Shown: positions 1 to 64,000 of the stretch, piece after piece
Numbering within the stretch: the stretch's first letter is position 1
Layout: each line of letters begins with the position of its first letter
Assembly: GCF_001078705.1 (NCBI RefSeq)
Contig: NZ_CDMW01000001.1
Coordinates: 1,729,541-1,793,540 of the forward strand
Direction: 5' to 3'
Length of the DNA stretch: 64,000 nucleotides
Origin: Streptococcus sanguinis
GTDB lineage: Bacteria; Bacillota; Bacilli; Lactobacillales; Streptococcaceae
Notes under the pieces: model-generated
What the model saw: only the letters and a program-made list of their open reading frames with translations
Told to the model about the DNA's origin: nothing
Databases searched by the model: none
Program-made: the position numbers and the translations under genes

Positions 1-341
1 AACAGAGCGAATAATCCCTTGACTTAAACTAGAAAGGACACAAACATGAAAAAAGAAACATTCTCAGACAAGATGATTAAACGATTTTACGGTATTACCG
101 GACCTTTGGACGAGCAAAAGCGCCAACAGGCTGAGCATCTAGGAAATATAGGCTTTATTTCAAATCACGCAAACACCATACTGAACAGAGCGAATAATCC
201 CTTGACTTAAACTAGAAAGGACACAAACATGAAAAAAGAAACATTCTCAGACAAGATGATTAAACGATTTTACGGCATTACCGGACCTTTGGACGAGCAA
301 AAGCGCCAACAGGCTGAGCATCTAGGAAATATAGGCTTTAT
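1..341. repeat. 183-bp tandem duplication at the 5' end of the DUF3278 gene
   Basis: Bases 1-158 recur at 184-341 with one visible difference (T93 versus C276, a synonymous GGT/GGC change). About 25 bases separate them, so the unit is 183 bp. Each copy holds the same leader, ribosome binding site and first 37-38 codons of the gene at 229. The window starts inside the first unit, so further copies upstream cannot be excluded. The near identity points to a recent event. Confidence 0.95.
46..210 (+). pseudogene. Truncated duplicate of the DUF3278 gene start (54 codons)
   Basis: The first copy of the duplicated segment keeps an AAAGGA ribosome binding site and an ATG. It encodes the first 38 residues of the DUF3278 protein, then runs out of the repeat into about 16 unrelated residues and stops at 208-210. 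The peptide ends before the first membrane span of the full protein, so it is probably non-functional. It could still capture ribosomes upstream of the intact gene. Confidence 0.8.
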
Positions 342-771
342 CTGGCTTTTCTTTATTCTGATTTTTGGCAATGCCATCGCCTTTCCCCTAGCCTTTCGCT
401 GGCCCAAAATTATCGCTGTTGCCTATCCTATCCTGCTGGAAATCCTTATCCTCGGCTTCTGTGTCTATATAGTCATTCAAGCACGCCGCAAAGGAATTGA
501 TGACCTAGAGCTAGAACTTCAGGATGCCAAGGAAGAAAGGGCCATGAAACATGCTGGTCTCAAAGCAGGTTTCTCCTATTGGCTACTCTTTTACCCTCTC
601 TTCAGCATCATGATAGCTGTCATGGAAAAGAAAGATATCCTACAAGTTTTGCTTCAACCTAAACTTATTGTAACTGGATTAGCCGCAGGTCTTGGATTTG
701 GACTGATTATGCATTTCATTGCCAAAGGAAAGATTCGTCAAGCACAAAAAAAGGAGGAAGAAGATCTATGA
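229..771 (+). CDS. DUF3278 family membrane protein
   Basis: A 180-residue protein with a charged N-terminus (about residues 1-34), then hydrophobic stretches near 35-55, 60-84, 113-132 and 145-165, and a basic/acidic tail. I read it as a four-span membrane protein of the streptococcal DUF3278 family, whose function is not known to me. Relatives often sit beside a small HTH regulator; that neighbour would lie upstream of the window. The start ATG has AAAGGA upstream. The stop overlaps the ATG of the next gene (ATGA), so the two are translationally coupled. Its 5' part is duplicated just upstream. Confidence 0.75.
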   Translation: MKKETFSDKMIKRFYGITGPLDEQKRQQAEHLGNIGFIWLFFILIFGNAIAFPLAFRWPKIIAVAYPILLEILILGFCVYIVIQARRKGIDDLELELQDAKEERAMKHAGLKAGFSYWLLFYPLFSIMIAVMEKKDILQVLLQPKLIVTGLAAGLGFGLIMHFIAKGKIRQAQKKEEEDL

Positions 772-944
772 GACTCAATCTCAGAGAAAAAATGGATTTA
801 GGGATTCTCTCCCTCATTATTGCCATCGCTGCTTATTTCTTTTTCCGTATCACGGAACCTTGGATTTTCTGGCTCGATGTAGCAATCATCGCTAGCTGCA
901 TCTATGTAGCTCTCCGTATTTTGAAAAAACGTAAACAAGAATAA
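768..944 (+). CDS. Small two-span membrane protein
   Basis: A 58-residue ORF whose ATG overlaps the stop of the DUF3278 gene by four bases, with AAGGAGG about 20 bases upstream inside that gene. It has two hydrophobic stretches (about residues 11-27 and 33-49) around a short polar turn, and ends in KKRKQE. The overlap and the terminator directly downstream make it the last gene of the operon. I do not recognise a function; the arrangement suggests it works with the DUF3278 protein in the membrane. Confidence 0.7.
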   Translation: MRLNLREKMDLGILSLIIAIAAYFFFRITEPWIFWLDVAIIASCIYVALRILKKRKQE

Positions 945-946
945 AA

Positions 947-993
947 GAATCCCTCGACAGGAACTTTCTAGCTTCCTAGCGAGGGATTTTTTT
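947..993 (+). terminator. Intrinsic terminator after the DUF3278 operon
   Basis: AATCCCTCG pairs with CGAGGGATT, extended inward by AGGAA/TTCCT, and is followed by a T run. It ends the plus-strand operon and faces the minus-strand glycyl-tRNA synthetase operon. Confidence 0.85.
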
Positions 994-1011
994 ATTTATA
1001 TTTATATCTAC

Positions 1012-1269
1012 TTAAGACTCTGGGTCATCCAGACTACGGCCGTGAAGGCCTTTCTTGCGCTGAACTTGACGCAATTTTTCAGGCGTCACATCATTGCCAT
1101 CCTCATCAACAATCTTGATGCCTTCGATGTGATGACGAACAGAGCGACGGTAGCCTTCGATATACTCTTCACGAAGCTTGGCTTGTTCTACTTTTTCCTC
1201 AGCAGTTAGACCTTCAGCTTTTTTCTTTTTAGCTAATTCATTGATACGTTCAATTTTTTTAGGATCCAT
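1012..1269 (-). CDS. DUF896 family protein (YnzC-like)
   Basis: An 85-residue, highly charged, helical protein. It opens with a helical hairpin (residues about 4-45, including [21 protein letters not shown]) and ends with a conserved-looking tail ([20 protein letters not shown]). This is the pattern of the UPF0291/DUF896 family typified by Bacillus subtilis YnzC, whose molecular role is unknown. It lies 20 bases downstream of glyS and is probably the last gene of the T-box operon. Confidence 0.85.
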
Positions 1270-1289
1270 GATTCTACCTCTCTTACCTT

Positions 1290-3329
1290 TTATTTGGTAT
1301 TAATCTGATTAAACTGGGCCAGCTGTCCCGCTTTGGCTGTCAAAGAAGACAGGAGAGCCAGACGGTTGTTACGCACAGCCTCATCATCAGCCATAACCAT
1401 AGTATGGTCAAAGAAATCATCGATAACTGGACTGAGGGCAAAAAGTTGGTCCAGATTAGCAGCTAAGTCTGCCGTCAGCTCCACTGCTTCAATGGCGGCA
1501 GCCAAGTCTTTTTCCTCTTGATTTTCAAAGAGAGCTGGATTGACAGCGGTCTGCCCTTGGGCTTTCTCAGCAAGATTAAAGACCCGAGACAGGCTTTCCA
1601 CTGCTGACTTGAATCTAGCTTCCTGAGCTTTTTCTGCTAGAAGAGCAGCTGTTTCTACCAAATCGCGTACGACAAAGTGAGTGCTTTGAAGAACAGCCGC
1701 CACGATGTCTTTTGGAATGCTGCGATCTATCATTTTCTCAACACGAGCACGGAAGAAGTCCAGCACGGCTTCTTGATTGTCATAGCTTAGGCTATCAAAC
1801 TTGAGTTCGTAAAGTCGACCAAGAAGCTGAGCCAAGTCAATGTTCCATCCAAACTTGTCTAAGATACGCACAACACCCTGAGTCGCACGGCGCAGAGCAT
1901 AAGGATCATTGGAACCGCTTGGAATCAGTCCAACTGAGAAGAAGGACAGAATGATATCCAGCTTATCAGCCAGAGCCAAGACTGCTCCGACCTTAGTGTC
2001 AGGTAATTCGCCATCTGCTGAAGTCGGCATATAGTGCTCCCGAATGGCAGCTGCCACCGCAGCATTCTCACCAGCCAGAAGAGCATACTTCTCGCCCATG
2101 ATACCTTGCAGCTCATCAAATTCCCCAACCATACCAGTCAGCAGGTCAAACTTATAAATAGCCGCTGCACGAGCCAAATCGACTGTCTCATCAGCATCCA
2201 ATCCTGCTTCTTGCGCCAAGAGAGCAGCAATCTTGCCAGTCCGCTCCATGTGCTCTGCCAGAGAGCCAATCTTTTCGTGGAAGGTCACATTGCCAAGTTT
2301 TTCAACCAAGTCAGCAATAGCCAACTTTTGGTCTTCCCGCCAGAAGAATTCTCCATCTTCCAGACGAGCCACCAAGACTTTCTCATTTCCCTTGATGACA
2401 TTTTCCAAGTGCTCTGCATTTCCATTGCGGACAGAGATAAAGTGCGGCAAAAGTTTGCCTTCACTATCGCGCACAACAAAGTAACGCTGGTGCTCTTTCA
2501 TGGAAGTCACCAAGACTTCTTCTGGCACCTCTAAATATTTAGCATCAAAATTACCTAAGAAAGCTGTCGGATATTCCACCAGATTCAACACTTCATTGAG
2601 CAAGTCTTCATCAATCTCGATAGAAACCCCGTGCTCCTCTTCCAGTGCTCGAATCTGCTCGACAATCATATCTCCCCGCTCAAGAGGACTGGCAATGACA
2701 AACTGAGCCCGTAGGACATCTTCATAAGAATCTGCTGAAGCAATCTCCGTTTCTTGACCCAAGAAGCGGTGTCCTCGGCTAGTACGGCCGCTCTTGATGT
2801 CCAAGAAATCCAAGTCAAAGGCCTGCTCATCTAGGAGCACAGTCAAGGTGTGGACCGGGCGGATGTATTCAAAGGTATTGTTGGCCCAGTGCATGCTGAC
2901 AGGGAAGGTCAGGGCTTGCAGAACTTCTGTCACTGCTGGGATGATTTCCTCAACCGGGCGGCCGACCTCTTCCTTGGTCACATAGACATATTCTTCCCCC
3001 TTGATTTCGCGGAAAGTAATGTCCTCAACCGTCAAGCCCTTGCCACGGACAAAGCCTTCTGCAGCCTTGGTAAAGTTGCCATCTGCATCCAGAGCAATTT
3101 TCTTAGAAGGGCCTTTGAAATCTTCGGTCAAATCAGACTGCTTGTCCGCCAAGCCAACCACGCGCACCGCCAAACGACGAGGCGTAGAGAACATTTCAAT
3201 TTTCTCAAAGGTCAGACGATGGTCTGCCAGGAAGGCTCCCATCTTGTCGCGCAGCTGCTTCATGCTCGGTGTCACAACATAGGCTGGCATTTCCTCCAAG
3301 CCTAATTCAACTAATAAATTTTTTACCAT
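1290..3329 (-). CDS. glyS: Glycyl-tRNA synthetase beta subunit
   Basis: A 679-residue protein, full length for the bacterial beta subunit. With GlyQ it forms the heterotetrameric class II enzyme that charges tRNAGly in the cytoplasm. The N-terminus ([21 protein letters not shown]) and the GREDIATE-like body with a C-terminal anticodon-binding (DALR-like) region match the family. The beta subunit supplies tRNA recognition. It starts two bases after the glyQ stop, so the two are translationally coupled. Control is expected from the T-box leader upstream of the operon. Confidence 0.97.
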
Positions 3330-3331
3330 GA

Positions 3332-4249
3332 TTATTCTCCCTCCTCTGCCAAGAGTTTCTCGCGAGTCTCTGCATCCAAAAGCGGATAACCCAGACGCTT
3401 GCGCTCAGCCACAAAGGTCTTGGCCACAACACGCGCTAAATTCCGAATACGAGCAATGTAACCAGCCCGCTCTGTCACAGATACGGCTCCACGCGCATCC
3501 AAGAGGTTAAAAGTATGCGAGCATTTGAGAACATAGTCATAGGCTGGGTGCACCAGATGCTCGTCCAGACAGCGCTTAGCTTCCGCTTCAAACTTCTCAA
3601 AATTCCCCAAGAGCAAGTCTTGGTCGCTGACCTCAAAACTGTACTTAGAATGCTCATACTCAGGATGAGTGAAAATTTCACCGTACTTAACACCATCAGC
3701 CCACTCAATGTCGTAAACTGAGTCCACTTCTTGGATATAAGAAGCCAGACGCTCCAGACCATAAGTCACCTCAGCTGTCACCGGTTGAGTTGGTAGACCT
3801 CCGACCTGCTGGAAGTAGGTGAACTGAGTAATTTCCATACCATCCAGCCAAACTTCCCAGCCCAGACCAGCCGAGCCAGTTGATGGATTTTCCCAGTTAT
3901 CCTCAACAAAGCGGATATCGTGCTCCAGCGGATTAATCCCCAAGAGCTCCAAAGACTGCAAGTAAAGTTCTTGGATATTGCTTGGCGATGGCTTCATAAC
4001 CACCTGAAATTGATGGTGCTGATAGAGACGGTTAGGATTTTCCCCATAACGGCCATCTGCTGGCCGGCGAGACGGCTCTACATAGGCCGCATTCCAAGGC
4101 TCTGGCCCAATAGCCCGCAGGAAGGTATAGGGGCTCATCGTTCCCGCCCCCTTCTCATTATCATAAGCCTGCATGAGCATACAGCCCTGATCATTCCAGA
4201 ACTGCTGTAAAGTCAAGATAATTTCTTGAAATGTTAACTTTTTAGACAT
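3332..4249 (-). CDS. glyQ: Glycyl-tRNA synthetase alpha subunit
   Basis: A 305-residue protein, the usual length for GlyQ, which carries the class II aminoacylation core that activates glycine. Recognisable sequence includes [19 protein letters not shown] at the N-terminus, the [15 protein letters not shown] segment (class II motif 2 region) and the [20 protein letters not shown] segment. AAAGGAG lies upstream of the ATG. It follows the HExxH-protein gene by about 20 bases and overlaps regulation with it. Confidence 0.98.
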
Positions 4250-4269
4250 TTGTTACTCCTTTAGTTTGT

Positions 4270-5031
4270 TTATATCTCTTTGTCTATTATTTTCTGTTCT
4301 ATGAACCAATCCAACAAGGAAATTGTTTTATCTGTGTTTGCCCACCGATGATAAGAATCAAAGACCGCTTGCACACTGCCTAGATTTTCTACTAGCTTGT
4401 CAACTGTCAAAAAACTGCGCCAGTATTCGTAAAAAATACTAGCATAATTCCCTTGATAAGTTGAAGAGCCGAAATCATTCAATGAGTGCCAACCGTGCTT
4501 TTTCTGAAAGAGCTCAACAAGAGACTGATTACAGGCCTTTTCCGTTTGAAATCCCTCATCTGTAAAGAAATACTTGCGGCTAATATACTCAGCCATCCCT
4601 TCTTCAAACCAGATATAGGCACCGTATCCATCAAAATCATCTGAAAAATGCTCCGACCAATGAGCTAACTCATGGCCCACAATCTGCAAGAGAGAATTTT
4701 CAGACAAAGACTGATAGTGGTTTGCTATTGCTTGAGTTTGGTGAGAGGACTCGTAATTCTCTAACTGAAGGAGATACAAATCTTTCCAAATCGGCAACTC
4801 GGGAGTCATAACCATCCGCTTATCATTTGTATAAGCCGGCACAGGAATTTCACGAATGATCTGCGTAGCAGAATCAAAATCGGACCAAATGATGGCTTGC
4901 GGCAAGTCATAAACCGCAAACTCGTCTTTTAAAAAAGCCAGATAATCCTGCAACTTTGCGGCATTCTTTGCAACGAAATCTCGAAAAGCTACTAATTGAT
5001 TCTCATCTTTTACAAGATAAAGGTTCTCCAT
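4270..5031 (-). CDS. HExxH zincin-like protein of unknown function
   Basis: A 253-residue protein without a signal peptide or membrane span. HELAH at residues 120-124 followed by FEEGMAEY at 142-149 gives HExxH-x19-E with the Glu just before Gly, like the zinc site of gluzincin metallopeptidases. I infer a cytoplasmic zinc-dependent peptidase-like fold; activity and substrate are unknown. It is the first gene after the glycine T-box leader and stands directly upstream of glyQ, so it would be induced with glycyl-tRNA synthetase when tRNAGly is uncharged. That placement is the odd point. Could also be an inactive relative. Confidence 0.7.
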   Translation of the reverse strand: MENLYLVKDENQLVAFRDFVAKNAAKLQDYLAFLKDEFAVYDLPQAIIWSDFDSATQIIREIPVPAYTNDKRMVMTPELPIWKDLYLLQLENYESSHQTQAIANHYQSLSENSLLQIVGHELAHWSEHFSDDFDGYGAYIWFEEGMAEYISRKYFFTDEGFQTEKACNQSLVELFQKKHGWHSLNDFGSSTYQGNYASIFYEYWRSFLTVDKLVENLGSVQAVFDSYHRWANTDKTISLLDWFIEQKIIDKEI

Positions 5032-5064
5032 GAATCTCCTTTCTTTCGAACAATAGACTCAGTA

Positions 5065-5250
5065 CGCAAAAGAACCACATCCGACACTCCTAGGCTATTT
5101 ACCTAGGGGCGTCAAGACGCGGTTCCACCCTAATTTATTACTTCATTACTTTAAAAATGTTAACCGAAAGCGCCATCTGCACTGCTTCCCTATCCGGCTC
5201 ACACTATCCCGAACTCGCTAAAAAGTAGACAATGAGAATTCTTTCTAAAA
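5065..5250 (-). promoter_or_regulatory. T-box leader (tRNAGly-sensing) of the glyQS operon
   Basis: On the minus strand the leader carries the T-box core GGGTGGAACCGCG (5118-5130). That core can pair into a long terminator stem (about 5069-5124) with a CCTAGG-capped inner helix followed by TTCTTTT, so antiterminator and terminator are mutually exclusive. GGC within ATGGCGC near 5190 is a possible glycine specifier codon; the assignment to glycine rests mainly on glyQS downstream. Confidence 0.88.
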
Positions 5251-5253
5251 AAG

Positions 5254-5282
5254 ATTATAGCAGAAAATAGGACCAATGTAAA
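5254..5282 (-). promoter_or_regulatory. Promoter of the T-box/glyQS operon
   Basis: Minus strand TTTACA, 17-base spacer, TATAAT, just upstream of the T-box leader. This is a near-consensus vegetative promoter. Confidence 0.85.
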
Positions 5283-5291
5283 ATACTTATC

Positions 5292-5326
5292 GAAAAATCC
5301 CTCAAGTTTCAACTTAAGGGATTTTA
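5292..5326 (-). terminator. Terminator of the subtilisin-like protease gene
   Basis: AAAATCCCTTAAGTT pairs with AACTTGAGGGATTTT, followed by a T run on the minus strand. It lies about 20 bases after the protease stop codon and just upstream of the glyQS promoter. Confidence 0.85.
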
Positions 5327-5343
5327 ACTCACTTGAAAACCAA

Positions 5344-8300
5344 TTAGGCTTGTCTAGGTTTTTTCGGTCTTACGACTCTTGGCTTTCTGCCATCGAGTTT
5401 TCTTTTTGCCTCTCTGAGGTTGGTAATGGCTGCTTTGACATCTTCCTGGCTGGCACCTGGATCCGCCAAGACTGCCTTTGCCTCAGCATAGGCCTCTAGA
5501 TAAGCCGCCTTAACCGCGTCAGTCGCATAGATAAACTTATTGCTGATGGCTTGGTAATGCACCTCATCATCGACTATCTTCTTGAGATTGGTAAAGTTAG
5601 TCGCCTTGCCATCCAGCTTCTTCTCGGCTGTAGCTAGCTGAGCGATCGCTGTATCAATTTGCTCCTGTGTCACCTTGTCCTGCACCAAGAGCAGAGCCAC
5701 TGCTTGGAAGGCCTTGTCATAAGCGCGACGAGTTCTATCCTTAGCATTGGCATAAGCTCCTGTCTTAGTAGTAGCTGCATAAGCTTCCACAGCCGCCTTA
5801 ACTGCAGCGATATCAGAGTCCTTGCCGTCTAGATCAGCAGATGCTGTTTCAAGCTTACTTCTTACGGCATCAACTTGCGCTTGGGTCAGCTTGCTTGTCA
5901 AAGCGTCCTTGGCTGCCTGATATGCTTGGTCGAAGGCTGTGCGCTTCGCTGCAGAAGCATTGTAATACTGAGCAGTGCCGACCAGACTAGACTGCTGATT
6001 GACAGCTGCCAGCAAGCCTGACTTGACGATAACTCCCAGCTTCAGCAGGTTATTCTTACCTTCTTTGACCTCAACAGTCGGCTCAGTTTCCCAAAGCTCG
6101 TAGCCAGTCGGTAGGTTGACAAAGACAGAGTAGAATCCAGATGCTACAGATCTTCCGAAGGCATGCTTGCCAAACAGTTCTGCTGGAAGCGTATAAGCAT
6201 CGCCATTATTATTCTTGAGAACCACTTGGGTATTCTTCGGAACAGCTTGATCAAAGGCAACGCTGACCGGTGCAAAGACCAGCTTCTTAACTAGAAATTC
6301 AATCGTCTTAAAGCTATCTTGGGCTGTCAGCTCAAATTCCTGAGTCAGAGCGCTGTAGAAACGAAGCTCATCCTTATCATAAGTAAAGATCTCAGCTGTG
6401 TAGCGTCCAAACGGCAGAGCATTGATTTGCTTGCCTTTGTCCAGTTCGACATATTTGCCCTTGCTGTCCTTGATCCGATAGACAAAGGTCGAATGCACAT
6501 CTTGACGCGTATTGGCATCCACCAGAGCGACACGGATGCGCCCATCATTTTCAGCACTGACTAGCTCTGACAAAGCTATGGCATCACGGTTACCCGCATA
6601 GTCCTCTACCACATAGAAGATCTTAGACTTGTCCACTCCTTTTGGCAAGGTGTAGCTGCCATCCGCATTGGCTGAGATGTAAACCCGACGCTCGTAATCA
6701 CGCTCAATGCCAAAATCATCCACGGCCTTATAGGTCTCTTTCCCTTTTTCATCTGCCTGCAGATAGAAGACCTGTTCTCTCAAAATACCTCCGTTTCCAA
6801 CATCTTTTGGCTTGCGAGCTGTAAAGATTTCTGCGCCATCCTTGGTACTGATATAGCCTGAGCTAATCAAAGGCTTCTGGGTATCGATCTGCAGCTTAAA
6901 GGTAATCTGCTGCTCTTTAGCACCTGGTACATCTGGTGTATAGCGAACCACATAGGTATAGAGGCCATCTTCCAGCTTCTCACCCTTGCTATCACGACCA
7001 TCCCAGTATGTATCTTCTAGTAGGTAGGACTTAGGATTGTCTGACTGACCACTATAATAGTTCTTGCGGCCTTCTCTAATCGTGCTGCTCTGCCAGATTG
7101 GGAAGCGATAGTCCGTATCATCTGCCGTATAGACACTAGCTGTCAGATTATTGATATTGCGATAGAGAACTGTCCGATACTGGATGCTGTCCTGATTGCC
7201 ATCTCCATTAGGTGAGAAGGCCAGACGAATCTTGCCATCCGCTCCCAGCTGCAGCACATGCTTACCATCCGCATTTTCTGCAGTTCCCAGTACAATTGAG
7301 CTGCGAGCAGCTGTTCGACCGGTAGAGTAGAGTGTATCATTTGACTCTGTCACAAGGGAAGAGACATTGTTATCAGACAGGATACTCTTGTCCTCTGGCA
7401 CTGGGTAATAGAAGCCTGACTTGCCTTCTTGGACCAGATCATAGATTGGTTTTTCTACCGCTGGCAGATCTTGGAATTGCCCACGGAAGCCCATAAATGG
7501 CAGACTAACAACATCGCCGTCATCTGCTGGATCGACAAAGCGGACAAAGCCTTCTAAGAAATAGCCGTTCGGCATCTGCTTGATTAACTCTTCCGCAAAC
7601 TTAGCAGTATTTACCTTGACCGTCACTTTCTGGCTGCTGTGAGCCTTAACGGTGACTTCTGGCCAAACCGTTTCGGTTAGTTTGCGAGGTGTCAGGGTAA
7701 AGTAGCCATCCTTGACTCCGTCCGTATTGGTATTGACAATCATCTTCAAGGTCCGGTCCTTATCAGTAATATTATGAACCGTAACGTCAAAGGTGAAGCT
7801 ATCTTCTACATTGCCCAGAGAAACGCTAGGATATTGGTTATCTCCTGTCACATAGAGGCCGGTAGAAACAGCTGCTGCCGTATCTACGATACCAGCACCC
7901 TGCTGACGCGGAGAGGTGTAGACACCAGTTTCTTTGTTGACGTGCAGCTTAGCAGTTGACATGATGAGGGCTTTGACCAAATCGGCATTCTGGGCAGGTG
8001 TTAAGTCTGGATAATGCTGAAGGAGATATTCCTTGACCAGAGCTGCTACACCAGCTACATGAGGCGTAGCCATACTGGTTCCCTTCATAGAGCCATAGGT
8101 ATTGTCATTAAGCGAAGAGTAAATATCGCCACCTGGTGCTGTCACATCAGGCTTGAGCAAGCCATCTGTCGTAACGCCCCAACTAGAGAAGTCAGACAGA
8201 CTACCAGCTCCTGGATGCGGCCGATTGACCTTAAGACCATTAAAGACTACCTTGTAATTACCAGCTGCCAAAGCCTCTCCATATTCCTTACTAATAAAGG

Positions 8301-9864
8301 CTGACGGAACCTTTTTAGATTCACTGTCTAGGCTCATCGTTAGGTTAGCTCCGTCGACATTATTGTAGATCAGAGCACCAACAGCACCATGGCTAATGGC
8401 ATTTCTAACTTTTTCAGCAAAGGTAAAGGAACCACGCTGGATAAGAGCCAGCTTACCTGTCAGATCCTTACCAGCAAAGTCCTCTTCACGGCCAAGACCA
8501 ACATGAACATACTCATATTCCTTGCCCTTTTCAAAGGTTGCATTTGTCTCACCCATGGAGTAGCTGAAATGACCGTTCAAAAGCTTATCATTCTTTTCCA
8601 GACCACGCACTTCCATGACTTCCTCTGTCAGAACAGTATTATTGACAGAAGCGACTGAGATAGAGCTTTCTGCTGTTGAAGGACTGCCAACTAGACCATA
8701 GTCTGGATTTTCAACCAGCGGTTTAGAGTATTCACTTCCGAAGGTGTTGTCATTACCCGCAGCAATGATCACGCTCACCCCCTTGGCCCGAGCGCGCTCA
8801 ATAGCGGCCTGCAGACTAGGGCTGACATCAACCGTTGAACCTGTTGCTGAGCCCAGACTCATATTGATGGTATCAGCTCCCAAAGCCACCGCATCATCAA
8901 TGGCTTTGATATAGATAGCGTCGCTTGTTGTGCGTTGACGGTCTGAGAAGACCCGCATAAACATAACTTGTGCTTCTGGCGCAACACCATAGACATACTC
9001 ATCATTAGGAGCTTTCTTGTTGGGATTTCCCGCTGTAATCCCTGTTACGTGCATACCATGTGAGTAACTGTTCTTTTCCTTGATATTGTCATCACCGTCG
9101 ATATAGTTATAGGCATAGACAACCTTGCTGTTGTACCACTTCCCGTAGTCAATACCGGCCTTTTTCTTAGCCTCTTCAAGAGCTGCCTCTGTCTGATACT
9201 TAGCCTTTGACGGGTCAGAGATCTTCAGAACCTCATGATGGACATCCAGACCTGAGTCGATAATGGCTACCACACGGCCTTGACCTTTATAACCCTGTGA
9301 CCAGGTCTGAGGGACCTTGATAATCTCATTGGTACTGATGCTGCTTGGCTTAGCATCGCGAGAAGTTGGTGACTCTGCTACTGCATCAGGATTAGCAGCA
9401 GGCTTTTCTGAGTTTGCGGCTGTCGGAGACTCTACAGTCGAACTAGCTGGAGCTGTCGGCTTGGTCTCTGTGGCAGATGGCTGAGTTACCTTCTCAGCAC
9501 TTGAAGAAGCCTGTTCTGATGAAGAAGTCGCTCCTTTTTCTACAGGAGCTGCGGCTGCTTCCTTAGCCTCTGCCGTAGAAGGCTGGCTAGAATTCTCTGT
9601 ACTTGAAGTAGCCGATTCAGAAGAAGCTGGCGTTGCTTTCTCCACAGGTGCTTGAGTTGCCGGCTGACTCTCAGGTGTTGCTGCTTGAGAAGCAGACTCA
9701 GTCGCTGATACCACAGCAGCAGTCGTCTGAACTTGCCCTGATGAACTAGTGGTCGCCTGCTCATCTGCCTGAGCCTGTCCCGCACCAAAAACCAGAGCAG
9801 TTCCCAACAGAACAGAAGCCAAACCGAACTTGTATTTACGGAGTGAAAAACGTTGTCTTTGCAT
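5344..9864 (-). CDS. Secreted subtilisin-like cell-envelope protease (lactocepin/C5a-peptidase family)
   Basis: A 1506-residue S8 protease. It has a YSIRK-type signal peptide (FSLRKYKFGLAS, cleavage near residue 33) and a Ser/Ala/Thr/Pro-rich linker to about 175. The catalytic domain has Asp203 (IIDSGLD), His269 (HGMHVTG), oxyanion Asn371 (AAGNDN) and Ser597 (GTSMATPHVAG), with a PA domain inserted near 430-540. Fn3-like domains follow, then an FSPNGDG segment, Ig-like regions and about three FIVAR-type helical repeats (about 1290-1490). Family members degrade host or milk proteins at the cell surface. Oddly, there is no LPXTG motif or membrane anchor: it ends in a short basic tail (RPKKPRQA) before its own terminator. 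It is a single-gene unit. Confidence 0.92.
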   Translation of the reverse strand: MQRQRFSLRKYKFGLASVLLGTALVFGAGQAQADEQATTSSSGQVQTTAAVVSATESASQAATPESQPATQAPVEKATPASSESATSSTENSSQPSTAEAKEAAAAPVEKGATSSSEQASSSAEKVTQPSATETKPTAPASSTVESPTAANSEKPAANPDAVAESPTSRDAKPSSISTNEIIKVPQTWSQGYKGQGRVVAIIDSGLDVHHEVLKISDPSKAKYQTEAALEEAKKKAGIDYGKWYNSKVVYAYNYIDGDDNIKEKNSYSHGMHVTGITAGNPNKKAPNDEYVYGVAPEAQVMFMRVFSDRQRTTSDAIYIKAIDDAVALGADTINMSLGSATGSTVDVSPSLQAAIERARAKGVSVIIAAGNDNTFGSEYSKPLVENPDYGLVGSPSTAESSISVASVNNTVLTEEVMEVRGLEKNDKLLNGHFSYSMGETNATFEKGKEYEYVHVGLGREEDFAGKDLTGKLALIQRGSFTFAEKVRNAISHGAVGALIYNNVDGANLTMSLDSESKKVPSAFISKEYGEALAAGNYKVVFNGLKVNRPHPGAGSLSDFSSWGVTTDGLLKPDVTAPGGDIYSSLNDNTYGSMKGTSMATPHVAGVAALVKEYLLQHYPDLTPAQNADLVKALIMSTAKLHVNKETGVYTSPRQQGAGIVDTAAAVSTGLYVTGDNQYPSVSLGNVEDSFTFDVTVHNITDKDRTLKMIVNTNTDGVKDGYFTLTPRKLTETVWPEVTVKAHSSQKVTVKVNTAKFAEELIKQMPNGYFLEGFVRFVDPADDGDVVSLPFMGFRGQFQDLPAVEKPIYDLVQEGKSGFYYPVPEDKSILSDNNVSSLVTESNDTLYSTGRTAARSSIVLGTAENADGKHVLQLGADGKIRLAFSPNGDGNQDSIQYRTVLYRNINNLTASVYTADDTDYRFPIWQSSTIREGRKNYYSGQSDNPKSYLLEDTYWDGRDSKGEKLEDGLYTYVVRYTPDVPGAKEQQITFKLQIDTQKPLISSGYISTKDGAEIFTARKPKDVGNGGILREQVFYLQADEKGKETYKAVDDFGIERDYERRVYISANADGSYTLPKGVDKSKIFYVVEDYAGNRDAIALSELVSAENDGRIRVALVDANTRQDVHSTFVYRIKDSKGKYVELDKGKQINALPFGRYTAEIFTYDKDELRFYSALTQEFELTAQDSFKTIEFLVKKLVFAPVSVAFDQAVPKNTQVVLKNNNGDAYTLPAELFGKHAFGRSVASGFYSVFVNLPTGYELWETEPTVEVKEGKNNLLKLGVIVKSGLLAAVNQQSSLVGTAQYYNASAAKRTAFDQAYQAAKDALTSKLTQAQVDAVRSKLETASADLDGKDSDIAAVKAAVEAYAATTKTGAYANAKDRTRRAYDKAFQAVALLLVQDKVTQEQIDTAIAQLATAEKKLDGKATNFTNLKKIVDDEVHYQAISNKFIYATDAVKAAYLEAYAEAKAVLADPGASQEDVKAAITNLREAKRKLDGRKPRVVRPKKPRQA

Positions 9865-9894
9865 AGAAGTCTCCTTACTTTATTTATAAACCAT

Positions 9895-9900
9895 ATTATA
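9895..9900 (-). promoter_or_regulatory. Likely -10 element of the protease gene
   Basis: TATAAT on the minus strand about 30 bases before the protease ATG; the -35 match at 17 bases (TGAATT) is weak, so activator control is possible. The rest of 9901-10050 is AT-rich and contains GTTCT/AGAAC half-sites near 9965-9980, but I see no gene. Confidence 0.45.
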
Positions 9901-10052
9901 ATAAAAATTTTCTGACAATTCATACAATCCTAACAAATTTAACCAAAACGTAATAATGGCGAATGTTCTAGCCAAGAACAGCTATATAATAAAGTTTCAA
10001 GCATCTATTTGTTTGAAATACAGAACAAATACATCTTAAAATCCGGAAATAA

Positions 10053-10100
10053 GAAAAACCAATCAGAACAAGCGCAGAATACACCAGTTTGATTGGTTTG
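10053..10100 (-). terminator. Terminator of the methyltransferase/GHKL ATPase operon
   Basis: AACCAATCA pairs with TGATTGGTT around a loop of about 24 bases and is followed by a TTTTTC run on the minus strand, about 65 bases after the ATPase stop. Confidence 0.7.
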
Positions 10101-10162
10101 TGATAGGTTGTTTATTGGATATTATTTGTCAAATTAATTTTAACTTTAAAGCCTTGTAATTA

Positions 10163-12481
10163 TTATAAAGTTGTCAAATGCAATAATACAAGGAGTAATT
10201 GTATTTCTTGTGTTTTTGTTTTTACATCTTCTTTTGTAATTATTCTAGCTCCGTTATGTACAGATAAGTTTAAAAATGCAATAAAAGCATTTACTTCACT
10301 TTGAGACTGAATAGATTTATATATGCCTAATAGTATCTGCTTATCTTTATCATCAAGGCGTGAATTCTTGATTCTATCTTCTGCTATTGAAATCACTTTA
10401 TTATAGTTCTTTGATAAATCTGTTTTCTTTTCTTCTCCAATGTTATTTAATATATCATTAACTGTCAGTTCTATAAGAGTTCTATAAGAAATTACAGGAA
10501 TAATACTGTAATCAGTCTTAAATAACTCGTTAATTTCATTTATTAAAACTTTGATATCTGAAGAAAAATTTGGAGTTTCGGTGATTGGCAATCTAATCAA
10601 GGACTGTTTTAATTGTTCAGGTTTTATTTCGTACTCCTCAGACGATTTTATCCTAAAAGTAAAATCACTTTCATATTCTAGTTTAGTATCTTTATCCTTT
10701 ACACTTACAGTTATAGTTTGCTCTCCATTTCTACCAAACCTTATTTCTCCTTTTCTTCCATCATATCTGATTGTATGATTCCCATTTGTTGTTATATTCG
10801 GTTCTATTCTCTTCCATGGGATTCCTAAACTATTATATAAAGTAAAAATAGTTTCTAATTTGTAATCAACATCGCGTAATAAATCAATTTTGTGCACTTC
10901 TATTTTAGGCTGGACTGGCTTTTTCAAAATTATCTTTAGAGAAGTTATTGTAGTATTCGTCTCATTCTTAATCAGCCACTCCCCTTCCTGAAGTTTATTA
11001 AATCCATTAACTTTTTCTCCATTAAAGCTAATGTCTGTTGCAACTTGGATTAATTCATTTAAATTAGCAATCTTCTTATTTAGGTCATCTATATCAATCC
11101 ATGATTCAACTGTACCCAAATCTATTGTTTTTTTAGCCTTCGGAATAATGTCTAATAAAGTTTCCTCATCAAATAAAGTACATTTTAATTTGTTTCCTTG
11201 TTTTTTGAAAATTATAGAATCCTTTAATTTAAAATTTGGTTTAATATATTTTTTAAGATTGTCAGGACTAGAAGTTTCTTCTTCGGGTATCCTATTTTGA
11301 ATAAATGTTTTGGAAGAAAAATCTCTTAATTCATTTTTCAACGAAGCACCAATTCTCTGAATTTCTTCATTTAATTTTTCAATGAAATGAGCAATCTCAT
11401 CAGTTAACTCACTCTGAGAAAATTGAGTCCGATCAGAATTAAACTGTATTGATGAATCACTAGATTTAATCGAAATATAACCAATTAATTGCTTTAATAC
11501 TTCACTATATTTTTTAGTAGCCATTAATTCAGTATCAAACAACATATAGTTGTTAAATAAATTATTATTGATATAAATTAAAGGAGTTAAGTTATTATTA
11601 GTAGGATTATAGAATAAAGAGTTAATCTTACTTTTTCCTTTTGAAACGAGATAATAGGCAGCTAAATTAATATCAAGAGAATACCTATCTGAATTAAAAC
11701 TAAATTCTTCAGAAAAGATATCCTTACCATCTTTCCTAAAGACTAGATTTTGATCAGACGAAGAATAATTTATTTCAAATAACTGCTGAGGCTTATTTTG
11801 TGTCTGTAATTGAATTTCATAATCGGTTGAGTTAATCTCTCCATCTATATTAAGTTTTATAATAAAGTTCTTATCGGCAGAAATTTTTCCGTCAGATATT
11901 TTATCATCAATAAAAGAATTTAAAATTTTATTTCGATTAACTTCTTCACTAAGATACCTTTTTAAAGTATTGACATTATAATCATTGATTTCAATTTGGA
12001 TTAATGTACCTATAAAATCACCTGAACTTGAAAGAGTAACATCTAAACGCTTATCTGTTATATTATATTCAGTAACCAAAGAATCAAAATCTACAGTAAA
12101 CTCTGAGATCTGAGTATTTTGAGCTGTTTTCCAATATACTTTTTTCCCAAATCTAAAAACAGATAAAAATCCCAAACCTTTTGACCCCTGAGTTAAGCGT
12201 TTAGTGTCCTTATAAGAAATAATTTCTCCATAATGCTTATCACTACTTGATATGTGGAATAATTTTTTAATTCCCTCCGTATCCATACCAATTCCGTAGT
12301 CTCGAATTGTAAGTAGTCTAGATTCCGAATCCAATGTAATATCGACACTAGGAGAACAAGCATCGTACGCATTTTTTATTAACTCATTTAGAGCAATAAT
12401 ATTATTCGGAATTTTTTCTGATAATTCACTCAATATATTACCTGCTACAGTAATAGGTACTTGTTCAACTTTATTAGACAT
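10163..12481 (-). CDS. GHKL (Hsp90/MutL/MORC-type) ATPase of a methyltransferase-linked island
   Basis: A 772-residue protein with an N-terminal GHKL ATPase fold: N-box NELIKNAYDA (32-41), G1 DYGIGMD (61-67) and G2 with GSKGLGFLSVFRFG (99-112). A transducer-like region follows (about 220-390), then Ig-like beta-rich sequence (about 540-620) and a helical C-terminus (about 640-772) with RTLIEL and LSVHNG. I see no PD-(D/E)XK or HNH nuclease motif. GHKL/MORC ATPases linked to DNA methylases in restriction-modification contexts were described by Iyer, Abhiman and Aravind (2008). The ATG directly abuts the methyltransferase stop, so the pair is coupled. Sequence is much more AT-rich than neighbours, suggesting transfer. 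Anti-phage defence is an inference. Confidence 0.8.
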   Translation of the reverse strand: MSNKVEQVPITVAGNILSELSEKIPNNIIALNELIKNAYDACSPSVDITLDSESRLLTIRDYGIGMDTEGIKKLFHISSSDKHYGEIISYKDTKRLTQGSKGLGFLSVFRFGKKVYWKTAQNTQISEFTVDFDSLVTEYNITDKRLDVTLSSSGDFIGTLIQIEINDYNVNTLKRYLSEEVNRNKILNSFIDDKISDGKISADKNFIIKLNIDGEINSTDYEIQLQTQNKPQQLFEINYSSSDQNLVFRKDGKDIFSEEFSFNSDRYSLDINLAAYYLVSKGKSKINSLFYNPTNNNLTPLIYINNNLFNNYMLFDTELMATKKYSEVLKQLIGYISIKSSDSSIQFNSDRTQFSQSELTDEIAHFIEKLNEEIQRIGASLKNELRDFSSKTFIQNRIPEEETSSPDNLKKYIKPNFKLKDSIIFKKQGNKLKCTLFDEETLLDIIPKAKKTIDLGTVESWIDIDDLNKKIANLNELIQVATDISFNGEKVNGFNKLQEGEWLIKNETNTTITSLKIILKKPVQPKIEVHKIDLLRDVDYKLETIFTLYNSLGIPWKRIEPNITTNGNHTIRYDGRKGEIRFGRNGEQTITVSVKDKDTKLEYESDFTFRIKSSEEYEIKPEQLKQSLIRLPITETPNFSSDIKVLINEINELFKTDYSIIPVISYRTLIELTVNDILNNIGEEKKTDLSKNYNKVISIAEDRIKNSRLDDKDKQILLGIYKSIQSQSEVNAFIAFLNLSVHNGARIITKEDVKTKTQEIQLLLVLLHLTTL

Positions 12482-13750
12482 CTAAATCTCCTTTATTTTT
12501 CTTAATATCAAAACATATTCTTGATTCATTGATTCCACTGATTTATCTTTTACTTTAGAAACCCGTCTTGGCATTCTCTTTATAGGTATATTACGTGTAA
12601 TAGAAGCTTCCAACTCAAAACCAATATTTTCAAAAAATTCCTGCGTAATACTTGATAATGGCACTACTTTATTATCAACACGTCGATCACCTAAAGTTAA
12701 AACTATTCTCTTATCCTTTTTTAGAACACGTCCCATTTGCGTCATCACTTCCAAATAGTCTATTACAAAATTTTCCACTTTTTTTCGCTTATCTTGGGAT
12801 ATACTTTCAAGATACTCAGATAAATAGTGTGACTGATGCTTTTGTTTATTTCTTTTGCCAGATCCACCTAAACTATTTGAATCAATACTTGAATAATTAT
12901 CTATTAAATTTTCAGAAAAAACCTCCAAATCCTTCCTATCAATCCAATATATCGGTAACATAGAGTACTGTCCATATGTTACAGTAGTTGAATTATCTCC
13001 ATACGGAGGAGAAGTAACAATCAAATCCACTGAATTATTCTTCATTTCATATAAAATTTCTTCAGATTTTCCTATCTGTAAATTGATTTTTTTATTTCTA
13101 CTATAGTCAGGTAAATATTGAAAGTAAACATTAATACTTTTTAAAAAATCAATAATGATATGATTTTCCATCGCTTCAATAGAGCTTTGCTCTTTTATAT
13201 GCAATTTAAATGTCGAACTTCGTGTATTACTATACTTTTTTAAAATATTAATTAAACACACCCAATAATACTGTCTTACATATCTATACTTTTCTCTCTG
13301 GATAGCACAGCGAATTTTACTAAACGTCAATATGAAGTCTTGACGATACCATTTTTCTATATTATAAAAATAGTGTTTGTCAAAACCTGAATTGCTATTT
13401 TTTAAAAATTGTTCAATTTTTTTATTTGCCACATGGATATACTGTTTATTAACACCTTGTAACTTAACTTTTGTAATAAGATTAGCTAAAGGGTTAATAT
13501 CTATACCAATAGGAGATAGGTTGTTCTTTTCCCCCTCTACTAGTGTCGTTCCAGAGCCATGGAATGGATCAAGAATATTTGCAATGGACGAATCTTCACT
13601 TTTGATTAAATTGATCAATTCATATTGCATATCAGGTACCATTGTAGCTGGATACGCACTAATTTTATGAATACCTGAAGCAGTTACATTTTTAAAATCC
13701 CAATAATTAAGGCCTTTTTTTCTTATTCTATTTGCTAAACTTAAATTCAA
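12482..13750 (-). CDS. DNA methyltransferase (TSPPY type)
   Basis: A 422-residue SAM-dependent DNA methylase. A motif X-like segment (HKISAYPATMVPD, 28-40) precedes motif I DPFHGSGTT (61-69), then GIDINPLA (82-89) and motif IV TSPPYGDN (246-253). TSPPY fits N4-cytosine or N6-adenine amino methylation. Motif I comes before motif IV with about 180 residues between, so the target-recognition region probably lies there. The start is TTG with AGAGG about 8 bases upstream; no ATG occurs in frame until about codon 37. First gene of a two-gene AT-rich operon with a GHKL ATPase. No partner endonuclease gene is visible, so it may protect self DNA from an ATPase-based effector. Confidence 0.88.
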   Translation of the reverse strand: MNLSLANRIRKKGLNYWDFKNVTASGIHKISAYPATMVPDMQYELINLIKSEDSSIANILDPFHGSGTTLVEGEKNNLSPIGIDINPLANLITKVKLQGVNKQYIHVANKKIEQFLKNSNSGFDKHYFYNIEKWYRQDFILTFSKIRCAIQREKYRYVRQYYWVCLINILKKYSNTRSSTFKLHIKEQSSIEAMENHIIIDFLKSINVYFQYLPDYSRNKKINLQIGKSEEILYEMKNNSVDLIVTSPPYGDNSTTVTYGQYSMLPIYWIDRKDLEVFSENLIDNYSSIDSNSLGGSGKRNKQKHQSHYLSEYLESISQDKRKKVENFVIDYLEVMTQMGRVLKKDKRIVLTLGDRRVDNKVVPLSSITQEFFENIGFELEASITRNIPIKRMPRRVSKVKDKSVESMNQEYVLILRKIKEI

Positions 13751-13807
13751 AGTGCTACCTCTTTTATAAAAATGGTTATTATTAGATAAATGAAAATCTA
13801 TAGCTTA

Positions 13808-13816
13808 AGTATAACA
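13808..13816 (-). promoter_or_regulatory. Extended -10 promoter of the methyltransferase operon
   Basis: Minus strand TGT followed by TATACT, about 60 bases before the TTG start, with a poor -35. The remaining AT-rich gap to 14030 holds no convincing gene; a 14-codon reading frame at 13882-13926 is discussed among rejected items. Confidence 0.6.
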
Positions 13817-14030
13817 TAGATATCTTTACAGATAAAGAGATTAATAACAAGTTAACTGCAAAACGAAATAAAAATACAATATTAATTAGTCACTTCTTCG
13901 ATTTCCAATTCTTGGGTCTTCTTCATCTAACTCCCCTATCTTAGTGTTTCGTTGAATATTGGTCGTATTTTACACCTTTCATTATTGCACTGAAACATCT
14001 TCTTTTATAGTTTCTTCTGATGGTAGAGAT

Positions 14031-14060
14031 AAAAATTCCCAGTTCTTTTCAAACTGGGGA
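14031..14060 (-). terminator. Terminator of the GNAT/aldo-keto reductase operon
   Basis: CCCCAGTTT pairs with AACTGGG around a short loop, followed by AATTTTT on the minus strand, five bases after the GNAT stop. Confidence 0.85.
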
Positions 14061-14065
14061 TACTT

Positions 14066-14518
14066 TTATATTTTTAATTCATGCACTTCCTGCCAGCCGG
14101 CTGGTCCTAATATACGCTGGGGATGTTTGCTAAAGCCGGTCTCTCGGTAGAGATAGGAAGCGACTTGATTTCTCTCATTGACGCCTAGGATAATGCTTTT
14201 ATACATAGGCAAATGTTCTCTTATGAAATCAGGCAAGAGCTTCAGCGTCTGACTACCGTATCCTCGCATCTGAAAGTCTTCATCCGTTGAAAAGCTACGA
14301 AGGAGCAGGCTATCTGGCTGACCTCCATAAGTAAACTTCTTTTCTCCAGCATCCAAGATCAGAAAGGTTACGATTTGATCTTCTTCAAGACCCAAGATAG
14401 CATAGCGATTTTCTAAGTCAGCGACAGCCTGGCTCGGATGACTGGTAAATCTCAAGTCGGTTAAATGGTAAGACTGCAAGGCTTCTCTATCTGAACTTCG
14501 ATAGAATCGGATTTTCAT
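14066..14518 (-). CDS. GNAT family N-acetyltransferase
   Basis: A 150-residue protein with the GNAT layout: N-terminal MKIRFYRSSDREAL, central strand, and acetyl-CoA loop QMRGYGSQTLKLL (about residues 84-96, RGYG equivalent to the Q/RxxGxG/A motif), then a NERNQVASYLYRETGF C-terminal segment. It should transfer an acyl group from acyl-CoA to an unknown amine. The ATG abuts the aldo/keto reductase stop (TAGATG), so the pair is co-translated, but no shared pathway is evident. The conserved tail GWQEVHELKI is intact. Confidence 0.85.
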   Translation of the reverse strand: MKIRFYRSSDREALQSYHLTDLRFTSHPSQAVADLENRYAILGLEEDQIVTFLILDAGEKKFTYGGQPDSLLLRSFSTDEDFQMRGYGSQTLKLLPDFIREHLPMYKSIILGVNERNQVASYLYRETGFSKHPQRILGPAGWQEVHELKI

Positions 14519-15361
14519 CTAAAAATCCTTATTATCCGGATCTGGTGCCCCAGATTCAACTGATAAACTCTTCAGAAGTTCCATATCAGCAGCATCTAGC
14601 TCAATGCCAAAGCAGTCTAGATTGCTGGCAATTCGGCTCGGAGTGACCGACTTAGGCAGGGGCAGGAAACCTTCCTGCAAGCTCCAAGCTAAAGCGACTT
14701 GGGCAATGGTCTTGCCATACTTATCTGCCACAGCCTGCACGGCTGGATTTTGGAAGAGCTCACCTTGGCCAAATGGTCCCCAAGCTTCCAGTAAAATCTC
14801 ATGCTCACGGCAGAAGTTCACCGCCTCTGTCTGATAGACACCTGGAGCCAGGCGGATTTGATTGACAGCAGGAGTCATGCGAGCTGTCTCAAGCAAGGCT
14901 TCTAAGTGATGAGGCAGGAAATTACTGACGCCAATCGCTCGAATCTTGCCAAGATTATAGAGGTCTTCCATAGCCCGCCAGACTTCGGCATTGCGATTTT
15001 TCCAAGCATCATTTTCCCTCAGGGGTTTGGGATTAGGCCAGTGGATGAGGTAGAGATCCAGATAGTCCAGTCCCAACCGCTCCATTGAGGCAGCAAAGGC
15101 CTCTTGAGCCTCTTCATAAGTATGGTTGTCATTCCAAAGTTTGGTCGTGATGAAGAGCTCCTCCCGTGGAATGCCGCTGTCCTTTATTGCCCGTCCGACA
15201 CTCTCTTCGTTCTTATAGATGGCTGCCGTATCAATGTGCCGATAGCCTGCCTTGAGAGCGGCTAATGTTGCTTGATAGGCTTCTTCGCCATCCTGAGCTT
15301 TCCAAGTACCAAAGCCAAGCACCGGAATGCCTACACCATTGTTCAAAAGATATTCTTTCAT
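14519..15361 (-). CDS. Aldo/keto reductase
   Basis: A 280-residue NADPH-dependent oxidoreductase of the 2,5-diketogluconate/methylglyoxal reductase type. The catalytic tetrad is visible: Asp44, Tyr49, Lys74 and His107 (in HIDTAAIYKNE, TTKLW and LIHWPNP). LPKSVTPSRIASN near the C-terminus matches the cofactor 2'-phosphate binding loop. It reduces carbonyl compounds in the cytoplasm; the physiological substrate is unknown. It is the first gene of a two-gene unit with the GNAT gene. Promoter not clear. Confidence 0.93.
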   Translation of the reverse strand: MKEYLLNNGVGIPVLGFGTWKAQDGEEAYQATLAALKAGYRHIDTAAIYKNEESVGRAIKDSGIPREELFITTKLWNDNHTYEEAQEAFAASMERLGLDYLDLYLIHWPNPKPLRENDAWKNRNAEVWRAMEDLYNLGKIRAIGVSNFLPHHLEALLETARMTPAVNQIRLAPGVYQTEAVNFCREHEILLEAWGPFGQGELFQNPAVQAVADKYGKTIAQVALAWSLQEGFLPLPKSVTPSRIASNLDCFGIELDAADMELLKSLSVESGAPDPDNKDF

Positions 15362-15438
15362 CGCCCGCCTCCTTTACGAGTTCCATCCACTGCCTTATGC
15401 AAGGCAACCACTGTATTTACTAAGAAGAGCAGAGCTGC

Positions 15439-15633
15439 TCACTTCTTTTCTTTTTTCTTCATCATCGGCTTAGGTTTAAAGATATTTTCCTTGGTCGGCT
15501 CCATGCCTTTACTGAAAAAGCTATAGATAATGAAAGCTGCCCCTGCGACAAGGATTAAGATTCGTCCAAAGATCAGTCCCGCCAGCAGTAAAACAAGTCC
15601 CATTATCAAAAATTTCGCATCAATTCGTTTCAT
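15439..15633 (-). CDS. Small membrane protein, unknown function
   Basis: A 64-residue protein with two hydrophobic segments (about residues 7-23 and 25-41) and a lysine-rich, proline-containing tail (KPKPMMKKKEKK). AGGAG precedes the ATG and a good promoter lies immediately upstream, which supports a real gene. I do not recognise a family. It stands alone between the aldo/keto reductase and nagA. Confidence 0.65.
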   Translation of the reverse strand: MKRIDAKFLIMGLVLLLAGLIFGRILILVAGAAFIIYSFFSKGMEPTKENIFKPKPMMKKKEKK

Positions 15634-15661
15634 AGCCTACTCCTGTTTACATTATAGTCTC

Positions 15662-15690
15662 ATTATATCACGCCTAAGAAAGCAATTCAA
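15662..15690 (-). promoter_or_regulatory. Promoter of the small membrane protein gene
   Basis: TTGAAT, 17-base spacer, TATAAT on the minus strand, about 30 bases before the ATG. Confidence 0.8.
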
Positions 15691-15724
15691 ATCTAGGAGA
15701 AGGCTATCAAGTAGCTTGCCAATC

Positions 15725-15751
15725 AAAAAGAACAGGTTGCCCTGCTCTTTC
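15725..15751 (-). terminator. Terminator of nagA
   Basis: AAGAGCAGG pairs with CCTGTTCTT around GCAA, followed by a T run on the minus strand. Confidence 0.85.
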
Positions 15752-15790
15752 TGAAAAATATAAGGAGACTAATTTAAATACCTGCGGTTC

Positions 15791-16942
15791 TCATACATGG
15801 AAACGTTCTTGACCATCAAGATAAGTAGCTACTAGCTCTAAATCTTTATCTAAGACGATAAAGTCAGCATCGTAGCCTTCCTTGATCTGTCCGCAGACAT
15901 CATCAATATGGACTGATTTTGCTGGAATCAGGCTAGCCATCATAACCGCCTGATGAGGATTGGCAATACCCCATTTGACCACATTTTTCAATCCGTCCTT
16001 GAGTTTGAGGATAGAGCCAGCTAGATTGCCCGTCGACTTGAGCCGAGCGGTTCCTTCCGCCACAACCACTGGAAATTCTCCCAACATGTAGTCACCATCT
16101 TCAAGACCTCCAGCGGTCATACAGTCAGTAATGAGAGCAATATTTTCATGCCCCTTCTGCTTGAGTAAGATGTCACAGGCCTTAGGGTCCACATGATGGC
16201 CGTCACAAATCAGCTCCGCATAGGTGTGGGGCAACTCATACATGGCACCAACCATGCCCAGCTCCCGGTGGGTCAAGCCCCGCATACCGTTGTAAGCATG
16301 CACCCAGACACTGGCACCTGCTTCGACCGCAGTTTTGGCTTCATCATAGGTTGCGTTAGAATGCCCCAAAGCAACGGTCACACCTTCATCAGTCAGCGTA
16401 CGGACAAATTCCTCAACGCCATCACGTTCTGGCGCGAGAGCAATCTTATTGAGCAAGCCATTTGCGGCCTTCTGCCAAGCACGAAACTCATCCATGCTAG
16501 GATCTTTCATATAGGCAGGGTTTTGGGCGCCTTTATACTTCTCGGTGAAATAAGGTCCTTCAAAATAGAGACCGCGAATCTTGGCTCCGCTGGCTTCTTG
16601 ATAGCGAGCACCGATATTTTCAGTTACTGCTAAGAGCCGCTCATAGGATGAGGTCAGGGTTGTTGGTAAAAAGCTGGTCACACCGGTAGTCAAGAGACCC
16701 TCACTCATGGTATGAAGAGTTCCTTCGATGTTATTGTCCATGACATCAACACCGCCAAAGCCATGAATGTGCGTGTCCACCAGACCCGGCGCAATTGAGT
16801 AGCCGCTGTAGTCTATGACTTCCGCATCCTGCGGAACAGACTGCACCAGCTTGCCAAACTTGCCGTCAATCAGCTCTAAATAACCGCCCTGACGGATTCC
16901 CTGAGGATAGAAAAATTGATCTGCTTTAATATATGTAGGCAT
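15791..16942 (-). CDS. nagA: N-acetylglucosamine-6-phosphate deacetylase
   Basis: A 383-residue amidohydrolase that converts GlcNAc-6-phosphate to glucosamine-6-phosphate plus acetate, feeding amino sugars to glycolysis or wall synthesis. Metal-site signatures are present: DTHIHGFGG (His58/His60), YFEGPY, LGHSNATYDEA, VHAYNGMRG and the catalytic TDCMTAGG. The start is placed at 16942 because GGGAGG lies seven bases before that ATG and MPTYIKADQ is the usual N-terminus; an upstream in-frame ATG at 17014 lacks this. A NagR-like operator overlaps its promoter, implying induction by amino sugars. Confidence 0.96.
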   Translation of the reverse strand: MPTYIKADQFFYPQGIRQGGYLELIDGKFGKLVQSVPQDAEVIDYSGYSIAPGLVDTHIHGFGGVDVMDNNIEGTLHTMSEGLLTTGVTSFLPTTLTSSYERLLAVTENIGARYQEASGAKIRGLYFEGPYFTEKYKGAQNPAYMKDPSMDEFRAWQKAANGLLNKIALAPERDGVEEFVRTLTDEGVTVALGHSNATYDEAKTAVEAGASVWVHAYNGMRGLTHRELGMVGAMYELPHTYAELICDGHHVDPKACDILLKQKGHENIALITDCMTAGGLEDGDYMLGEFPVVVAEGTARLKSTGNLAGSILKLKDGLKNVVKWGIANPHQAVMMASLIPAKSVHIDDVCGQIKEGYDADFIVLDKDLELVATYLDGQERFHV

Positions 16943-17070
16943 AAGACTGCCTCCCTTGTCTTGACTTCTGTATTCTCTGCCATTCAAAGCGGAATTCTGT
17001 GATAGAGCTAGCATCTTTCTATAGCTGCTTTCTAACTCCCGCTTTTGAATCTCTGAGTTTTCTTGACTAT

Positions 17071-17099
17071 ATTATAACTCTTTCTTTTTTATTTGTAAA
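17071..17099 (-). promoter_or_regulatory. nagA promoter
   Basis: TTTACA, 17-base spacer, TATAAT on the minus strand, about 130 bases before the nagA ATG. Confidence 0.85.
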
Positions 17100-17114
17100 T
17101 GGTATATACCTATT
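17096..17114. promoter_or_regulatory. Candidate NagR (GntR-family) operator
   Basis: AAATGGTATATACCTATT contains a perfect GGTATATACC palindrome and resembles the NagR/YvoA operator (TTGGTATAGAC type). It touches the -35 element of nagA, so a bound repressor would block RNA polymerase. Confidence 0.65.
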
Positions 17115-17140
17115 TTTGCGAAAAATTGTTATATTAAATT

Positions 17141-17175
17141 AAAAAACAGAAAACCCAGCCATGATAGCTGAGTTT
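17141..17175 (-). terminator. Terminator of the rimP-rbfA operon
   Basis: AAACTCAGC pairs with GCTGGGTTT around TATCATG, followed by TCTGTTTTTT on the minus strand, a few bases after the rbfA stop. Confidence 0.88.
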
Positions 17176-17180
17176 CTACT

Positions 17181-17531
17181 TTATTTTTTATCTAAATCGC
17201 GCAGCATCTGGTCGATTTTATTGCCATACTCGATGGATTCGTCCTTGACAAAGGTCAAATCTGGAATCTTGTACATCTTCAGATTGTGACCCAGCTCTCG
17301 TTTGATGGTACCGGTCGCTTTTTCCAGACCGGTTTGAGCTTTTTGATTATCAGAGGCCAGATTGCTCATAATCGTGTAGTAGACCTTGGCCATGGATAGG
17401 TCGCCCAGCATTTGGACATCGGTAATGGTCACACCTTGAACACGCGGGTCACGAACTTTCTTCTGCAAGATTTCATTGACTTCGCGCTTGATTTCCATGC
17501 CTACACGGTCTGTACGAAAATTATTTGCCAT
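17181..17531 (-). CDS. rbfA: 30S ribosome-binding factor A
   Basis: A 116-residue KH-fold protein that assists late 30S subunit maturation and 16S 5'-end processing. The N-terminus ([27 protein letters not shown]) and the [21 protein letters not shown] stretch are typical. It is the last gene of the rimP-nusA-ylxR-ylxQ-infB-rbfA operon, separated from infB by 175 bases that include a strong palindrome, and followed by a terminator. GGAAATTTC lies upstream of the ATG. Confidence 0.97.
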
Positions 17532-17561
17532 GAAATTTCCTTTCTAATTTTTCTTTTCTGC

Positions 17562-17592
17562 AATATAAGCTAGGCTAGGCCTAGCTTATATT
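17562..17592. repeat. 14-bp perfect inverted repeat between infB and rbfA
   Basis: AATATAAGCTAGGC (17562-17575) and its exact complement (17579-17592) are separated by three bases. In the minus-strand transcript this forms a very stable hairpin; it is not followed by a clean T run in that direction, so it may be a processing or stability element rather than a terminator. Confidence 0.8.
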
Positions 17593-17706
17593 TTAGTTTT
17601 AATGAATGAAATTCGATCTAAACTCTTTGTGAAAAAGATGCGAGACTAAAAATATAGACTTTCACCAAAAATGATTTCACTACGAGTTTTTAACGGACTT
17701 CTTATC

Positions 17707-20502
17707 TTATTTCTTAATTTCTTCCATGATGTAGGCTTCAATCGTGTCATCTACTTGGATGTCATTGTAGCCATCAATCATGAGTCCGCCTTCGCGGCCG
17801 TTAGTAACTTCCTTAACATCATCCTTGAAGTGCTTGAGGCTAGCAAGCTCACCATCGTAAATCACGACGCCGTCACGGATAACACGAACCTTGGAATCAC
17901 GGGTCACTTTACCATTGATAACCATAAATCCACCGATAGTACCAACCTTGGAAACCTTGAAGGTCTCGCGGATAAGAGCTTCCCCGATGATTTTTTCTTC
18001 GTATTCTGGATCCAGCATTCCCTTCATGGCATCTTCCATTTCCTCAATAACCTTGTAGATAATGCTGTGGAGACGGATTTCGACATCATCAGCTTCTGCC
18101 TGTTGGCGAGCTTGAGATGTAGGACGAACGTTAAATCCGATGATGAAGGCATTTGAGGCTTCTGCCAGTGTCACGTCAGATTCATTGATAGCACCAACCG
18201 CTGAGTGAACAATGGTAATCTTAACGCCTTCAACTTCAATCTTCTGTAGGGAAGCAGACAGAGCTTCTACTGAACCTTGTACATCAGCCTTGATGATAAC
18301 ATTGACAGACTTAACTTCACCAGCTTTGAGGGTATCAAAGAGATTTTCCAGACTGACGCGGTGAGTAGCTTGACGCTGCTTAAGAAGGGCACGTTTGGCA
18401 CGTTCTTCACCGGCTGCACGTGCAGCTTTTTCATCTTCATAAACCGCAAAGTGGTCACCAGCCATCGGAGTTTCATTGAGACCAGTGATAGAAACCGGTG
18501 TAGATGGTCCCGCCACCTTCACGCGACGGCCCAGGTCATTGGTCATAGCCCGAACCCGACCGAAGGTATTACCAACAACGATTGGATCCTGCACATTCAG
18601 AGTTCCCTGCTGAACAAGCAAGGTTGCAACCGCACCTTTTCCTTTATCCAAACGGGCTTCGATAACTGTACCAATCGCTCGAACAGTCGGATCTGCCTTG
18701 AGTTCTTGGATTTCTGCCACCAAGAGGACTGTTTCCAACAAGCTGTCAATATTTTGATTGAATTTCGCTGAGATTTCTACAAATTCAGAATCTCCGCCCC
18801 AAGCTGTTGACATGACACCATGCTCAGCCAATTCACCGATCACGCGCTCAGGATTCGCTCCTGGCTTATCAATCTTGTTGATAGCTACGATGATTGGGAC
18901 ATCAGCGGCTTTGGAATGGTTGATAGCTTCGATCGTTTGCGGCATAACACCGTCATCAGCTGCAACGACCAGGATAGTGATATCCGTAACAGAGGCACCG
19001 CGGGCCCGCATAGAAGTAAAGGCCGCGTGTCCAGGCGTATCCAAGAAAGTAATCTTCTTGCCGCTTTCCTCGATCTGGTAAGCACCGATGTGCTGAGTGA
19101 TACCACCTGCTTCACCTGTTGCTACGCGAGAGTTACGCAGGGTATCCAAGAGGGTTGTTTTACCATGGTCAACGTGTCCCATGATGGTGACAACTGGCGG
19201 ACGCTCTACCAAGGCATCTTGGTTGATATAACCTTCTTCTACGAAGAAGCGCTCAATGTCAGCTGTGTCAACTTCCACCTTCTTCTTAGCCTCGATACCG
19301 TAGTCCACCATGAGGAGCTCAATAGTATCGCCGTCAAGAGATTGGTTTTGCGTTGCCATCACGCCCATCATAAAGAGCTTCTTAACAATTTCAGCTGGCT
19401 CGCGCTTGATCCGTTTTGCAATTTCTGCAACGGTCATTCCGTCTGTATATTCAAATTCAGTTGGCAACTCATGGAACTTACGTTCTGTAACAGGTTTTGG
19501 CGCCTGATTGTGGTTGCCCTTTCCTTTTTTATTTTTCTTGTTTTTATTCCAATTACTATTTCTTTGATTTCTCACTTGATTTTGACTGCTTCGATTCTTT
19601 TGTTGTTTTCTTGGACCTTCTTCTTCGCGATCAAAATCATCGCGCTTCTTATCTGGTCGAGCTTGCTTCTTACGACGCGTATCCACAGCGGCTGGCGCTG
19701 GGCTTGGATTCGCTGCTGGAGCAGATGGAGCTGGTGCAGGCTGAACTGGTGCACTTGCTTCTGCCTTAGGCTGCTCCTTGCGGCGGTTTTGCCGTTCCAT
19801 AACTTCTTTTGCCTCCTGAGCTTGCTTAAAGCGTTCCTCGCTGGAGCGAGCGTATTCAGCATTCTGCTCTGCTTTCAAAGCTGCTGCCCGAGCCTTAAAG
19901 TCAATCTTCGGTCCTTGAGGCTGTTGACGGTTTTGACCGTTAAATCCTTGCTGATTCTGACCATTGCGGCGGCCATCTTGACCACGATTATCGCGACGGT
20001 CATTTGGACGATTGCCCCTATCTCGGTCGTTGCGGTTTCCGCGATTCTTATTTCGATTATCGCGATCCTCACGCTTGCCTTGCTCTTTGTTTTGTGGTTT
20101 GCGGTTGCCTTGCTGCTTCCGACGTTCTGCCTCTTCTTTGGCTCTCGCTTCACGCTCTGCCTTAAAGTTCCGGCTTTGCGGGCGCTTGACAGGCGCTACC
20201 ATTTCTGCTTTCGCTTCTGGCTTAGCAGCTGCTTTTGCTTCTGTCTGTTCTGCCTTGACTGGTGCCGCCTCTTTGGCAGGAGTTTTTTGCGGTGATGGCT
20301 GAGCTGCTGCAGGCTTTTCTGCAGTAGCTTGAGGTGCGGCTGCTTTTTTCGTAAAGCTGGACTTGATTCGCTCACTAGCGTCAGCTTCTACACTGGATGA
20401 ATGACTTTTGACATCGAATCCCAGCTCCTTAGCACGAGCCACTACCTCCTTGCTTTCTTTTCCCAGTTCTTTGGCGATTTCATACAATCTTACTTTAGAC
20501 AA
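17707..20502 (-). CDS. infB: Translation initiation factor IF-2
   Basis: A 931-residue GTPase that brings fMet-tRNA to the 30S subunit and promotes subunit joining. It has an IF2_N helical start ([20 protein letters not shown]), a long low-complexity Ala/Pro/Lys/Gln/Arg/Asn-rich region (about 50-330), a second IF2_N, then the G domain ([23 protein letters not shown]) and domains II-IV. The start codon is TTG with GAGGAGG seven bases upstream. Long N-terminal linker length varies between streptococci. Encoded between ylxQ and rbfA in the nusA operon. Confidence 0.98.
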
Positions 20503-20521
20503 ATCTTGTCCTCCTCTTCTA

Positions 20522-20818
20522 TTACATAAGAGACCTCATTTTCTTTGTAAAACCAGCATCTGTCACGGCGAGCACTTTTCTGGCCTTACCAATGGCAGAG
20601 CTTAATTCCAGTGTTGAAAACACGGTTGATACTTCTACTTGGTAGTAACGACTTTTATCAGTGATTTTCTTGCTGAGATTAGGAGCTGCATCCTGGGCCA
20701 AAAAGACCAGATGTGCTTTTCCCTCCTGAATAGCCTTAACGGTCAGCTCTTCACCAGAAATGATGCGGCCAGCCCGCTGAGCCAGTCCCAGCAAATTTGC
20801 AAGTTTCTCTTTATTCAA
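20522..20818 (-). CDS. ylxQ: YlxQ-family L7Ae-like RNA-binding protein
   Basis: A 98-residue protein of the L7Ae/L30e fold, expected to bind kink-turn [19 protein letters not shown] at the N-terminus and [16 protein letters not shown] are characteristic. The start codon is TTG and overlaps the 3' end of ylxR by eight bases. Its place between ylxR and infB is the conserved Firmicute order, linking it to translation or RNase P-related RNA metabolism; the exact role is unsettled. Confidence 0.92.
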
Positions 20819-21107
20819 GACCTAACTCTCTTCTTTTGACCTTATGATCGACATAAGCGATTAACTCATCATAGAAAGCCTCATCAACTTCCATACTGAA
20901 GCTGCGGTTAAAGACCCGCTTCTTCTTAGCTTGAAGGGCTTCCTGATTATCCAGCTTGATATAAGCCCCACGGCCGTTGGCCTTGCCTGTCGGATCGATA
21001 AAGACTTGACCTTCCTTGTTCTTGACAATCCGCAATAAATCGCGTTTGTCAATCACTTCGTTGGACACCACTGATTTTCTTAAAGGGATTTTTCTTGTTT
21101 TTGCCAT
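20811..21107 (-). CDS. ylxR: YlxR family RNA-binding protein (RnpM-like)
   Basis: A 98-residue basic protein with the YlxR core: RKIPLRKSVVSNEVIDKRDLLRIV and the TGKANGRGAYI motif. In B. subtilis the YlxR protein has been reported to bind RNase P RNA and modulate its activity (named RnpM); older work calls it a nucleic-acid-binding protein. It lies about 10 bases after nusA and overlaps ylxQ, in the conserved operon order. Confidence 0.93.
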   Translation of the reverse strand: MAKTRKIPLRKSVVSNEVIDKRDLLRIVKNKEGQVFIDPTGKANGRGAYIKLDNQEALQAKKKRVFNRSFSMEVDEAFYDELIAYVDHKVKRRELGLE

Positions 21108-21117
21108 TCCAGCCCCC

Positions 21118-22380
21118 TTAATCTAGTTCTTCAGCTTCGCTTTCTAAACCAACTGTTTCTAGTACAGTTTCCTCCGCAGCTGCGTCAAAGTCTGTTGCTT
21201 CTGCTGTTGAAACTTCTGTCTCTAGAACAGCTGCATCCGCAAGAATTTCTTCAGCTTCCTGAGCAAATCCGCCCAGTTCATTGGCTGCTTCCATTTCTTC
21301 AAACTCTGTGGCAGACTTGATATCGATTCTAAAGCCTGTCAAATGAGCTGCCAAGCGTACGTTCTGTCCGCGACGGCCGATAGCCAGAGAAAGCTTGTTG
21401 TCCGGTACGACAACCAAGGCCCGCTTGTTATCTTCTTCGTTAAAGATAACTTGGTCAACCTCGGCAGGAGCAATAGCATTGTAGATAAATTCAGCTGGAT
21501 CTGCTACCCACTCGATGACGTCGATATTTTCTTCAGTCGGTACCATACGGCCGCTCTTGGGATCATATTTGGCAGGATGGAACTTGCTCGTAATTTTCTT
21601 GATATTGGCTCCACCGCGTCCGACGATTGTTCCGATGGCATCCACATTAGGGTTGTGGCTACGAACCGCTACCTTGGTCCGATCGCCCGCTTCCCGCGAT
21701 ACGCTCATGATTTCTACAGTTCCGTCATAAACTTCAGGGATTTCCTGCTCCATCAAGCGCTTGATCATTTCTGGATGGCTGCGGCTGACAAAGACATTGA
21801 CACCGCGAGGATTGTCTTCTACCTTGTAGACAAAGACTTCGATGCGATCATGAGAGGCAAAGACCTCACCAGGAATCTGGTCTTGCTTCGATAGCTGCGC
21901 TTCAATGCTACCAAGATTGACATAGATAAAGCGATTGTCAAAGCGCTCCACCGTTCCTGACATGATTTCATTTTCATGTTCTTTGTAGGTATTGTAGGTG
22001 ATTGCTCGGGTCTGCTTGCGCATCTTTTCCATGATGGTTTGCTTGGCAGACTGAGCAGCGACCCGGCCAAATTCAGCTGGTGCTTCTTCAAACTTGATCT
22101 TATCTCCCAACTCATAGGCTGAACTGATAGCCAAGGCATCTTTGAGACTGATTTCCAAACGGCTGTCAAAGACCTCGTCCACGACTTCGCGAACAGTATA
22201 GACACGGAAATCTCCTGACTTTTCGTCAAACTCAATGGCTGCGCTGTCTGCCTGACCATAGCGGCGACGATAGGCTGAGCGGAGTGACTCAGTCACTGCG
22301 TCAATGATATCTTCTTTCTTGATTCCTTTGTCTTCTTCCAAAATACGGAAGGCCTCTAGCATTTCTTTACTCATTTTCAT
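21118..22380 (-). CDS. nusA: Transcription termination/antitermination factor NusA
   Basis: A 420-residue RNA polymerase-binding protein that modulates pausing, termination and rRNA antitermination. An N-terminal RNAP-binding domain (to about 130) is followed by S1 (SGTVERFDNRFIYVNLG), KH1 and KH2 (GTIVGRGGANIKKI, AIGRRGQNVRLAAHLTG) and an acidic tail (EETVLETVGLESEAEELD). ATG codons lie at 22380 and 22374; the first is favoured. The Shine-Dalgarno AAGGAA is 24 bases from that ATG, but an 8-bp hairpin occupies the gap and would bring it to about four unpaired bases. Confidence 0.97.
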   Translation of the reverse strand: MKMSKEMLEAFRILEEDKGIKKEDIIDAVTESLRSAYRRRYGQADSAAIEFDEKSGDFRVYTVREVVDEVFDSRLEISLKDALAISSAYELGDKIKFEEAPAEFGRVAAQSAKQTIMEKMRKQTRAITYNTYKEHENEIMSGTVERFDNRFIYVNLGSIEAQLSKQDQIPGEVFASHDRIEVFVYKVEDNPRGVNVFVSRSHPEMIKRLMEQEIPEVYDGTVEIMSVSREAGDRTKVAVRSHNPNVDAIGTIVGRGGANIKKITSKFHPAKYDPKSGRMVPTEENIDVIEWVADPAEFIYNAIAPAEVDQVIFNEEDNKRALVVVPDNKLSLAIGRRGQNVRLAAHLTGFRIDIKSATEFEEMEAANELGGFAQEAEEILADAAVLETEVSTAEATDFDAAAEETVLETVGLESEAEELD

Positions 22381-22383
22381 GTG

Positions 22384-22410
22384 ACTTTTGTCGAAACAAA
22401 AGTGTTCCTT
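22384..22410 (-). promoter_or_regulatory. Hairpin bridging the nusA Shine-Dalgarno and start codon
   Basis: In the minus-strand RNA, AAGGAA (22405-22410) is followed after one base by ACTTTTGT-TTCG-ACAAAAGT (22384-22403), a perfect 8-bp stem with a TTCG loop, then CAC and the nusA ATG. Folding shortens the effective spacer from 24 to about 4 bases. Confidence 0.75.
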
Positions 22411-22433
22411 TCTTTTCTATATTGCTTCTTCGG

Positions 22434-22904
22434 CTAAAACTTAACGGCTAATCTGGCTTTGGAAACCAGACTGTAGGGAATTTCGACTTCTTTTCTGCGA
22501 GTCTTGTCCAGATATTCCATGTGCAGAACATCCTCTTCAAAGCTCAGCAAGGTGCCTTCAAAGACCTTCTGCTTGTCAACAGCCTTATAGAGACTGACAT
22601 GGATATAACTGCCGACTGCACCAGCTAGCTGTTCCATGGTCTTGAGCGGGCGCTCCAAGCCTGGACTGGTCACTTCCAGAAAATACTGTTCCGGGAAAGG
22701 ATCTGGCTTGATTTGATCCAAGAGCGGACTGATAATATCCGTCAAATCCGCTGTATCATTGACCGTAATACCTTCAGGCTTATCTACAAAGACACTTAGA
22801 ACGTAGTCTCCGCCCATCTTTCCGTACTCAATATCGACTAATTCATAGGGGGCCAGAATGGCTGGTTCAATAACCTCCCTCACCAATTCAACAATCGTTG
22901 CGAT
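22434..22904 (-). CDS. rimP: Ribosome maturation factor RimP (non-canonical start likely)
   Basis: A 30S assembly protein; the conserved body begins [16 protein letters not shown] and ends [12 protein letters not shown], about 156 residues as in other streptococci. AGGAGG (22914-22919) lies at the right distance for initiation near ATC at 22902-22904 or ATT at 22893-22895, but no in-frame ATG, GTG or TTG follows it. The nearest in-frame ATG is 22967-22965, which would add 21 residues ([21 protein letters not shown]), lacks a ribosome binding site and falls about seven bases after a -10 box, so it could only work as a leaderless start. First gene of the nusA-infB operon. Confidence 0.85.
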
Positions 22905-22924
22905 ATGACGACACCTCCTCACAG

Positions 22925-22962
22925 ATAAGAGGCGAAGATACTTCCTCGCCTCTCTTTCCTTA
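22925..22962 (-). promoter_or_regulatory. Stem-loop in the rimP leader
   Basis: AGAGGCGA pairs with TCGCCTCT around about 10 bases, immediately upstream of the AGGAGG of rimP. It sits between the transcription start and the ribosome binding site of the operon's first gene and is a candidate regulatory structure. Confidence 0.6.
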
Positions 22963-22974
22963 TTCATTACTAGT

Positions 22975-23003
22975 ATTATAGCACGACAAGTCCCAGAATG
23001 CAA
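22975..23003 (-). promoter_or_regulatory. Promoter of the rimP-nusA-infB-rbfA operon
   Basis: TTGCAT, 17-base spacer, TATAAT on the minus strand; the predicted transcript start is within a few bases of the ATG at 22967. Confidence 0.82.
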
Positions 23004-23081
23004 GGGAAATGTGCCATGCAAGCTTGTTAAGACGGAATTTTACTTAAAGCACTCTTATTCTTAAGCAAAATTCTTTTCTAA

Positions 23082-23117
23082 TAATAAAGTCTTCAAGGAG
23101 CATTTCCTCGAAGACTC
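23082..23117 (-). terminator. Terminator after trmB
   Basis: AGTCTTCgAGGA pairs with TCCTtGAAGACT around a short loop, followed by a T-rich TTTATTATT stretch on the minus strand. A second AT-rich inverted repeat (GAATTTT...AAAATTC) lies at about 23034-23076. Confidence 0.7.
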
Positions 23118-23121
23118 TTTC

Positions 23122-23760
23122 TTATTCAAATACTGCTTCCACCCGGTAGATGACTTGTCCTTTGTTAGCAAATTTCTGCTCATACTCAGTCAGGACATTG
23201 TCTTCAAAGTCGCTGGCATGGAAATCTAACCACACGCCCTTTAACTTCATACCATACTGAGAAAAGCTTACTAGGCTATACTCAAAAAGACCGCGGTTGT
23301 CCGTTTTGAAGTGGATTTCTCCATTTTCCGGCAAAATCTGCTGATAGGTCGCCAGAAAGGACTGATAGGTCAGACGGCGTTTTTCATGACGTTTCTTAGG
23401 CCAAGGATCTGAGAAGTTCAGATAGAGGCGGTCAATCTCGCCCTCTTCAAAATAATCAGTCAGATCCGAACCGTCCACCCAGAGAAGCTTGATATTAGGC
23501 ACAGCCGTTGCCAGCACCTTGTCCAAGGCATAGCTGAGAACCGATTTCTGGATATCAATCCCGATGTAGTTGATCTCAGGATTGGCCTTGGCCATGCCGG
23601 ATACAAAAGCTCCTTTACCGCTGCCAACCTCTACATGAATAGGATGGTTATTGCCAAAAATCTCCTGCCATCTGCCCTTGGCGTCTGCTGGATTCAAAAT
23701 CACATACTGGGGATGCGCCTCCAGCAGTTCCGTCGCTCCCTTACGATTCCTTACTCTCAT
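23122..23760 (-). CDS. trmB: tRNA (guanine-N7-)-methyltransferase
   Basis: A 212-residue SAM-dependent enzyme that makes m7G46 in tRNA. The family signatures are present: [15 protein letters not shown] (SAM loop, about residues 41-55), [28 protein letters not shown] and [12 protein letters not shown]. The start overlaps the ccrZ stop by four bases (ATGA). The ccrZ-trmB pair is conserved in streptococci. Confidence 0.97.
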
Positions 23761-24551
23761 TGTCCTCTTCCGTATTTGGAACGGAAGTTTCGTAATGCGT
23801 AAATCTCCCGGTTCACATTTTCTAAATCATTGTTTTCATAGTATTTGGCAATCTGCATCAGATAAGAATACTGACCAAACCAGTATAGCTTATTGAAAAC
23901 AGTCTGATTATACTTATAACCATAAGCGCTCAGCCACTCTTGCCAACCTGAATCAGGCACATAATGGCTCAAAATATGTGCTACATCCATCATCCTGTCT
24001 GTCAGGCGCACAGAATCCCAATCCACTAAGTAAATAAGCCCGCTGTCGGTCTCCACCCAGTTGCTGTGGCGCACATCTCCATGAACGATGGTCGCATAGT
24101 CCTCACGAAAGGCTGGTACAGTCTGGCGTAGGTCGCGGATTACTGATTGCAGATATTGATTATTCCTCAAAGCAAGCGGCACTTGATTGAGCCAAGCATT
24201 TAGCAAATCAGTTGGCGTTTCCAGTGTATAGCCCAGCTTGGTCAGCTGCGTCATCAACGGGCGCGAGCGATGCAGCCGAGTCAAAATATTGATTACCTGC
24301 TTTTTGGACATATCATTTGGGGTCAGAATAGTGCCTGAAAGCCACTCCTGTCCACTCATTACGTTGCCGTCCGGCATCCGGCGGCTCCACAAAAGCTGCG
24401 GTGCGATTTGTTCTCGAGCTAAGCCTGCTAAGATAGGGGTTGTATTCATCTTGACGAAAACGCGCCCCCCGTCCGGATAAGTCCCCATATAGGCCTTTCC
24501 GCTCTTACCAGCTATCGGTGTCAGGGTCAGCTCGTTATCAACCAAGTCCAT
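23757..24551 (-). CDS. ccrZ: Cell cycle regulator CcrZ (phosphotransferase-like)
   Basis: A 264-residue protein of the aminoglycoside/choline kinase fold. The catalytic segment [12 protein letters not shown] and metal site LVDWDSVRL are visible, with a nucleotide-binding N-lobe ([20 protein letters not shown]). In Streptococcus pneumoniae, CcrZ was shown to couple division with DnaA-dependent replication initiation, and structural work suggests a small-molecule (ribose-like) kinase. AGGGGAAAC precedes the ATG. Co-translated with trmB. Confidence 0.92.
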
Positions 24552-24601
24552 GTTTCCCCTCCGTAAAAAGTTTCTTTATCATTTTACTAGTTTTACCTCT
24601 T

Positions 24602-25648
24602 TTAGTCAACCAATCTCCGTAACTTAAACGGCAGATAGAACAGATAGAGTAGGGCAGTCGCTCCCAGCATGGCCAGCACTGCTGTCTTGTCTTGGAGAAA
24701 TAGCAAAGCAGTCATCACTTCACCCAAAAGGACACTGCTGCCAATAGATGTGATAATTTGTCTTGCTCCCTTCAGCTTTTCCCCTCTTTCTATCGGAAAA
24801 AGCTGGGTCAAAAACTGATAGTCAAAAGCTTCATACAAGGCCGTCAGCTGGAAGAGCAAGAGGTAATTGAACAAGACCGCAAAAGCTGTAGCAATCCAAG
24901 CTTGACTGACAAAAATCAAGGCCAAAAGAGCCAAAAAGAGCAGTCTTAAGGTTAGAGCAAAGAAGTCTCCATTTCGCAAGTAAGAACGCAAAAAGAGATT
25001 CTGCCAGGTCTTGTTATGCTGCTTGCCCACAAGCCTCGTCAAACCATCCAGATAGGCTCGGCGCTTGACACTGTTTGAAATGCCTTTAACATTTGTAAAG
25101 AGAGCAAAGAAGCGCAGAATCGTCTGCTTTCGAGCAGCTTCATAAGCCACCAGAACCTGCCAATCTAAACCATTTTCAGTAAAGAACTTCTTAGCCTTAG
25201 CCTGAAACAAAAACCATTTTAAGACTAGCATAAGGAGGCAGTAGAGCCCGAAGCCCCAAACAGGCAATCCCAGAGCTAGAAAAAGCGGTGCTAACAGTAG
25301 CAATAGCCCAGTCTGTAAGACTGCGTACAAAAGGTAGGAACGTAGAATCTGAGCCTTGATAAAAGCTCTGACTTCTGCTTCTCTGACCAGAAGAAAGAGG
25401 GCATCCGGCTTCTCCAGATAGGTCGCAATCCGTCCAAAAGGCAGGATAAAGACCGATAGAATAACCAAACTAGCAATAATGGGTAGGTGATTAGTCGGAA
25501 AATGCCGCAAAAGCTTACTGTATTGAACACCTAAAAATCCCATAAAAATCAGCAAAAAGAGCACGAAATGATCATTAAAAACATAACGCAGGTATTTCAG
25601 ACACTGCTGACGAAAATCCTGCTTTCGTTTGGCAAATAATTCTTTCAT
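24602..25648 (-). CDS. ecsB: ABC transporter permease, EcsB family
   Basis: A 348-residue membrane protein with about eight to ten hydrophobic segments, starting FAKRKQDFRQQCLKYLRYVFNDHFV. This matches EcsB, the membrane partner of EcsA; in B. subtilis Ecs affects protein secretion, competence and intramembrane proteolysis, and its cargo is not established. The ATG overlaps the ecsA stop by four bases. ccrZ follows after a 50-base gap. Confidence 0.9.
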   Translation of the reverse strand: MKELFAKRKQDFRQQCLKYLRYVFNDHFVLFLLIFMGFLGVQYSKLLRHFPTNHLPIIASLVILSVFILPFGRIATYLEKPDALFLLVREAEVRAFIKAQILRSYLLYAVLQTGLLLLLAPLFLALGLPVWGFGLYCLLMLVLKWFLFQAKAKKFFTENGLDWQVLVAYEAARKQTILRFFALFTNVKGISNSVKRRAYLDGLTRLVGKQHNKTWQNLFLRSYLRNGDFFALTLRLLFLALLALIFVSQAWIATAFAVLFNYLLLFQLTALYEAFDYQFLTQLFPIERGEKLKGARQIITSIGSSVLLGEVMTALLFLQDKTAVLAMLGATALLYLFYLPFKLRRLVD

Positions 25649-26376
25649 AGCGCTGCCTCTTCTGTCAGGGCTAGATAGATGTCATTCAGACTAGCATCCG
25701 GCATTTGAAATTGAGCACGCAACTCAGTCAAGCTGCCCTTTGCCCGCACTTGACCCTTGTGCAGAATTACAAAACTATCACACATCTTCTCGGCAGAGTC
25801 CAGGACATGGGTACTCATCAGAATGGACTTGCCCTTCTTCTTCTCATCATCCAAGAGCTGGATAAGGTCTGCAATCGCTACCGGATCCAGACCCAGAAAA
25901 GGCTCATCTACAATAAAAAGGCTGGGATCAACTACAAAAGCACAGATAATCATCACTTTTTGCTTCATCCCCTTTGAAAAGTGAACAGGGAACCAATCCA
26001 GTTTTTCCTTGAGTCGGAACATTTCCAGTAGCTTATCCACGCGTTTAAAAGCTGTCTCCTGCTCAATGTCGTATGCCATAGCTACTGTCTCAATGTGCTC
26101 GCGCAGGGTCAATTCTTCGTAGAGACTAGGCGTTTCCGGAATAAAACCGATCTTCTTGCGGTAATCACTAGGATTAGTCCGCAGCTCCAGCCCATCAATT
26201 TGAATCTGCCCCTTATAAGGCGTCAAAAGACCGATAATCTCATTGATAGTCGTGGATTTACCCGCACCGTTGAGACCAATCAGGCCAATCAGCTGGCCGT
26301 TGCCCACTTCAAAGCTGACATCCTTTAAAACCGGGATATTAACATAGCCGCCCGTAAGCTCTTTGATTTCTAACAT
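25645..26376 (-). CDS. ecsA: ABC transporter ATP-binding protein, EcsA family
   Basis: A 243-residue ATPase with Walker A GLNGAGKST, Q-loop GFIPETPSLYEEL, signature HFSKGMKQKV (divergent from LSGGQ, as usual for EcsA), Walker B LFIVDEPFLGLDP and the H-loop STHVLDSA. The start is set at 26376 (MLEIKELTGGY) with CGGAGA upstream; the longer in-frame extension would run through the divergent promoter. Coupled to ecsB by ATGA overlap. Confidence 0.95.
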   Translation of the reverse strand: MLEIKELTGGYVNIPVLKDVSFEVGNGQLIGLIGLNGAGKSTTINEIIGLLTPYKGQIQIDGLELRTNPSDYRKKIGFIPETPSLYEELTLREHIETVAMAYDIEQETAFKRVDKLLEMFRLKEKLDWFPVHFSKGMKQKVMIICAFVVDPSLFIVDEPFLGLDPVAIADLIQLLDDEKKKGKSILMSTHVLDSAEKMCDSFVILHKGQVRAKGSLTELRAQFQMPDASLNDIYLALTEEAAL

Positions 26377-26394
26377 ATTTTCTCCGAATTCTGG

Positions 26395-26418
26395 TATAAT
26401 GGTTCTTATATTATAACA
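26395..26418. promoter_or_regulatory. Divergent extended -10 promoters of hit and ecsA
   Basis: Plus strand TGG-TATAAT (26392-26400) faces the hit gene. Minus strand TGT-TATAAT (26410-26418) faces ecsA. Both have weak -35 matches and overlap in about 30 bases, so the two units probably compete for polymerase. Confidence 0.55.
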
Positions 26419-26444
26419 AAATCTAGCGAATAGAGGTACCATTT

Positions 26445-26855
26445 ATGGCTGATTGTATTTTTTGTAAAATTATTGCCGGAGAAATTCCTTCTTCTAAAGT
26501 CTATGAAGACGAGAAAGTCCTTGCTTTTCTGGATATTTCCCAGGTAACACCAGGTCATACCTTGGTTGTCCCTAAAGAGCATTTCCGAAATGTGCTGGAT
26601 ATGGATGCAGACAGCACCAGTCAGCTCTTCGCTCGCGTACCTGACATTGCCCGTAAGGTGATGAAAGCCACAGGCGCAGCTGGTATGAATATTATCAACA
26701 ACAACGAAGAAATTGCTGGACAAACTGTCTTTCACACCCATGTGCATTTGGCACCGCGCTATAGTAATGCAGATGACCTCAAGATTACTTTCGACGCCCA
26801 CGAACCAGACTTTCCAGCTCTGGCCAAATTAGCTGAGAAGATTGCGCAAGCTTAA
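26445..26855 (+). CDS. hit: HIT family nucleotide hydrolase
   Basis: A 136-residue histidine-triad protein. CIFCKIIAGEIPSSKVYEDE opens the protein and HTHVHLAPRY (about residues 96-105) is the catalytic HxHxH motif that forms the nucleotidyl-His intermediate. It hydrolyses AMP-type phosphoramidates or dinucleotides; the physiological substrate is uncertain. Divergent from ecsA, the conserved streptococcal arrangement, and followed closely by a coiled-coil protein gene. Confidence 0.95.
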   Translation: MADCIFCKIIAGEIPSSKVYEDEKVLAFLDISQVTPGHTLVVPKEHFRNVLDMDADSTSQLFARVPDIARKVMKATGAAGMNIINNNEEIAGQTVFHTHVHLAPRYSNADDLKITFDAHEPDFPALAKLAEKIAQA

Positions 26856-26864
26856 GGAGGGAAT

Positions 26865-27152
26865 ATGAAACTTTCAAATATTTTCCTATTTATTGGTGCC
26901 GCAGCAGCTAGCTACAAGCTAGTTGAAAACCGTCAAAAAATCCAAGAAGAAATCATTGAAACAACAGATAGCCTTGACAAAGTAAAGGACAGTCTAGCCA
27001 ATATCCAACGAAATATTGCCATCATTCAAGAGCAAAAAGAGCAAGTCAAAGACATCGCTCAAGATCTTACTTATAAATATAAAGTCCTTGAAAATCAAGC
27101 TCAAGTGCAGATCCAGCAAGTCAAAGACATCTGGGAAAAGTATGAGTCTTGA
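26865..27152 (+). CDS. Membrane-anchored coiled-coil protein, unknown function
   Basis: A 95-residue protein with one short hydrophobic segment at the N-terminus (LSNIFLFIGAAAASYKLV, about 3-20), then a long heptad-rich, charged helix to the end. It is probably tethered to the membrane with its coiled coil in the cytoplasm. GGAGG lies five bases before the ATG. It lies nine bases after hit and shares its terminator. No function recognised; it resembles a short YtxH-type protein in layout. Confidence 0.75.
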   Translation: MKLSNIFLFIGAAAASYKLVENRQKIQEEIIETTDSLDKVKDSLANIQRNIAIIQEQKEQVKDIAQDLTYKYKVLENQAQVQIQQVKDIWEKYES

Positions 27153-27220
27153 TAGAGAAAAGGTGTATGATAGGGGAACAATAATTCCAATCAGCCACCG
27201 CGTCAAGGGCTTTCCAACCA

Positions 27221-27256
27221 AAAGAGACCGAGACATTTTGTCCCGGCCTCTTTTTA
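27221..27256. terminator. Bidirectional terminator between the hit and lytR units
   Basis: AAGAGaCCGaGACA pairs with TGTCcCGGcCTCTT (two mismatches) with T runs on the plus side and A-rich sequence on the other, between convergent genes. Confidence 0.85.
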
Positions 27257-27269
27257 TATTTAACTTTTT

Positions 27270-28508
27270 TTACTCTGTAGCCGTATTGACTATTGGCTGA
27301 CTTTGCGGGGTGCTGACACTGACATCTGCCGCTGGGGCGGAGGAAGCCGCTGGAGCAACTGGGGTCGTATTCGTAGTTCCAACTGTTGCATCTGTCGTCG
27401 GATAAGAGTAATTCTCATAGCCATTATTATAAGTTGGCTGACTATAAGGAGTCTCGTAGTTGCTGTTGTTTTCTGTACTGCTAGACGCACTGCTGCTATT
27501 GCTGCTTCTTAGACTGTTGCCGCCCATAATATCTTCATAGAGAACAGCATTGGTCTTCAGACTCTTGACTTTGTCCAAGCCCAGAGACTTGCGGATTAGA
27601 TTCTGCATGCTCAGCAAATGCTCTGACGTCACCAGCTGATAGCTTCCACCGTCAGGCAAGGTCGCATCTTCTCCACGCAACTGCTCAGACTTAATATTCT
27701 TAAAGGCATCCTGATAGCCTAGCAGTTGGGGAATGCTTTTTGAATCAAGCGCGATATTGGTCTGCATATTGCTGCTGACAGCTTTTAAAATAGCCTGATA
27801 ATGGCTGACACTGTTGAGACTGAGAACTTTTTCAACCACTTTCTTAATTACTTCACGTTGACGCTTTTGGCGGCCATAGTCCCCCTCTGGATCCTGATAG
27901 CGCATGCGGGCATAGACCAGCGCCTGATCACCATTGATAGTTTGCTTGCCTGGCTCAACCTTGGCAGTATACTCAGGCTCATTATCCTCAATAGAAATTG
28001 GGAAGTCAAAGGTATTATTGACCTCAATACCACCTACTGCGTCTACTAACTGAACCAAGCCCTGCATATTGATCATCACATAGCGGTCAATGTGGATATT
28101 CATCAAGCCCTCAATGGTCGAAATGGCTAACTCTGCTCCGCCAGTCGCATAGGCAGCATTCAGCTTGGCTTCAACTGTCTGACCATTTTCATCAATCTGA
28201 GTCAGAATATCACGTTCTAAACTCATCATGACTGTTTTCTTGGTCTTTGGGTTGACACTCAAGAGAATCATAGTATCACTGTTCCCAACCCAAGTATCCT
28301 CGCGGGAGCCGCTTCCTGTATCCACCCCCATCAGCAAGATGGTCATGGGCTTAGTCGCAGAAATGACATCCGTCTCATTTCCCAAGCCCTTATAAGTCTT
28401 GGACAGTTCATCTGTCGACTGACCATAAATCGTCCATGCATAAGTACCGATACCAGCTGTCGTTACGACAAGGAGGCTGAGAAACATCATTATAATCTTT
28501 TTAAACAT
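27270..28508 (-). CDS. lytR: LytR-CpsA-Psr family cell-wall ligase
   Basis: A 412-residue membrane-anchored extracellular enzyme. An N-terminal span (MMFLSLLVVTTAGIGTYAW) is followed by the LCP domain: ILLMGVDTGSGSREDTWVGNSDTMIL, SLERDILTQI, YARMRYQDPEGDYGRQKRQREV with the expected Arg/Asp residues. LCP enzymes attach teichoic acids or polysaccharide to peptidoglycan. The C-terminal 100 residues are Ser/Asn/Tyr/Thr-rich low complexity, probably lying in the wall. Last gene of tsaE-GNAT-lytR, the streptococcal order. Confidence 0.93.
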   Translation of the reverse strand: MFKKIIMMFLSLLVVTTAGIGTYAWTIYGQSTDELSKTYKGLGNETDVISATKPMTILLMGVDTGSGSREDTWVGNSDTMILLSVNPKTKKTVMMSLERDILTQIDENGQTVEAKLNAAYATGGAELAISTIEGLMNIHIDRYVMINMQGLVQLVDAVGGIEVNNTFDFPISIEDNEPEYTAKVEPGKQTINGDQALVYARMRYQDPEGDYGRQKRQREVIKKVVEKVLSLNSVSHYQAILKAVSSNMQTNIALDSKSIPQLLGYQDAFKNIKSEQLRGEDATLPDGGSYQLVTSEHLLSMQNLIRKSLGLDKVKSLKTNAVLYEDIMGGNSLRSSNSSSASSSTENNSNYETPYSQPTYNNGYENYSYPTTDATVGTTNTTPVAPAASSAPAADVSVSTPQSQPIVNTATE

Positions 28509-28515
28509 ATCTTTT

Positions 28516-29037
28516 TTAGTCTATCAGTTTACCCATCAGGTAAACATCAAGAAATATCCCTTCTTTTAAATAGGCTCCTCTTTTTTGTAAGCCTTCAATT
28601 TCAAATCCTAAATCTTTATAGAGATGAACCGCTCGTTCATTTCTAACCTGAACACTCAATTCCAAACGTCGAATAACTTGAGAATCTTCTGCCCAAGTCA
28701 ATGCCTCTTCCAGCAATATGCGTCCCAGTCCTTGATTCCAGAAAGCTTTCTTCACTACAACAAAGACTTGACCAATATGGCGGATTCGCTCATGGAAATC
28801 GGCTGTGATGCTGACAAGGCCAGCAATCTCACCATTTAAAAGCGCCAACAAATAAAGCTGATTACTAGAAGCAGCCTGATGCTCAATGAATGAAGCCATC
28901 TCCTCCTGATTCATCAAAATTCCAGCCCCATCCAGCGTCATATAATCTGACTCAGACCCGACCTGATTGAGGAAAGCAATCAGCTCAGCAGCATCTGTTT
29001 TTTCCGCTTCACGCAAGCATAATTCATATTCAGTCAT
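28516..29037 (-). CDS. GNAT family N-acetyltransferase
   Basis: A 173-residue acetyltransferase starting TEYELCLREAEKTDAAELIAFL, with the acetyl-CoA loop FWNQGLGRILLEEAL and C-terminal NERAVHLYKDLGFEIEG. The start at 29037 is preferred over the upstream ATG at 29097, which lies well inside tsaE; it still overlaps the tsaE stop by eight bases, indicating coupling. Genes of this kind next to tsaE are sometimes compared with RimI, but the sequence does not prove a ribosomal substrate. Confidence 0.88.
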   Translation of the reverse strand: MTEYELCLREAEKTDAAELIAFLNQVGSESDYMTLDGAGILMNQEEMASFIEHQAASSNQLYLLALLNGEIAGLVSITADFHERIRHIGQVFVVVKKAFWNQGLGRILLEEALTWAEDSQVIRRLELSVQVRNERAVHLYKDLGFEIEGLQKRGAYLKEGIFLDVYLMGKLID

Positions 29038-29470
29038 TCTGCAGTCCCTCAAGTAGCTCTTGGGCTCGCTTTCCTTGGGCTTCAAAAACCAATTCACGCC
29101 CGTCTTCCTTTTTCAAGAGGCTTAATTTGAGATAGTCTTCAGGTAGATTTTCTCCCAGCAGCTCCCCCCATTCAATGACCGTCACGCCTTCCCCGAAGAG
29201 AAAGTCATCCAAATCAATGGAGTCTGGATCGTCTCCGATGCGGTAGACATCCAGATGATAGAGTGGCAAGCGACCCTCGTATTCCCGAACAATGGTATAG
29301 GTTGGACTTTTAATCATCTGACTGATACCCAAACCTAGAGCCAGACCCTTAGTAAAGGTTGTCTTCCCTGCTCCTAAATCTCCCGTTAAAACCAGTACAT
29401 CCCCCGCCTGAAGCAATGTGCCCAGACGCTGACCCCACTGGATTAATTCTTCCTCATTATGACTAAACAT
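29030..29470 (-). CDS. tsaE: tRNA threonylcarbamoyladenosine biosynthesis ATPase TsaE
   Basis: A 146-residue P-loop protein that drives the TsaB-TsaD complex making t6A37 in tRNAs decoding ANN codons. Walker A TGDLGAGKTTFTKGLALGLG, SPTYTIVREYEGRLPLYHLDVYR and VIEWGELL are diagnostic. The extended -10 just upstream leaves almost no untranslated leader, so translation may be nearly leaderless; AAGAGA overlaps the -10 downstream edge. Confidence 0.95.
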   Translation of the reverse strand: MFSHNEEELIQWGQRLGTLLQAGDVLVLTGDLGAGKTTFTKGLALGLGISQMIKSPTYTIVREYEGRLPLYHLDVYRIGDDPDSIDLDDFLFGEGVTVIEWGELLGENLPEDYLKLSLLKKEDGRELVFEAQGKRAQELLEGLQND

Positions 29471-29476
29471 TCTCTT

Positions 29477-29485
29477 ATTATACCA
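29477..29485 (-). promoter_or_regulatory. Extended -10 promoter of tsaE-GNAT-lytR
   Basis: Minus strand TGG-TATAAT, seven to nine bases before the tsaE ATG, preceded by an A/T-tract spacer and a poor -35. Confidence 0.6.
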
Positions 29486-29516
29486 GAAAAAAATTTTTTC
29501 TGCTTAATTTTGCAAA

Positions 29517-29548
29517 AGAAAAATCAGCCCTTAAAAGCCGATTTTTTA
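29517..29548 (-). terminator. Terminator after the purine permease gene
   Basis: AAATCGGC pairs with GCTGATTT, followed by TTCTTTT on the minus strand, about 60 bases after the permease stop. Confidence 0.75.
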
Positions 29549-29608
29549 TTCTAAAAATATAATTTAGCCAAACTTCCCTACATACCGGAAAAATCACAAT
29601 ATTTGAAT

Positions 29609-31030
29609 CTAATTTAAAGCCAGATTTACGAAATTCAAAATAAATAGAAGATCCAAAATCCAAATCATAGAATGCACATCCTTGGCTTGACCTTTGAAGA
29701 CTTTGACCAAGGTGTAGGTGATAAATCCAGCTGCTATCCCGTGAGTGATAGAATAGGCAAATCCCATAAAAATAGAAGTAAAGAAAGCTGGAATGGCCTC
29801 CGCCATATCATCCCAATGGATATTTTTCAGACTAGCCAGCATCATAATCCCCACGATAATGAGAATCGGTGCAGTTGCAGCATTAGGAACAATAGCCAAG
29901 AGTGGGCTAAAGAAGCTTGACACCGCAAAACAGATGGCTACGACCAAGGCGGTCAGACCTGTTCGGCCTCCAGCTCCGATACCAGCTGCAGACTCCACAT
30001 AAGTCGTCACGTTAGAGGTTCCAGCAATGGCGCCAATAGAGGTTCCGATGAGGTCCGAGTAAAGCGCCTTATCCAAGCCTTCTGATTCATGGTTTTCCCC
30101 AGAAGTCGCCACAATTCCGACCTTTTCACCTGTACCGATTAAGGTACCAATGGTATCAAAAATATCTGTCAATGAAAAAGCCAGAATGGCCATACACGTC
30201 TGAGGCCAGCGAGCTGAATCTGCTAAAAGGGCTCCCAGACCTTTCGGACCTACGGCGACCCCAAAAATCTGTCCCAATTCACTAACAGCAGTGCCAATGT
30301 TATTCTGCCCAAAGTCAATAGCTGACAAATCAACCAAGCCAACCAGAATAGCCACAACTGTCGTGACCAGGATGGATAGGATAACACCACCCTTGATATT
30401 TTTCACGATAAAGAAGATTGTGATAGCCAAACCGACCAAGGCTACGATGACCGCTGGATTGTTAAAGTCTACCAGACCTGGAGTTGCTGCTGAATTAGCC
30501 GTAATAGCTGCCGCGGCCTTATCTGCTCCCTTGCCAGCTACTGTATAATTGCCCGGATCGATTGAAAACTTGAGCAAGCCGGCATTTTTAATACCTACAT
30601 AAGCCAGAAAGACTCCGATCCCAGCTGAAATAGCTGCTCGCAAGGAGCCTGGAATCGACTCGATAATCATCTTACGCACCTTGGTCAGAGTGATAATAAG
30701 CGAAATAATCCCACAGATAAAGACCATAGCCAAGGCTTCCTGCCAAGTGTAGCCCAAGGCAAAGACGACCGTAAAAGTGAAAAAGGCATTCAACCCCATG
30801 CCCGGTGCCTGCGCATAAGGCAAGTTGGCAAAGAAGGCCATCATTAAGGTGCCCGCAACAGCCCCGATAATCGTAGCTAAAAAAACACCCTGCTTAGGCA
30901 TACCTGTCTGAGCCAGCATGGCCGGATTGACGAATAAAATGTAGGACATGGCAAAGAAAGTCGTCAGACCCGCCAAAACTTCTGTCCGGATGTCTGTCCC
31001 TTTTTCGGTCAGTTTGAAAAATTTATCCAT
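29609..31030 (-). CDS. NCS2 family purine permease (AzgA/PbuG-like)
   Basis: A 473-residue membrane protein with about 13 hydrophobic segments. The N-terminus (FFKLTEKGTDIRTEVLAGLTTFFAMSYILFVNPAML), APGMGLNAFFTFTVV and the TSNVTTYVESAAGIGAGGRTG segment identify the AzgA-like branch of NCS2, which imports guanine, hypoxanthine or adenine by proton symport. No purine riboswitch was found in the short leader. In pneumococcus the same neighbours (Cof phosphatase, adhP, manLMN) occur nearby. Confidence 0.92.
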   Translation of the reverse strand: MDKFFKLTEKGTDIRTEVLAGLTTFFAMSYILFVNPAMLAQTGMPKQGVFLATIIGAVAGTLMMAFFANLPYAQAPGMGLNAFFTFTVVFALGYTWQEALAMVFICGIISLIITLTKVRKMIIESIPGSLRAAISAGIGVFLAYVGIKNAGLLKFSIDPGNYTVAGKGADKAAAAITANSAATPGLVDFNNPAVIVALVGLAITIFFIVKNIKGGVILSILVTTVVAILVGLVDLSAIDFGQNNIGTAVSELGQIFGVAVGPKGLGALLADSARWPQTCMAILAFSLTDIFDTIGTLIGTGEKVGIVATSGENHESEGLDKALYSDLIGTSIGAIAGTSNVTTYVESAAGIGAGGRTGLTALVVAICFAVSSFFSPLLAIVPNAATAPILIIVGIMMLASLKNIHWDDMAEAIPAFFTSIFMGFAYSITHGIAAGFITYTLVKVFKGQAKDVHSMIWILDLLFILNFVNLALN

Positions 31031-31127
31031 TTTTCAATAAATCTCCTTTTGAGTAAAATTTCTAATATCTAGTTCAATAACAAAGAAAAACAGCTTGAAT
31101 TTCATTTATTTGCGAACGATAGTTTAA

Positions 31128-31156
31128 ATTATAATAAAAAACATTCACTTTTTCAA
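31128..31156 (-). promoter_or_regulatory. Promoter of the purine permease gene
   Basis: TTGAAA, 17-base spacer, TATAAT on the minus strand. The -35 and spacer lie inside the terminator hairpin of the preceding DUF1361 gene. Confidence 0.82.
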
Positions 31157-31168
31157 GATGAATGTCTC
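31134..31168 (-). terminator. Terminator of the DUF1361 gene
   Basis: ACATTCA pairs with TGAATGT around an 11-base loop and runs into TTTTTT on the minus strand, just after the DUF1361 stop. Confidence 0.8.
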
Positions 31169-31175
31169 GCTTTTC

Positions 31176-31778
31176 TTATTTTTTATTATCTCTCATCAGA
31201 AATACCAAACTCATAAACTGCAAAAAAGTAAAACCAAGAATGAATGGCATCCGATCAGGCTGCAAGGTTTGCAAGAGCTTCTGTAGAACCAGCTGAGGAT
31301 GAAGCAATAAATCCCAGCTATTGAGGCGATCATAACGTCCTATGTAGATAGCCAAACTGGACACAGCCGACAGAGCTGCCGTCAGCAATAAGTCCAAATA
31401 CCAGTTAAGCTTCCAGCCTTCCTTGATGACATACCAGCTCTCCATACCACAGAAAATCCCGAATAAAATACTGGAAACAAAAGCTAAAAAGAGCAGGAAA
31501 ACACTTGGCTTACTCAGAACATCTGTCACCCAAGTCATATGAATCAAATCAGTAATCATATAGAAAGTGTTGGGGAAGAAAAGCAACCACAGCAGGAAAA
31601 GAAGAGGATAGATCCACTTCTGTTTCTTGAATAAAAGCGTCAAGACAGCTGCATCATAGCTGATTAAGGCCAAGGTCATATTCCAGATGAGATAGGTCGG
31701 ACCGCCGTTTAGAGATTGGATATAGATAAAAAAGGCAATCATCAGAAAAAGAGCATGAATCATGATCGGTTTACGCAT
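31176..31778 (-). CDS. DUF1361 family membrane protein
   Basis: A 200-residue protein with six or seven hydrophobic segments and the family-typical WLLFFPNTFYMITDLIHM motif in the middle. Function unknown. The start is placed at 31778 because AAGGAGG lies ten bases upstream; the in-frame ATG at 31805 has no ribosome binding site. Divergently transcribed from the HAD phosphatase gene with overlapping promoters. Confidence 0.85.
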   Translation of the reverse strand: MRKPIMIHALFLMIAFFIYIQSLNGGPTYLIWNMTLALISYDAAVLTLLFKKQKWIYPLLFLLWLLFFPNTFYMITDLIHMTWVTDVLSKPSVFLLFLAFVSSILFGIFCGMESWYVIKEGWKLNWYLDLLLTAALSAVSSLAIYIGRYDRLNSWDLLLHPQLVLQKLLQTLQPDRMPFILGFTFLQFMSLVFLMRDNKK

Positions 31779-31827
31779 ACGAAAAGCTCCTCCTTGCTGT
31801 GTCATAATTGTGACTGATTAGAGCACC

Positions 31828-31871
31828 ATTATAACATAAGTCGTGTTATTTACACTGAATTCTGTTATAAT
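31828..31871. promoter_or_regulatory. Face-to-face divergent promoters (DUF1361 / HAD phosphatase)
   Basis: The extended -10 TGTTATAAT occurs on both strands as a perfect 9-bp inverted repeat (31828-31836 and 31863-31871), each reading outward. Their -35 regions overlap in the 26 bases between, so one polymerase would exclude the other. Confidence 0.7.
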
Positions 31872-31901
31872 AGTCTGTATTATCACTGAAAAGAGACTCA
31901 C

Positions 31902-32714
31902 ATGACAAAAAAAGTAATCGCTGTGGACTTGGACGGAACCTTGCTGGACTCTAATAGCAATCTGTCTGATTTCACCAAAGAAACCATCAAAAAAATTTCC
32001 CAAAAGGGCCACAAGGTCATTATCACAACAGGCCGGCCCTACCGCATGGCTTTAAAATATTATAAAGAATTAGAGCTCAATACGCCCATGATCAACTTCA
32101 ATGGCTCTTTGACTCACATTCCAGAAAAGAAATGGGACTTTGAAAAATCGCTGACGCTGGATAAGTCCTTTCTGCTGGATATGGTTAAGCGCAGGGATGA
32201 GATTGAAGCGGATTTCATTGCCGGCGAATACCGCAATAAATTCTATATCACCAATCCCAACGAAGAAATCGCTGATCCCAAGCTCTTTGGTATCGATGCT
32301 TTCAAGCCAGAAAACCAGTTTCAAGCCAATCTGGTAACGGAGAATCCTAACGCCATTCTCCTGCAGACACGAGCAGCTGACAAATATGCTCTGGCAGAGG
32401 AAATGAATGCTTTTTACCAGCATGAACTTTCTATCAACTCTTGGGGCGGCCCACTCAACATCCTCGAGTGTGCTCCCAAGGGTGTCAATAAGGCCTTTGC
32501 CCTTCAGTACCTGCTTAATATTCTCAATGTAGACCGTAAAAATCTGATTGCCTTTGGTGATGAGCAAAATGATACTGAGATGCTTTCCTTTGCTGGCACT
32601 GGCTATGCCATGAAAAATGCCAATACTGGCCTGCTGCCCTACGCTGACCAGCAGTTATCTCTGACTAACGACCAAGATGGCGTCGCCCACGAACTCAACA
32701 AACTTTTTTTATAA
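31902..32714 (+). CDS. Cof-type HAD phosphatase
   Basis: A 270-residue HAD hydrolase with motif I DLDGTLLDSNSNLS (catalytic Asp9 and Asp11), motif II TTGRPYRM, motif III region PKGVNKAFALQYL and motif IV FGDEQNDTEML, plus the Cof-type (C2) cap. Such enzymes dephosphorylate sugar phosphates, flavin nucleotides or pyridoxal phosphate in the cytoplasm; the substrate is not evident. AAGAGA precedes the ATG. Confidence 0.94.
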   Translation: MTKKVIAVDLDGTLLDSNSNLSDFTKETIKKISQKGHKVIITTGRPYRMALKYYKELELNTPMINFNGSLTHIPEKKWDFEKSLTLDKSFLLDMVKRRDEIEADFIAGEYRNKFYITNPNEEIADPKLFGIDAFKPENQFQANLVTENPNAILLQTRAADKYALAEEMNAFYQHELSINSWGGPLNILECAPKGVNKAFALQYLLNILNVDRKNLIAFGDEQNDTEMLSFAGTGYAMKNANTGLLPYADQQLSLTNDQDGVAHELNKLFL

Positions 32715-32726
32715 AAGTAGACAATT

Positions 32727-32762
32727 AGACAGACTCTGTTTGAGAGTTTGTCTTTTCTTTTT
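32727..32762 (+). terminator. Terminator of the HAD phosphatase gene
   Basis: GACAGACTC pairs with GAGTTTGTC around TGTTTGA and is followed by TTTTCTTTTT. Confidence 0.85.
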
Positions 32763-32863
32763 GTCATCTCTCGATCATCTTCAGGCTCAAAAAGCTTTAA
32801 AAATCGGAGCTTATCCGCCGTATCATAGTTTTAAAGGTTACTTCTGCTTGAAATTATAAGCGT

Positions 32864-32892
32864 TTGCCATTTGTTTGAGTTTGTGATATAAT
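32864..32892 (+). promoter_or_regulatory. adhP promoter
   Basis: TTGCCA, 17-base spacer, TATAAT, about 40 bases before the adhP ATG. Confidence 0.82.
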
Positions 32893-32898
32893 TAACAT
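32881..32898. promoter_or_regulatory. Candidate Rex operator over the adhP -10
   Basis: TTGTGATATAATTAACAT matches the TTGTGA half of the Rex consensus exactly and the other half (TCACAA) at 4 of 6 positions. It covers the -10 box, so NADH/NAD-responsive repression of this fermentative dehydrogenase is plausible. Confidence 0.45.
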
Positions 32899-32931
32899 AA
32901 TCAAAAAATAAATAACAGGAGGAAACTACTT

Positions 32932-33951
32932 ATGAAAGCAGTCGTTGTAAATCCAGAGGGAACCAATGTCCAACTCATCGAAAATAAAGAAATGCGTCCT
33001 CTTGAAACAGGGGAAGCTCTCGTTGACATTGAATACTGCGGTGTCTGCCATACTGATTTGCATGTAGCACACGGCGACTTTGGCAAGGTACCGGGCCGCG
33101 TTCTTGGGCATGAAGGTATCGGTATTGTCAAAGAAATCGCTCCAGATGTAAAAAGTCTCAAGGTCGGAGACCGCGTCAGTGTCGCTTGGTTCTTTGAAGG
33201 CTGCGGTGCTTGTGAATACTGTACAACTGGACGCGAAACCCTTTGCCGGACAGTAAAAAATGCTGGCTATTCCGTTGACGGTGGGATGGCAGAGCAATGT
33301 ATCGTAGCAGCTGATTATGCAGTCAAAGTTCCAGAAGGACTGGATCCTGCCCAAGCTTCTTCTATCACCTGTGCCGGCGTAACTACCTACAAGGCAATCA
33401 AAGAAGCCCAGCTGCAGCCAGGCCAATGGACAGTAATCTTTGGAGCAGGTGGTTTGGGTAACCTAGCGGTTCAATATGCCAAGAAAGTCTTTAATGCCCA
33501 TGTTGTCGCTGTTGATATCAACAATGACAAACTAGCTTTGGCCAAAGAAGTTGGTGCTGATATCGTCATCAACGGCCATGAAGTTGAAGATGTTGCTGCT
33601 CTTATCCAAGAAAAAACTGGCGGTGCGCATTCTGCAGTAGTAACAGCTGTTTCTAAAGTTGCCTTCAACCAAGCTGTTGATTCTGTTCGTGCTGGCGGTC
33701 GGGTAGTTGCCGTTGGATTGCCATCTGAAATGATGGACCTCAGTATTGTCAAAACCGTTTTAGATGGTATCCAAGTCATCGGTTCCCTCGTGGGTACTCG
33801 CAAGGACTTGGAAGAAGCCTTCCAGTTTGGTGCTGAAGGATTAGTGGTTCCTATCGTTCAAAAACGCCCTGTTTCAGATGCTGTGGATGTCTTTGACGAA
33901 ATGGAAGCGGGTACCATTCAGGGACGTATGGTACTTGACTTCACACACTAA
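32932..33951 (+). CDS. adhP: Zinc-dependent alcohol dehydrogenase AdhP
   Basis: A 339-residue medium-chain dehydrogenase that interconverts acetaldehyde and ethanol with NAD(H). The catalytic zinc ligands Cys39 (CGVCHTD) and His60-Glu61 (GHEGIGIV), the structural zinc cysteines 91, 94, 97 and 105 ([15 protein letters not shown]) and the Rossmann motif GAGGLGNLA are all intact. GGAGG lies eight bases before the ATG. It is upstream of manLMN but has its own terminator, so it is a separate unit. Confidence 0.97.
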
Positions 33952-34042
33952 TCCTTTAAAGCATGTCAGTCCCAACATTTACTAAACTCTTGGAAACTTA
34001 TGATGGACAGACTTGATATTATTTAGAAACTTTTGCCATTAC

Positions 34043-34103
34043 AGAGGGAGACTAAAGACATAAGATGCGATTTTTTGTCTTTGGTCCTCCTCTTTCTTTT
34101 TTT
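34043..34103 (+). terminator. Terminator of adhP
   Basis: AGAGGGAG-ACTAAAGACA pairs with TGTCTTTGGT-CCTCCTCT and is followed by TTCTTTTTTT. The rest of the 33952-34311 stretch is AT-rich with no gene that I can support. Confidence 0.85.
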
Positions 34104-34311
34104 GATAAATAAACACTTTCTCAAACAAAATTCTCTTCTGTCATTTCAAAAGTCTCTTTCATATTATTTCAATGTTTTTCATATATTAATCTATTTTATT
34201 TCTGTTTTCCTAATTTATTAAAACATTTCTATAACTAAGGTTTGCTTATACCTATATTTATCAGGGTTTCAGCAAATACTGACATTTTTGAAAGAAAAAG
34301 TCGTTTTTAGG

Positions 34312-34326
34312 AACAAACGCTTGCAT
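34312..34326 (-). promoter_or_regulatory. cre-like site 1 over the manL -35
   Basis: Minus strand ATGCAAGCGTTTGTT matches the CcpA consensus WTGNAANCGNWNNCW at all but one fixed position and overlaps the -35 hexamer. Confidence 0.65.
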
Positions 34327-34349
34327 TTTTCATGAAAACGTTTTATAAT
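34321..34349 (+). promoter_or_regulatory. manLMN promoter
   Basis: TTGCAT, 17-base spacer, TATAAT. Both cre-like sites overlap it. The leader then contains an AT-rich hairpin (CTTAAAGTTTT/AAAACTTAAG, 34358-34381) before AAGGAGG. Confidence 0.85.
34332..34346 (+). promoter_or_regulatory. cre-like site 2 within the manL promoter spacer
   Basis: ATGAAAACGTTTTAT matches the CcpA consensus at all but one fixed position and sits between the -35 and -10 elements. Confidence 0.7.
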
Positions 34350-34411
34350 AAACTTGCCTTAAAGTTTTCTTAAAACTTAAGTCAAACATTTTATAAGGAG
34401 GAATGTCAATA

Positions 34412-35407
34412 ATGAGTATCGGAATCATTATTGCTAGCCACGGTGAATTTGCTGCTGGTATTCATCAATCAGGTTCTATGATTTTCGGTGAGCAGGAAAA
34501 AGTACAAGTTGTAACTTTCATGCCCAACGAAGGACCAGATGATCTCTATGCAAAGTTCAATGACGCTGTGGCTTCGTTTGATGCGGACGATGAAGTGTTG
34601 GTCTTGGCTGACCTTTGGAGTGGCTCTCCATTCAACCAAGCTAGCCGTGTCATGGGTGAAAATCCAGACCGCAAGTTCGCTATCATTACAGGCTTGAACC
34701 TGCCTATGCTGATTCAAGCTTATACAGAAAGGATGATGGATGCCAACGCCGGCGTTGAAGCTGTTGTTGCTAACATCATCAAAGAAGCCAAGGAAGGAGT
34801 CAAAGCCCTGCCTGAAGAGCTGAATCCTGCTGCTGAAGAAGCAAATGCTCCTGCTGCAGCTGCTCCAGTTGCCCAAGCAGCGATCCCTGAAGGGACTGTA
34901 ATCGGTGACGGCAAGCTCAAAATCAACCTTGCCCGGATTGACACACGCTTGCTGCACGGTCAGGTAGCAACAGCTTGGACGCCAGATTCAAAAGCAGATC
35001 GTATTATCGTTGCTTCTGACTCAGTAGCTCAAGACGAACTTCGTAAAGAATTGATTAAGCAAGCTGCACCAGGTAACGTCAAAGCCAATGTTGTCCCAAT
35101 CGACAAATTGATTGCTGTTTCAAAAGACCCTCGCTTTGGTAACACACATGCCTTGATTCTGTTTGAAACTCCTCAAGACGCCCTTCGTGCTGTTGAAGGC
35201 GGTGTGCCAATCAAGACCCTTAATGTTGGTTCCATGGCTCACTCAACTGGTAAAACAATGGTCAACAACGTACTGTCAATGGATAAGGAAGACGTTGCCA
35301 CTTATGAAAAGCTTCGTGACCTTGGCGTTGAATTCGACGTACGTAAAGTACCAAATGACTCTAAAAAAGATTTGTTTGATTTGATTAAGAAAGCCAACGT
35401 GCAGTAA
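34412..35407 (+). CDS. manL: Mannose-family PTS EIIAB
   Basis: A 331-residue cytoplasmic phosphotransfer protein. IIA carries the phosphorylated His10 ([10 protein letters not shown]). An Ala/Pro-rich linker (about 135-160) joins it to IIB, whose active His lies in [15 protein letters not shown]. It passes phosphate from HPr to sugars entering through ManMN (glucose, mannose, glucosamine) and affects catabolite control. The start is at 34412, ten bases after AAGGAGG; the ATG at 34403 is only one base from that site. Confidence 0.97.
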
Positions 35408-35449
35408 AATCAAACGTTCGCTTTTATAAATTACGAAAGGATTTAGAAC

Positions 35450-36256
35450 ATGTCTATTATTTCTATGGTTTTAGTAGTCTTTGTTGCCTTCTTAGCTGGT
35501 CTGGAAGGTATCTTAGACCAATTCCAATTCCACCAACCGCTGGTTGCTTGTACCTTGATTGGACTGGTAACTGGTAATTTGGCAGCCGGTGTTATGCTTG
35601 GTGGCTCTCTCCAGCTGATCGCTCTTGGCTGGGCTAATATCGGAGCTGCTGTAGCACCTGATGCTGCCCTCGCTTCTGTTGCCGCTGCCATCATCATGGT
35701 ACTGGGTGGAGACTTCTCAAGCAAAGGAATCGCTGTAGCACAAGGTGTTGCTATTCCACTTGCTGTTGCTGGTCTCTTCTTGACTATGATTGTCCGTACT
35801 TTGTCAGTCGGTTTGGTTCACGGTGCAGATGCTGCTGCGAAAAAAGGCGACATCAAAGGCGTTGAACGCGCTCACTTTATCGCTCTCTTCATGCAAGGAG
35901 CACGTATTGCTATCCCTGCAGCACTTCTTTTGATGATTCCTGCTGAGTCTGTTAAAGCTGCTCTTGAAGCTATGCCAGCTTGGCTATCAGAAGGTATGCA
36001 AATCGGTGGTGGTATGGTCGTAGCCGTTGGTTATGCCATGGTTATCAACATGATGGCAACTCGTGAAGTATGGCCATTCTTCGCTATTGGTTTCGCTTTG
36101 GCTGCTGTCAGCGAACTCACTCTGATCGCCCTCGGTGCAATCGGTGTCGCTATTGCCCTCATCTACCTTGCCTTGTCTAAAAAAGGCGGAAATGGTGGTG
36201 GCGGAGCAACAGCTTCATCTAACGATCCAATCGGCGACATCCTAGAAGACTACTAA
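35450..36256 (+). CDS. manM: Mannose-family PTS EIIC
   Basis: A 268-residue membrane protein with several long hydrophobic segments, forming the sugar channel with ManN. SIISMVLVVFVAFLAGLEGILDQFQFHQPLVACTLIGL and LGGSLQLIALGWANIGAA are typical of the mannose IIC family. It ends in a glycine-rich stretch (KKGGNGGGGATASS) before NDPIGDILEDY. GAAAGGA lies upstream of the ATG. In other species ManMN is the receptor for class IIa bacteriocins. Confidence 0.96.
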   Translation: MSIISMVLVVFVAFLAGLEGILDQFQFHQPLVACTLIGLVTGNLAAGVMLGGSLQLIALGWANIGAAVAPDAALASVAAAIIMVLGGDFSSKGIAVAQGVAIPLAVAGLFLTMIVRTLSVGLVHGADAAAKKGDIKGVERAHFIALFMQGARIAIPAALLLMIPAESVKAALEAMPAWLSEGMQIGGGMVVAVGYAMVINMMATREVWPFFAIGFALAAVSELTLIALGAIGVAIALIYLALSKKGGNGGGGATASSNDPIGDILEDY

Positions 36257-36274
36257 GAAAGGAGACACACTATC

Positions 36275-37216
36275 ATGACAGAATTGAATACTGTAAAACC
36301 TGATGAGTCAGGAAAATTGACTCTTTCAAAGGCTGACCGTCAAAAAGTTTGGTGGCGTTCTACTTTCTTGCAAGGTTCTTGGAACTACGAACGTATGCAA
36401 AACTTGGGCTGGGCTTATTCACTGATTCCAGCTATTAAGAAACTTTATACTAAAAAAGAAGATCAAGCTGCTGCTCTTGAGCGTCACTTGGAATTCTTCA
36501 ACACTCACCCATATGTTGCAGCTCCAATCATCGGAGTTACACTTGCGCTTGAAGAAGAAAAAGCAAATGGTGCAGCAATTGACGATGCGGCTATCCAAGG
36601 GGTTAAAATCGGTATGATGGGACCTCTGGCTGGTATCGGAGACCCTGTCTTCTGGTTCACAGTTCGTCCTATCCTTGGAGCACTTGGGGCATCTCTTGCT
36701 TTGACTGGAAATATCATTGGTCCACTTATCTTCTTCTTAGCTTGGAATGCTATCCGGATGGCTTTCCTCTGGTACACACAAGAATTGGGATACAAGGCTG
36801 GTTCTGAAATCACTAAAGACATGTCTGGTGGTATCCTCCAAGACATTACCAAAGGTGCTTCAATTCTAGGTATGTTTATCTTGGCTGTTCTGGTTGAGCG
36901 CTGGGTATCTATTAAGTTTGTCTTTAACGTTTCATCTGTTAAGCTAGATGATAAAGCATATATCCATTGGGACAAATTGTCTAGTGGCTATAAGGGTATC
37001 CAAGAAGCCTTTGCTCAAGTAGGTCAAGGACTATCTCAAACCCCTGAAAAAGTTACAACTTTCCAACAAAACTTGGATTCCTTGATTCCTGGTTTGATGG
37101 GACTGCTTCTAACTTTCGCTTGTATGTGGTTGCTTAAGAAGAAAGTATCCCCTATCACTATCATCATCGCCCTCTTTGTAGTTGGTGTACTAGCTCACGT
37201 TGCTGGTTTGATGTAA
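36275..37216 (+). CDS. manN: Mannose-family PTS EIID
   Basis: A 313-residue membrane component with the IID signature (LTLSKADRQKVWWRSTFLQGSWNYERMQNLGWAYSL, EFFNTHPYVAAPIIGVTLALEEE, MGPLAGIGDPVFWFTVRPIL). C-terminal hydrophobic segments anchor it. It begins 18 bases after manM with GAAAGGAGA upstream and is followed by a terminator, so the operon is manL-manM-manN with DUF956 just beyond. Confidence 0.96.
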   Translation: MTELNTVKPDESGKLTLSKADRQKVWWRSTFLQGSWNYERMQNLGWAYSLIPAIKKLYTKKEDQAAALERHLEFFNTHPYVAAPIIGVTLALEEEKANGAAIDDAAIQGVKIGMMGPLAGIGDPVFWFTVRPILGALGASLALTGNIIGPLIFFLAWNAIRMAFLWYTQELGYKAGSEITKDMSGGILQDITKGASILGMFILAVLVERWVSIKFVFNVSSVKLDDKAYIHWDKLSSGYKGIQEAFAQVGQGLSQTPEKVTTFQQNLDSLIPGLMGLLLTFACMWLLKKKVSPITIIIALFVVGVLAHVAGLM

Positions 37217-37217
37217 T

Positions 37218-37246
37218 CAAAAAGAAGGTTTCGGCCTTCTTTTTAT
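37218..37246 (+). terminator. Terminator of manLMN
   Basis: AAAGAAGG pairs with CCTTCTTT around TTTCGG and is followed by TTTT. Partial read-through into the DUF956 gene is possible; a TATAAT lies at 37252-37257. Confidence 0.85.
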
Positions 37247-37286
37247 TGTGGTATAATAGCTATATTATTTAAAAGGGAGTTACTCT

Positions 37287-37655
37287 ATGGCACAGTCACA
37301 AAACAAAACAGTTGAATTTAATACCACTGGCGTTTCCTATCTTGGATTAGGCGGTAAGGTTGGGAAATTTTTAATCGGCGAGACAGCGCTGGAGTTTTAC
37401 GCTGATGCCAATGTAGAAGATTATATCCAGCTGCCTTGGACTAGCATCACTGCTATCGGTGCTAATGTTTCTGGCAAGAAAGTCAGCCGCCACTTTGAAA
37501 TCTGGACTGACAAAGGAAAGTTTCTCTTTGCCTCCAAAGACTCTGGTAAGATTCTCAAAATCGCGCGAGAACATATCGGCAATGACAAGGTCGTTAGATT
37601 GCCGACTCTGTTGCAAAAAATTGCTGGAATCTTTAAGAAGAAAAAACAGGGTTGA
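37287..37655 (+). CDS. DUF956 family protein (ManO-like)
   Basis: A 122-residue PH-like cytoplasmic protein (TGVSYLGLGGKVGKFLIGETALEFYADANVEDYIQLPWTSI). DUF956 proteins regularly follow mannose PTS operons in streptococci and lactococci, where they are called ManO, with a suspected regulatory role not established from sequence. AAAGGGAG precedes the ATG. It has its own downstream terminator, and possibly its own -10, so expression may be partly independent of manLMN. Confidence 0.9.
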   Translation: MAQSQNKTVEFNTTGVSYLGLGGKVGKFLIGETALEFYADANVEDYIQLPWTSITAIGANVSGKKVSRHFEIWTDKGKFLFASKDSGKILKIAREHIGNDKVVRLPTLLQKIAGIFKKKKQG

Positions 37656-37678
37656 AAAAGTTTCAACCTTATTTTTTA
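37648..37678 (+). terminator. Terminator of the DUF956 gene
   Basis: GGTTGAAA pairs with TTTCAACC around AAG and is followed by TTATTTTTT. Confidence 0.88.
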
Positions 37679-37835
37679 TATTTTCGACTAAGATAAAGAC
37701 TGCTTGTATCATCAAAATGGAGCTAGCACAAAAAATTGGAAAGTGAAACAATCTGAGAATGCACTATTTCAACCCCTTGAAATGATAGGGTGGGGTAAGC
37801 TAACATTATCAATGCAAGACCGCATCATTAGATTT

Positions 37836-38468
37836 TTAAAAAGTATAAACATCAGCTAAATTTTTCTCGAAAGTCCATGTCTTAACACCTTCAACATCAC
37901 GGACATCTAGTTGTTTAAATCCGTTCTTTTTGTAAAAACGACAGTTGCTTTCTGTATGAGTAATCAAAGTAAGCCGCTGACATTTCTCTTCTTTGGCAAG
38001 TAGCTCAAGTCCCTTTGAGATAAAAAGACCGCCAACTCCCTGTCCTTGATAATCAGGTAGCACACCCAGCAGTTCAAGATATAGAGTTGAAACACCCCTT
38101 TTCTTAGCTTCTTTACTCCCCTCCCCAAAGACTTTTTGAAAGGCTAAAAGCTGGGGAATATATTGCCACATCCTCCATGCTCCTGCCCGCAAAAAGGAAA
38201 GTATACCGACAGGATGGCTACCGAGCTTATGAATAGTAACGACCGCCATAAGACGCCCGTCCACTTCAGCAAGCAGGCAAATATGATGACGCATCGCCGC
38301 CTTAACCATAACTGCATGCAATCTATTTAGAAAATCAATATAAGACCGGTTGCTGCCAAAGAGAGGACGGAATTTTTCTCTGTAGATCTCATGCTCAGCA
38401 AAAGCAGCAGTTAAAACTGAGACCGCAGCAGCAAGATCCCTTTCATCGGCTCTTCTAAAATGAATCAT
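37836..38468 (-). CDS. GNAT family N-acetyltransferase
   Basis: A 210-residue acetyltransferase. FRRADERDLAAAVSVLTAAFAEHEIY opens the fold; LYLELLGVLPDYQGQGVGGLFISKGLELL contains the acetyl-CoA loop (QGQGVG), and NCRFYKKNGFKQLD closes it. Substrate unknown. It follows the NAD(P)H oxidoreductase gene by about 13 bases and is the last gene of the TetR-led operon, which hints at detoxification or stress, but this is inference. Confidence 0.88.
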   Translation of the reverse strand: MIHFRRADERDLAAAVSVLTAAFAEHEIYREKFRPLFGSNRSYIDFLNRLHAVMVKAAMRHHICLLAEVDGRLMAVVTIHKLGSHPVGILSFLRAGAWRMWQYIPQLLAFQKVFGEGSKEAKKRGVSTLYLELLGVLPDYQGQGVGGLFISKGLELLAKEEKCQRLTLITHTESNCRFYKKNGFKQLDVRDVEGVKTWTFEKNLADVYTF

Positions 38469-38481
38469 GATAGCTACCTCT

Positions 38482-39060
38482 TCAAATCTTTTCTGCTAAT
38501 TTTTCTAAAAAAGCCTGCCGTTTTTCAGCTGTAGACTGAGAAATATTCCCGAAATTCAACCAACGGCGCTGTCTAGCACCTATAGACTTAAAGGTATGTC
38601 CCAACATAGCTTTCTTGACGACATCACCACAGAAATACTTAAGATAGAAGGTCGGTGCTGCAGAGGTAGTAATAGCCAATACCTCTTTAATATTGGTCAG
38701 ACGACCAACTAACTGGCGAGTTTTCGTCTCCTCGTAAATCTTATTTTTCAAAAAGACCTTATCTTCAAAGCCCTTGACAATAGCTGGCATATCCGCCCAC
38801 CAGATAGGAAAAATCATGATAAGGCGGTCACAGGACGCAAGAGCTTCCTGATATTTTAAAACCAGCGGGTCTAGTGCCTGACCTTTATTAAAAAGCGCTA
38901 GCTCTTCCTTGGTATAGACAGGATTAAAACCATCCTCATAGAGATCGATCAGTTCATAGGTCTGACCTTTCTTCTCCAACAAGTCCTGAACCTGCTCTAA
39001 AATAGCATGGTTAAAGCTTTTATCATAGGGATGTGCATAAACAATGAGATTTTTACTCAT
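38482..39060 (-). CDS. NAD(P)H-dependent oxidoreductase (flavodoxin-like fold)
   Basis: A 192-residue quinone reductase/MdaB-type flavoprotein: LIVYAHPYDKSFNHAILEQV at the N-terminus and the FPIWWADMPAIVKGFEDKVF segment are characteristic, with TTSAAPTFYLKYF lining the flavin site. It probably reduces quinones, nitro- or azo-compounds by two-electron transfer. It overlaps the TetR gene by eight bases, so its expression is directly tied to that regulator. Confidence 0.9.
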   Translation of the reverse strand: MSKNLIVYAHPYDKSFNHAILEQVQDLLEKKGQTYELIDLYEDGFNPVYTKEELALFNKGQALDPLVLKYQEALASCDRLIMIFPIWWADMPAIVKGFEDKVFLKNKIYEETKTRQLVGRLTNIKEVLAITTSAAPTFYLKYFCGDVVKKAMLGHTFKSIGARQRRWLNFGNISQSTAEKRQAFLEKLAEKI

Positions 39061-39610
39061 ATTTGTAACCTCCTAGTAAATCATTGAACATTGAGCGATA
39101 GACTTCCTCATCAAAAGGCTCCAAACCTTTGGCAATAAAATGACCATAGCCTGTGATGAAAGTGTCCAGCTTGAGCAAGAGAATCTTTTTCTCTTTCTGA
39201 CTCTCAATAGGCAGCCTATCTAGATAAGCCACCGTCTTGTTCCCGATTTCCAGAAGCTCACCTTTCCGGTAAGCCTCTATCGCCACAGGACTGAAAAAGA
39301 GAAAATCCATCATCTGACTGTTGCTCTTATATTCCAATAAAAGAAAGAGTCCTATCTGCCAAATGCAATCCAAAGGATCAGACACTCCGTATAAATACTG
39401 TTCCTCTAAACGTTTAATCTGCCCCTGGTTTTCCAAAAGACAGACCTGATAGTAAAGTTCCTCCTTGTTCTCAAAAGCCTTGTAAAAAGCACCAGTCGTA
39501 ACCCCCAGCAGAGATGCCAGTTTCCTCAGGGGGATATTCTGATAGCCATATTCTCTGATAAGCTGGCTTGCCTTCTCAATCATAAGGTCGCGCGTTGTTT
39601 GTTTTACCAT
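39053..39610 (-). CDS. TetR/AcrR family transcriptional regulator
   Basis: A 185-residue repressor with an N-terminal HTH (RDLMIEKASQLIREYGYQNIPLRKLASLLGVTTGAFYKAFENKEELY, about 7-52) and a variable ligand-binding helical body. First gene of the operon with the oxidoreductase and GNAT genes. Two palindromic sites in its own promoter (39623-39666) strongly suggest autoregulation. The inducing ligand is unknown; given the partner, a quinone-like or electrophilic compound is a reasonable guess. Confidence 0.92.
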   Translation of the reverse strand: MVKQTTRDLMIEKASQLIREYGYQNIPLRKLASLLGVTTGAFYKAFENKEELYYQVCLLENQGQIKRLEEQYLYGVSDPLDCIWQIGLFLLLEYKSNSQMMDFLFFSPVAIEAYRKGELLEIGNKTVAYLDRLPIESQKEKKILLLKLDTFITGYGHFIAKGLEPFDEEVYRSMFNDLLGGYKYE

Positions 39611-39622
39611 AAGAACTCCTTT

Positions 39623-39666
39623 AGATAACTATGTTACCTTTATCTAAAGATAACATAGTTATCTTT
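39623..39666. promoter_or_regulatory. TetR operator pair
   Basis: AAAGATAAC-ATA-GTTATCTTT (39646-39666) is a perfect 9-bp-arm palindrome. A second, weaker copy (AGATAAC-TAT-GTTA, 39623-39636) lies 25 bases away centre to centre; together they form a 14-bp inverted repeat with a 14-base spacer. Confidence 0.8.
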
Positions 39667-39675
39667 TTCTGTCAA
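39647..39675 (-). promoter_or_regulatory. Promoter of the TetR operon
   Basis: TTGACA, 17-base spacer, extended -10 (TGT-TATCTT) on the minus strand. The main operator covers the -10 and most of the spacer. Confidence 0.85.
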
Positions 39676-39694
39676 GATTTTTCCTATCCTAGGA

Positions 39695-39723
39695 TTTACA
39701 TTTTCCGGAAAATCCTGTATAAT
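39695..39723 (+). promoter_or_regulatory. serS promoter
   Basis: TTTACA, 17-base spacer, TATAAT on the plus strand, divergent from the TetR operon and upstream of the serS T-box leader. Confidence 0.85.
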
Positions 39724-39729
39724 AGTCGA

Positions 39730-39912
39730 AACGGATAAGTACTATTGGGCACTTTTCAGAAAGTCTGCGGTGGCTGTGAGCAGATAAGGAGAAAATAGGA
39801 AATTCTACCGTTAGTTTAAAAATGAATAATTAATCAAGTGCACTTTTGTGAAGTTGGATGGAACCGCGGCTCTGCCGCTCCAACAGTTTCATAAAGTGCT
39901 TTTTATTTTTGG
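39730..39912 (+). promoter_or_regulatory. T-box leader of serS
   Basis: The T-box core TGGAACCGCGG is at 39859-39869. It is enclosed by a terminator stem (GCACTTTTGTGAAGTTGGA at 39840-39858 with TCCAACAGTTTCATAAAGTGC at 39879-39899) followed by TTTTTATTTTT. TCT in AATTCTACC near 39803 is a possible serine specifier; the serine assignment rests mainly on serS downstream. Confidence 0.88.
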
Positions 39913-39920
39913 AGGTACCT

Positions 39921-41198
39921 ATGTTAGATTTAAAACGCATCCGTACAGATTTTGATTCTGTCGCTGAAAAATTGGCTACGAGAGGTGTTGACGCTGCTAC
40001 ACTCAACCAAATGAAAACCATTGACAAAGAACGTCGGGATTTATTGGTCAAGGTCGAAGAACTCAAGGCTGAGCGCAATACTGTTTCTGCTGAAATTGCT
40101 CAAGCTAAACGCAACAAAGAAAATGCAGATAATAAGATTGCTGCTATGCAAAAACTTTCTGCTGAGGTCAAGAACTTGGACGCAACCTTGGCTGAGCTAG
40201 ACGCTAAATTGACCGAGTTCACCACCACACTGCCTAATATTCCGCACGAAAGTGTTCCTGTCGGAGCAGATGAGGACGAAAACGTTGAGGTTCGTCGCTG
40301 GGGGACACCGCGACAATTTGACTTTGAAGCCAAGGCTCACTGGGATTTAGGTGAAGATTTGGACATCCTGGACTGGGAGCGTGGAGCAAAAGTTACTGGA
40401 GCTCGCTTCCTCTTCTATAAGGGCTTGGGAGCTCGATTAGAGCGTGCCATCTACAACTTCATGCTGGATGAGCATGGCAAAGAAGGCTACACAGAAGTCA
40501 TCACTCCTTACATGGTCAACCATGATTCTATGTTTGGGACAGGGCAATATCCTAAGTTCAAAGAAGATACGTTTGAGCTAAGCGATACCAACTTCGTTCT
40601 GATTCCAACTGCTGAAGTTCCACTGACCAACTATTACCGAGACGAGATTCTTGACGGAAAAGAATTGCCAATCTACTTCACAGCTATGAGCCCATCATTC
40701 CGCTCCGAAGCTGGCTCTGCTGGTCGTGACACGCGCGGTCTCATCCGTCTGCACCAGTTCCACAAAGTTGAAATGGTGAAATTTGCCAAGCCAGAAGAAT
40801 CTTATCAAGAGCTGGAAAAGATGACTGCTAACGCTGAAAATATCCTGCAAAAGCTAAATCTGCCTTACCGCGTTGTAGCACTCTGCACTGGAGATATGGG
40901 CTTCTCGGCTGCTAAGACCTACGACTTAGAAGTTTGGATTCCGGCTCAGAACACCTACCGTGAAATCTCTAGTTGCTCTAACACAGAAGATTTCCAAGCT
41001 CGTCGAGCTCAAATCCGCTACCGTGACGAAGCAGATGGCAAGGTCAAACTCCTTCATACTCTCAACGGTTCTGGACTGGCTGTCGGACGTACAGTGGCAG
41101 CTATCTTAGAAAATTACCAAAACGAAGATGGCTCTGTGACTATCCCAGAGGTTCTGCGTCCGTACATGGGTGGATTAGAAGTCATCGCGCCGAAATAA
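39921..41198 (+). CDS. serS: Seryl-tRNA synthetase
   Basis: A 425-residue class II synthetase. The N-terminal antiparallel coiled-coil arm (about 30-100) contacts the tRNASer extra arm; the catalytic core shows [40 protein letters not shown] (motif 2) and [19 protein letters not shown] (motif 3). Start at 39921 (MLDLKRIR) with GGAGG six bases upstream; the longer in-frame extension would read through the T-box terminator. Confidence 0.98.
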
Positions 41199-41264
41199 AA
41201 AGCAGATTATCCTGATACTTTGCCTGTATCACTAAGTCTAAATGCAGACTTATTTTGCTAAAAT

Positions 41265-41335
41265 TAAAAAAATCCGAGATTAACTCAGAGAAAATCAAAA
41301 ACAGATTTTCAAAGAGTATCATCTCGGATTTTTTG
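41265..41335. terminator. Bidirectional terminator between serS and the TDT gene
   Basis: AAATCCGAGAT (41270-41280) pairs with ATCTCGGATTT (41321-41331) across a 40-base loop, with A/T runs outside on both strands. The TDT stop codon lies inside the right arm. Confidence 0.75.
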
Positions 41336-42236
41336 TTACCATTCTGGCTCGCAATGAGACTGTATAATAAAAACAAACATAAAGGACAATTACGAAAGCT
41401 AGCAGAGCTTCTGCATGACTTAGCCAAACAAGCCAGGTCCAACCTAGATAATCAAGTCCCAGTCTCAGAGCAAAAGCTGTATTGACAAGAGGAAAGGTCA
41501 AGGCTGACCAGCTAAGCTGAGGCCCCAGTCGGAAAATGCGAGGTAAAAGCCATAGGACCAAGAGATAAAAGCCCTGCGATAAGAGGATCAGCAAGGCAAC
41601 AAACCAACCTTCAGCATCAGAACCAGCCAGACGGATATAGCTTCCCAACAGGAGCGAAAAAGGTGCACAGTAAATGGCCCACTGCGGCTTTAAAGCATCA
41701 GGCAGCCTTTGTGACCGTCTAACCTTGTAAAACAAGGGATAGAGAATCAAACTCACTAGCAGAGCAAAAAACCAAGCCAAATAGCCCAAAAGCGGCTGTT
41801 GAACTACACCCTGAGTCAAGCTTGCCATGGCCAAGCCAACATAGAGAACCGTCCAGCTCGGGGTTAAAGATAATCCCTCGGCCTTAAGCACATACTTCCA
41901 AGTAAAGTTAGCTATTAGAAAAATATGCAGAAGCAAGGCCATGTACCAAAGCAGCTGGCTCACCCAAAATAAGCCAAGCTTACTTAGGTAAGAAGCTAAG
42001 AGCATACTGGCCATAGGATAAGTCGCAAAGCTCGATAAGAAAGGAGCCTTTTGCAAATCTTGCCGATAGTCCGAAAATGACAGCACTAAAGCCAGTGTCA
42101 GATAAAGCCAAAGTATCAAAGCTAGACCATTCAAGAAGTAGAAAAAGATAGAATGGTAGTTCAGTAAAAGATTAGCTAAGCCAAATAGGCCAAGAATCAA
42201 CCCAGATAAAAGAATGGGCGGTCGTTTGCTGTTCAC
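41319..42236 (-). CDS. TDT (TehA/SLAC1-like) family transporter
   Basis: A 305-residue membrane protein with about ten hydrophobic segments. The start (PPILLSGLILGLFGLANLLLNY) and FLSSFATYPMASMLLASYL, together with length, fit the tellurite-resistance/dicarboxylate transporter family, whose members move anions or small organic acids. The start codon is GTG with AAGGAG seven bases upstream. It follows the acyl-CoA dehydrogenase-like gene and may share its transcript, which could suggest export or import of an organic acid. Confidence 0.8.
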   Translation of the reverse strand: MNSKRPPILLSGLILGLFGLANLLLNYHSIFFYFLNGLALILWLYLTLALVLSFSDYRQDLQKAPFLSSFATYPMASMLLASYLSKLGLFWVSQLLWYMALLLHIFLIANFTWKYVLKAEGLSLTPSWTVLYVGLAMASLTQGVVQQPLLGYLAWFFALLVSLILYPLFYKVRRSQRLPDALKPQWAIYCAPFSLLLGSYIRLAGSDAEGWFVALLILLSQGFYLLVLWLLPRIFRLGPQLSWSALTFPLVNTAFALRLGLDYLGWTWLVWLSHAEALLAFVIVLYVCFYYTVSLRARMVTKNPR

Positions 42237-42308
42237 GAAGCAACTCCTTTATAGTAATGTCTTGAAGTCCCTCTTCAATGACAATCAGATGTTTGTTTGC
42301 CATCATTT

Positions 42309-43373
42309 CTATGAAACTTCTAAAATATGCCGCAGCTGGACTGCACTCGGTGAGACAATGGGAAGAAAAGCTCCTTCGTTCCAACGGCGGATAAAGCCAG
42401 AAGTCGAATTACTCAAGTATCCTCTTCCTCCACTAGCCTGGAGCTCCAAGAGCAGACTTTGGGCTACCACATCAACTATATCAATTCGCAGCTGGAAGAG
42501 CTCCTTAGGACGCTCAACAAAATAACCAGGCTGGAGAAGACCTCTATAGAGCTGATCCTGGATTTCAGTCAGAGCAGCCACTTGCTCCTCCCACTCCTCT
42601 CTCAAAATGGAGCGGACTGACAGATTGACTTCGACCTCCGCCAGAGACTTCTCTGCTAGGCCAAGAGCCAAACCAAACTGATAACCTAGAAAAGCTGGGC
42701 GATTTTCTGCCAAAAAGGACTGGGCATCTTGATCGAGAATCCATTCCTCTTGTAAAAGCACATAGTTGAAAGTCAGGGCAGCTGTATTTCCCCCTTGCAA
42801 GGATACAAATTCTAAATCCGCCGAACGGGAGAAATTCTCTGCATCAGACGGCACAGCCAGAACCAGCGGCTGGTGGCTCCCGTCTTCGAAACCGGCAACA
42901 AATATACTGAGGAAGCGATCCGCGCGAGCATTGGTCACCCAAGGCAGGCGCCCCTTTAGATAAAGCCGCCCGTCTTCCTCCACAATAGAGACATTTAACT
43001 CTTCTAAGTCCGACAGGAATTTGACAGCATTGGACAGGGCTGTAGCACCTGCATATTCTCCTGACAGAAGCCCTTCCAAATAGTGGTCTCTAAAGAAGGG
43101 ATTAGCAGACTTTAAGACGTTATCAATAAAGGTTCTTTGCCCCCAAGAGATAAAGGAGGCGGTCAAGGAATGGTGAGCCAGCTCCTTAAGCACTTCAATC
43201 ACATCTGTATCATTGCCACCTTGGCCTCCCAGCTCTTCTGGAACGCCAACCCGAAAGGCTCCTTCAGCAGCGATACGCTCAATCAATTGATTGCCTGCTG
43301 CACAGGATTCTTTGTCAATTTGGTCAGCGTGGTCATCCAACCAGTTGATAAACTCTTCTGAAAAAAATGTCAT
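42309..43373 (-). CDS. Acyl-CoA dehydrogenase-like flavoprotein
   Basis: A 354-residue protein with ACAD architecture: N-terminal helices (FFSEEFINWLDDHADQID, FRVGVPEELGGQGG), central beta domain (ALSNAVKFLSDLEELNVSIVEEDGRLYLKGRLPWVTNA) and C-terminal helices ending GGRGYLSNSTSGFIRRWNEGAFLPIVSPSAVQLRHIL. It is probably FAD-dependent; streptococci lack beta-oxidation, so the substrate is unclear and it may act on a non-fatty substrate. The start at 43373 has GAGGAGG six bases upstream, preferred to the ATG at 43388. It lies downstream of an AhpD-like gene. Confidence 0.82.
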   Translation of the reverse strand: MTFFSEEFINWLDDHADQIDKESCAAGNQLIERIAAEGAFRVGVPEELGGQGGNDTDVIEVLKELAHHSLTASFISWGQRTFIDNVLKSANPFFRDHYLEGLLSGEYAGATALSNAVKFLSDLEELNVSIVEEDGRLYLKGRLPWVTNARADRFLSIFVAGFEDGSHQPLVLAVPSDAENFSRSADLEFVSLQGGNTAALTFNYVLLQEEWILDQDAQSFLAENRPAFLGYQFGLALGLAEKSLAEVEVNLSVRSILREEWEEQVAALTEIQDQLYRGLLQPGYFVERPKELFQLRIDIVDVVAQSLLLELQASGGRGYLSNSTSGFIRRWNEGAFLPIVSPSAVQLRHILEVS

Positions 43374-43391
43374 TTGCCACCTCCTCAAAGA

Positions 43392-43940
43392 CTAGGCATA
43401 AGGCTGCAATTCCGGATTAATTGGCGTGTTGGCCAGATTATTGGCATAATTGCAGAGGGTCGCAAGGCTGACACCCAGAACTACATCCAGAGCATTCTCA
43501 TGCGTATAGCCCGCTTCTAGGAAGTCTGCCAAAGCCTCATCTCCGACCCGTCCCTTAGTATTAATGACAGCAATGGTAAATTTAGCAAGTGTATCTAGCT
43601 TCGGATCTGTATCAATCGGAGTACGATTGCGCAGAGCCTCTAAAAGATCATCATTCATTTGAATCTGCTTGATTGAAAAAGCTGTATGACCCGCTACACA
43701 GAAAGCACAGCCATTAGTAACTGCAGCCGTTATCTGCACTACTTCACGCTCAGTTGGTGTCAGGCTGTTACGGCGATTGATGGCTCCAACCGTCCGATAA
43801 GTTTCCAAAGCCGTTGGCGCATTGGCCAAAAGACCGATAAGATTGGGAATGTAGCCACCGTTATCTTTTTGAACAGCTTCCAAGACTTCTTTTACCTCAG
43901 CTGGTGCGGACTCAATCGTGTGGATAGTAAATTCTGACAT
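43392..43940 (-). CDS. AhpD-like carboxymuconolactone decarboxylase family protein
   Basis: A 182-residue helical protein with the CMD/AhpD core: TPTEREVVQITAAVTNGCAFCVAGHTAFS contains the CxxC-x3-H redox centre (CAFCVAGH). Such proteins act as peroxidase partners or decarboxylases. The start at 43940 has GAGG upstream and gives MSEFTIHTIESAPAEV. It heads an apparent operon with the acyl-CoA dehydrogenase-like and TDT genes, so a redox or organic-acid stress role is plausible but unproven. Confidence 0.87.
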   Translation of the reverse strand: MSEFTIHTIESAPAEVKEVLEAVQKDNGGYIPNLIGLLANAPTALETYRTVGAINRRNSLTPTEREVVQITAAVTNGCAFCVAGHTAFSIKQIQMNDDLLEALRNRTPIDTDPKLDTLAKFTIAVINTKGRVGDEALADFLEAGYTHENALDVVLGVSLATLCNYANNLANTPINPELQPYA

Positions 43941-43978
43941 ATGAAACCTCATTTCTTTTAATTAGAAACTATCTTAAC

Positions 43979-44023
43979 ATAGGACGAGTGGCTTGTATAA
44001 TATATATTTTATATAAGTCCTAT
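43979..44023. repeat. 45-bp nested inverted repeat upstream of the AhpD-like gene
   Basis: ATAGGAC (43979-43985) pairs with GTCCTAT (44017-44023), and inside it CTTGTATAA (43992-44000) pairs with TTATATAAG (44009-44017) with one mismatch. It lies 40-80 bases before the start and could be an operator or mRNA structure. Confidence 0.65.
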
Positions 44024-44109
44024 AAAGAGAATATAATTCAATTTTTCAAACTAAAATATATTTCCCTCGTAAGGTAGCTCCACATCAATTACAAACAAGA
44101 ATCCGAAAC

Positions 44110-44135
44110 GAGAAAAAGAAGCCTTTTGGCTTCGA
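44110..44135 (-). terminator. Terminator of the fab/acc cluster
   Basis: GAAGCC pairs with GGCTTC around AAAA, followed by TTTTTCTC on the minus strand, just after the accA stop. Confidence 0.85.
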
Positions 44136-44139
44136 TTTT

Positions 44140-44910
44140 TTAATATTTCCTGAATCTCTGGTAGCGATTTTCCAGTAATTGCTCCAAGGGTAGCTGAGAC
44201 AGACTATTCAACTCAGTTGCGATTTCTTCTTTCACTGCAGCCAGTAATTCATGGTTGTTAAAGCCTCTTTCAGGAATAACCTTATCTACCACTTCCATCT
44301 GCAAGAGCTCGTGTGAAGTAATTTTCATCAACTCTGCAGCTTCCATAGCGCGGCTGCCGTCTTTCCAGAGGATGGAAGCAAAGCCTTCTGGACTGAGAAC
44401 TGCATACATAGAGTTTTCCAGCATCCAGACCTTGTCTGCTACAGCTAAAGCCAAGGCACCACCTGAGCCACCTTCACCAATGATGATGGAAATAATCGGC
44501 ACTTTTAGATTGCTCATTTCCATCAAATTGCGGGCAATAGCTTCCCCTTGACCACGCTCCTCAGCACCGACACCAGGATAGGCACCTGCCGTATTGATAA
44601 AGGTTACCACAGGACGGCCAAATTTTTCCGCCTGCTTCATGAGGCGCAGGGCTTTGCGGTAGCCTTCCGGATGCGGCTGACCAAAGTTTCGGCGCAGATT
44701 GTCCTGCAAATTGCGTCCCTTTTGAATACCGACCACCGTTACAGGCTGACCGTTTAGCGTCCCAATACCTCCAATCACTGCACCGTCATCTCGAAAAGAG
44801 CGATCTCCATGCAGCTCGACGAAGTTATCAAAAATTCCTTGTGCAAAATCCAGCGCAGTCAAACGAGCCTGATCACGCGCTTCTTTAATAATCCGAGTGA
44901 TTTTTGTCAT
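44140..44910 (-). CDS. accA: Acetyl-CoA carboxylase carboxyltransferase subunit alpha
   Basis: A 256-residue crotonase-fold subunit that with AccD transfers carboxylate from biotin to acetyl-CoA, giving malonyl-CoA. [45 protein letters not shown] and [17 protein letters not shown] are diagnostic. The start overlaps the accD stop by four bases. Last gene of the fatty acid synthesis cluster. Confidence 0.97.
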
Positions 44911-45770
44911 GCTTGACCTCCATGGAATGCTAATAAGGTAGCAAGTGTATCTCTCATGTCACCACGCTTGACGATGGCATCTACAAAACCATGCTCCATG
45001 AGAAATTCAGCCTTTTGAAAATCATCTGGCAGCTTCTCACGAACCGTGGACTCAATGACCCGACGCCCGGCAAATCCAACCAGAGCCTGTGTTTCAGCCA
45101 GAATAATATCACCTTCCATAGCGAAAGAGGCTGTAACACCACCAGTTGTCGGATCTGTCAAGACGGTCAGATAGAAGAGGCCTGCTGCAGAGTGCCGCTG
45201 AACAGCCGCAGAAACCTTAGCCATCTGCATCAAGCTCATAATACCCTCCTGCATGCGGGCACCGCCAGAAGCCGTAAACAGAACGACTGGCAATTTATGC
45301 TCTGTTGCATACTCAAAGAGACGGGTAATTTTTTCACCCACAACTGTCCCCATAGAAGCCATGATAAAGTTTGAATCCATGATTCCAAGCGCCGTTTTAT
45401 GCCCCTTAATACTAGCCGTTCCAGTCAGAACCGCCTCATCCAACCCTGTCTTCTCACGGGTAAGTGCTAATTTCTCCTGATAGTTAGGGAAGTTCAGAGG
45501 ATCCTTGGTTTCAATTCCAGTGAACATCTCCTCAAAACTATTCTCATCCACAGTTAGATTTAAGCGCTCATGAGCAGAAATACGGAAATTATAGCCACAG
45601 TTAGGACACACACTGTCATTCCCAAGATCTTTTTGGTAAATGGTATGCTTACAACCTGGGCATTTCGAAAAGAGTTCGTCTGGTACCTCAGGCTTTGCTT
45701 GAGGCTTTTCCCGACTCGCTCGATTAGGATTGATACGGATATATTTATCCTTCTTTGAAAACAAAGCCAT
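44907..45770 (-). CDS. accD: Acetyl-CoA carboxylase carboxyltransferase subunit beta
   Basis: A 287-residue partner of AccA. The N-terminal C4 zinc ribbon is intact ([28 protein letters not shown]), followed by the acyl-CoA-binding crotonase domain ([33 protein letters not shown]). The zinc domain can bind nucleic acid in other bacteria. A gap of about 100 bases without obvious gene separates it from accC; AAGGAGAAG lies upstream of the ATG. Confidence 0.97.
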
Positions 45771-45869
45771 CGTTTACGTCTTCTCCTTTTCAAGATTTTA
45801 TACTCAGGCACATCAAACAGCAAAAGCCGCAGTCTTTCGAATTTACAGAGCAGCTCTTACATGTCTCAT

Positions 45870-47237
45870 CTATTGTTTCTCTTGATAAGCCGGAAGGAAC
45901 TTCTCCATGAGAAAGGCTGTGTCATAATCACCAGCAATCACATTAGGATCTGAGATTAAGTCCAGTTGGAAGCCACTATTGGTCACAACACCATCAATTT
46001 CGAGTTCATAAAGCGCACGTTGCATCTTCATCAGAGCATCGAAGCGATTTTCCCCATGAACAATTATCTTCGCAATCATGCTATCGTAGTAAGGAGGGAT
46101 GGTGTAGCCAGGATAGACGGCTGAATCCACACGCAGCCCCACTCCACCGCTTGGTAGATAAACATTTGAAATTTTACCAGGACTCGGCGCAAAGTTAAAG
46201 GCTGGATTTTCAGCATTGATCCGACACTCAATTGCATGACCTCGGATTTCAACATCATCCTGACTGAAGGACAGCTCTTGACCGTTTGCAATCTTGATTT
46301 GCTCTTTTACGATATCCACACCAGTGACAAACTCGGTCACGGGATGCTCAACCTGCACCCGAGTGTTCATCTCCATAAAGTAGAATTCACCCTTTGCTTC
46401 ATCAAGCAGAAACTCAATTGTACCAGCATTTTCATAGCCGACAGACTGAGCAGCCCGAACAGCTGCTTCACCAATCTGCTGACGCAGGGTTTTCCCAATC
46501 GCCACGGATGGACTTTCTTCCAGCACTTTCTGATTATTACGCTGCAAAGAGCAATCCCGCTCGCCCAAGTGGACCACATGCCCCTGCTGATCCGCCAAAA
46601 TCTGCACTTCAATATGGCGCGCTGGATAGATGACTCGCTCCATATACATGGCACCATTACCAAAGGCTGCTTTGGCTTCGCTAGATGCAGACTCAAAGGC
46701 CGCTACTAAATCCTCAGCCTTTTCAACCTTACGAATGCCCTTGCCGCCGCCGCCAGCAGAAGCTTTAAGCATGACTGGATAGCCAATCTTTTCGGCGACT
46801 TCCAAGGCTTCTTCAGAGGTATGGACTTCTCCATCAGAACCTGGGATAACCGGTACTTTCGCCTTAATCATCTGAGCCCGAGCATTAATCTTGTCCCCCA
46901 TCATGTCCATAACTGCACCTGAAGGTCCAATAAACTTAATGCCAACCTCTTCGCACATGGTCGCAAATTTGGAGTTTTCACTCAAAAAACCAAAACCAGG
47001 ATGAATGGCTTCTGCACCTGTCAAAACAGCAGCAGACAGGACTGCATTCATATTCAGATAAGAATCAGTGGACTTGGCTGGACCGATACAGACTGCCTCA
47101 TCAGCCAGTAAGGTATGGAGTGCTTCCTTGTCAGCAGTTGAATAGACAGCTACCGTATCAATTCCCAACTCGCGGGCTGCACGAATAATTCTGACCGCAA
47201 TTTCCCCACGGTTAGCAATTAAAATTTTACGAAACAT
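45870..47237 (-). CDS. accC: Biotin carboxylase subunit of acetyl-CoA carboxylase
   Basis: A 455-residue ATP-grasp enzyme that carboxylates biotin on AccB using ATP and bicarbonate. FRKILIANRGEIAVRIIRAARELGI, the glycine-rich loop ASAGGGGKGIR, MEMNTRVQVEHPVTE and the C-terminal biotin carboxylase domain (ECRINAENPAFNFAPSPGKI) are all present. Located between fabZ and accD. Confidence 0.98.
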   Translation of the reverse strand: MFRKILIANRGEIAVRIIRAARELGIDTVAVYSTADKEALHTLLADEAVCIGPAKSTDSYLNMNAVLSAAVLTGAEAIHPGFGFLSENSKFATMCEEVGIKFIGPSGAVMDMMGDKINARAQMIKAKVPVIPGSDGEVHTSEEALEVAEKIGYPVMLKASAGGGGKGIRKVEKAEDLVAAFESASSEAKAAFGNGAMYMERVIYPARHIEVQILADQQGHVVHLGERDCSLQRNNQKVLEESPSVAIGKTLRQQIGEAAVRAAQSVGYENAGTIEFLLDEAKGEFYFMEMNTRVQVEHPVTEFVTGVDIVKEQIKIANGQELSFSQDDVEIRGHAIECRINAENPAFNFAPSPGKISNVYLPSGGVGLRVDSAVYPGYTIPPYYDSMIAKIIVHGENRFDALMKMQRALYELEIDGVVTNSGFQLDLISDPNVIAGDYDTAFLMEKFLPAYQEKQ

Positions 47238-47255
47238 GGTGAAAGCTCCTTTTAT

Positions 47256-47678
47256 CTACTGGCCGATCGCAAAGGTCAAAGTACCGCTGGCTGCAAGTTT
47301 TCCGTCAACTTCTGCTTTCGCCTCTACAACCGCAATCGTTCCGCGGCGCTTGACAAACTTAGCTGTCATAATCAGTTGATCACCTGGTACAACTTGCTTC
47401 TTGAACTTAACCTTGTCCATGCCAGCATAGAAGACCAGTTTGCCCTTATTTTCTTCTTTAGACAATTCCAGCACACCGGCAGTTTGAGCCAGAGCTTCCA
47501 TAATCAAAACACCTGGCATGACAGGGTATTGAGGGAAATGTCCGTTAAAGAATGGCTCATTGACTGTCACATTTTTCAGAGCGACAATCTCATCTTCACT
47601 AACTTCCAAAACGCGGTCTACCAAAAGCATTGGGTAGCGGTGCGGAAGTGCTTCTTTTATTGCATTAATATCAATCAT
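47256..47678 (-). CDS. fabZ: 3-hydroxyacyl-ACP dehydratase FabZ
   Basis: A 140-residue hot-dog-fold dehydratase that removes water from 3-hydroxyacyl-ACP in the elongation cycle. [15 protein letters not shown] and the catalytic [20 protein letters not shown] (His and the later Glu) are clear. In streptococci, unsaturated products arise through FabM rather than FabA. Its start overlaps accB by four bases. Confidence 0.97.
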
Positions 47679-48163
47679 TTGATGCGTACCAGCCCTTTCC
47701 CAAATTCAACCATTTCTTCATTCTGAACTAGAATTTCTGTAACCAGACCATCTTTAGGTGCTGGAACTTCATTCATGACTTTCATTGCTTCAATAATCAT
47801 AAGGGTTTGACCTTTTTTAACTTGGTCTCCAACAGATACAAACGGTGGTTTGTCTGGACCAGCTGCTAAGTAAGCCACACCAACCAAAGGACTTTCCACA
47901 ACATCACCTTCAGCAGCAGGTGCCGGAGCTTCTGAAACTGCTTCTGGCTCTGCAGGCGGAGCTGCTTGAGGAGTTGGCTCAATCACAGGCGCACTCGCAG
48001 CCTGCAAAGGTGCAGCAATTGGAGCTGTACTGGCTGTTGGAACTGCAACCTGACCTTCATTCTTACTAAAAGTTAGCTCATCGCTCTGATTTTTGTAAGA
48101 AAACTCACGCAGACTAGACTGGTCAAACTGCGCCATTAAATCTTTAATTTCGTTGATATTCAT
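47675..48163 (-). CDS. accB: Biotin carboxyl carrier protein of acetyl-CoA carboxylase
   Basis: A 162-residue protein. A short helical N-terminus ([20 protein letters not shown]) and an Ala/Pro-rich linker (about 40-90) lead to the biotinyl domain, where the lysine in [14 protein letters not shown] is biotinylated. The thumb-type insert [24 protein letters not shown] is typical. It sits between fabF and fabZ and overlaps fabZ. Confidence 0.97.
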
Positions 48164-48169
48164 AGGTTT

Positions 48170-49402
48170 TTAAGCCTCCCAGCGTTTAAAGGCAAGAACT
48201 GCATTGTGACCACCAAAGCCAAATGTATTAGAAATCGCATATGGGATTTCCTGTTCCTTACCTTGACCGTAAATAACGTTGGCTTCAATATAGTCTGGCA
48301 GCTCTGTTGTACCAGCTGTTTTTGGCACATAGCTATGACGCATTGCTTCAATCGTCGCAATAGCCTCAACCGCGCCCGCTGCACCGAGCAGATGTCCTGT
48401 AAAGGATTTAGTAGAAGACACCGCTACATCTTTACCAAAGACAGAAACAATAGCTCCGCTTTCGCCTTTTTCGTTAGCAGGGGTTGATGTACCGTGAGCA
48501 TTAACATAAGCTACATCTTTCGGCTCAATTTCAGCTTCTTCAACCGCCTGTTTGATAGCCTTGATAGCGCCCAAACCTTCTGGATGCGGAGAAGTCATAT
48601 GGTAAGCATCACAAGTGTGGCCGTATCCTACCACCTCAGCCAAGATAGTGGCTCCGCGTTTCTCAGCATGTTCCAAACTTTCCAGAACCAGCATGCCAGA
48701 ACCTTCACCCATGACAAAACCATTGCGGTCCTTATCAAAAGGAATAGAAGCACGCTTAGGATCTTCTGTCGTAGAAAGAGCCGTCAGAGCTTGGAAACCA
48801 GCAATCGCAAACGGCGTAATAGAAGCTTCTGAGCCACCGACCAGCATCACATCTTGATAACCGAATTTAATCGAGCGGAAAGCTTCACCAATCGCATCGT
48901 TTGCTGAGGCACAGGCCGTATTGACAGACTTACAGATTCCATTGGCTCCAAAGCGCATCGCTACATTTCCTGCACCCATATTTGGCAAAGCTTTTGGCAA
49001 GGTCAAAGGTTTGATACGTTTAGGACCTTTTTCATGCAAGCGAACAACCTGCTCTTCAATTTCCTGAATCCCGCCGATACCTGAGGCAACGATGACACCA
49101 AAGCGATCCTTATCCAGAGCATCTACATCTAAGTGAGCATTATTGACCGCTTCTTGAGAAGCATAAAGCGCATAAAGTGTGTAATTATCATAACGATTGG
49201 TATCCTTTTTGACAAAGTATTTATCAAAAGGAAAATCCTGAATTTCCGCCGCATTGTGAACACTGTATTCACTATGATCAAATTTAGTAATTGGACCGAT
49301 TCCAATATTGCCTTCTTTTAAATTATTCCAGAATTCTTCTGGAGTATTCCCGATAGGTGAAGTTAAACCGTATCCTGTTACAACAACTCGATTAAGTTTC
49401 AT
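48170..49402 (-). CDS. fabF: 3-oxoacyl-ACP synthase II
   Basis: A 410-residue condensing enzyme that elongates acyl-ACP with malonyl-ACP. The Cys-His-His triad is visible in NTACASANDAIGE, NAHGTSTPANEKGE and SFTGHLLGAAGAVE. NRVVVTGYGLTSPIGNTPEEFW opens the protein. It follows fabG by about 65 bases. Confidence 0.98.
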   Translation of the reverse strand: MKLNRVVVTGYGLTSPIGNTPEEFWNNLKEGNIGIGPITKFDHSEYSVHNAAEIQDFPFDKYFVKKDTNRYDNYTLYALYASQEAVNNAHLDVDALDKDRFGVIVASGIGGIQEIEEQVVRLHEKGPKRIKPLTLPKALPNMGAGNVAMRFGANGICKSVNTACASANDAIGEAFRSIKFGYQDVMLVGGSEASITPFAIAGFQALTALSTTEDPKRASIPFDKDRNGFVMGEGSGMLVLESLEHAEKRGATILAEVVGYGHTCDAYHMTSPHPEGLGAIKAIKQAVEEAEIEPKDVAYVNAHGTSTPANEKGESGAIVSVFGKDVAVSSTKSFTGHLLGAAGAVEAIATIEAMRHSYVPKTAGTTELPDYIEANVIYGQGKEQEIPYAISNTFGFGGHNAVLAFKRWEA

Positions 49403-49466
49403 ATTGAGCTCCTTTATTTAGATGAATCAACTGATTTGCTACTCGTTAATATTCAAAAACTGTGAC

Positions 49467-50201
49467 TTACTGCATAGTAAAGCCACCATCAATCGTGATG
49501 ACTTGACCCGTCAGATATTCTTGACCTGCCAAGAAGAGAGCAACATCTGCAACTTCTTCTGGAGTGCCAAAACGCTTCATTGGAATGAGTGCCAGAGACG
49601 CAGCCTTTACTTTTTCTGGAAGTACATCTGTCATATCAGATGCGATAAAGCCAGGGGCAATACAGTTGACACGGATATTACGTGCTGCTACCTCACGGGC
49701 AACTGATTTAGAAAAACCAATCAGACCAGCCTTGGAAGCTGCATAGTTAGCCTGACCGACATTCCCTGCCAGACCAACGACACTTGACAGACTGATGATA
49801 GCACCCTGACGAGCTTTTGTCATCGGTTTCAGGACTGATTGCGTCATATTGAATGCCCCAGTAAGATTCACTTTCAGCACCTGCTCAAAATCTTCTTCCG
49901 TCATTTTCAGCATGAGCTTATCACGTGTAATACCAGCATTATTGACCAACACATCAACAGAACCCAAGGCTGCAACAGCTTCTTCTACCATCCGCTGGGC
50001 ATCTTCAGTTTTGGAAACATCTCCAATAACAGTTACAACTTTCCCAGAATAGCCGGCAAATCCAGCCAAAACATCATCAGAAATCTCCGCTAGTCCGTTT
50101 AAGATGATATTGGCACCGACACTAGCAAATTTATGCGCAATTGCCAATCCAATTCCGCGAGCGGACCCAGTAATTAATACATTCTTGTTTTGTAATTCCA
50201 T
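49467..50201 (-). CDS. fabG: 3-oxoacyl-ACP reductase
   Basis: A 244-residue short-chain dehydrogenase that reduces 3-oxoacyl-ACP with NADPH. The Rossmann motif TGSARGIGLAIA, NNAGITRDKLMLKM, catalytic Ser in ISLSSVVGLAGNVGQANYAASKAG with Tyr/Lys, and the C-terminal GQVITIDGGFTMQ are present. Encoded between fabD and fabF. Confidence 0.97.
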   Translation of the reverse strand: MELQNKNVLITGSARGIGLAIAHKFASVGANIILNGLAEISDDVLAGFAGYSGKVVTVIGDVSKTEDAQRMVEEAVAALGSVDVLVNNAGITRDKLMLKMTEEDFEQVLKVNLTGAFNMTQSVLKPMTKARQGAIISLSSVVGLAGNVGQANYAASKAGLIGFSKSVAREVAARNIRVNCIAPGFIASDMTDVLPEKVKAASLALIPMKRFGTPEEVADVALFLAGQEYLTGQVITIDGGFTMQ

Positions 50202-50213
50202 GATGATTCCTCA

Positions 50214-51134
50214 TTATTTTTCTAGAAGAGCATTTAAACTTTCTACATCTTCAACTTGGCGGACATCCGCAGACTTATCAATTTTCTTAATAAAACCAGA
50301 CAGAACTTTGCCAGGACCAATTTCGACAAACTCAGTCACACCAGCTTCCTGCATTTTAGCAATGCTGTCATAGAAACGCACCGGTTCCATTACCTGACGA
50401 GTCAAAAGCTCTTTGACTCTCTCTTTTTCCATCACAGTTGCTTCTGTGTTTCCGACTAATGGCCGCACAAAATCTGAAAACTCAACTGTTTCTAACACTT
50501 CTGCCAATCGTTCGCTGGCTGGCTTTAAAAGCGCTGTATGGAAAGGTCCGGATACATTGAGCGGGATTAAGCGCTTGACACCAGCATCTTTCAAAAGCTC
50601 CACAGCCTTGTCCACCGCTGCTACTTCTCCGCCGATAACGATCTGACTAGGCGTATTATAGTTAGCTGGTGAGACTACACCAATGGCACTTGCTTCTTGA
50701 CAGACTGCTTCAATGAGAGAAACTTCTGCATTTAAAACTGCGACCATTTTCCCAGAACCAGCTGGAGCCGCCTCTTCCATGAAGCTACCGCGCTTAGCAA
50801 CCAAGGCCACCGCCGTCTTGAAATCAAGGGCTCCCGCAGCCACCAAGGCAGAATATTCTCCAAGAGAGAGACCCGCTACCATGTCAGGCTCTACTCCCTT
50901 ATCAGCTAAGAGGCGATAAATAGCTACTGAAGTCGTTAAAATAGCCGGTTGCGTATAGCGAGTTTGATTGAGCTTTTCCTCATCCTGATCGATCAAAGCT
51001 CGGACATCATAGCCTAGAACTTGGCTAGCCTCATCAAAAGTTGACCGCACAAGCTCATACTGATCATAAAGCTCGTGCCCCATTCCAAGGTACTGCGCTC
51101 CCTGACCGGCGAAGAGAAAGGCTCTTTTAGTCAT
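50214..51134 (-). CDS. fabD: Malonyl-CoA:ACP transacylase
   Basis: A 306-residue transacylase that loads malonyl groups onto ACP. FLFAGQGAQYLGMGHELYDQYE at the start, the nucleophile elbow GLSLGEYSAL and the later catalytic His in SGPFHTALLKPA are diagnostic. It overlaps fabK by eight bases, so translation is coupled. Confidence 0.97.
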   Translation of the reverse strand: MTKRAFLFAGQGAQYLGMGHELYDQYELVRSTFDEASQVLGYDVRALIDQDEEKLNQTRYTQPAILTTSVAIYRLLADKGVEPDMVAGLSLGEYSALVAAGALDFKTAVALVAKRGSFMEEAAPAGSGKMVAVLNAEVSLIEAVCQEASAIGVVSPANYNTPSQIVIGGEVAAVDKAVELLKDAGVKRLIPLNVSGPFHTALLKPASERLAEVLETVEFSDFVRPLVGNTEATVMEKERVKELLTRQVMEPVRFYDSIAKMQEAGVTEFVEIGPGKVLSGFIKKIDKSADVRQVEDVESLNALLEK

Positions 51135-52101
51135 TTCTAGTTACTCCTGCCCAACGTTTTGCCTCCTGCTGAATCTTCTCAGCAGCACCATAATAGATAT
51201 CTTTGAGGATTTCTTCGACTGTTTCTTCCTTACTGATTAATCCAGCAATTTGACCAGACATGACGGAACCATTTTCCACATCTCCGCGAACAACCGCATT
51301 AGCCAAAGCACCAGCACCCAGATTTTCAAAAACAGTCAAATCCGGATTTTCTTGCTTGAAGGCTTCTTTTTCTGCCTTTTCGAAATCACGCGTCAGCTTA
51401 TTCTTAATGGCACGAACTGCATGGCCGAAATGCTGGGCAGAGATAGTCGTATCAATATCGCGAGCCTTCAAAATCATATCCTTGTAGTTCTGATGGGCAT
51501 TGGATTCCTTAGCGACGACAAAGCGAGTTCCGACCTGAACGGCCTCGGCTCCCAGCATAAATCCAGCTGCAGCCCCAGAACCATCCGCAATACCACCGGC
51601 AGCAATAACCGGAATGCTAACTGCTTCAGCAACCTGACGAACCAAGGACATGGTAGTCAATTTTCCGATGTGGCCACCAGCTTCCATACCTTCTGCGATG
51701 ACTGCATCCGCACCGATTTTTTCCATCCGCTTAGCCAAGGCTACACTTGGTACAACAGGGATAACTGTAATCCCCGCTTCATGGAAACGAGCCATGTGCT
51801 TGCTTGGATTACCCGCACCAGTTGTTACTACTTTTACTCCCTCTTCAATGACGAGATCCACAATGTCATCTGCAAAAGGAGAAAGGAGCATGATGTTAAC
51901 TCCGAAAGGACGGTCCGTCAAAGACTTAATCTTGTCAATATTAGCCTTTACCACTTCCTTGGGTGCATTTCCGCCACCGATGATACCAAGACCGCCAGCT
52001 TTTGAAACCGCGCCAGCCAGGTCACCATCAGCAACCCAGGCCATCCCGCCTTGGAAAATAGGATAATCAATATTCAATAATTCTGTAATACGTGTTTGCA
52101 T
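51127..52101 (-). CDS. fabK: Enoyl-ACP reductase FabK (FMN-dependent)
   Basis: A 324-residue flavoenzyme that performs the last reduction of the elongation cycle; streptococci use this instead of triclosan-sensitive FabI. ITELLNIDYPIFQGGMAWVADGDLAGAVSKAGGLGIIG and the FMN-binding IPVIAAGGIADGSGAAAGFMLGAEAVQVGTRF are characteristic. A FabT-box-like palindrome and a likely promoter lie between acpP and fabK, so fabK onward can be repressed separately. Confidence 0.97.
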   Translation of the reverse strand: MQTRITELLNIDYPIFQGGMAWVADGDLAGAVSKAGGLGIIGGGNAPKEVVKANIDKIKSLTDRPFGVNIMLLSPFADDIVDLVIEEGVKVVTTGAGNPSKHMARFHEAGITVIPVVPSVALAKRMEKIGADAVIAEGMEAGGHIGKLTTMSLVRQVAEAVSIPVIAAGGIADGSGAAAGFMLGAEAVQVGTRFVVAKESNAHQNYKDMILKARDIDTTISAQHFGHAVRAIKNKLTRDFEKAEKEAFKQENPDLTVFENLGAGALANAVVRGDVENGSVMSGQIAGLISKEETVEEILKDIYYGAAEKIQQEAKRWAGVTRND

Positions 52102-52173
52102 AATACCTTCCTTTTATCATTGCTTAAGTAATAGCTTGATCTCAAACTATCACATACTCGTTGTATTTTCTTT

Positions 52174-52190
52174 ACTTTGACAGTCAAACT
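52174..52190. promoter_or_regulatory. FabT box upstream of fabK
   Basis: ACTTTGACAGTCAAACT fits ANTTTGANNNTCAAANT exactly. On the minus strand it overlaps TTGACT, the likely -35 of a fabK promoter. Confidence 0.75.
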
Positions 52191-52205
52191 ATTACCTAAA
52201 CAAGA

Positions 52206-52227
52206 GAGAATATCTTTCGATACTCTC
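52206..52227 (-). terminator. Hairpin between acpP and fabK (possible attenuator)
   Basis: GAGAGTATC pairs with GATATTCTC around GAAA (9 bp). Only a weak TCTTGTTT tract follows on the minus strand, so it may partly terminate or stabilise the acpP message. Confidence 0.55.
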
Positions 52228-52237
52228 AGTTACTTGC

Positions 52238-52462
52238 TTATTTAGTTTTTTCTTCTACATAAGCAACCAAATCACCAACTGTGTTCAAACCTTCTTCAGT
52301 TTCGATTTGGATGTCAAATGCATCTTCAATTTCTGAAATCACTTGGAACAAGTCCAATGAATCTGCTTCAAGATCATCGAAAGTTGACTCAAGAGTAACT
52401 TCTGATGGCTCTTTGCCAAGTTCTTCAACGATAATTTCTTGTACTTTTTCAAATACTGCCAT
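52238..52462 (-). CDS. acpP: Acyl carrier protein
   Basis: A 74-residue acidic four-helix protein that carries growing acyl chains on 4'-phosphopantetheine, attached to the Ser in [16 protein letters not shown]. It lies downstream of fabH and upstream of fabK, where the hairpin and FabT box separate expression. AAAGGAG lies upstream of the ATG. Confidence 0.97.
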
Positions 52463-52517
52463 GGATAGACTCCTTTAAAAATAAAATATTTTTTATCATG
52501 TGTTTCCACTTGATTAA

Positions 52518-53492
52518 CTAAATTGTAACAATAAGCGTGCCCCATGTCAAACCTCCACCGAAACCTGACATCAAAATTGTCTGATTTCCGTTCAATTTGA
52601 TCAGTCCTTGCTCGACACACTCAGATAATAAAATCGGGATACTAGCTGCGCTAGTATTGCCGTATTCCATCATGTTGGCTGGAAGTTTCTCCCGCGCAAC
52701 ACCAAGCTTCTTAGCCATTTTATCCAAAATACGGATATTAGCCTGATGCAGCAGCAGAAAATCCAAATCTTCCGCTGAAAGCTGACTGCTTTCGATGGTT
52801 TCTTTGATAGAACGAGCAACATCACGAATAGCAAAGTCGAAAATAGCTCGACCGTCCATTGTCAGATAAGGTTGATTCTCACCTTTTTCAGAAAAAGGTG
52901 AAGCCAAACCCATTTTTCCGCAGGTCAGACTATCTCCGCGAGATCCGTCCGTAAACTGACTTTCTGCCAAAAAATGCTGTTCTGAAGCACTTTCCAACAG
53001 TACACCGCCAGCACCATCTCCGAAGAGAACAGCCGTTGAACGATCCGACCAATCTACCGTCTTAGAAAGGGTCTCACTACCTATGATTAGACCTTTTTGA
53101 TAACGGCCAGAAGAAATTAATTTTTCTCCAGTTGATAAGGCGAAGATAAAGCCACTACAAGCCGCCGTCAGATCAAAGGCAAATGCATTCTTGGCCCCAA
53201 TATTGGCCTGTACTCTCGCAGCAGTTGAAGGCATTAAAGAATCCGGCGTAATGGTAGCAACAATGATAAAGTCCAGATCTTGAGCAGAAGTCCCTGACTT
53301 TTGCAGCAAATTCTCTGCAACTTTTGTCGCTAAATCACTGGTCGTCTCATCTGACGATAAATGGCGTTTTTTAATCCCAGTTCGACTTGAAATCCACTCA
53401 TCACTGGTATCCATAATCTCTGCTAGATCATCATTGCTGACAACCTGACGGGGAGCATAATGAGCCACCTGGCTAATCTTAGCATAGTTCAT
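52518..53492 (-). CDS. fabH: 3-oxoacyl-ACP synthase III
   Basis: A 324-residue initiating condensing enzyme that joins acetyl-CoA with malonyl-ACP. The catalytic triad appears as Cys in [19 protein letters not shown], His in [18 protein letters not shown] and Asn in [31 protein letters not shown] is typical. Its ATG overlaps the fabT stop (TAATG), so the repressor and the initiating enzyme are translationally coupled. Confidence 0.98.
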
Positions 53493-53926
53493 TATTTCAA
53501 ATCCTCTAGGAAACTATATAAATTTTGCAGGCCCTTTTGCATCACTTGTCTCTCTTCTGGACTCATCCCATCCACTACCTGCATGACCATGCGGTTGTGG
53601 AATCGCTTGTGAAGACGATACAAAAGCCGCCCATTCTTTGTCAAATTCAGATGCACCACACGACGGTCAACTTCCGACCGACGCCGCTCAATATACCCCT
53701 TACGCTCCAGATTATTCAAACTAGTCGTAACAGTCCCCAAGGTAACCATCAATTCTCGTGATATATCACTTGGAGTAGCATTTGGGGTTGTGCCGATGAC
53801 ATCTATTGTATGCATTTCCTTAATGGAGACATCGTTGAAGCGACTGCTTCTTAGGCTCGATTCTTCAATAACCAAGACATTATTGAAAATAGACGTTAAG
53901 TAATCATTTACTAACTGAAAATTCAA
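53492..53926 (-). CDS. fabT: MarR-family fatty acid synthesis repressor FabT
   Basis: A 144-residue MarR-type regulator that represses the fab genes with acyl-ACP as corepressor. The winged-helix region is [51 protein letters not shown] at 53926 is chosen: AGGAGG lies eight to nine bases upstream and the length then equals pneumococcal FabT. An in-frame ATG at 53932 is only one base from that site. Two FabT-box-like palindromes sit in its own promoter region, giving autoregulation. Confidence 0.95.
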
Positions 53927-53948
53927 AACCATACCTCCTTAAGAAAAT

Positions 53949-53965
53949 ACTTTGACAATCAAATT
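53949..53965. promoter_or_regulatory. FabT box at the fabT promoter
   Basis: ACTTTGACAATCAAATT fits ANTTTGANNNTCAAANT exactly and overlaps the downstream edge of the fabT -10. Confidence 0.82.
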
Positions 53966-53991
53966 TTATCAGATAGAAAAGTAATTTGCAA
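53963..53991 (-). promoter_or_regulatory. fabT promoter
   Basis: TTGCAA, 17-base spacer, TAAAAT on the minus strand. Confidence 0.8.
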
Positions 53992-54006
53992 GCTTTTTTG
54001 AAAATT

Positions 54007-54023
54007 AATTTGATTTTCAAATA
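54007..54023. promoter_or_regulatory. Second FabT-box-like palindrome upstream of fabT
   Basis: AATTTGATTTTCAAATA matches the FabT consensus except the last base. It lies about 20 bases upstream of the fabT -35, between fabM and fabT. Confidence 0.65.
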
Positions 54024-54067
54024 TTTTTGTAAACAACTTGCAAAATAAGCAACCTTGAACCAATACA

Positions 54068-54859
54068 TTATTTACCAGTAAAGTTTGGACGACGTTTCTC
54101 AGAATAAGCCCGAACTCCCTCTTTGAAATCTTCTGTAAAAGCAAGCGATTTCTGCAGTTCCAACTCTAGTTCTGCATACTCAGACCAGCCGCTAAACAGA
54201 CTCTTCCAGACCATTTCTTTCATGGCTCTGTAAGAATTAAGAGAGCCGCGTTTCAGCTTCTTCAGCAACTGTTCCGTTGTTTTTTCCAATTTCTCTGCTT
54301 CACAGACTTTATAAAGCAAGCCATAATCCAGAGCTTTCTCTGCAGTCAGAGCTTCCCCAGTCATAACCAGATGGGTCGCCCGAGTCACCCCGATAGCACG
54401 AGCCAGTAAGAAAAGACCGCCAGCATCTGGCGCCAGACCAACTCCGACAAAGGCTTGAATGAAACGGGATTTTTCAGTCGCAATACAGAAATCCGCTGCA
54501 ACGACCATATTGGCAGCCGCACCAGCAACAGGACCATCAACACTCATGATAACTGGCTTAGGAAGGCGTTTCATAGCAAAAGAAATATCATTGACCAATT
54601 CAGCGATTTTCACCAAGGATTGGACATCATCATCACTGACTGCTCTCTGCATCTCAGCCAAGTCTCCACCCACTGAAAAAACCTTTCCATTCGCATTGAT
54701 AACTAAAAATTTGACGGACTCATCCTTAGCAGCAAGTTCAATAGCCTCTAAAATTTCCTCACACATAGGAATATTAAAGCCATTTGAAACTTCAGGACGA
54801 TTGAAAGTAATCGTTGCTACTTCATCTGCTACATGATAGAGAATTCCATTAAATGTCAT
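54068..54859 (-). CDS. fabM: Trans-2-decenoyl-ACP isomerase FabM
   Basis: A 263-residue crotonase-superfamily enzyme that converts trans-2- to cis-3-decenoyl-ACP and so makes unsaturated fatty acids in streptococci. [41 protein letters not shown] and the [22 protein letters not shown] oxyanion region match the family. It has its own promoter with a FabT box and precedes fabT by about 140 bases. Confidence 0.93.
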
Positions 54860-54914
54860 TTCAGCTCCATTCCCGACCTGATCTCAAATCAGCCGTTTTA
54901 TTCTATTCTTAAAT

Positions 54915-54934
54915 AATTTGATATTCAAATTATA
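54915..54934 (-). promoter_or_regulatory. FabT box overlapping the fabM -10
   Basis: AATTTGATATTCAAATT (54915-54931) fits the FabT consensus exactly. The minus-strand TATAAT at 54929-54934 overlaps it, so FabT binding would block fabM transcription. The remaining AT-rich sequence to 55050 shows nothing else. Confidence 0.85.
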
Positions 54935-55058
54935 CACAACTTATATTTTATCATAAAATATAAAAGAAAGGAAATAAAAAATGGGTAAAAATTAGATAGC
55001 ATTCTGATTTTAAAAGATATTAGCAATAATTTTGGTAAAAATAGTATAAAAACAACGT

Positions 55059-55087
55059 TTGAATAATTTTCAGAATTTTGTTATAAT
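55059..55087 (+). promoter_or_regulatory. Aspartate kinase promoter
   Basis: TTGAAT, 17-base spacer, extended -10 TGT-TATAAT on the plus strand. Confidence 0.82.
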
Positions 55088-55111
55088 TTTTAAAATAAGA
55101 TAGGAGACCCT

Positions 55112-56476
55112 ATGAAAGTTGTAAAATTTGGCGGAAGTTCATTGGCTTCTGCACTTCAATTAGAAAAAGTTTTGAACATTGTCAAATCTGACCCTGAACG
55201 TCGTTTTGTTGTGGTTTCAGCCCCTGGTAAACGTCATGACGACGATATCAAAGTAACAGATGCCCTGATTAAATATTACCGAGAGTATATTGCAGGAAAT
55301 GATGTCACACCTAACCAACAGTGGATTATTAATCGCTATGCAGATATGGTGGCAGAATTAGGTTTGAAACCAAAAGTGCTAGAAAAAATTTCAAAAAGCA
55401 TTACAACCCTTGCAACCCTGCCAATTGAAGATAACGCATTTCTTTATGATACTTTTCTCGCTGCAGGGGAAAATAACAACGCCAAACTGATTGCAGCATA
55501 TTTCAGTCAAAATGGCGTTCCTGCTCGCTATGTTCATCCAAGAGAAGCAGGACTCCTTGTTTCCAGTGAGCCAGGTAATGCACGCATTCTCCCTTCTAGT
55601 TATGATAAGATTGAAGAACTCAATAATTCTAATGAAGTTCTAGTTATCCCTGGTTTCTTTGGTGTTACTCAAGATGGCCAAATCTGTACTTTCTCCCGTG
55701 GTGGTTCTGACATTACAGGTTCTATCATTGCTGCAGGCGTCAAAGCAGATATTTATGAAAACTTTACTGATGTTGATGGAATCTTTGCTGCCCATCCCGG
55801 CATTGTTCACAAACCGCATTCCATTCCCGAGCTAACCTATCGTGAAATGCGTGAATTGGCCTACGCAGGCTTTACTGTTCTCCATGATGAAGCTCTGCTT
55901 CCAGCATACCGCGGTAAAATTCCTCTGGTTATTAAAAATACCAACAACCCAGAACATCCAGGTACTCAAATTGTTCATAAACACAGTAAGGAACACTTAC
56001 CAGTCGTTGGGATTGCTGGAGATGCTGGCTTTGTCAGCATTAACATGTCCAAGTACTTGATGAACAGAGAAATCGGCTTTGGTAAACGCGTCCTTCAAAT
56101 TCTTGAAGATCTGAATATTGGTTGGGAGCACATGCCTACAGGAATCGACGACCTCTCCATTATCTTACGTGAGCGCGAATTAACTCCTATCAAAGAGGAA
56201 GAAATCCTTCGTCAGCTTGTCCAAAAAGCAGAGGTTGATCATGCAGAAATTGAACATGACCTTTCTATTATCATGATTGTTGGTGAAAAAATGAAAAGCC
56301 ATATCGGGGTTACGGCTACCGCAACCAAAGCTCTTTCAGAAAATAACATCAACATTCAAATGATGTCCCAAGGTTCAAGCGAAGTATCCATCATGTTTGT
56401 TGTTGAAAAAAATCAGGAAAAAGCGGCCATCCGCGCTTTATACAGAGCCTTCTTTGAAGTCAACACAGAATCATAA
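55112..56476 (+). CDS. Aspartate kinase
   Basis: A 454-residue monofunctional aspartokinase that phosphorylates aspartate, the first step to lysine, threonine, methionine and diaminopimelate-type products. KVVKFGGSSLAS opens the kinase domain; FSRGGSDITGSIIAAG and ENFTDVDGIFAAHP form the active site; two C-terminal ACT domains (about 310-450; IMIVGEKMKSHIGVTATATKALSENNINIQMMSQGSSEVSIMFVV) suggest allosteric feedback. GGAGA precedes the ATG. It stands alone, convergent with nothing and followed by a terminator. Confidence 0.95.
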   Translation: MKVVKFGGSSLASALQLEKVLNIVKSDPERRFVVVSAPGKRHDDDIKVTDALIKYYREYIAGNDVTPNQQWIINRYADMVAELGLKPKVLEKISKSITTLATLPIEDNAFLYDTFLAAGENNNAKLIAAYFSQNGVPARYVHPREAGLLVSSEPGNARILPSSYDKIEELNNSNEVLVIPGFFGVTQDGQICTFSRGGSDITGSIIAAGVKADIYENFTDVDGIFAAHPGIVHKPHSIPELTYREMRELAYAGFTVLHDEALLPAYRGKIPLVIKNTNNPEHPGTQIVHKHSKEHLPVVGIAGDAGFVSINMSKYLMNREIGFGKRVLQILEDLNIGWEHMPTGIDDLSIILRERELTPIKEEEILRQLVQKAEVDHAEIEHDLSIIMIVGEKMKSHIGVTATATKALSENNINIQMMSQGSSEVSIMFVVEKNQEKAAIRALYRAFFEVNTES

Positions 56477-56522
56477 AAGCAAACCTCAGAAGCATTTTTA
56501 TCATACAATCACTCGATAATAG

Positions 56523-56564
56523 AAAAAGGCAGAAGCTAGTTACGTACTAACTTCTGCCTTTTTG
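56523..56564 (+). terminator. Terminator of the aspartate kinase gene
   Basis: AAAAAGGCAGAAG pairs with CTTCTGCCTTTTT, extended by TAGT/ACTA, with the T run on the plus strand. It may also stop minus-strand transcription from the rRNA operon. Confidence 0.88.
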
Positions 56565-56707
56565 ATTTTACTGCTAAATAATGTTATTTAATTCACAGAC
56601 TATCTTAAAAACAATAGCTTTTAACACTAGCACTCACAATCATAGAATTATCTCCCATTATAAATGATACCAAAATGTAAAAAAAAAGAGGTAAAACCTC
56701 TTTGAAA

Positions 56708-56781
56708 CTCCGCCAGTAGGACTCGAACCTACGACATCATGATTAACAGTCATGCGCTACTACCAACTGAGCTATGGCGGA
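56708..56781 (-). tRNA. tRNA-Asn (GTT)
   Basis: A 74-base cloverleaf on the minus strand: acceptor TCCGCCA/TGGCGGA, anticodon loop CTGTTAA (GTT), T loop GGTTCGAGTCC. It is the last gene of the rRNA operon, just after 5S. Confidence 0.95.
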
Positions 56782-56787
56782 TAAACG

Positions 56788-56903
56788 CTAAGCGACTTCC
56801 ATATCTCACAGGGGGCAACCCCCAACTACTTCCGGCGTTCTAGGGCTTAACTGCTGTGTTCGGCATGGGTACAGGTGTATCTCCTAGGCTATCGTCACTT
56901 AAC
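56788..56903 (-). rRNA. 5S ribosomal RNA
   Basis: Minus strand, including GTGACGATAGCCTAGGAGAT near the 5' end, CCATGCCGAACACAGCAGTTAAGC in the centre and GGGGGTTGCCCCCT. Ends are approximate. Confidence 0.93.
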
Positions 56904-57018
56904 TATTGAATTAACTACTTTACCTCTCAGGCAAGCCTTGTCAACTCAAAATTGAATACAATATCAAATCTCACAATCTCTAAACCATTCGCTGCACTCT
57001 GATGAAGCTCTTATTCTA

Positions 57019-59917
<2,899 letters not shown>

Positions 59918-60159
59918 TATTTTTGACCTTTCAGTCTTAAACTCATTAATATTCACAGCGTTTTCGGTTTATTTTCTTGTTACTATTTGATATTAGTATT
60001 CAATTTTCAATGGACAAGTAGGATAGCTATCAACCAAAGTTGAATCCCAGACTAACTTCTTAGGAAAAAAGACTAACTTCCTTGTGTTCATCGAACACAA
60101 TGTCAGTTCTCTATTTTTCTACAGAAGTTCCCGCAAGCGGAACGTCTTCCATATCCTAA

Positions 60160-60232
60160 TGGAGCCTAGCGGGATCGAACCGCTGACCTCCTGCGTGCAA
60201 AGCAGGCGCTCTCCCAGCTGAGCTAAGGCCCC
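60160..60232 (-). tRNA. tRNA-Ala (TGC)
   Basis: A 73-base cloverleaf on the minus strand in the 16S-23S spacer: GGGGCC... acceptor, anticodon TGC in CTTTGCACG, T loop GGTTCGATCC. Confidence 0.96.
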
Positions 60233-60290
60233 ACATAGCCCTCTCAAAACTAAACAAGACTCAAGTGCATTCCGTGTGTCCTTACGGACT

Positions 60291-61846
<1,556 letters not shown>

Positions 61847-61985
61847 GTTTGAGTTCGCACTCATTACTGTCCACTGACAGATTTATTTTCTCGTTTTTTG
61901 ACAGGTTACATATCTCTATGTCACCCTGCACTTGGTTCGTCTTGTTCAGTTTTCAAAGGGCTTTGTCTTTCGCGACAACTATATT

Positions 61986-62015
61986 AGTATATCACCTATA
62001 CCCACCAACTGTCAA
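61986..62015 (-). promoter_or_regulatory. rRNA operon promoter P2 (proximal)
   Basis: TTGACA, 18-base spacer, TATACT on the minus strand, preceded by an A/T tract (T run on plus at 62018-62031) that could act as an UP element. Confidence 0.85.
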
Positions 62016-62117
62016 TACCTTTTTTTTTTTTGACAGGTTACATATCTCTATGTCACCCTGCACTTGGTTCGTCTTGTTCAGTTTTCAAAGGGCTTTGTCT
62101 TTCGCGACAACTATATT

Positions 62118-62147
62118 AGTATATCACCCAACCACACCTCCTGTCAA
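62118..62147 (-). promoter_or_regulatory. rRNA operon promoter P1 (distal)
   Basis: TTGACA, 18-base spacer, TATACT on the minus strand, preceded by an AAAATTTTT-rich upstream region suited to an UP element. Confidence 0.85.
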
Positions 62148-62256
62148 TACCTTTTTTGAAAAATTTTAAAAAATTTTTATTTTTAAATTGGTTGATTATT
62201 TTACATTCCTTTGTGGCTAGTCAATTGACGTACATTCTATATCTTTTTAAATGCGC

Positions 62257-62284
62257 AAAAAAATGCCCTTTCGGACATTTTTTC
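62257..62284 (-). terminator. Terminator of the ami oligopeptide transporter operon
   Basis: AAAATGTCC pairs with GGGCATTTT around GAAA, followed by TTTT on the minus strand, at the amiF stop. Confidence 0.88.
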
Positions 62285-63210
62285 TATTCTTGTTCTTGTT
62301 TATACTTTTCGAGTTCAGCTTTATTAGCCCAGACATAATGTCCTGGACGAATCTCTGCCATTTCTGGTTTATCAACAGAATAATCGTGCTGTTCAGGATC
62401 ATAGACCTTCAACACTTTCTTGCGTTCTAAGATTGGGTCTGGGATTGGAACAGCCGAGAGCAGGGATTGTGTGTAGGGATGGACCGGATGGTTGAACAAC
62501 TCCTCTGTCTCAGCCACTTCTACAATGACTCCTTTGTAAATTACGGCGATACGATCAGAAATAAAACGAACTACCGAAAGGTCATGGGCAATAAAGAGAT
62601 ATGTCAAGCCCAGCTCTTTTTGGAATTTTTTCAAAAGATTCAGAACCTGAGCCCGGACAGATACATCCAAGGCTGAGATAGGCTCATCAGCAATTACGAA
62701 ATCTGGTTTCATGACCAAAGCGCGAGCAATCCCAATCCGCTGACGCTGTCCACCAGAGAATTCATGAGGATAGCGAGTTAAATGCTCAGCCAACAAGCCG
62801 ACTTCATTGATGATATCTTTGACTTTTCTTTGACGATCTTCTTCGCTATCAAATAAGTGATAATTGTAGAGACCCTCAGATATGATGTAGTCAACCGTTG
62901 CACGTTCATTCAGGCTAGCTGCTGGGTCTTGGAAAATCATCTGAATCTTACGAATCAAATCCGCTTCTTCTGCTTTAGACTTTTTCCCATTAATCTTTTT
63001 GCCTTCGTAGAAGATATCACCGGCACTTGTATCATTAAGTCCGATAATAGCTCGACCAATAGTAGTCTTACCAGAACCTGATTCTCCTACAAGAGAGAAA
63101 GTTTCCCCCTTATTGATGAAGAAATTTGCATTTTTTACTGCTACAAATTTCTTACTTCCTTCGCCGAAGGAAATTTCTAAATCTTTAATTTCAACTAATT
63201 TTTCAGTCAT
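62284..63210 (-). CDS. amiF: Oligopeptide ABC transporter ATP-binding protein AmiF
   Basis: A 308-residue OppF-type ATPase that with AmiE powers oligopeptide import (nutrition and peptide-pheromone sensing). Walker [13 protein letters not shown]-loop [16 protein letters not shown], signature [16 protein letters not shown], Walker [13 protein letters not shown] and the C-terminal oligopeptide_HPY region ([16 protein letters not shown]) are complete. It follows amiE by about 10 bases and ends the ami operon. Confidence 0.95.
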
Positions 63211-63220
63211 TTCCTTCCTC

Positions 63221-64000
63221 CTAAGCTTCTAATTGATTGAAGCCCATTTTTGAACGAATTTTTTCATGTAGGTTTTCGATAATCTCTGGCTTATGAACCT
63301 TAGGTGCGTCTTCGTGGAGCAACCAAGTCTTAGCCCAGTGAGTCTCAGATACATTGAAAGCCGGCGCTGCTTCTTCAAAGTCAATTGACATAGCATAGTC
63401 AGATCGCAAAGCAAAGGCATCCCCTTTGATTGGCGAATAAAGAGACGGTGGAGTACCAGGAATCGAGTAAAGTGCACCGTTTGCATCTGCCAACTGTGGT
63501 AAGCTTGACAGTAGACTCCATGTATAAGGATGTTTTGGCTCATAGAAGATTTCTTCAACTGTACCGTATTCGATAATCTCACCAGCATACATAACCGCAA
63601 CCTTATCTGCAATACTAGCTACAACTCCAAGGTCGTGCGTAATAAAGATGGTTGTGAAATGATATTCTTGCTGCAAGGATTTGAGCAAGTCAATGATCTG
63701 CGCTTGAATGGTTACATCGAGGGCCGTTGTCGGCTCATCACAGATAAGAATATCAGGACGGCAAGCCAAGGCAATAGCGATAACAATCCGCTGACGCATA
63801 CCACCTGAGTATTGGAAAGGATATTCCTCAAAACGCTTTTCCGCATCAGGAATCCCGACCTTACTCATGTAGTCAATAGCCATTTTTTTAGCTTCTTTGG
63901 CTGATTTTCCTTGGTGCTTGATAATGACTTCTGTAATTTGGCTTCCAATAGTATTAATCGGATCCAAGCTCGTCATAGGATCTTGGAAGATAGTCGCAAT
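63221..64000 (-). CDS. amiE: Oligopeptide ABC transporter ATP-binding protein AmiE (partial, 5' end beyond window)
   Basis: The reading frame enters from the window edge ([13 protein letters not shown] at the end of the window), so the N-terminus and Walker A are missing. What remains shows the Q-loop [16 protein letters not shown], signature [16 protein letters not shown], Walker [14 protein letters not shown]-loop [10 protein letters not shown] and the oligopeptide-type C-terminus ([15 protein letters not shown]). It is the OppD-type partner of AmiF. Confidence 0.94.

Follow-up and report, generated by a model that had tools for sequence, protein, structure and literature searches.

A two-gene island of Streptococcus sanguinis joining an MvaI/BcnI-like DNA methylase and a MORC-type ATPase with a probable HEPN-like domain

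Organization of the Island

The window, the whole 64,000-nucleotide stretch of the Streptococcus sanguinis genome that was analysed, contained two adjacent ORFs on the minus strand: a DNA methyltransferase (positions 12482..13750, 422 amino acids, TTG start) and a GHKL ATPase with a predicted effector part (positions 10163..12481, 772 amino acids, ATG start). The TAG stop of the methylase immediately abutted the ATG of the ATPase, with an AAAGGAG sequence just upstream of the junction, and the TTG start was preceded by a good ribosome site (aaaagaggtag). The original prediction had described an AT-rich block between terminators holding these two genes, and this description was borne out. The GC content was 0.279 between positions 10136 and 13900, compared to 0.455 and 0.446 in the flanks. 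The ATPase terminator was located at 10045..10110 on the minus strand (−18.7 kcal/mol, z −4.84, with a T tract after the stem). The terminator scan found four terminator-like sites in the scanned stretch, where shuffles expect 1.2, and two of them formed the hairpin at 14035..14061, which is present on either strand and separates the island from the GNAT gene. Among the other island ORFs of at least 80 amino acids, no endonuclease candidate was recognised by eye.

The extent of the island, 10136..13900, was deduced from the comparison with a relative, genome G009, which was 95.1% identical to the window over 4227–10135 and 93.9% identical over 13901–18000. At the position of the island G009 carried 2.6 kb of different DNA, in which PADLOC identified a defence-candidate fragment. 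The upper bound first proposed for the locus, 13816, takes in 66 bases of leader.

The MORC-Type ATPase Module

The ATPase matched Pfam HATPase_c_3 (2.3e-14) and its AF2 model had a mean pLDDT of 78.8. The N-box, G1 and G2 motifs were intact as predicted (E33, N37, D61-x-G63-x-G65 and G99-x-K101-G102-x-G104). They were conserved across the 12 or 13 alignment rows covering a given position, except in L108 and L042, where N and Y replace D61 and G63, and in L146, with A in place of G104. The GHKL module preceded an S5-fold domain bearing a conserved basic residue, the two together covering residues 11 to 390 approximately (11312..12451, minus strand). The closest folds to the whole model in the VIA search were MORC3, SMCHD1 and MORC2, a result which carries no information on the middle and C-terminal parts of the protein. 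The predicted structure thus identifies the N-terminal part as a MORC-type (paraMORC-like) module. In MORC proper the S5 domain carries a GhXhhpXXRhl motif (Iyer 2008); residue 342 of the window protein, eight past the conserved G334, was by eye D rather than R.

According to the secondary structure of the model, a strand-rich region followed (residues 392–613 approximately, 10643..11308, minus strand), with a weak Pfam match to MBG (E 0.19). No nuclease domain was recognised in the ATPase by domain searches including Pfam and PADLOC. Two housekeeping identities were considered and rejected: the MutL match (0.022) was confined to the GHKL part, and the HtpG match (3.5e-6, profile positions 45–143) corresponded to the GHKL part alone. 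Outside the GHKL module the ATPase had no housekeeping-family match.

A Probable HEPN-Like C-Terminal Domain

The C-terminal part of the ATPase had been overlooked in the original prediction. Residues 630–772 (10166..10594, minus strand) were modelled as a helical domain with a pLDDT of 80.5, and its 14 best-ranked VIA matches were HEPN-superfamily proteins, by their title or by our own recognition. The structure prediction and fold search initially suggested for the ATPase thus gave HEPN-like matches at this end in addition to the MORC-type module. R667 and H742 were invariant in 14 of 14 alignment rows, some of them just 15% identical to the window protein, and no other residue of the domain was invariant, which points to an active site. 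The canonical HEPN R-x4-6-H motif was absent from the alignment of the ATPase family, whose signature was instead [N/H]-x3-H with the invariant R 75 residues upstream. Residues 600–765 matched positions 331–490 of the 502 positions of the PADLOC profile PD-Lambda-5_A (7e-5). Among the Pfam families listed for this domain or for its 13 relatives, none was a formal HEPN family; DUF5677 was matched in just one member (9.1e-5), Ymh was not matched by the window ATPase in Pfam, and the best E value of the C-terminal profile against sequences of solved structures was 0.081. The fold is probably HEPN-like, with two invariant residues, and the domain would be the probable effector of the ATPase.

The Methylase and Its Partners

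The methylase matched Pfam N6_N4_Mtase (4.3e-14) and, over residues 15–419, the PADLOC Type II modification methyltransferase profile MTase_II (4.3e-67). Motif I (DPFHGSG) preceded motif IV (TSPPYGD), and the DP, G-x-G and SPPYGD residues were invariant in an alignment of 11 relatives. With 26–30% identity to three relatives associated with MvaI/BcnI enzymes (L086, L089 and L090), it belongs by sequence to the MvaI/BcnI-like amino-methyltransferase family. The MvaI/BcnI enzymes recognise CCWGG/CCSGG, and the product of M.MvaI is N4-methylcytosine.

A survey of the methylase family covered 51 loci. They are not independent, L109, L110, L112 and L113 being alike, L115 and L117 sharing the same layout and L116 and L118 coming from one genome; the window, L042 and the genus loci L062, L077 and L105 were found, or could be found, through the ATPase. 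Across this set, an MvaI/BcnI endonuclease was present within 600 bp of the methylase in 11 of the 51 loci, and none of the partner types sought was adjacent in 14. In L062, L084 and L085 the partner was a dual-HATPase (dual-GHKL) protein. In the window there was no MvaI/BcnI endonuclease within 600 bp, and the GHKL gene was the sole neighbour found. The C-terminal labels given to partners in this survey are partly circular because the 13 training sequences include those scored; a leave-one-out run and PADLOC provided independent support. At a site behind valS, two species carried a 95%-identical methylase with very different GHKL partners, alike only over the N-terminal 130 residues approximately. 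Judging from these sequences, the same methylase exchanges partners.

Distribution and Mobility

In a sample of 197 genomes from the genus, four carried the methylase and three the full-length ATPase, each time beside the methylase and at three different sites (hypergeometric 3e-6 for the co-occurrence, shared descent being ignored). From these positions, the two genes appear to move as one unit. In genome G126 the ATPase was broken and the methylase ORF (426 amino acids) was intact; the one apparent internal stop in the methylase match there is the natural stop, the match overrunning by one codon. No additional full-length ATPase was found in 398 sampled genomes of the phylum, of which 20 others matched the N-terminal part only. 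A single-ATPase query of genome contigs returned one distant GHKL match only, and searching viral contigs with the ATPase alignment returned one relative, L106, with no adjacent methylase visible on a contig ending 646 bases upstream. In phage records, neither the ATPase (at 1e-5) nor the methylase (at 1e-15) had a relative. Methylase relatives occurred at 31 loci among the viral contigs and in 14 records of plasmids, nine of which were taken for inspection.

The original prediction of a complete two-gene, modification-dependent system was thus upheld in part. The genes appear to form a mobile unit linked to modification, the ATPase keeping its place beside the methylase in 3 of 3 cases, but the pair is not fixed: the methylase has other partners in many loci, and L106 is without an adjacent methylase on its truncated contig.

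Proposed Mode of Action

We consider it moderately probable that the pair is a two-gene immune system licensed by modification, in which the ATPase takes the restriction-enzyme slot and the output is probably abortive infection of the HEPN type. In this model, the methylase would mark a short site in the host's own DNA, as expected from its family, and the MORC-type GHKL-S5 ATPase would dimerise and clamp DNA on ATP binding, by analogy with MORC, MutL and gyrase. On unmethylated target DNA, ATP-driven closing or remodelling may free the C-terminal HEPN-like domain, which would most likely cleave RNA and halt the infected cell. Such an ATPase, releasing a predicted RNA-cleaving domain on unmethylated DNA, would therefore resemble restriction-modification coupled to abortive infection. 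It would occupy the slot of the restriction enzyme of the sister loci, with RNA cleavage rather than cutting of the target DNA as the probable output. Three steps of this model are inferred: methylation of the host site, sensing of unmethylated DNA and cleavage of RNA.

It is unlikely that the GHKL protein is instead a DNA-cutting Type II-like restriction enzyme in the style of BbrUII/HgiDII, harbouring a cryptic nuclease in the middle region or at the C-terminus, in which case the pair would be plain restriction-modification. The GHKL protein L043, which adjoins a C5 methylase, qualifies as a full member of NF050001 (759.7 bits, cut-off 550), sister loci of the methylase family carry MvaI/BcnI enzymes, and the N-terminus of the window ATPase matched PADLOC REase_II (4.4e-6). 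However, this last match spanned only GHKL residues 26–132, the window ATPase had no NF050001 match up to E 10, domain searches recognised no nuclease in it, and its C-terminus looked HEPN-like in the fold matches. Silencing or compaction of unmethylated foreign DNA by MORC-like clamping, with no nuclease output and a merely dimerising or regulatory C-terminal domain, is improbable. The MORC3, SMCHD1 and MORC2 folds and the lack of the canonical HEPN motif would fit it, but R667 and H742, as sole invariants, point to an active site, and the related domain of PD-Lambda-5_A sits on a different N-terminus, ParB-like in our reading. Very improbable is a non-immune epigenetic or addiction element, maintaining itself with the methylase as antidote or regulating genes without acting on phages: the state of G126 is as expected of an addiction pair and 14 of the 51 methylase loci had none of the partners sought, but a defence-candidate fragment lies at the same locus in G009, relatives of the methylase are found in viral contigs and plasmids, and the classes of its partners all belong to restriction or defence.

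Beyond the modification-licensed immune system itself, we tentatively suggest as a possibility that the methylase serves as the common component for recognition and licensing in a modular platform of immunity, in which MORC-type GHKL proteins would be interchangeable outputs reading methylation through or with the methylase. These outputs would be a HEPN-type RNase, a histidine-kinase-like protein with the following gene, and perhaps a TIR or a DNA nuclease. If true, this platform would be directly reflected in the swap behind valS.

Relation to Known Systems

Prokaryotic MORC-like ATPases have been tied to restriction-modification through gene neighbourhood since 2008. The claim that the system is of an undescribed kind did not stand: a GHKL protein beside a methylase corresponds to a named family, BbrUII/HgiDII (NF050001), and two further precedents exist. 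ParaMORC ATPases with a C-terminal Ymh HEPN domain in restriction-modification neighbourhoods were predicted in 2013 and proposed to be analogous to PrrC/RloC (Anantharaman et al., PMC3710099), and PD-lambda-5, with two components including a predicted methyltransferase, was described as a compacted "RM+Abi" and was protective when tested against phages (Vassallo et al. 2022, PMC9519451). The kind of system is already known; the exact methylase/ATPase combination and the swap of GHKL partners around one methylase may be new, neither being described in the abstracts and passages of open-licence literature searched, an absence of little weight.

The window ATPase resembles PD-lambda-5 in its C-terminus and in adjoining a DNA methyltransferase gene, but only this C-terminal part aligned in PADLOC, with no full-length PD-Lambda-5_A match. 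Relatives of the PD-lambda-5 gene A (L097/L098) have a ParB-like start in our reading, whereas the window protein starts with GHKL, and the methylase beside a PD-lambda-5-type gene in G377 has DPPYY as motif IV instead of TSPPY. With paraMORC-Ymh proteins it shares a GHKL ATPase with a HEPN-type C-terminus near restriction-modification genes; it differs by the lack of a Ymh match, the unusual [N/H]-x3-H, the strand-rich middle region and an MvaI/BcnI-type methylase as only visible partner. The likeness to BbrUII/HgiDII is limited to the N-terminal GHKL module and, in the member L043, the adjoining DNA methylase; the window protein has another C-terminus and its methylase is of the TSPPY type, not C5 (the site of M.HgiDII is GTCGAC; PMC5867850). 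MvaI/BcnI systems have a methyltransferase of the same family, but in the window a GHKL protein is found where the endonuclease would be. In the Shedu protein VcSduA, an N-terminal GHKL ATPase is fused to a nuclease effector with demonstrated phage protection (PMC12137116). The window protein similarly joins a GHKL ATPase to an effector domain, here predicted, whereas VcSduA is a single-gene system whose effector is a PD-(D/E)xK DUF4263 nuclease and for which a methylase is not described (PMC12137116). Finally, the HEF_HK/Response_reg_2 paraMORC-like elements comprise GHKL proteins near restriction-modification genes with methylases upstream (Bellieny-Rabelo et al. 2021, PMC8011034). The pairing of the window methylase family with similar dual-HATPase proteins recalls them, but they possess a second kinase-like HATPase and a receiver-type gene in place of the HEPN-like domain.

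The locus would represent a minimal case, with one methylase and one predicted ATPase-effector. The valS site offers a natural experiment, with a near-identical methylase at the same site and a different effector, which could tell which of the two proteins, methylase or ATPase, reads the DNA site, and could show whether MORC-type clamps respond to unmethylated DNA by triggering an abortive RNase. The related C-terminal domain ties the phage-protective PD-lambda-5 to MORC-type systems; PD-Lambda-5_A was detected in 2 of 101 sampled genomes, one being that of the window, and in 4 of 199 with another model.

Organization and Location of the Two-Gene Block

The block contained two genuine ORFs on the minus strand. 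The DNA methylase ORF (12482–13750) started with a TTG codon preceded by a good ribosome site, and the ATG of the GHKL ATPase ORF (10163–12481) abutted the methylase stop codon, with AAAGGAG just ahead of it. The original prediction of this arrangement, methylase first, was borne out, as was that of an AT-rich block between terminators: the GC content was 27.9% versus 45.5% and 44.6% in the flanks, terminator-like hairpins were present on both strands at 14035–14061, and a strong terminator followed the ATPase (10045–10110).

Comparison with a second genome, G009, shows that the block is an inserted unit. G009 showed 95.1% identity to the window across 4227–10135 and 93.9% across 13901–18000, and carried 2.6 kb of different DNA in place of 10136–13900. 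Within this DNA, a 199-aa ORF (6015–6614 in locus L166) matched the candidate-defence model PDC-S71 (PADLOC, 8e-33) over only positions 6–205 of 589, and is probably a remnant. Because of this ORF, the chromosomal spot seems to acquire defence genes. Related pairs were located between purH and purD in genome G126 and behind valS in G194 (gene names read from the sequence).

Co-Occurrence of the Methylase and the ATPase

The methylase was present in 4 of 197 sampled genomes of the genus (G000, G064, G126 and G194; E ≤ 1e-20). A full-length ATPase relative was found in three of them (G000, G126 and G194), each time directly 3′ of the methylase; the probability of such nesting by chance is 3e-6, ignoring relatedness. 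In G126 the ATPase was broken into pieces and the methylase ORF was whole. Sixteen more genomes of the genus matched the ATPase solely in its N-terminal part (GHKL or GHKL-S5). As the next upstream ORF on the same strand showed methylase motifs at ten of these 16 loci (L060–L063, L066–L069, L072, L073), the methylase-then-GHKL layout is common in the genus. Beyond the genus, the complete architecture was observed in G653 (locus L145). The pairing held for all full-length ATPases in the sampled genomes of the genus. A relative on a viral contig (L106) showed no adjoining methylase, but that contig ends 646 bases upstream. The distribution indicates that the two genes belong together.

Partners of the Methylase Family

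PADLOC classified the methylase as Type II (4.3e-67); its motif I precedes TSPPYGD, and relatives at 26–30% identity adjoin MvaI/BcnI endonucleases. Among 51 loci of the family, 21 had a same-strand GHKL gene no more than 600 bp away (17 downstream, four upstream) and 11 had an MvaI/BcnI enzyme. A second methylase was the sole partner in five, two of them with a PADLOC REase_II gene downstream. None of these three partners was seen in 14 loci, four of which were at contig ends. The C-terminal labels of the GHKL partners are partly circular, the model's training sequences being among those scored, and the partner in L119 was cut off.

Loci L147 (5167–9666) and L148 (5327–9712) showed two tandem family methylases followed by a 592-aa protein assigned to REase_II (PADLOC, 9.3e-175 and 7.4e-151, respectively), a putative further restriction partner class.

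Eight GHKL partners were proteins of 822–842 aa. A second, kinase-like HATPase domain was found in all three members scanned with Pfam, and a 505–646 aa gene followed seven of the eight. This order, with GHKL proteins of 822–841 aa, was observed in L062 (8073–12464), L085 (6248–10484), L114, L115, L117, L120 and L121. In L062 and L085 the GHKL protein carried the second HATPase domain and the following protein was receiver-like by eye; the four following proteins scanned gave no Pfam receiver match.

GHKL proteins adjoining C5 methylases were seen in L044 (3800–5833) and L045 (587–2521). Their C-terminal part matched the TIR protein spbK (PADLOC, 2.9e-34 and 1.4e-18, respectively) and may represent another output domain on the GHKL chassis. 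The loci with 822–841 aa proteins resemble the HEF_HK/Response_reg_2 elements of PMC8011034. In an unannotated stretch of Neisseria gonorrhoeae (L092, NZ_CP119142.1), a 297-aa GHKL ORF closely follows a short ORF that carries a C5-methylase motif; together they look like the degraded remains of such a pair.

Partner Exchange and Proposed Mechanism

Loci L062 (G064) and L077 (G194) occupy one place behind valS. Their methylase genes shared 94.8% DNA identity, whereas the flanks were less alike (valS block 84.2%, following C5-methylase block 80.1%). Identity extended through the methylase gene to its end, then broke off, returning approximately 10 bases before the C5 methylase. Between these breakpoints, G194 carried a GHKL gene with a HEPN-like C-terminus and G064 a dual-HATPase gene together with another gene of 639 aa. 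Only ~130 N-terminal residues of the GHKL proteins from the two genomes could be aligned (37% identity). One methylase thus operates, or did so until recently, alongside two highly dissimilar outputs, a pattern suggesting either that the methylase carries recognition or licensing or that the two outputs have evolved toward a common site.

We propose that self DNA is marked by methylation, that an ATP-driven MORC-type clamp would sense unmethylated DNA, and that sensing would free a HEPN-like RNase, a reading that employs every part. Similar logic was proposed, on the model of PrrC/RloC, for paraMORC-Ymh fusions near R-M systems in the 2013 HEPN survey (PMC3710099). The main alternative is that the GHKL protein is a DNA-cutting restriction enzyme, as in BbrUII/HgiDII, but the window ATPase has no match to that family up to E 10. 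The system had been presented as a candidate undescribed one. Its kind is already known or predicted, but searches of open-licence papers revealed no account of this precise pairing of two genes, of the C-terminal similarity to PD-Lambda-5_A (protein A of the phage-defence system PD-lambda-5, PMC9519451) or of the natural partner swap.

Other Features of the Window

A 1506-aa subtilase (5344–9864) showed a YSIRK signal and PA, Fn3-like and FIVAR domains; its ORF terminates in a K/R/P-rich tail, in which no LPxTG sorting motif was seen. A tRNA-Asn was located at 56708–56781. From about 57000 to 62000, the GC content reached 0.48–0.52 around a tRNA-Ala (60159–60233), and this region looks like a ribosomal RNA operon.
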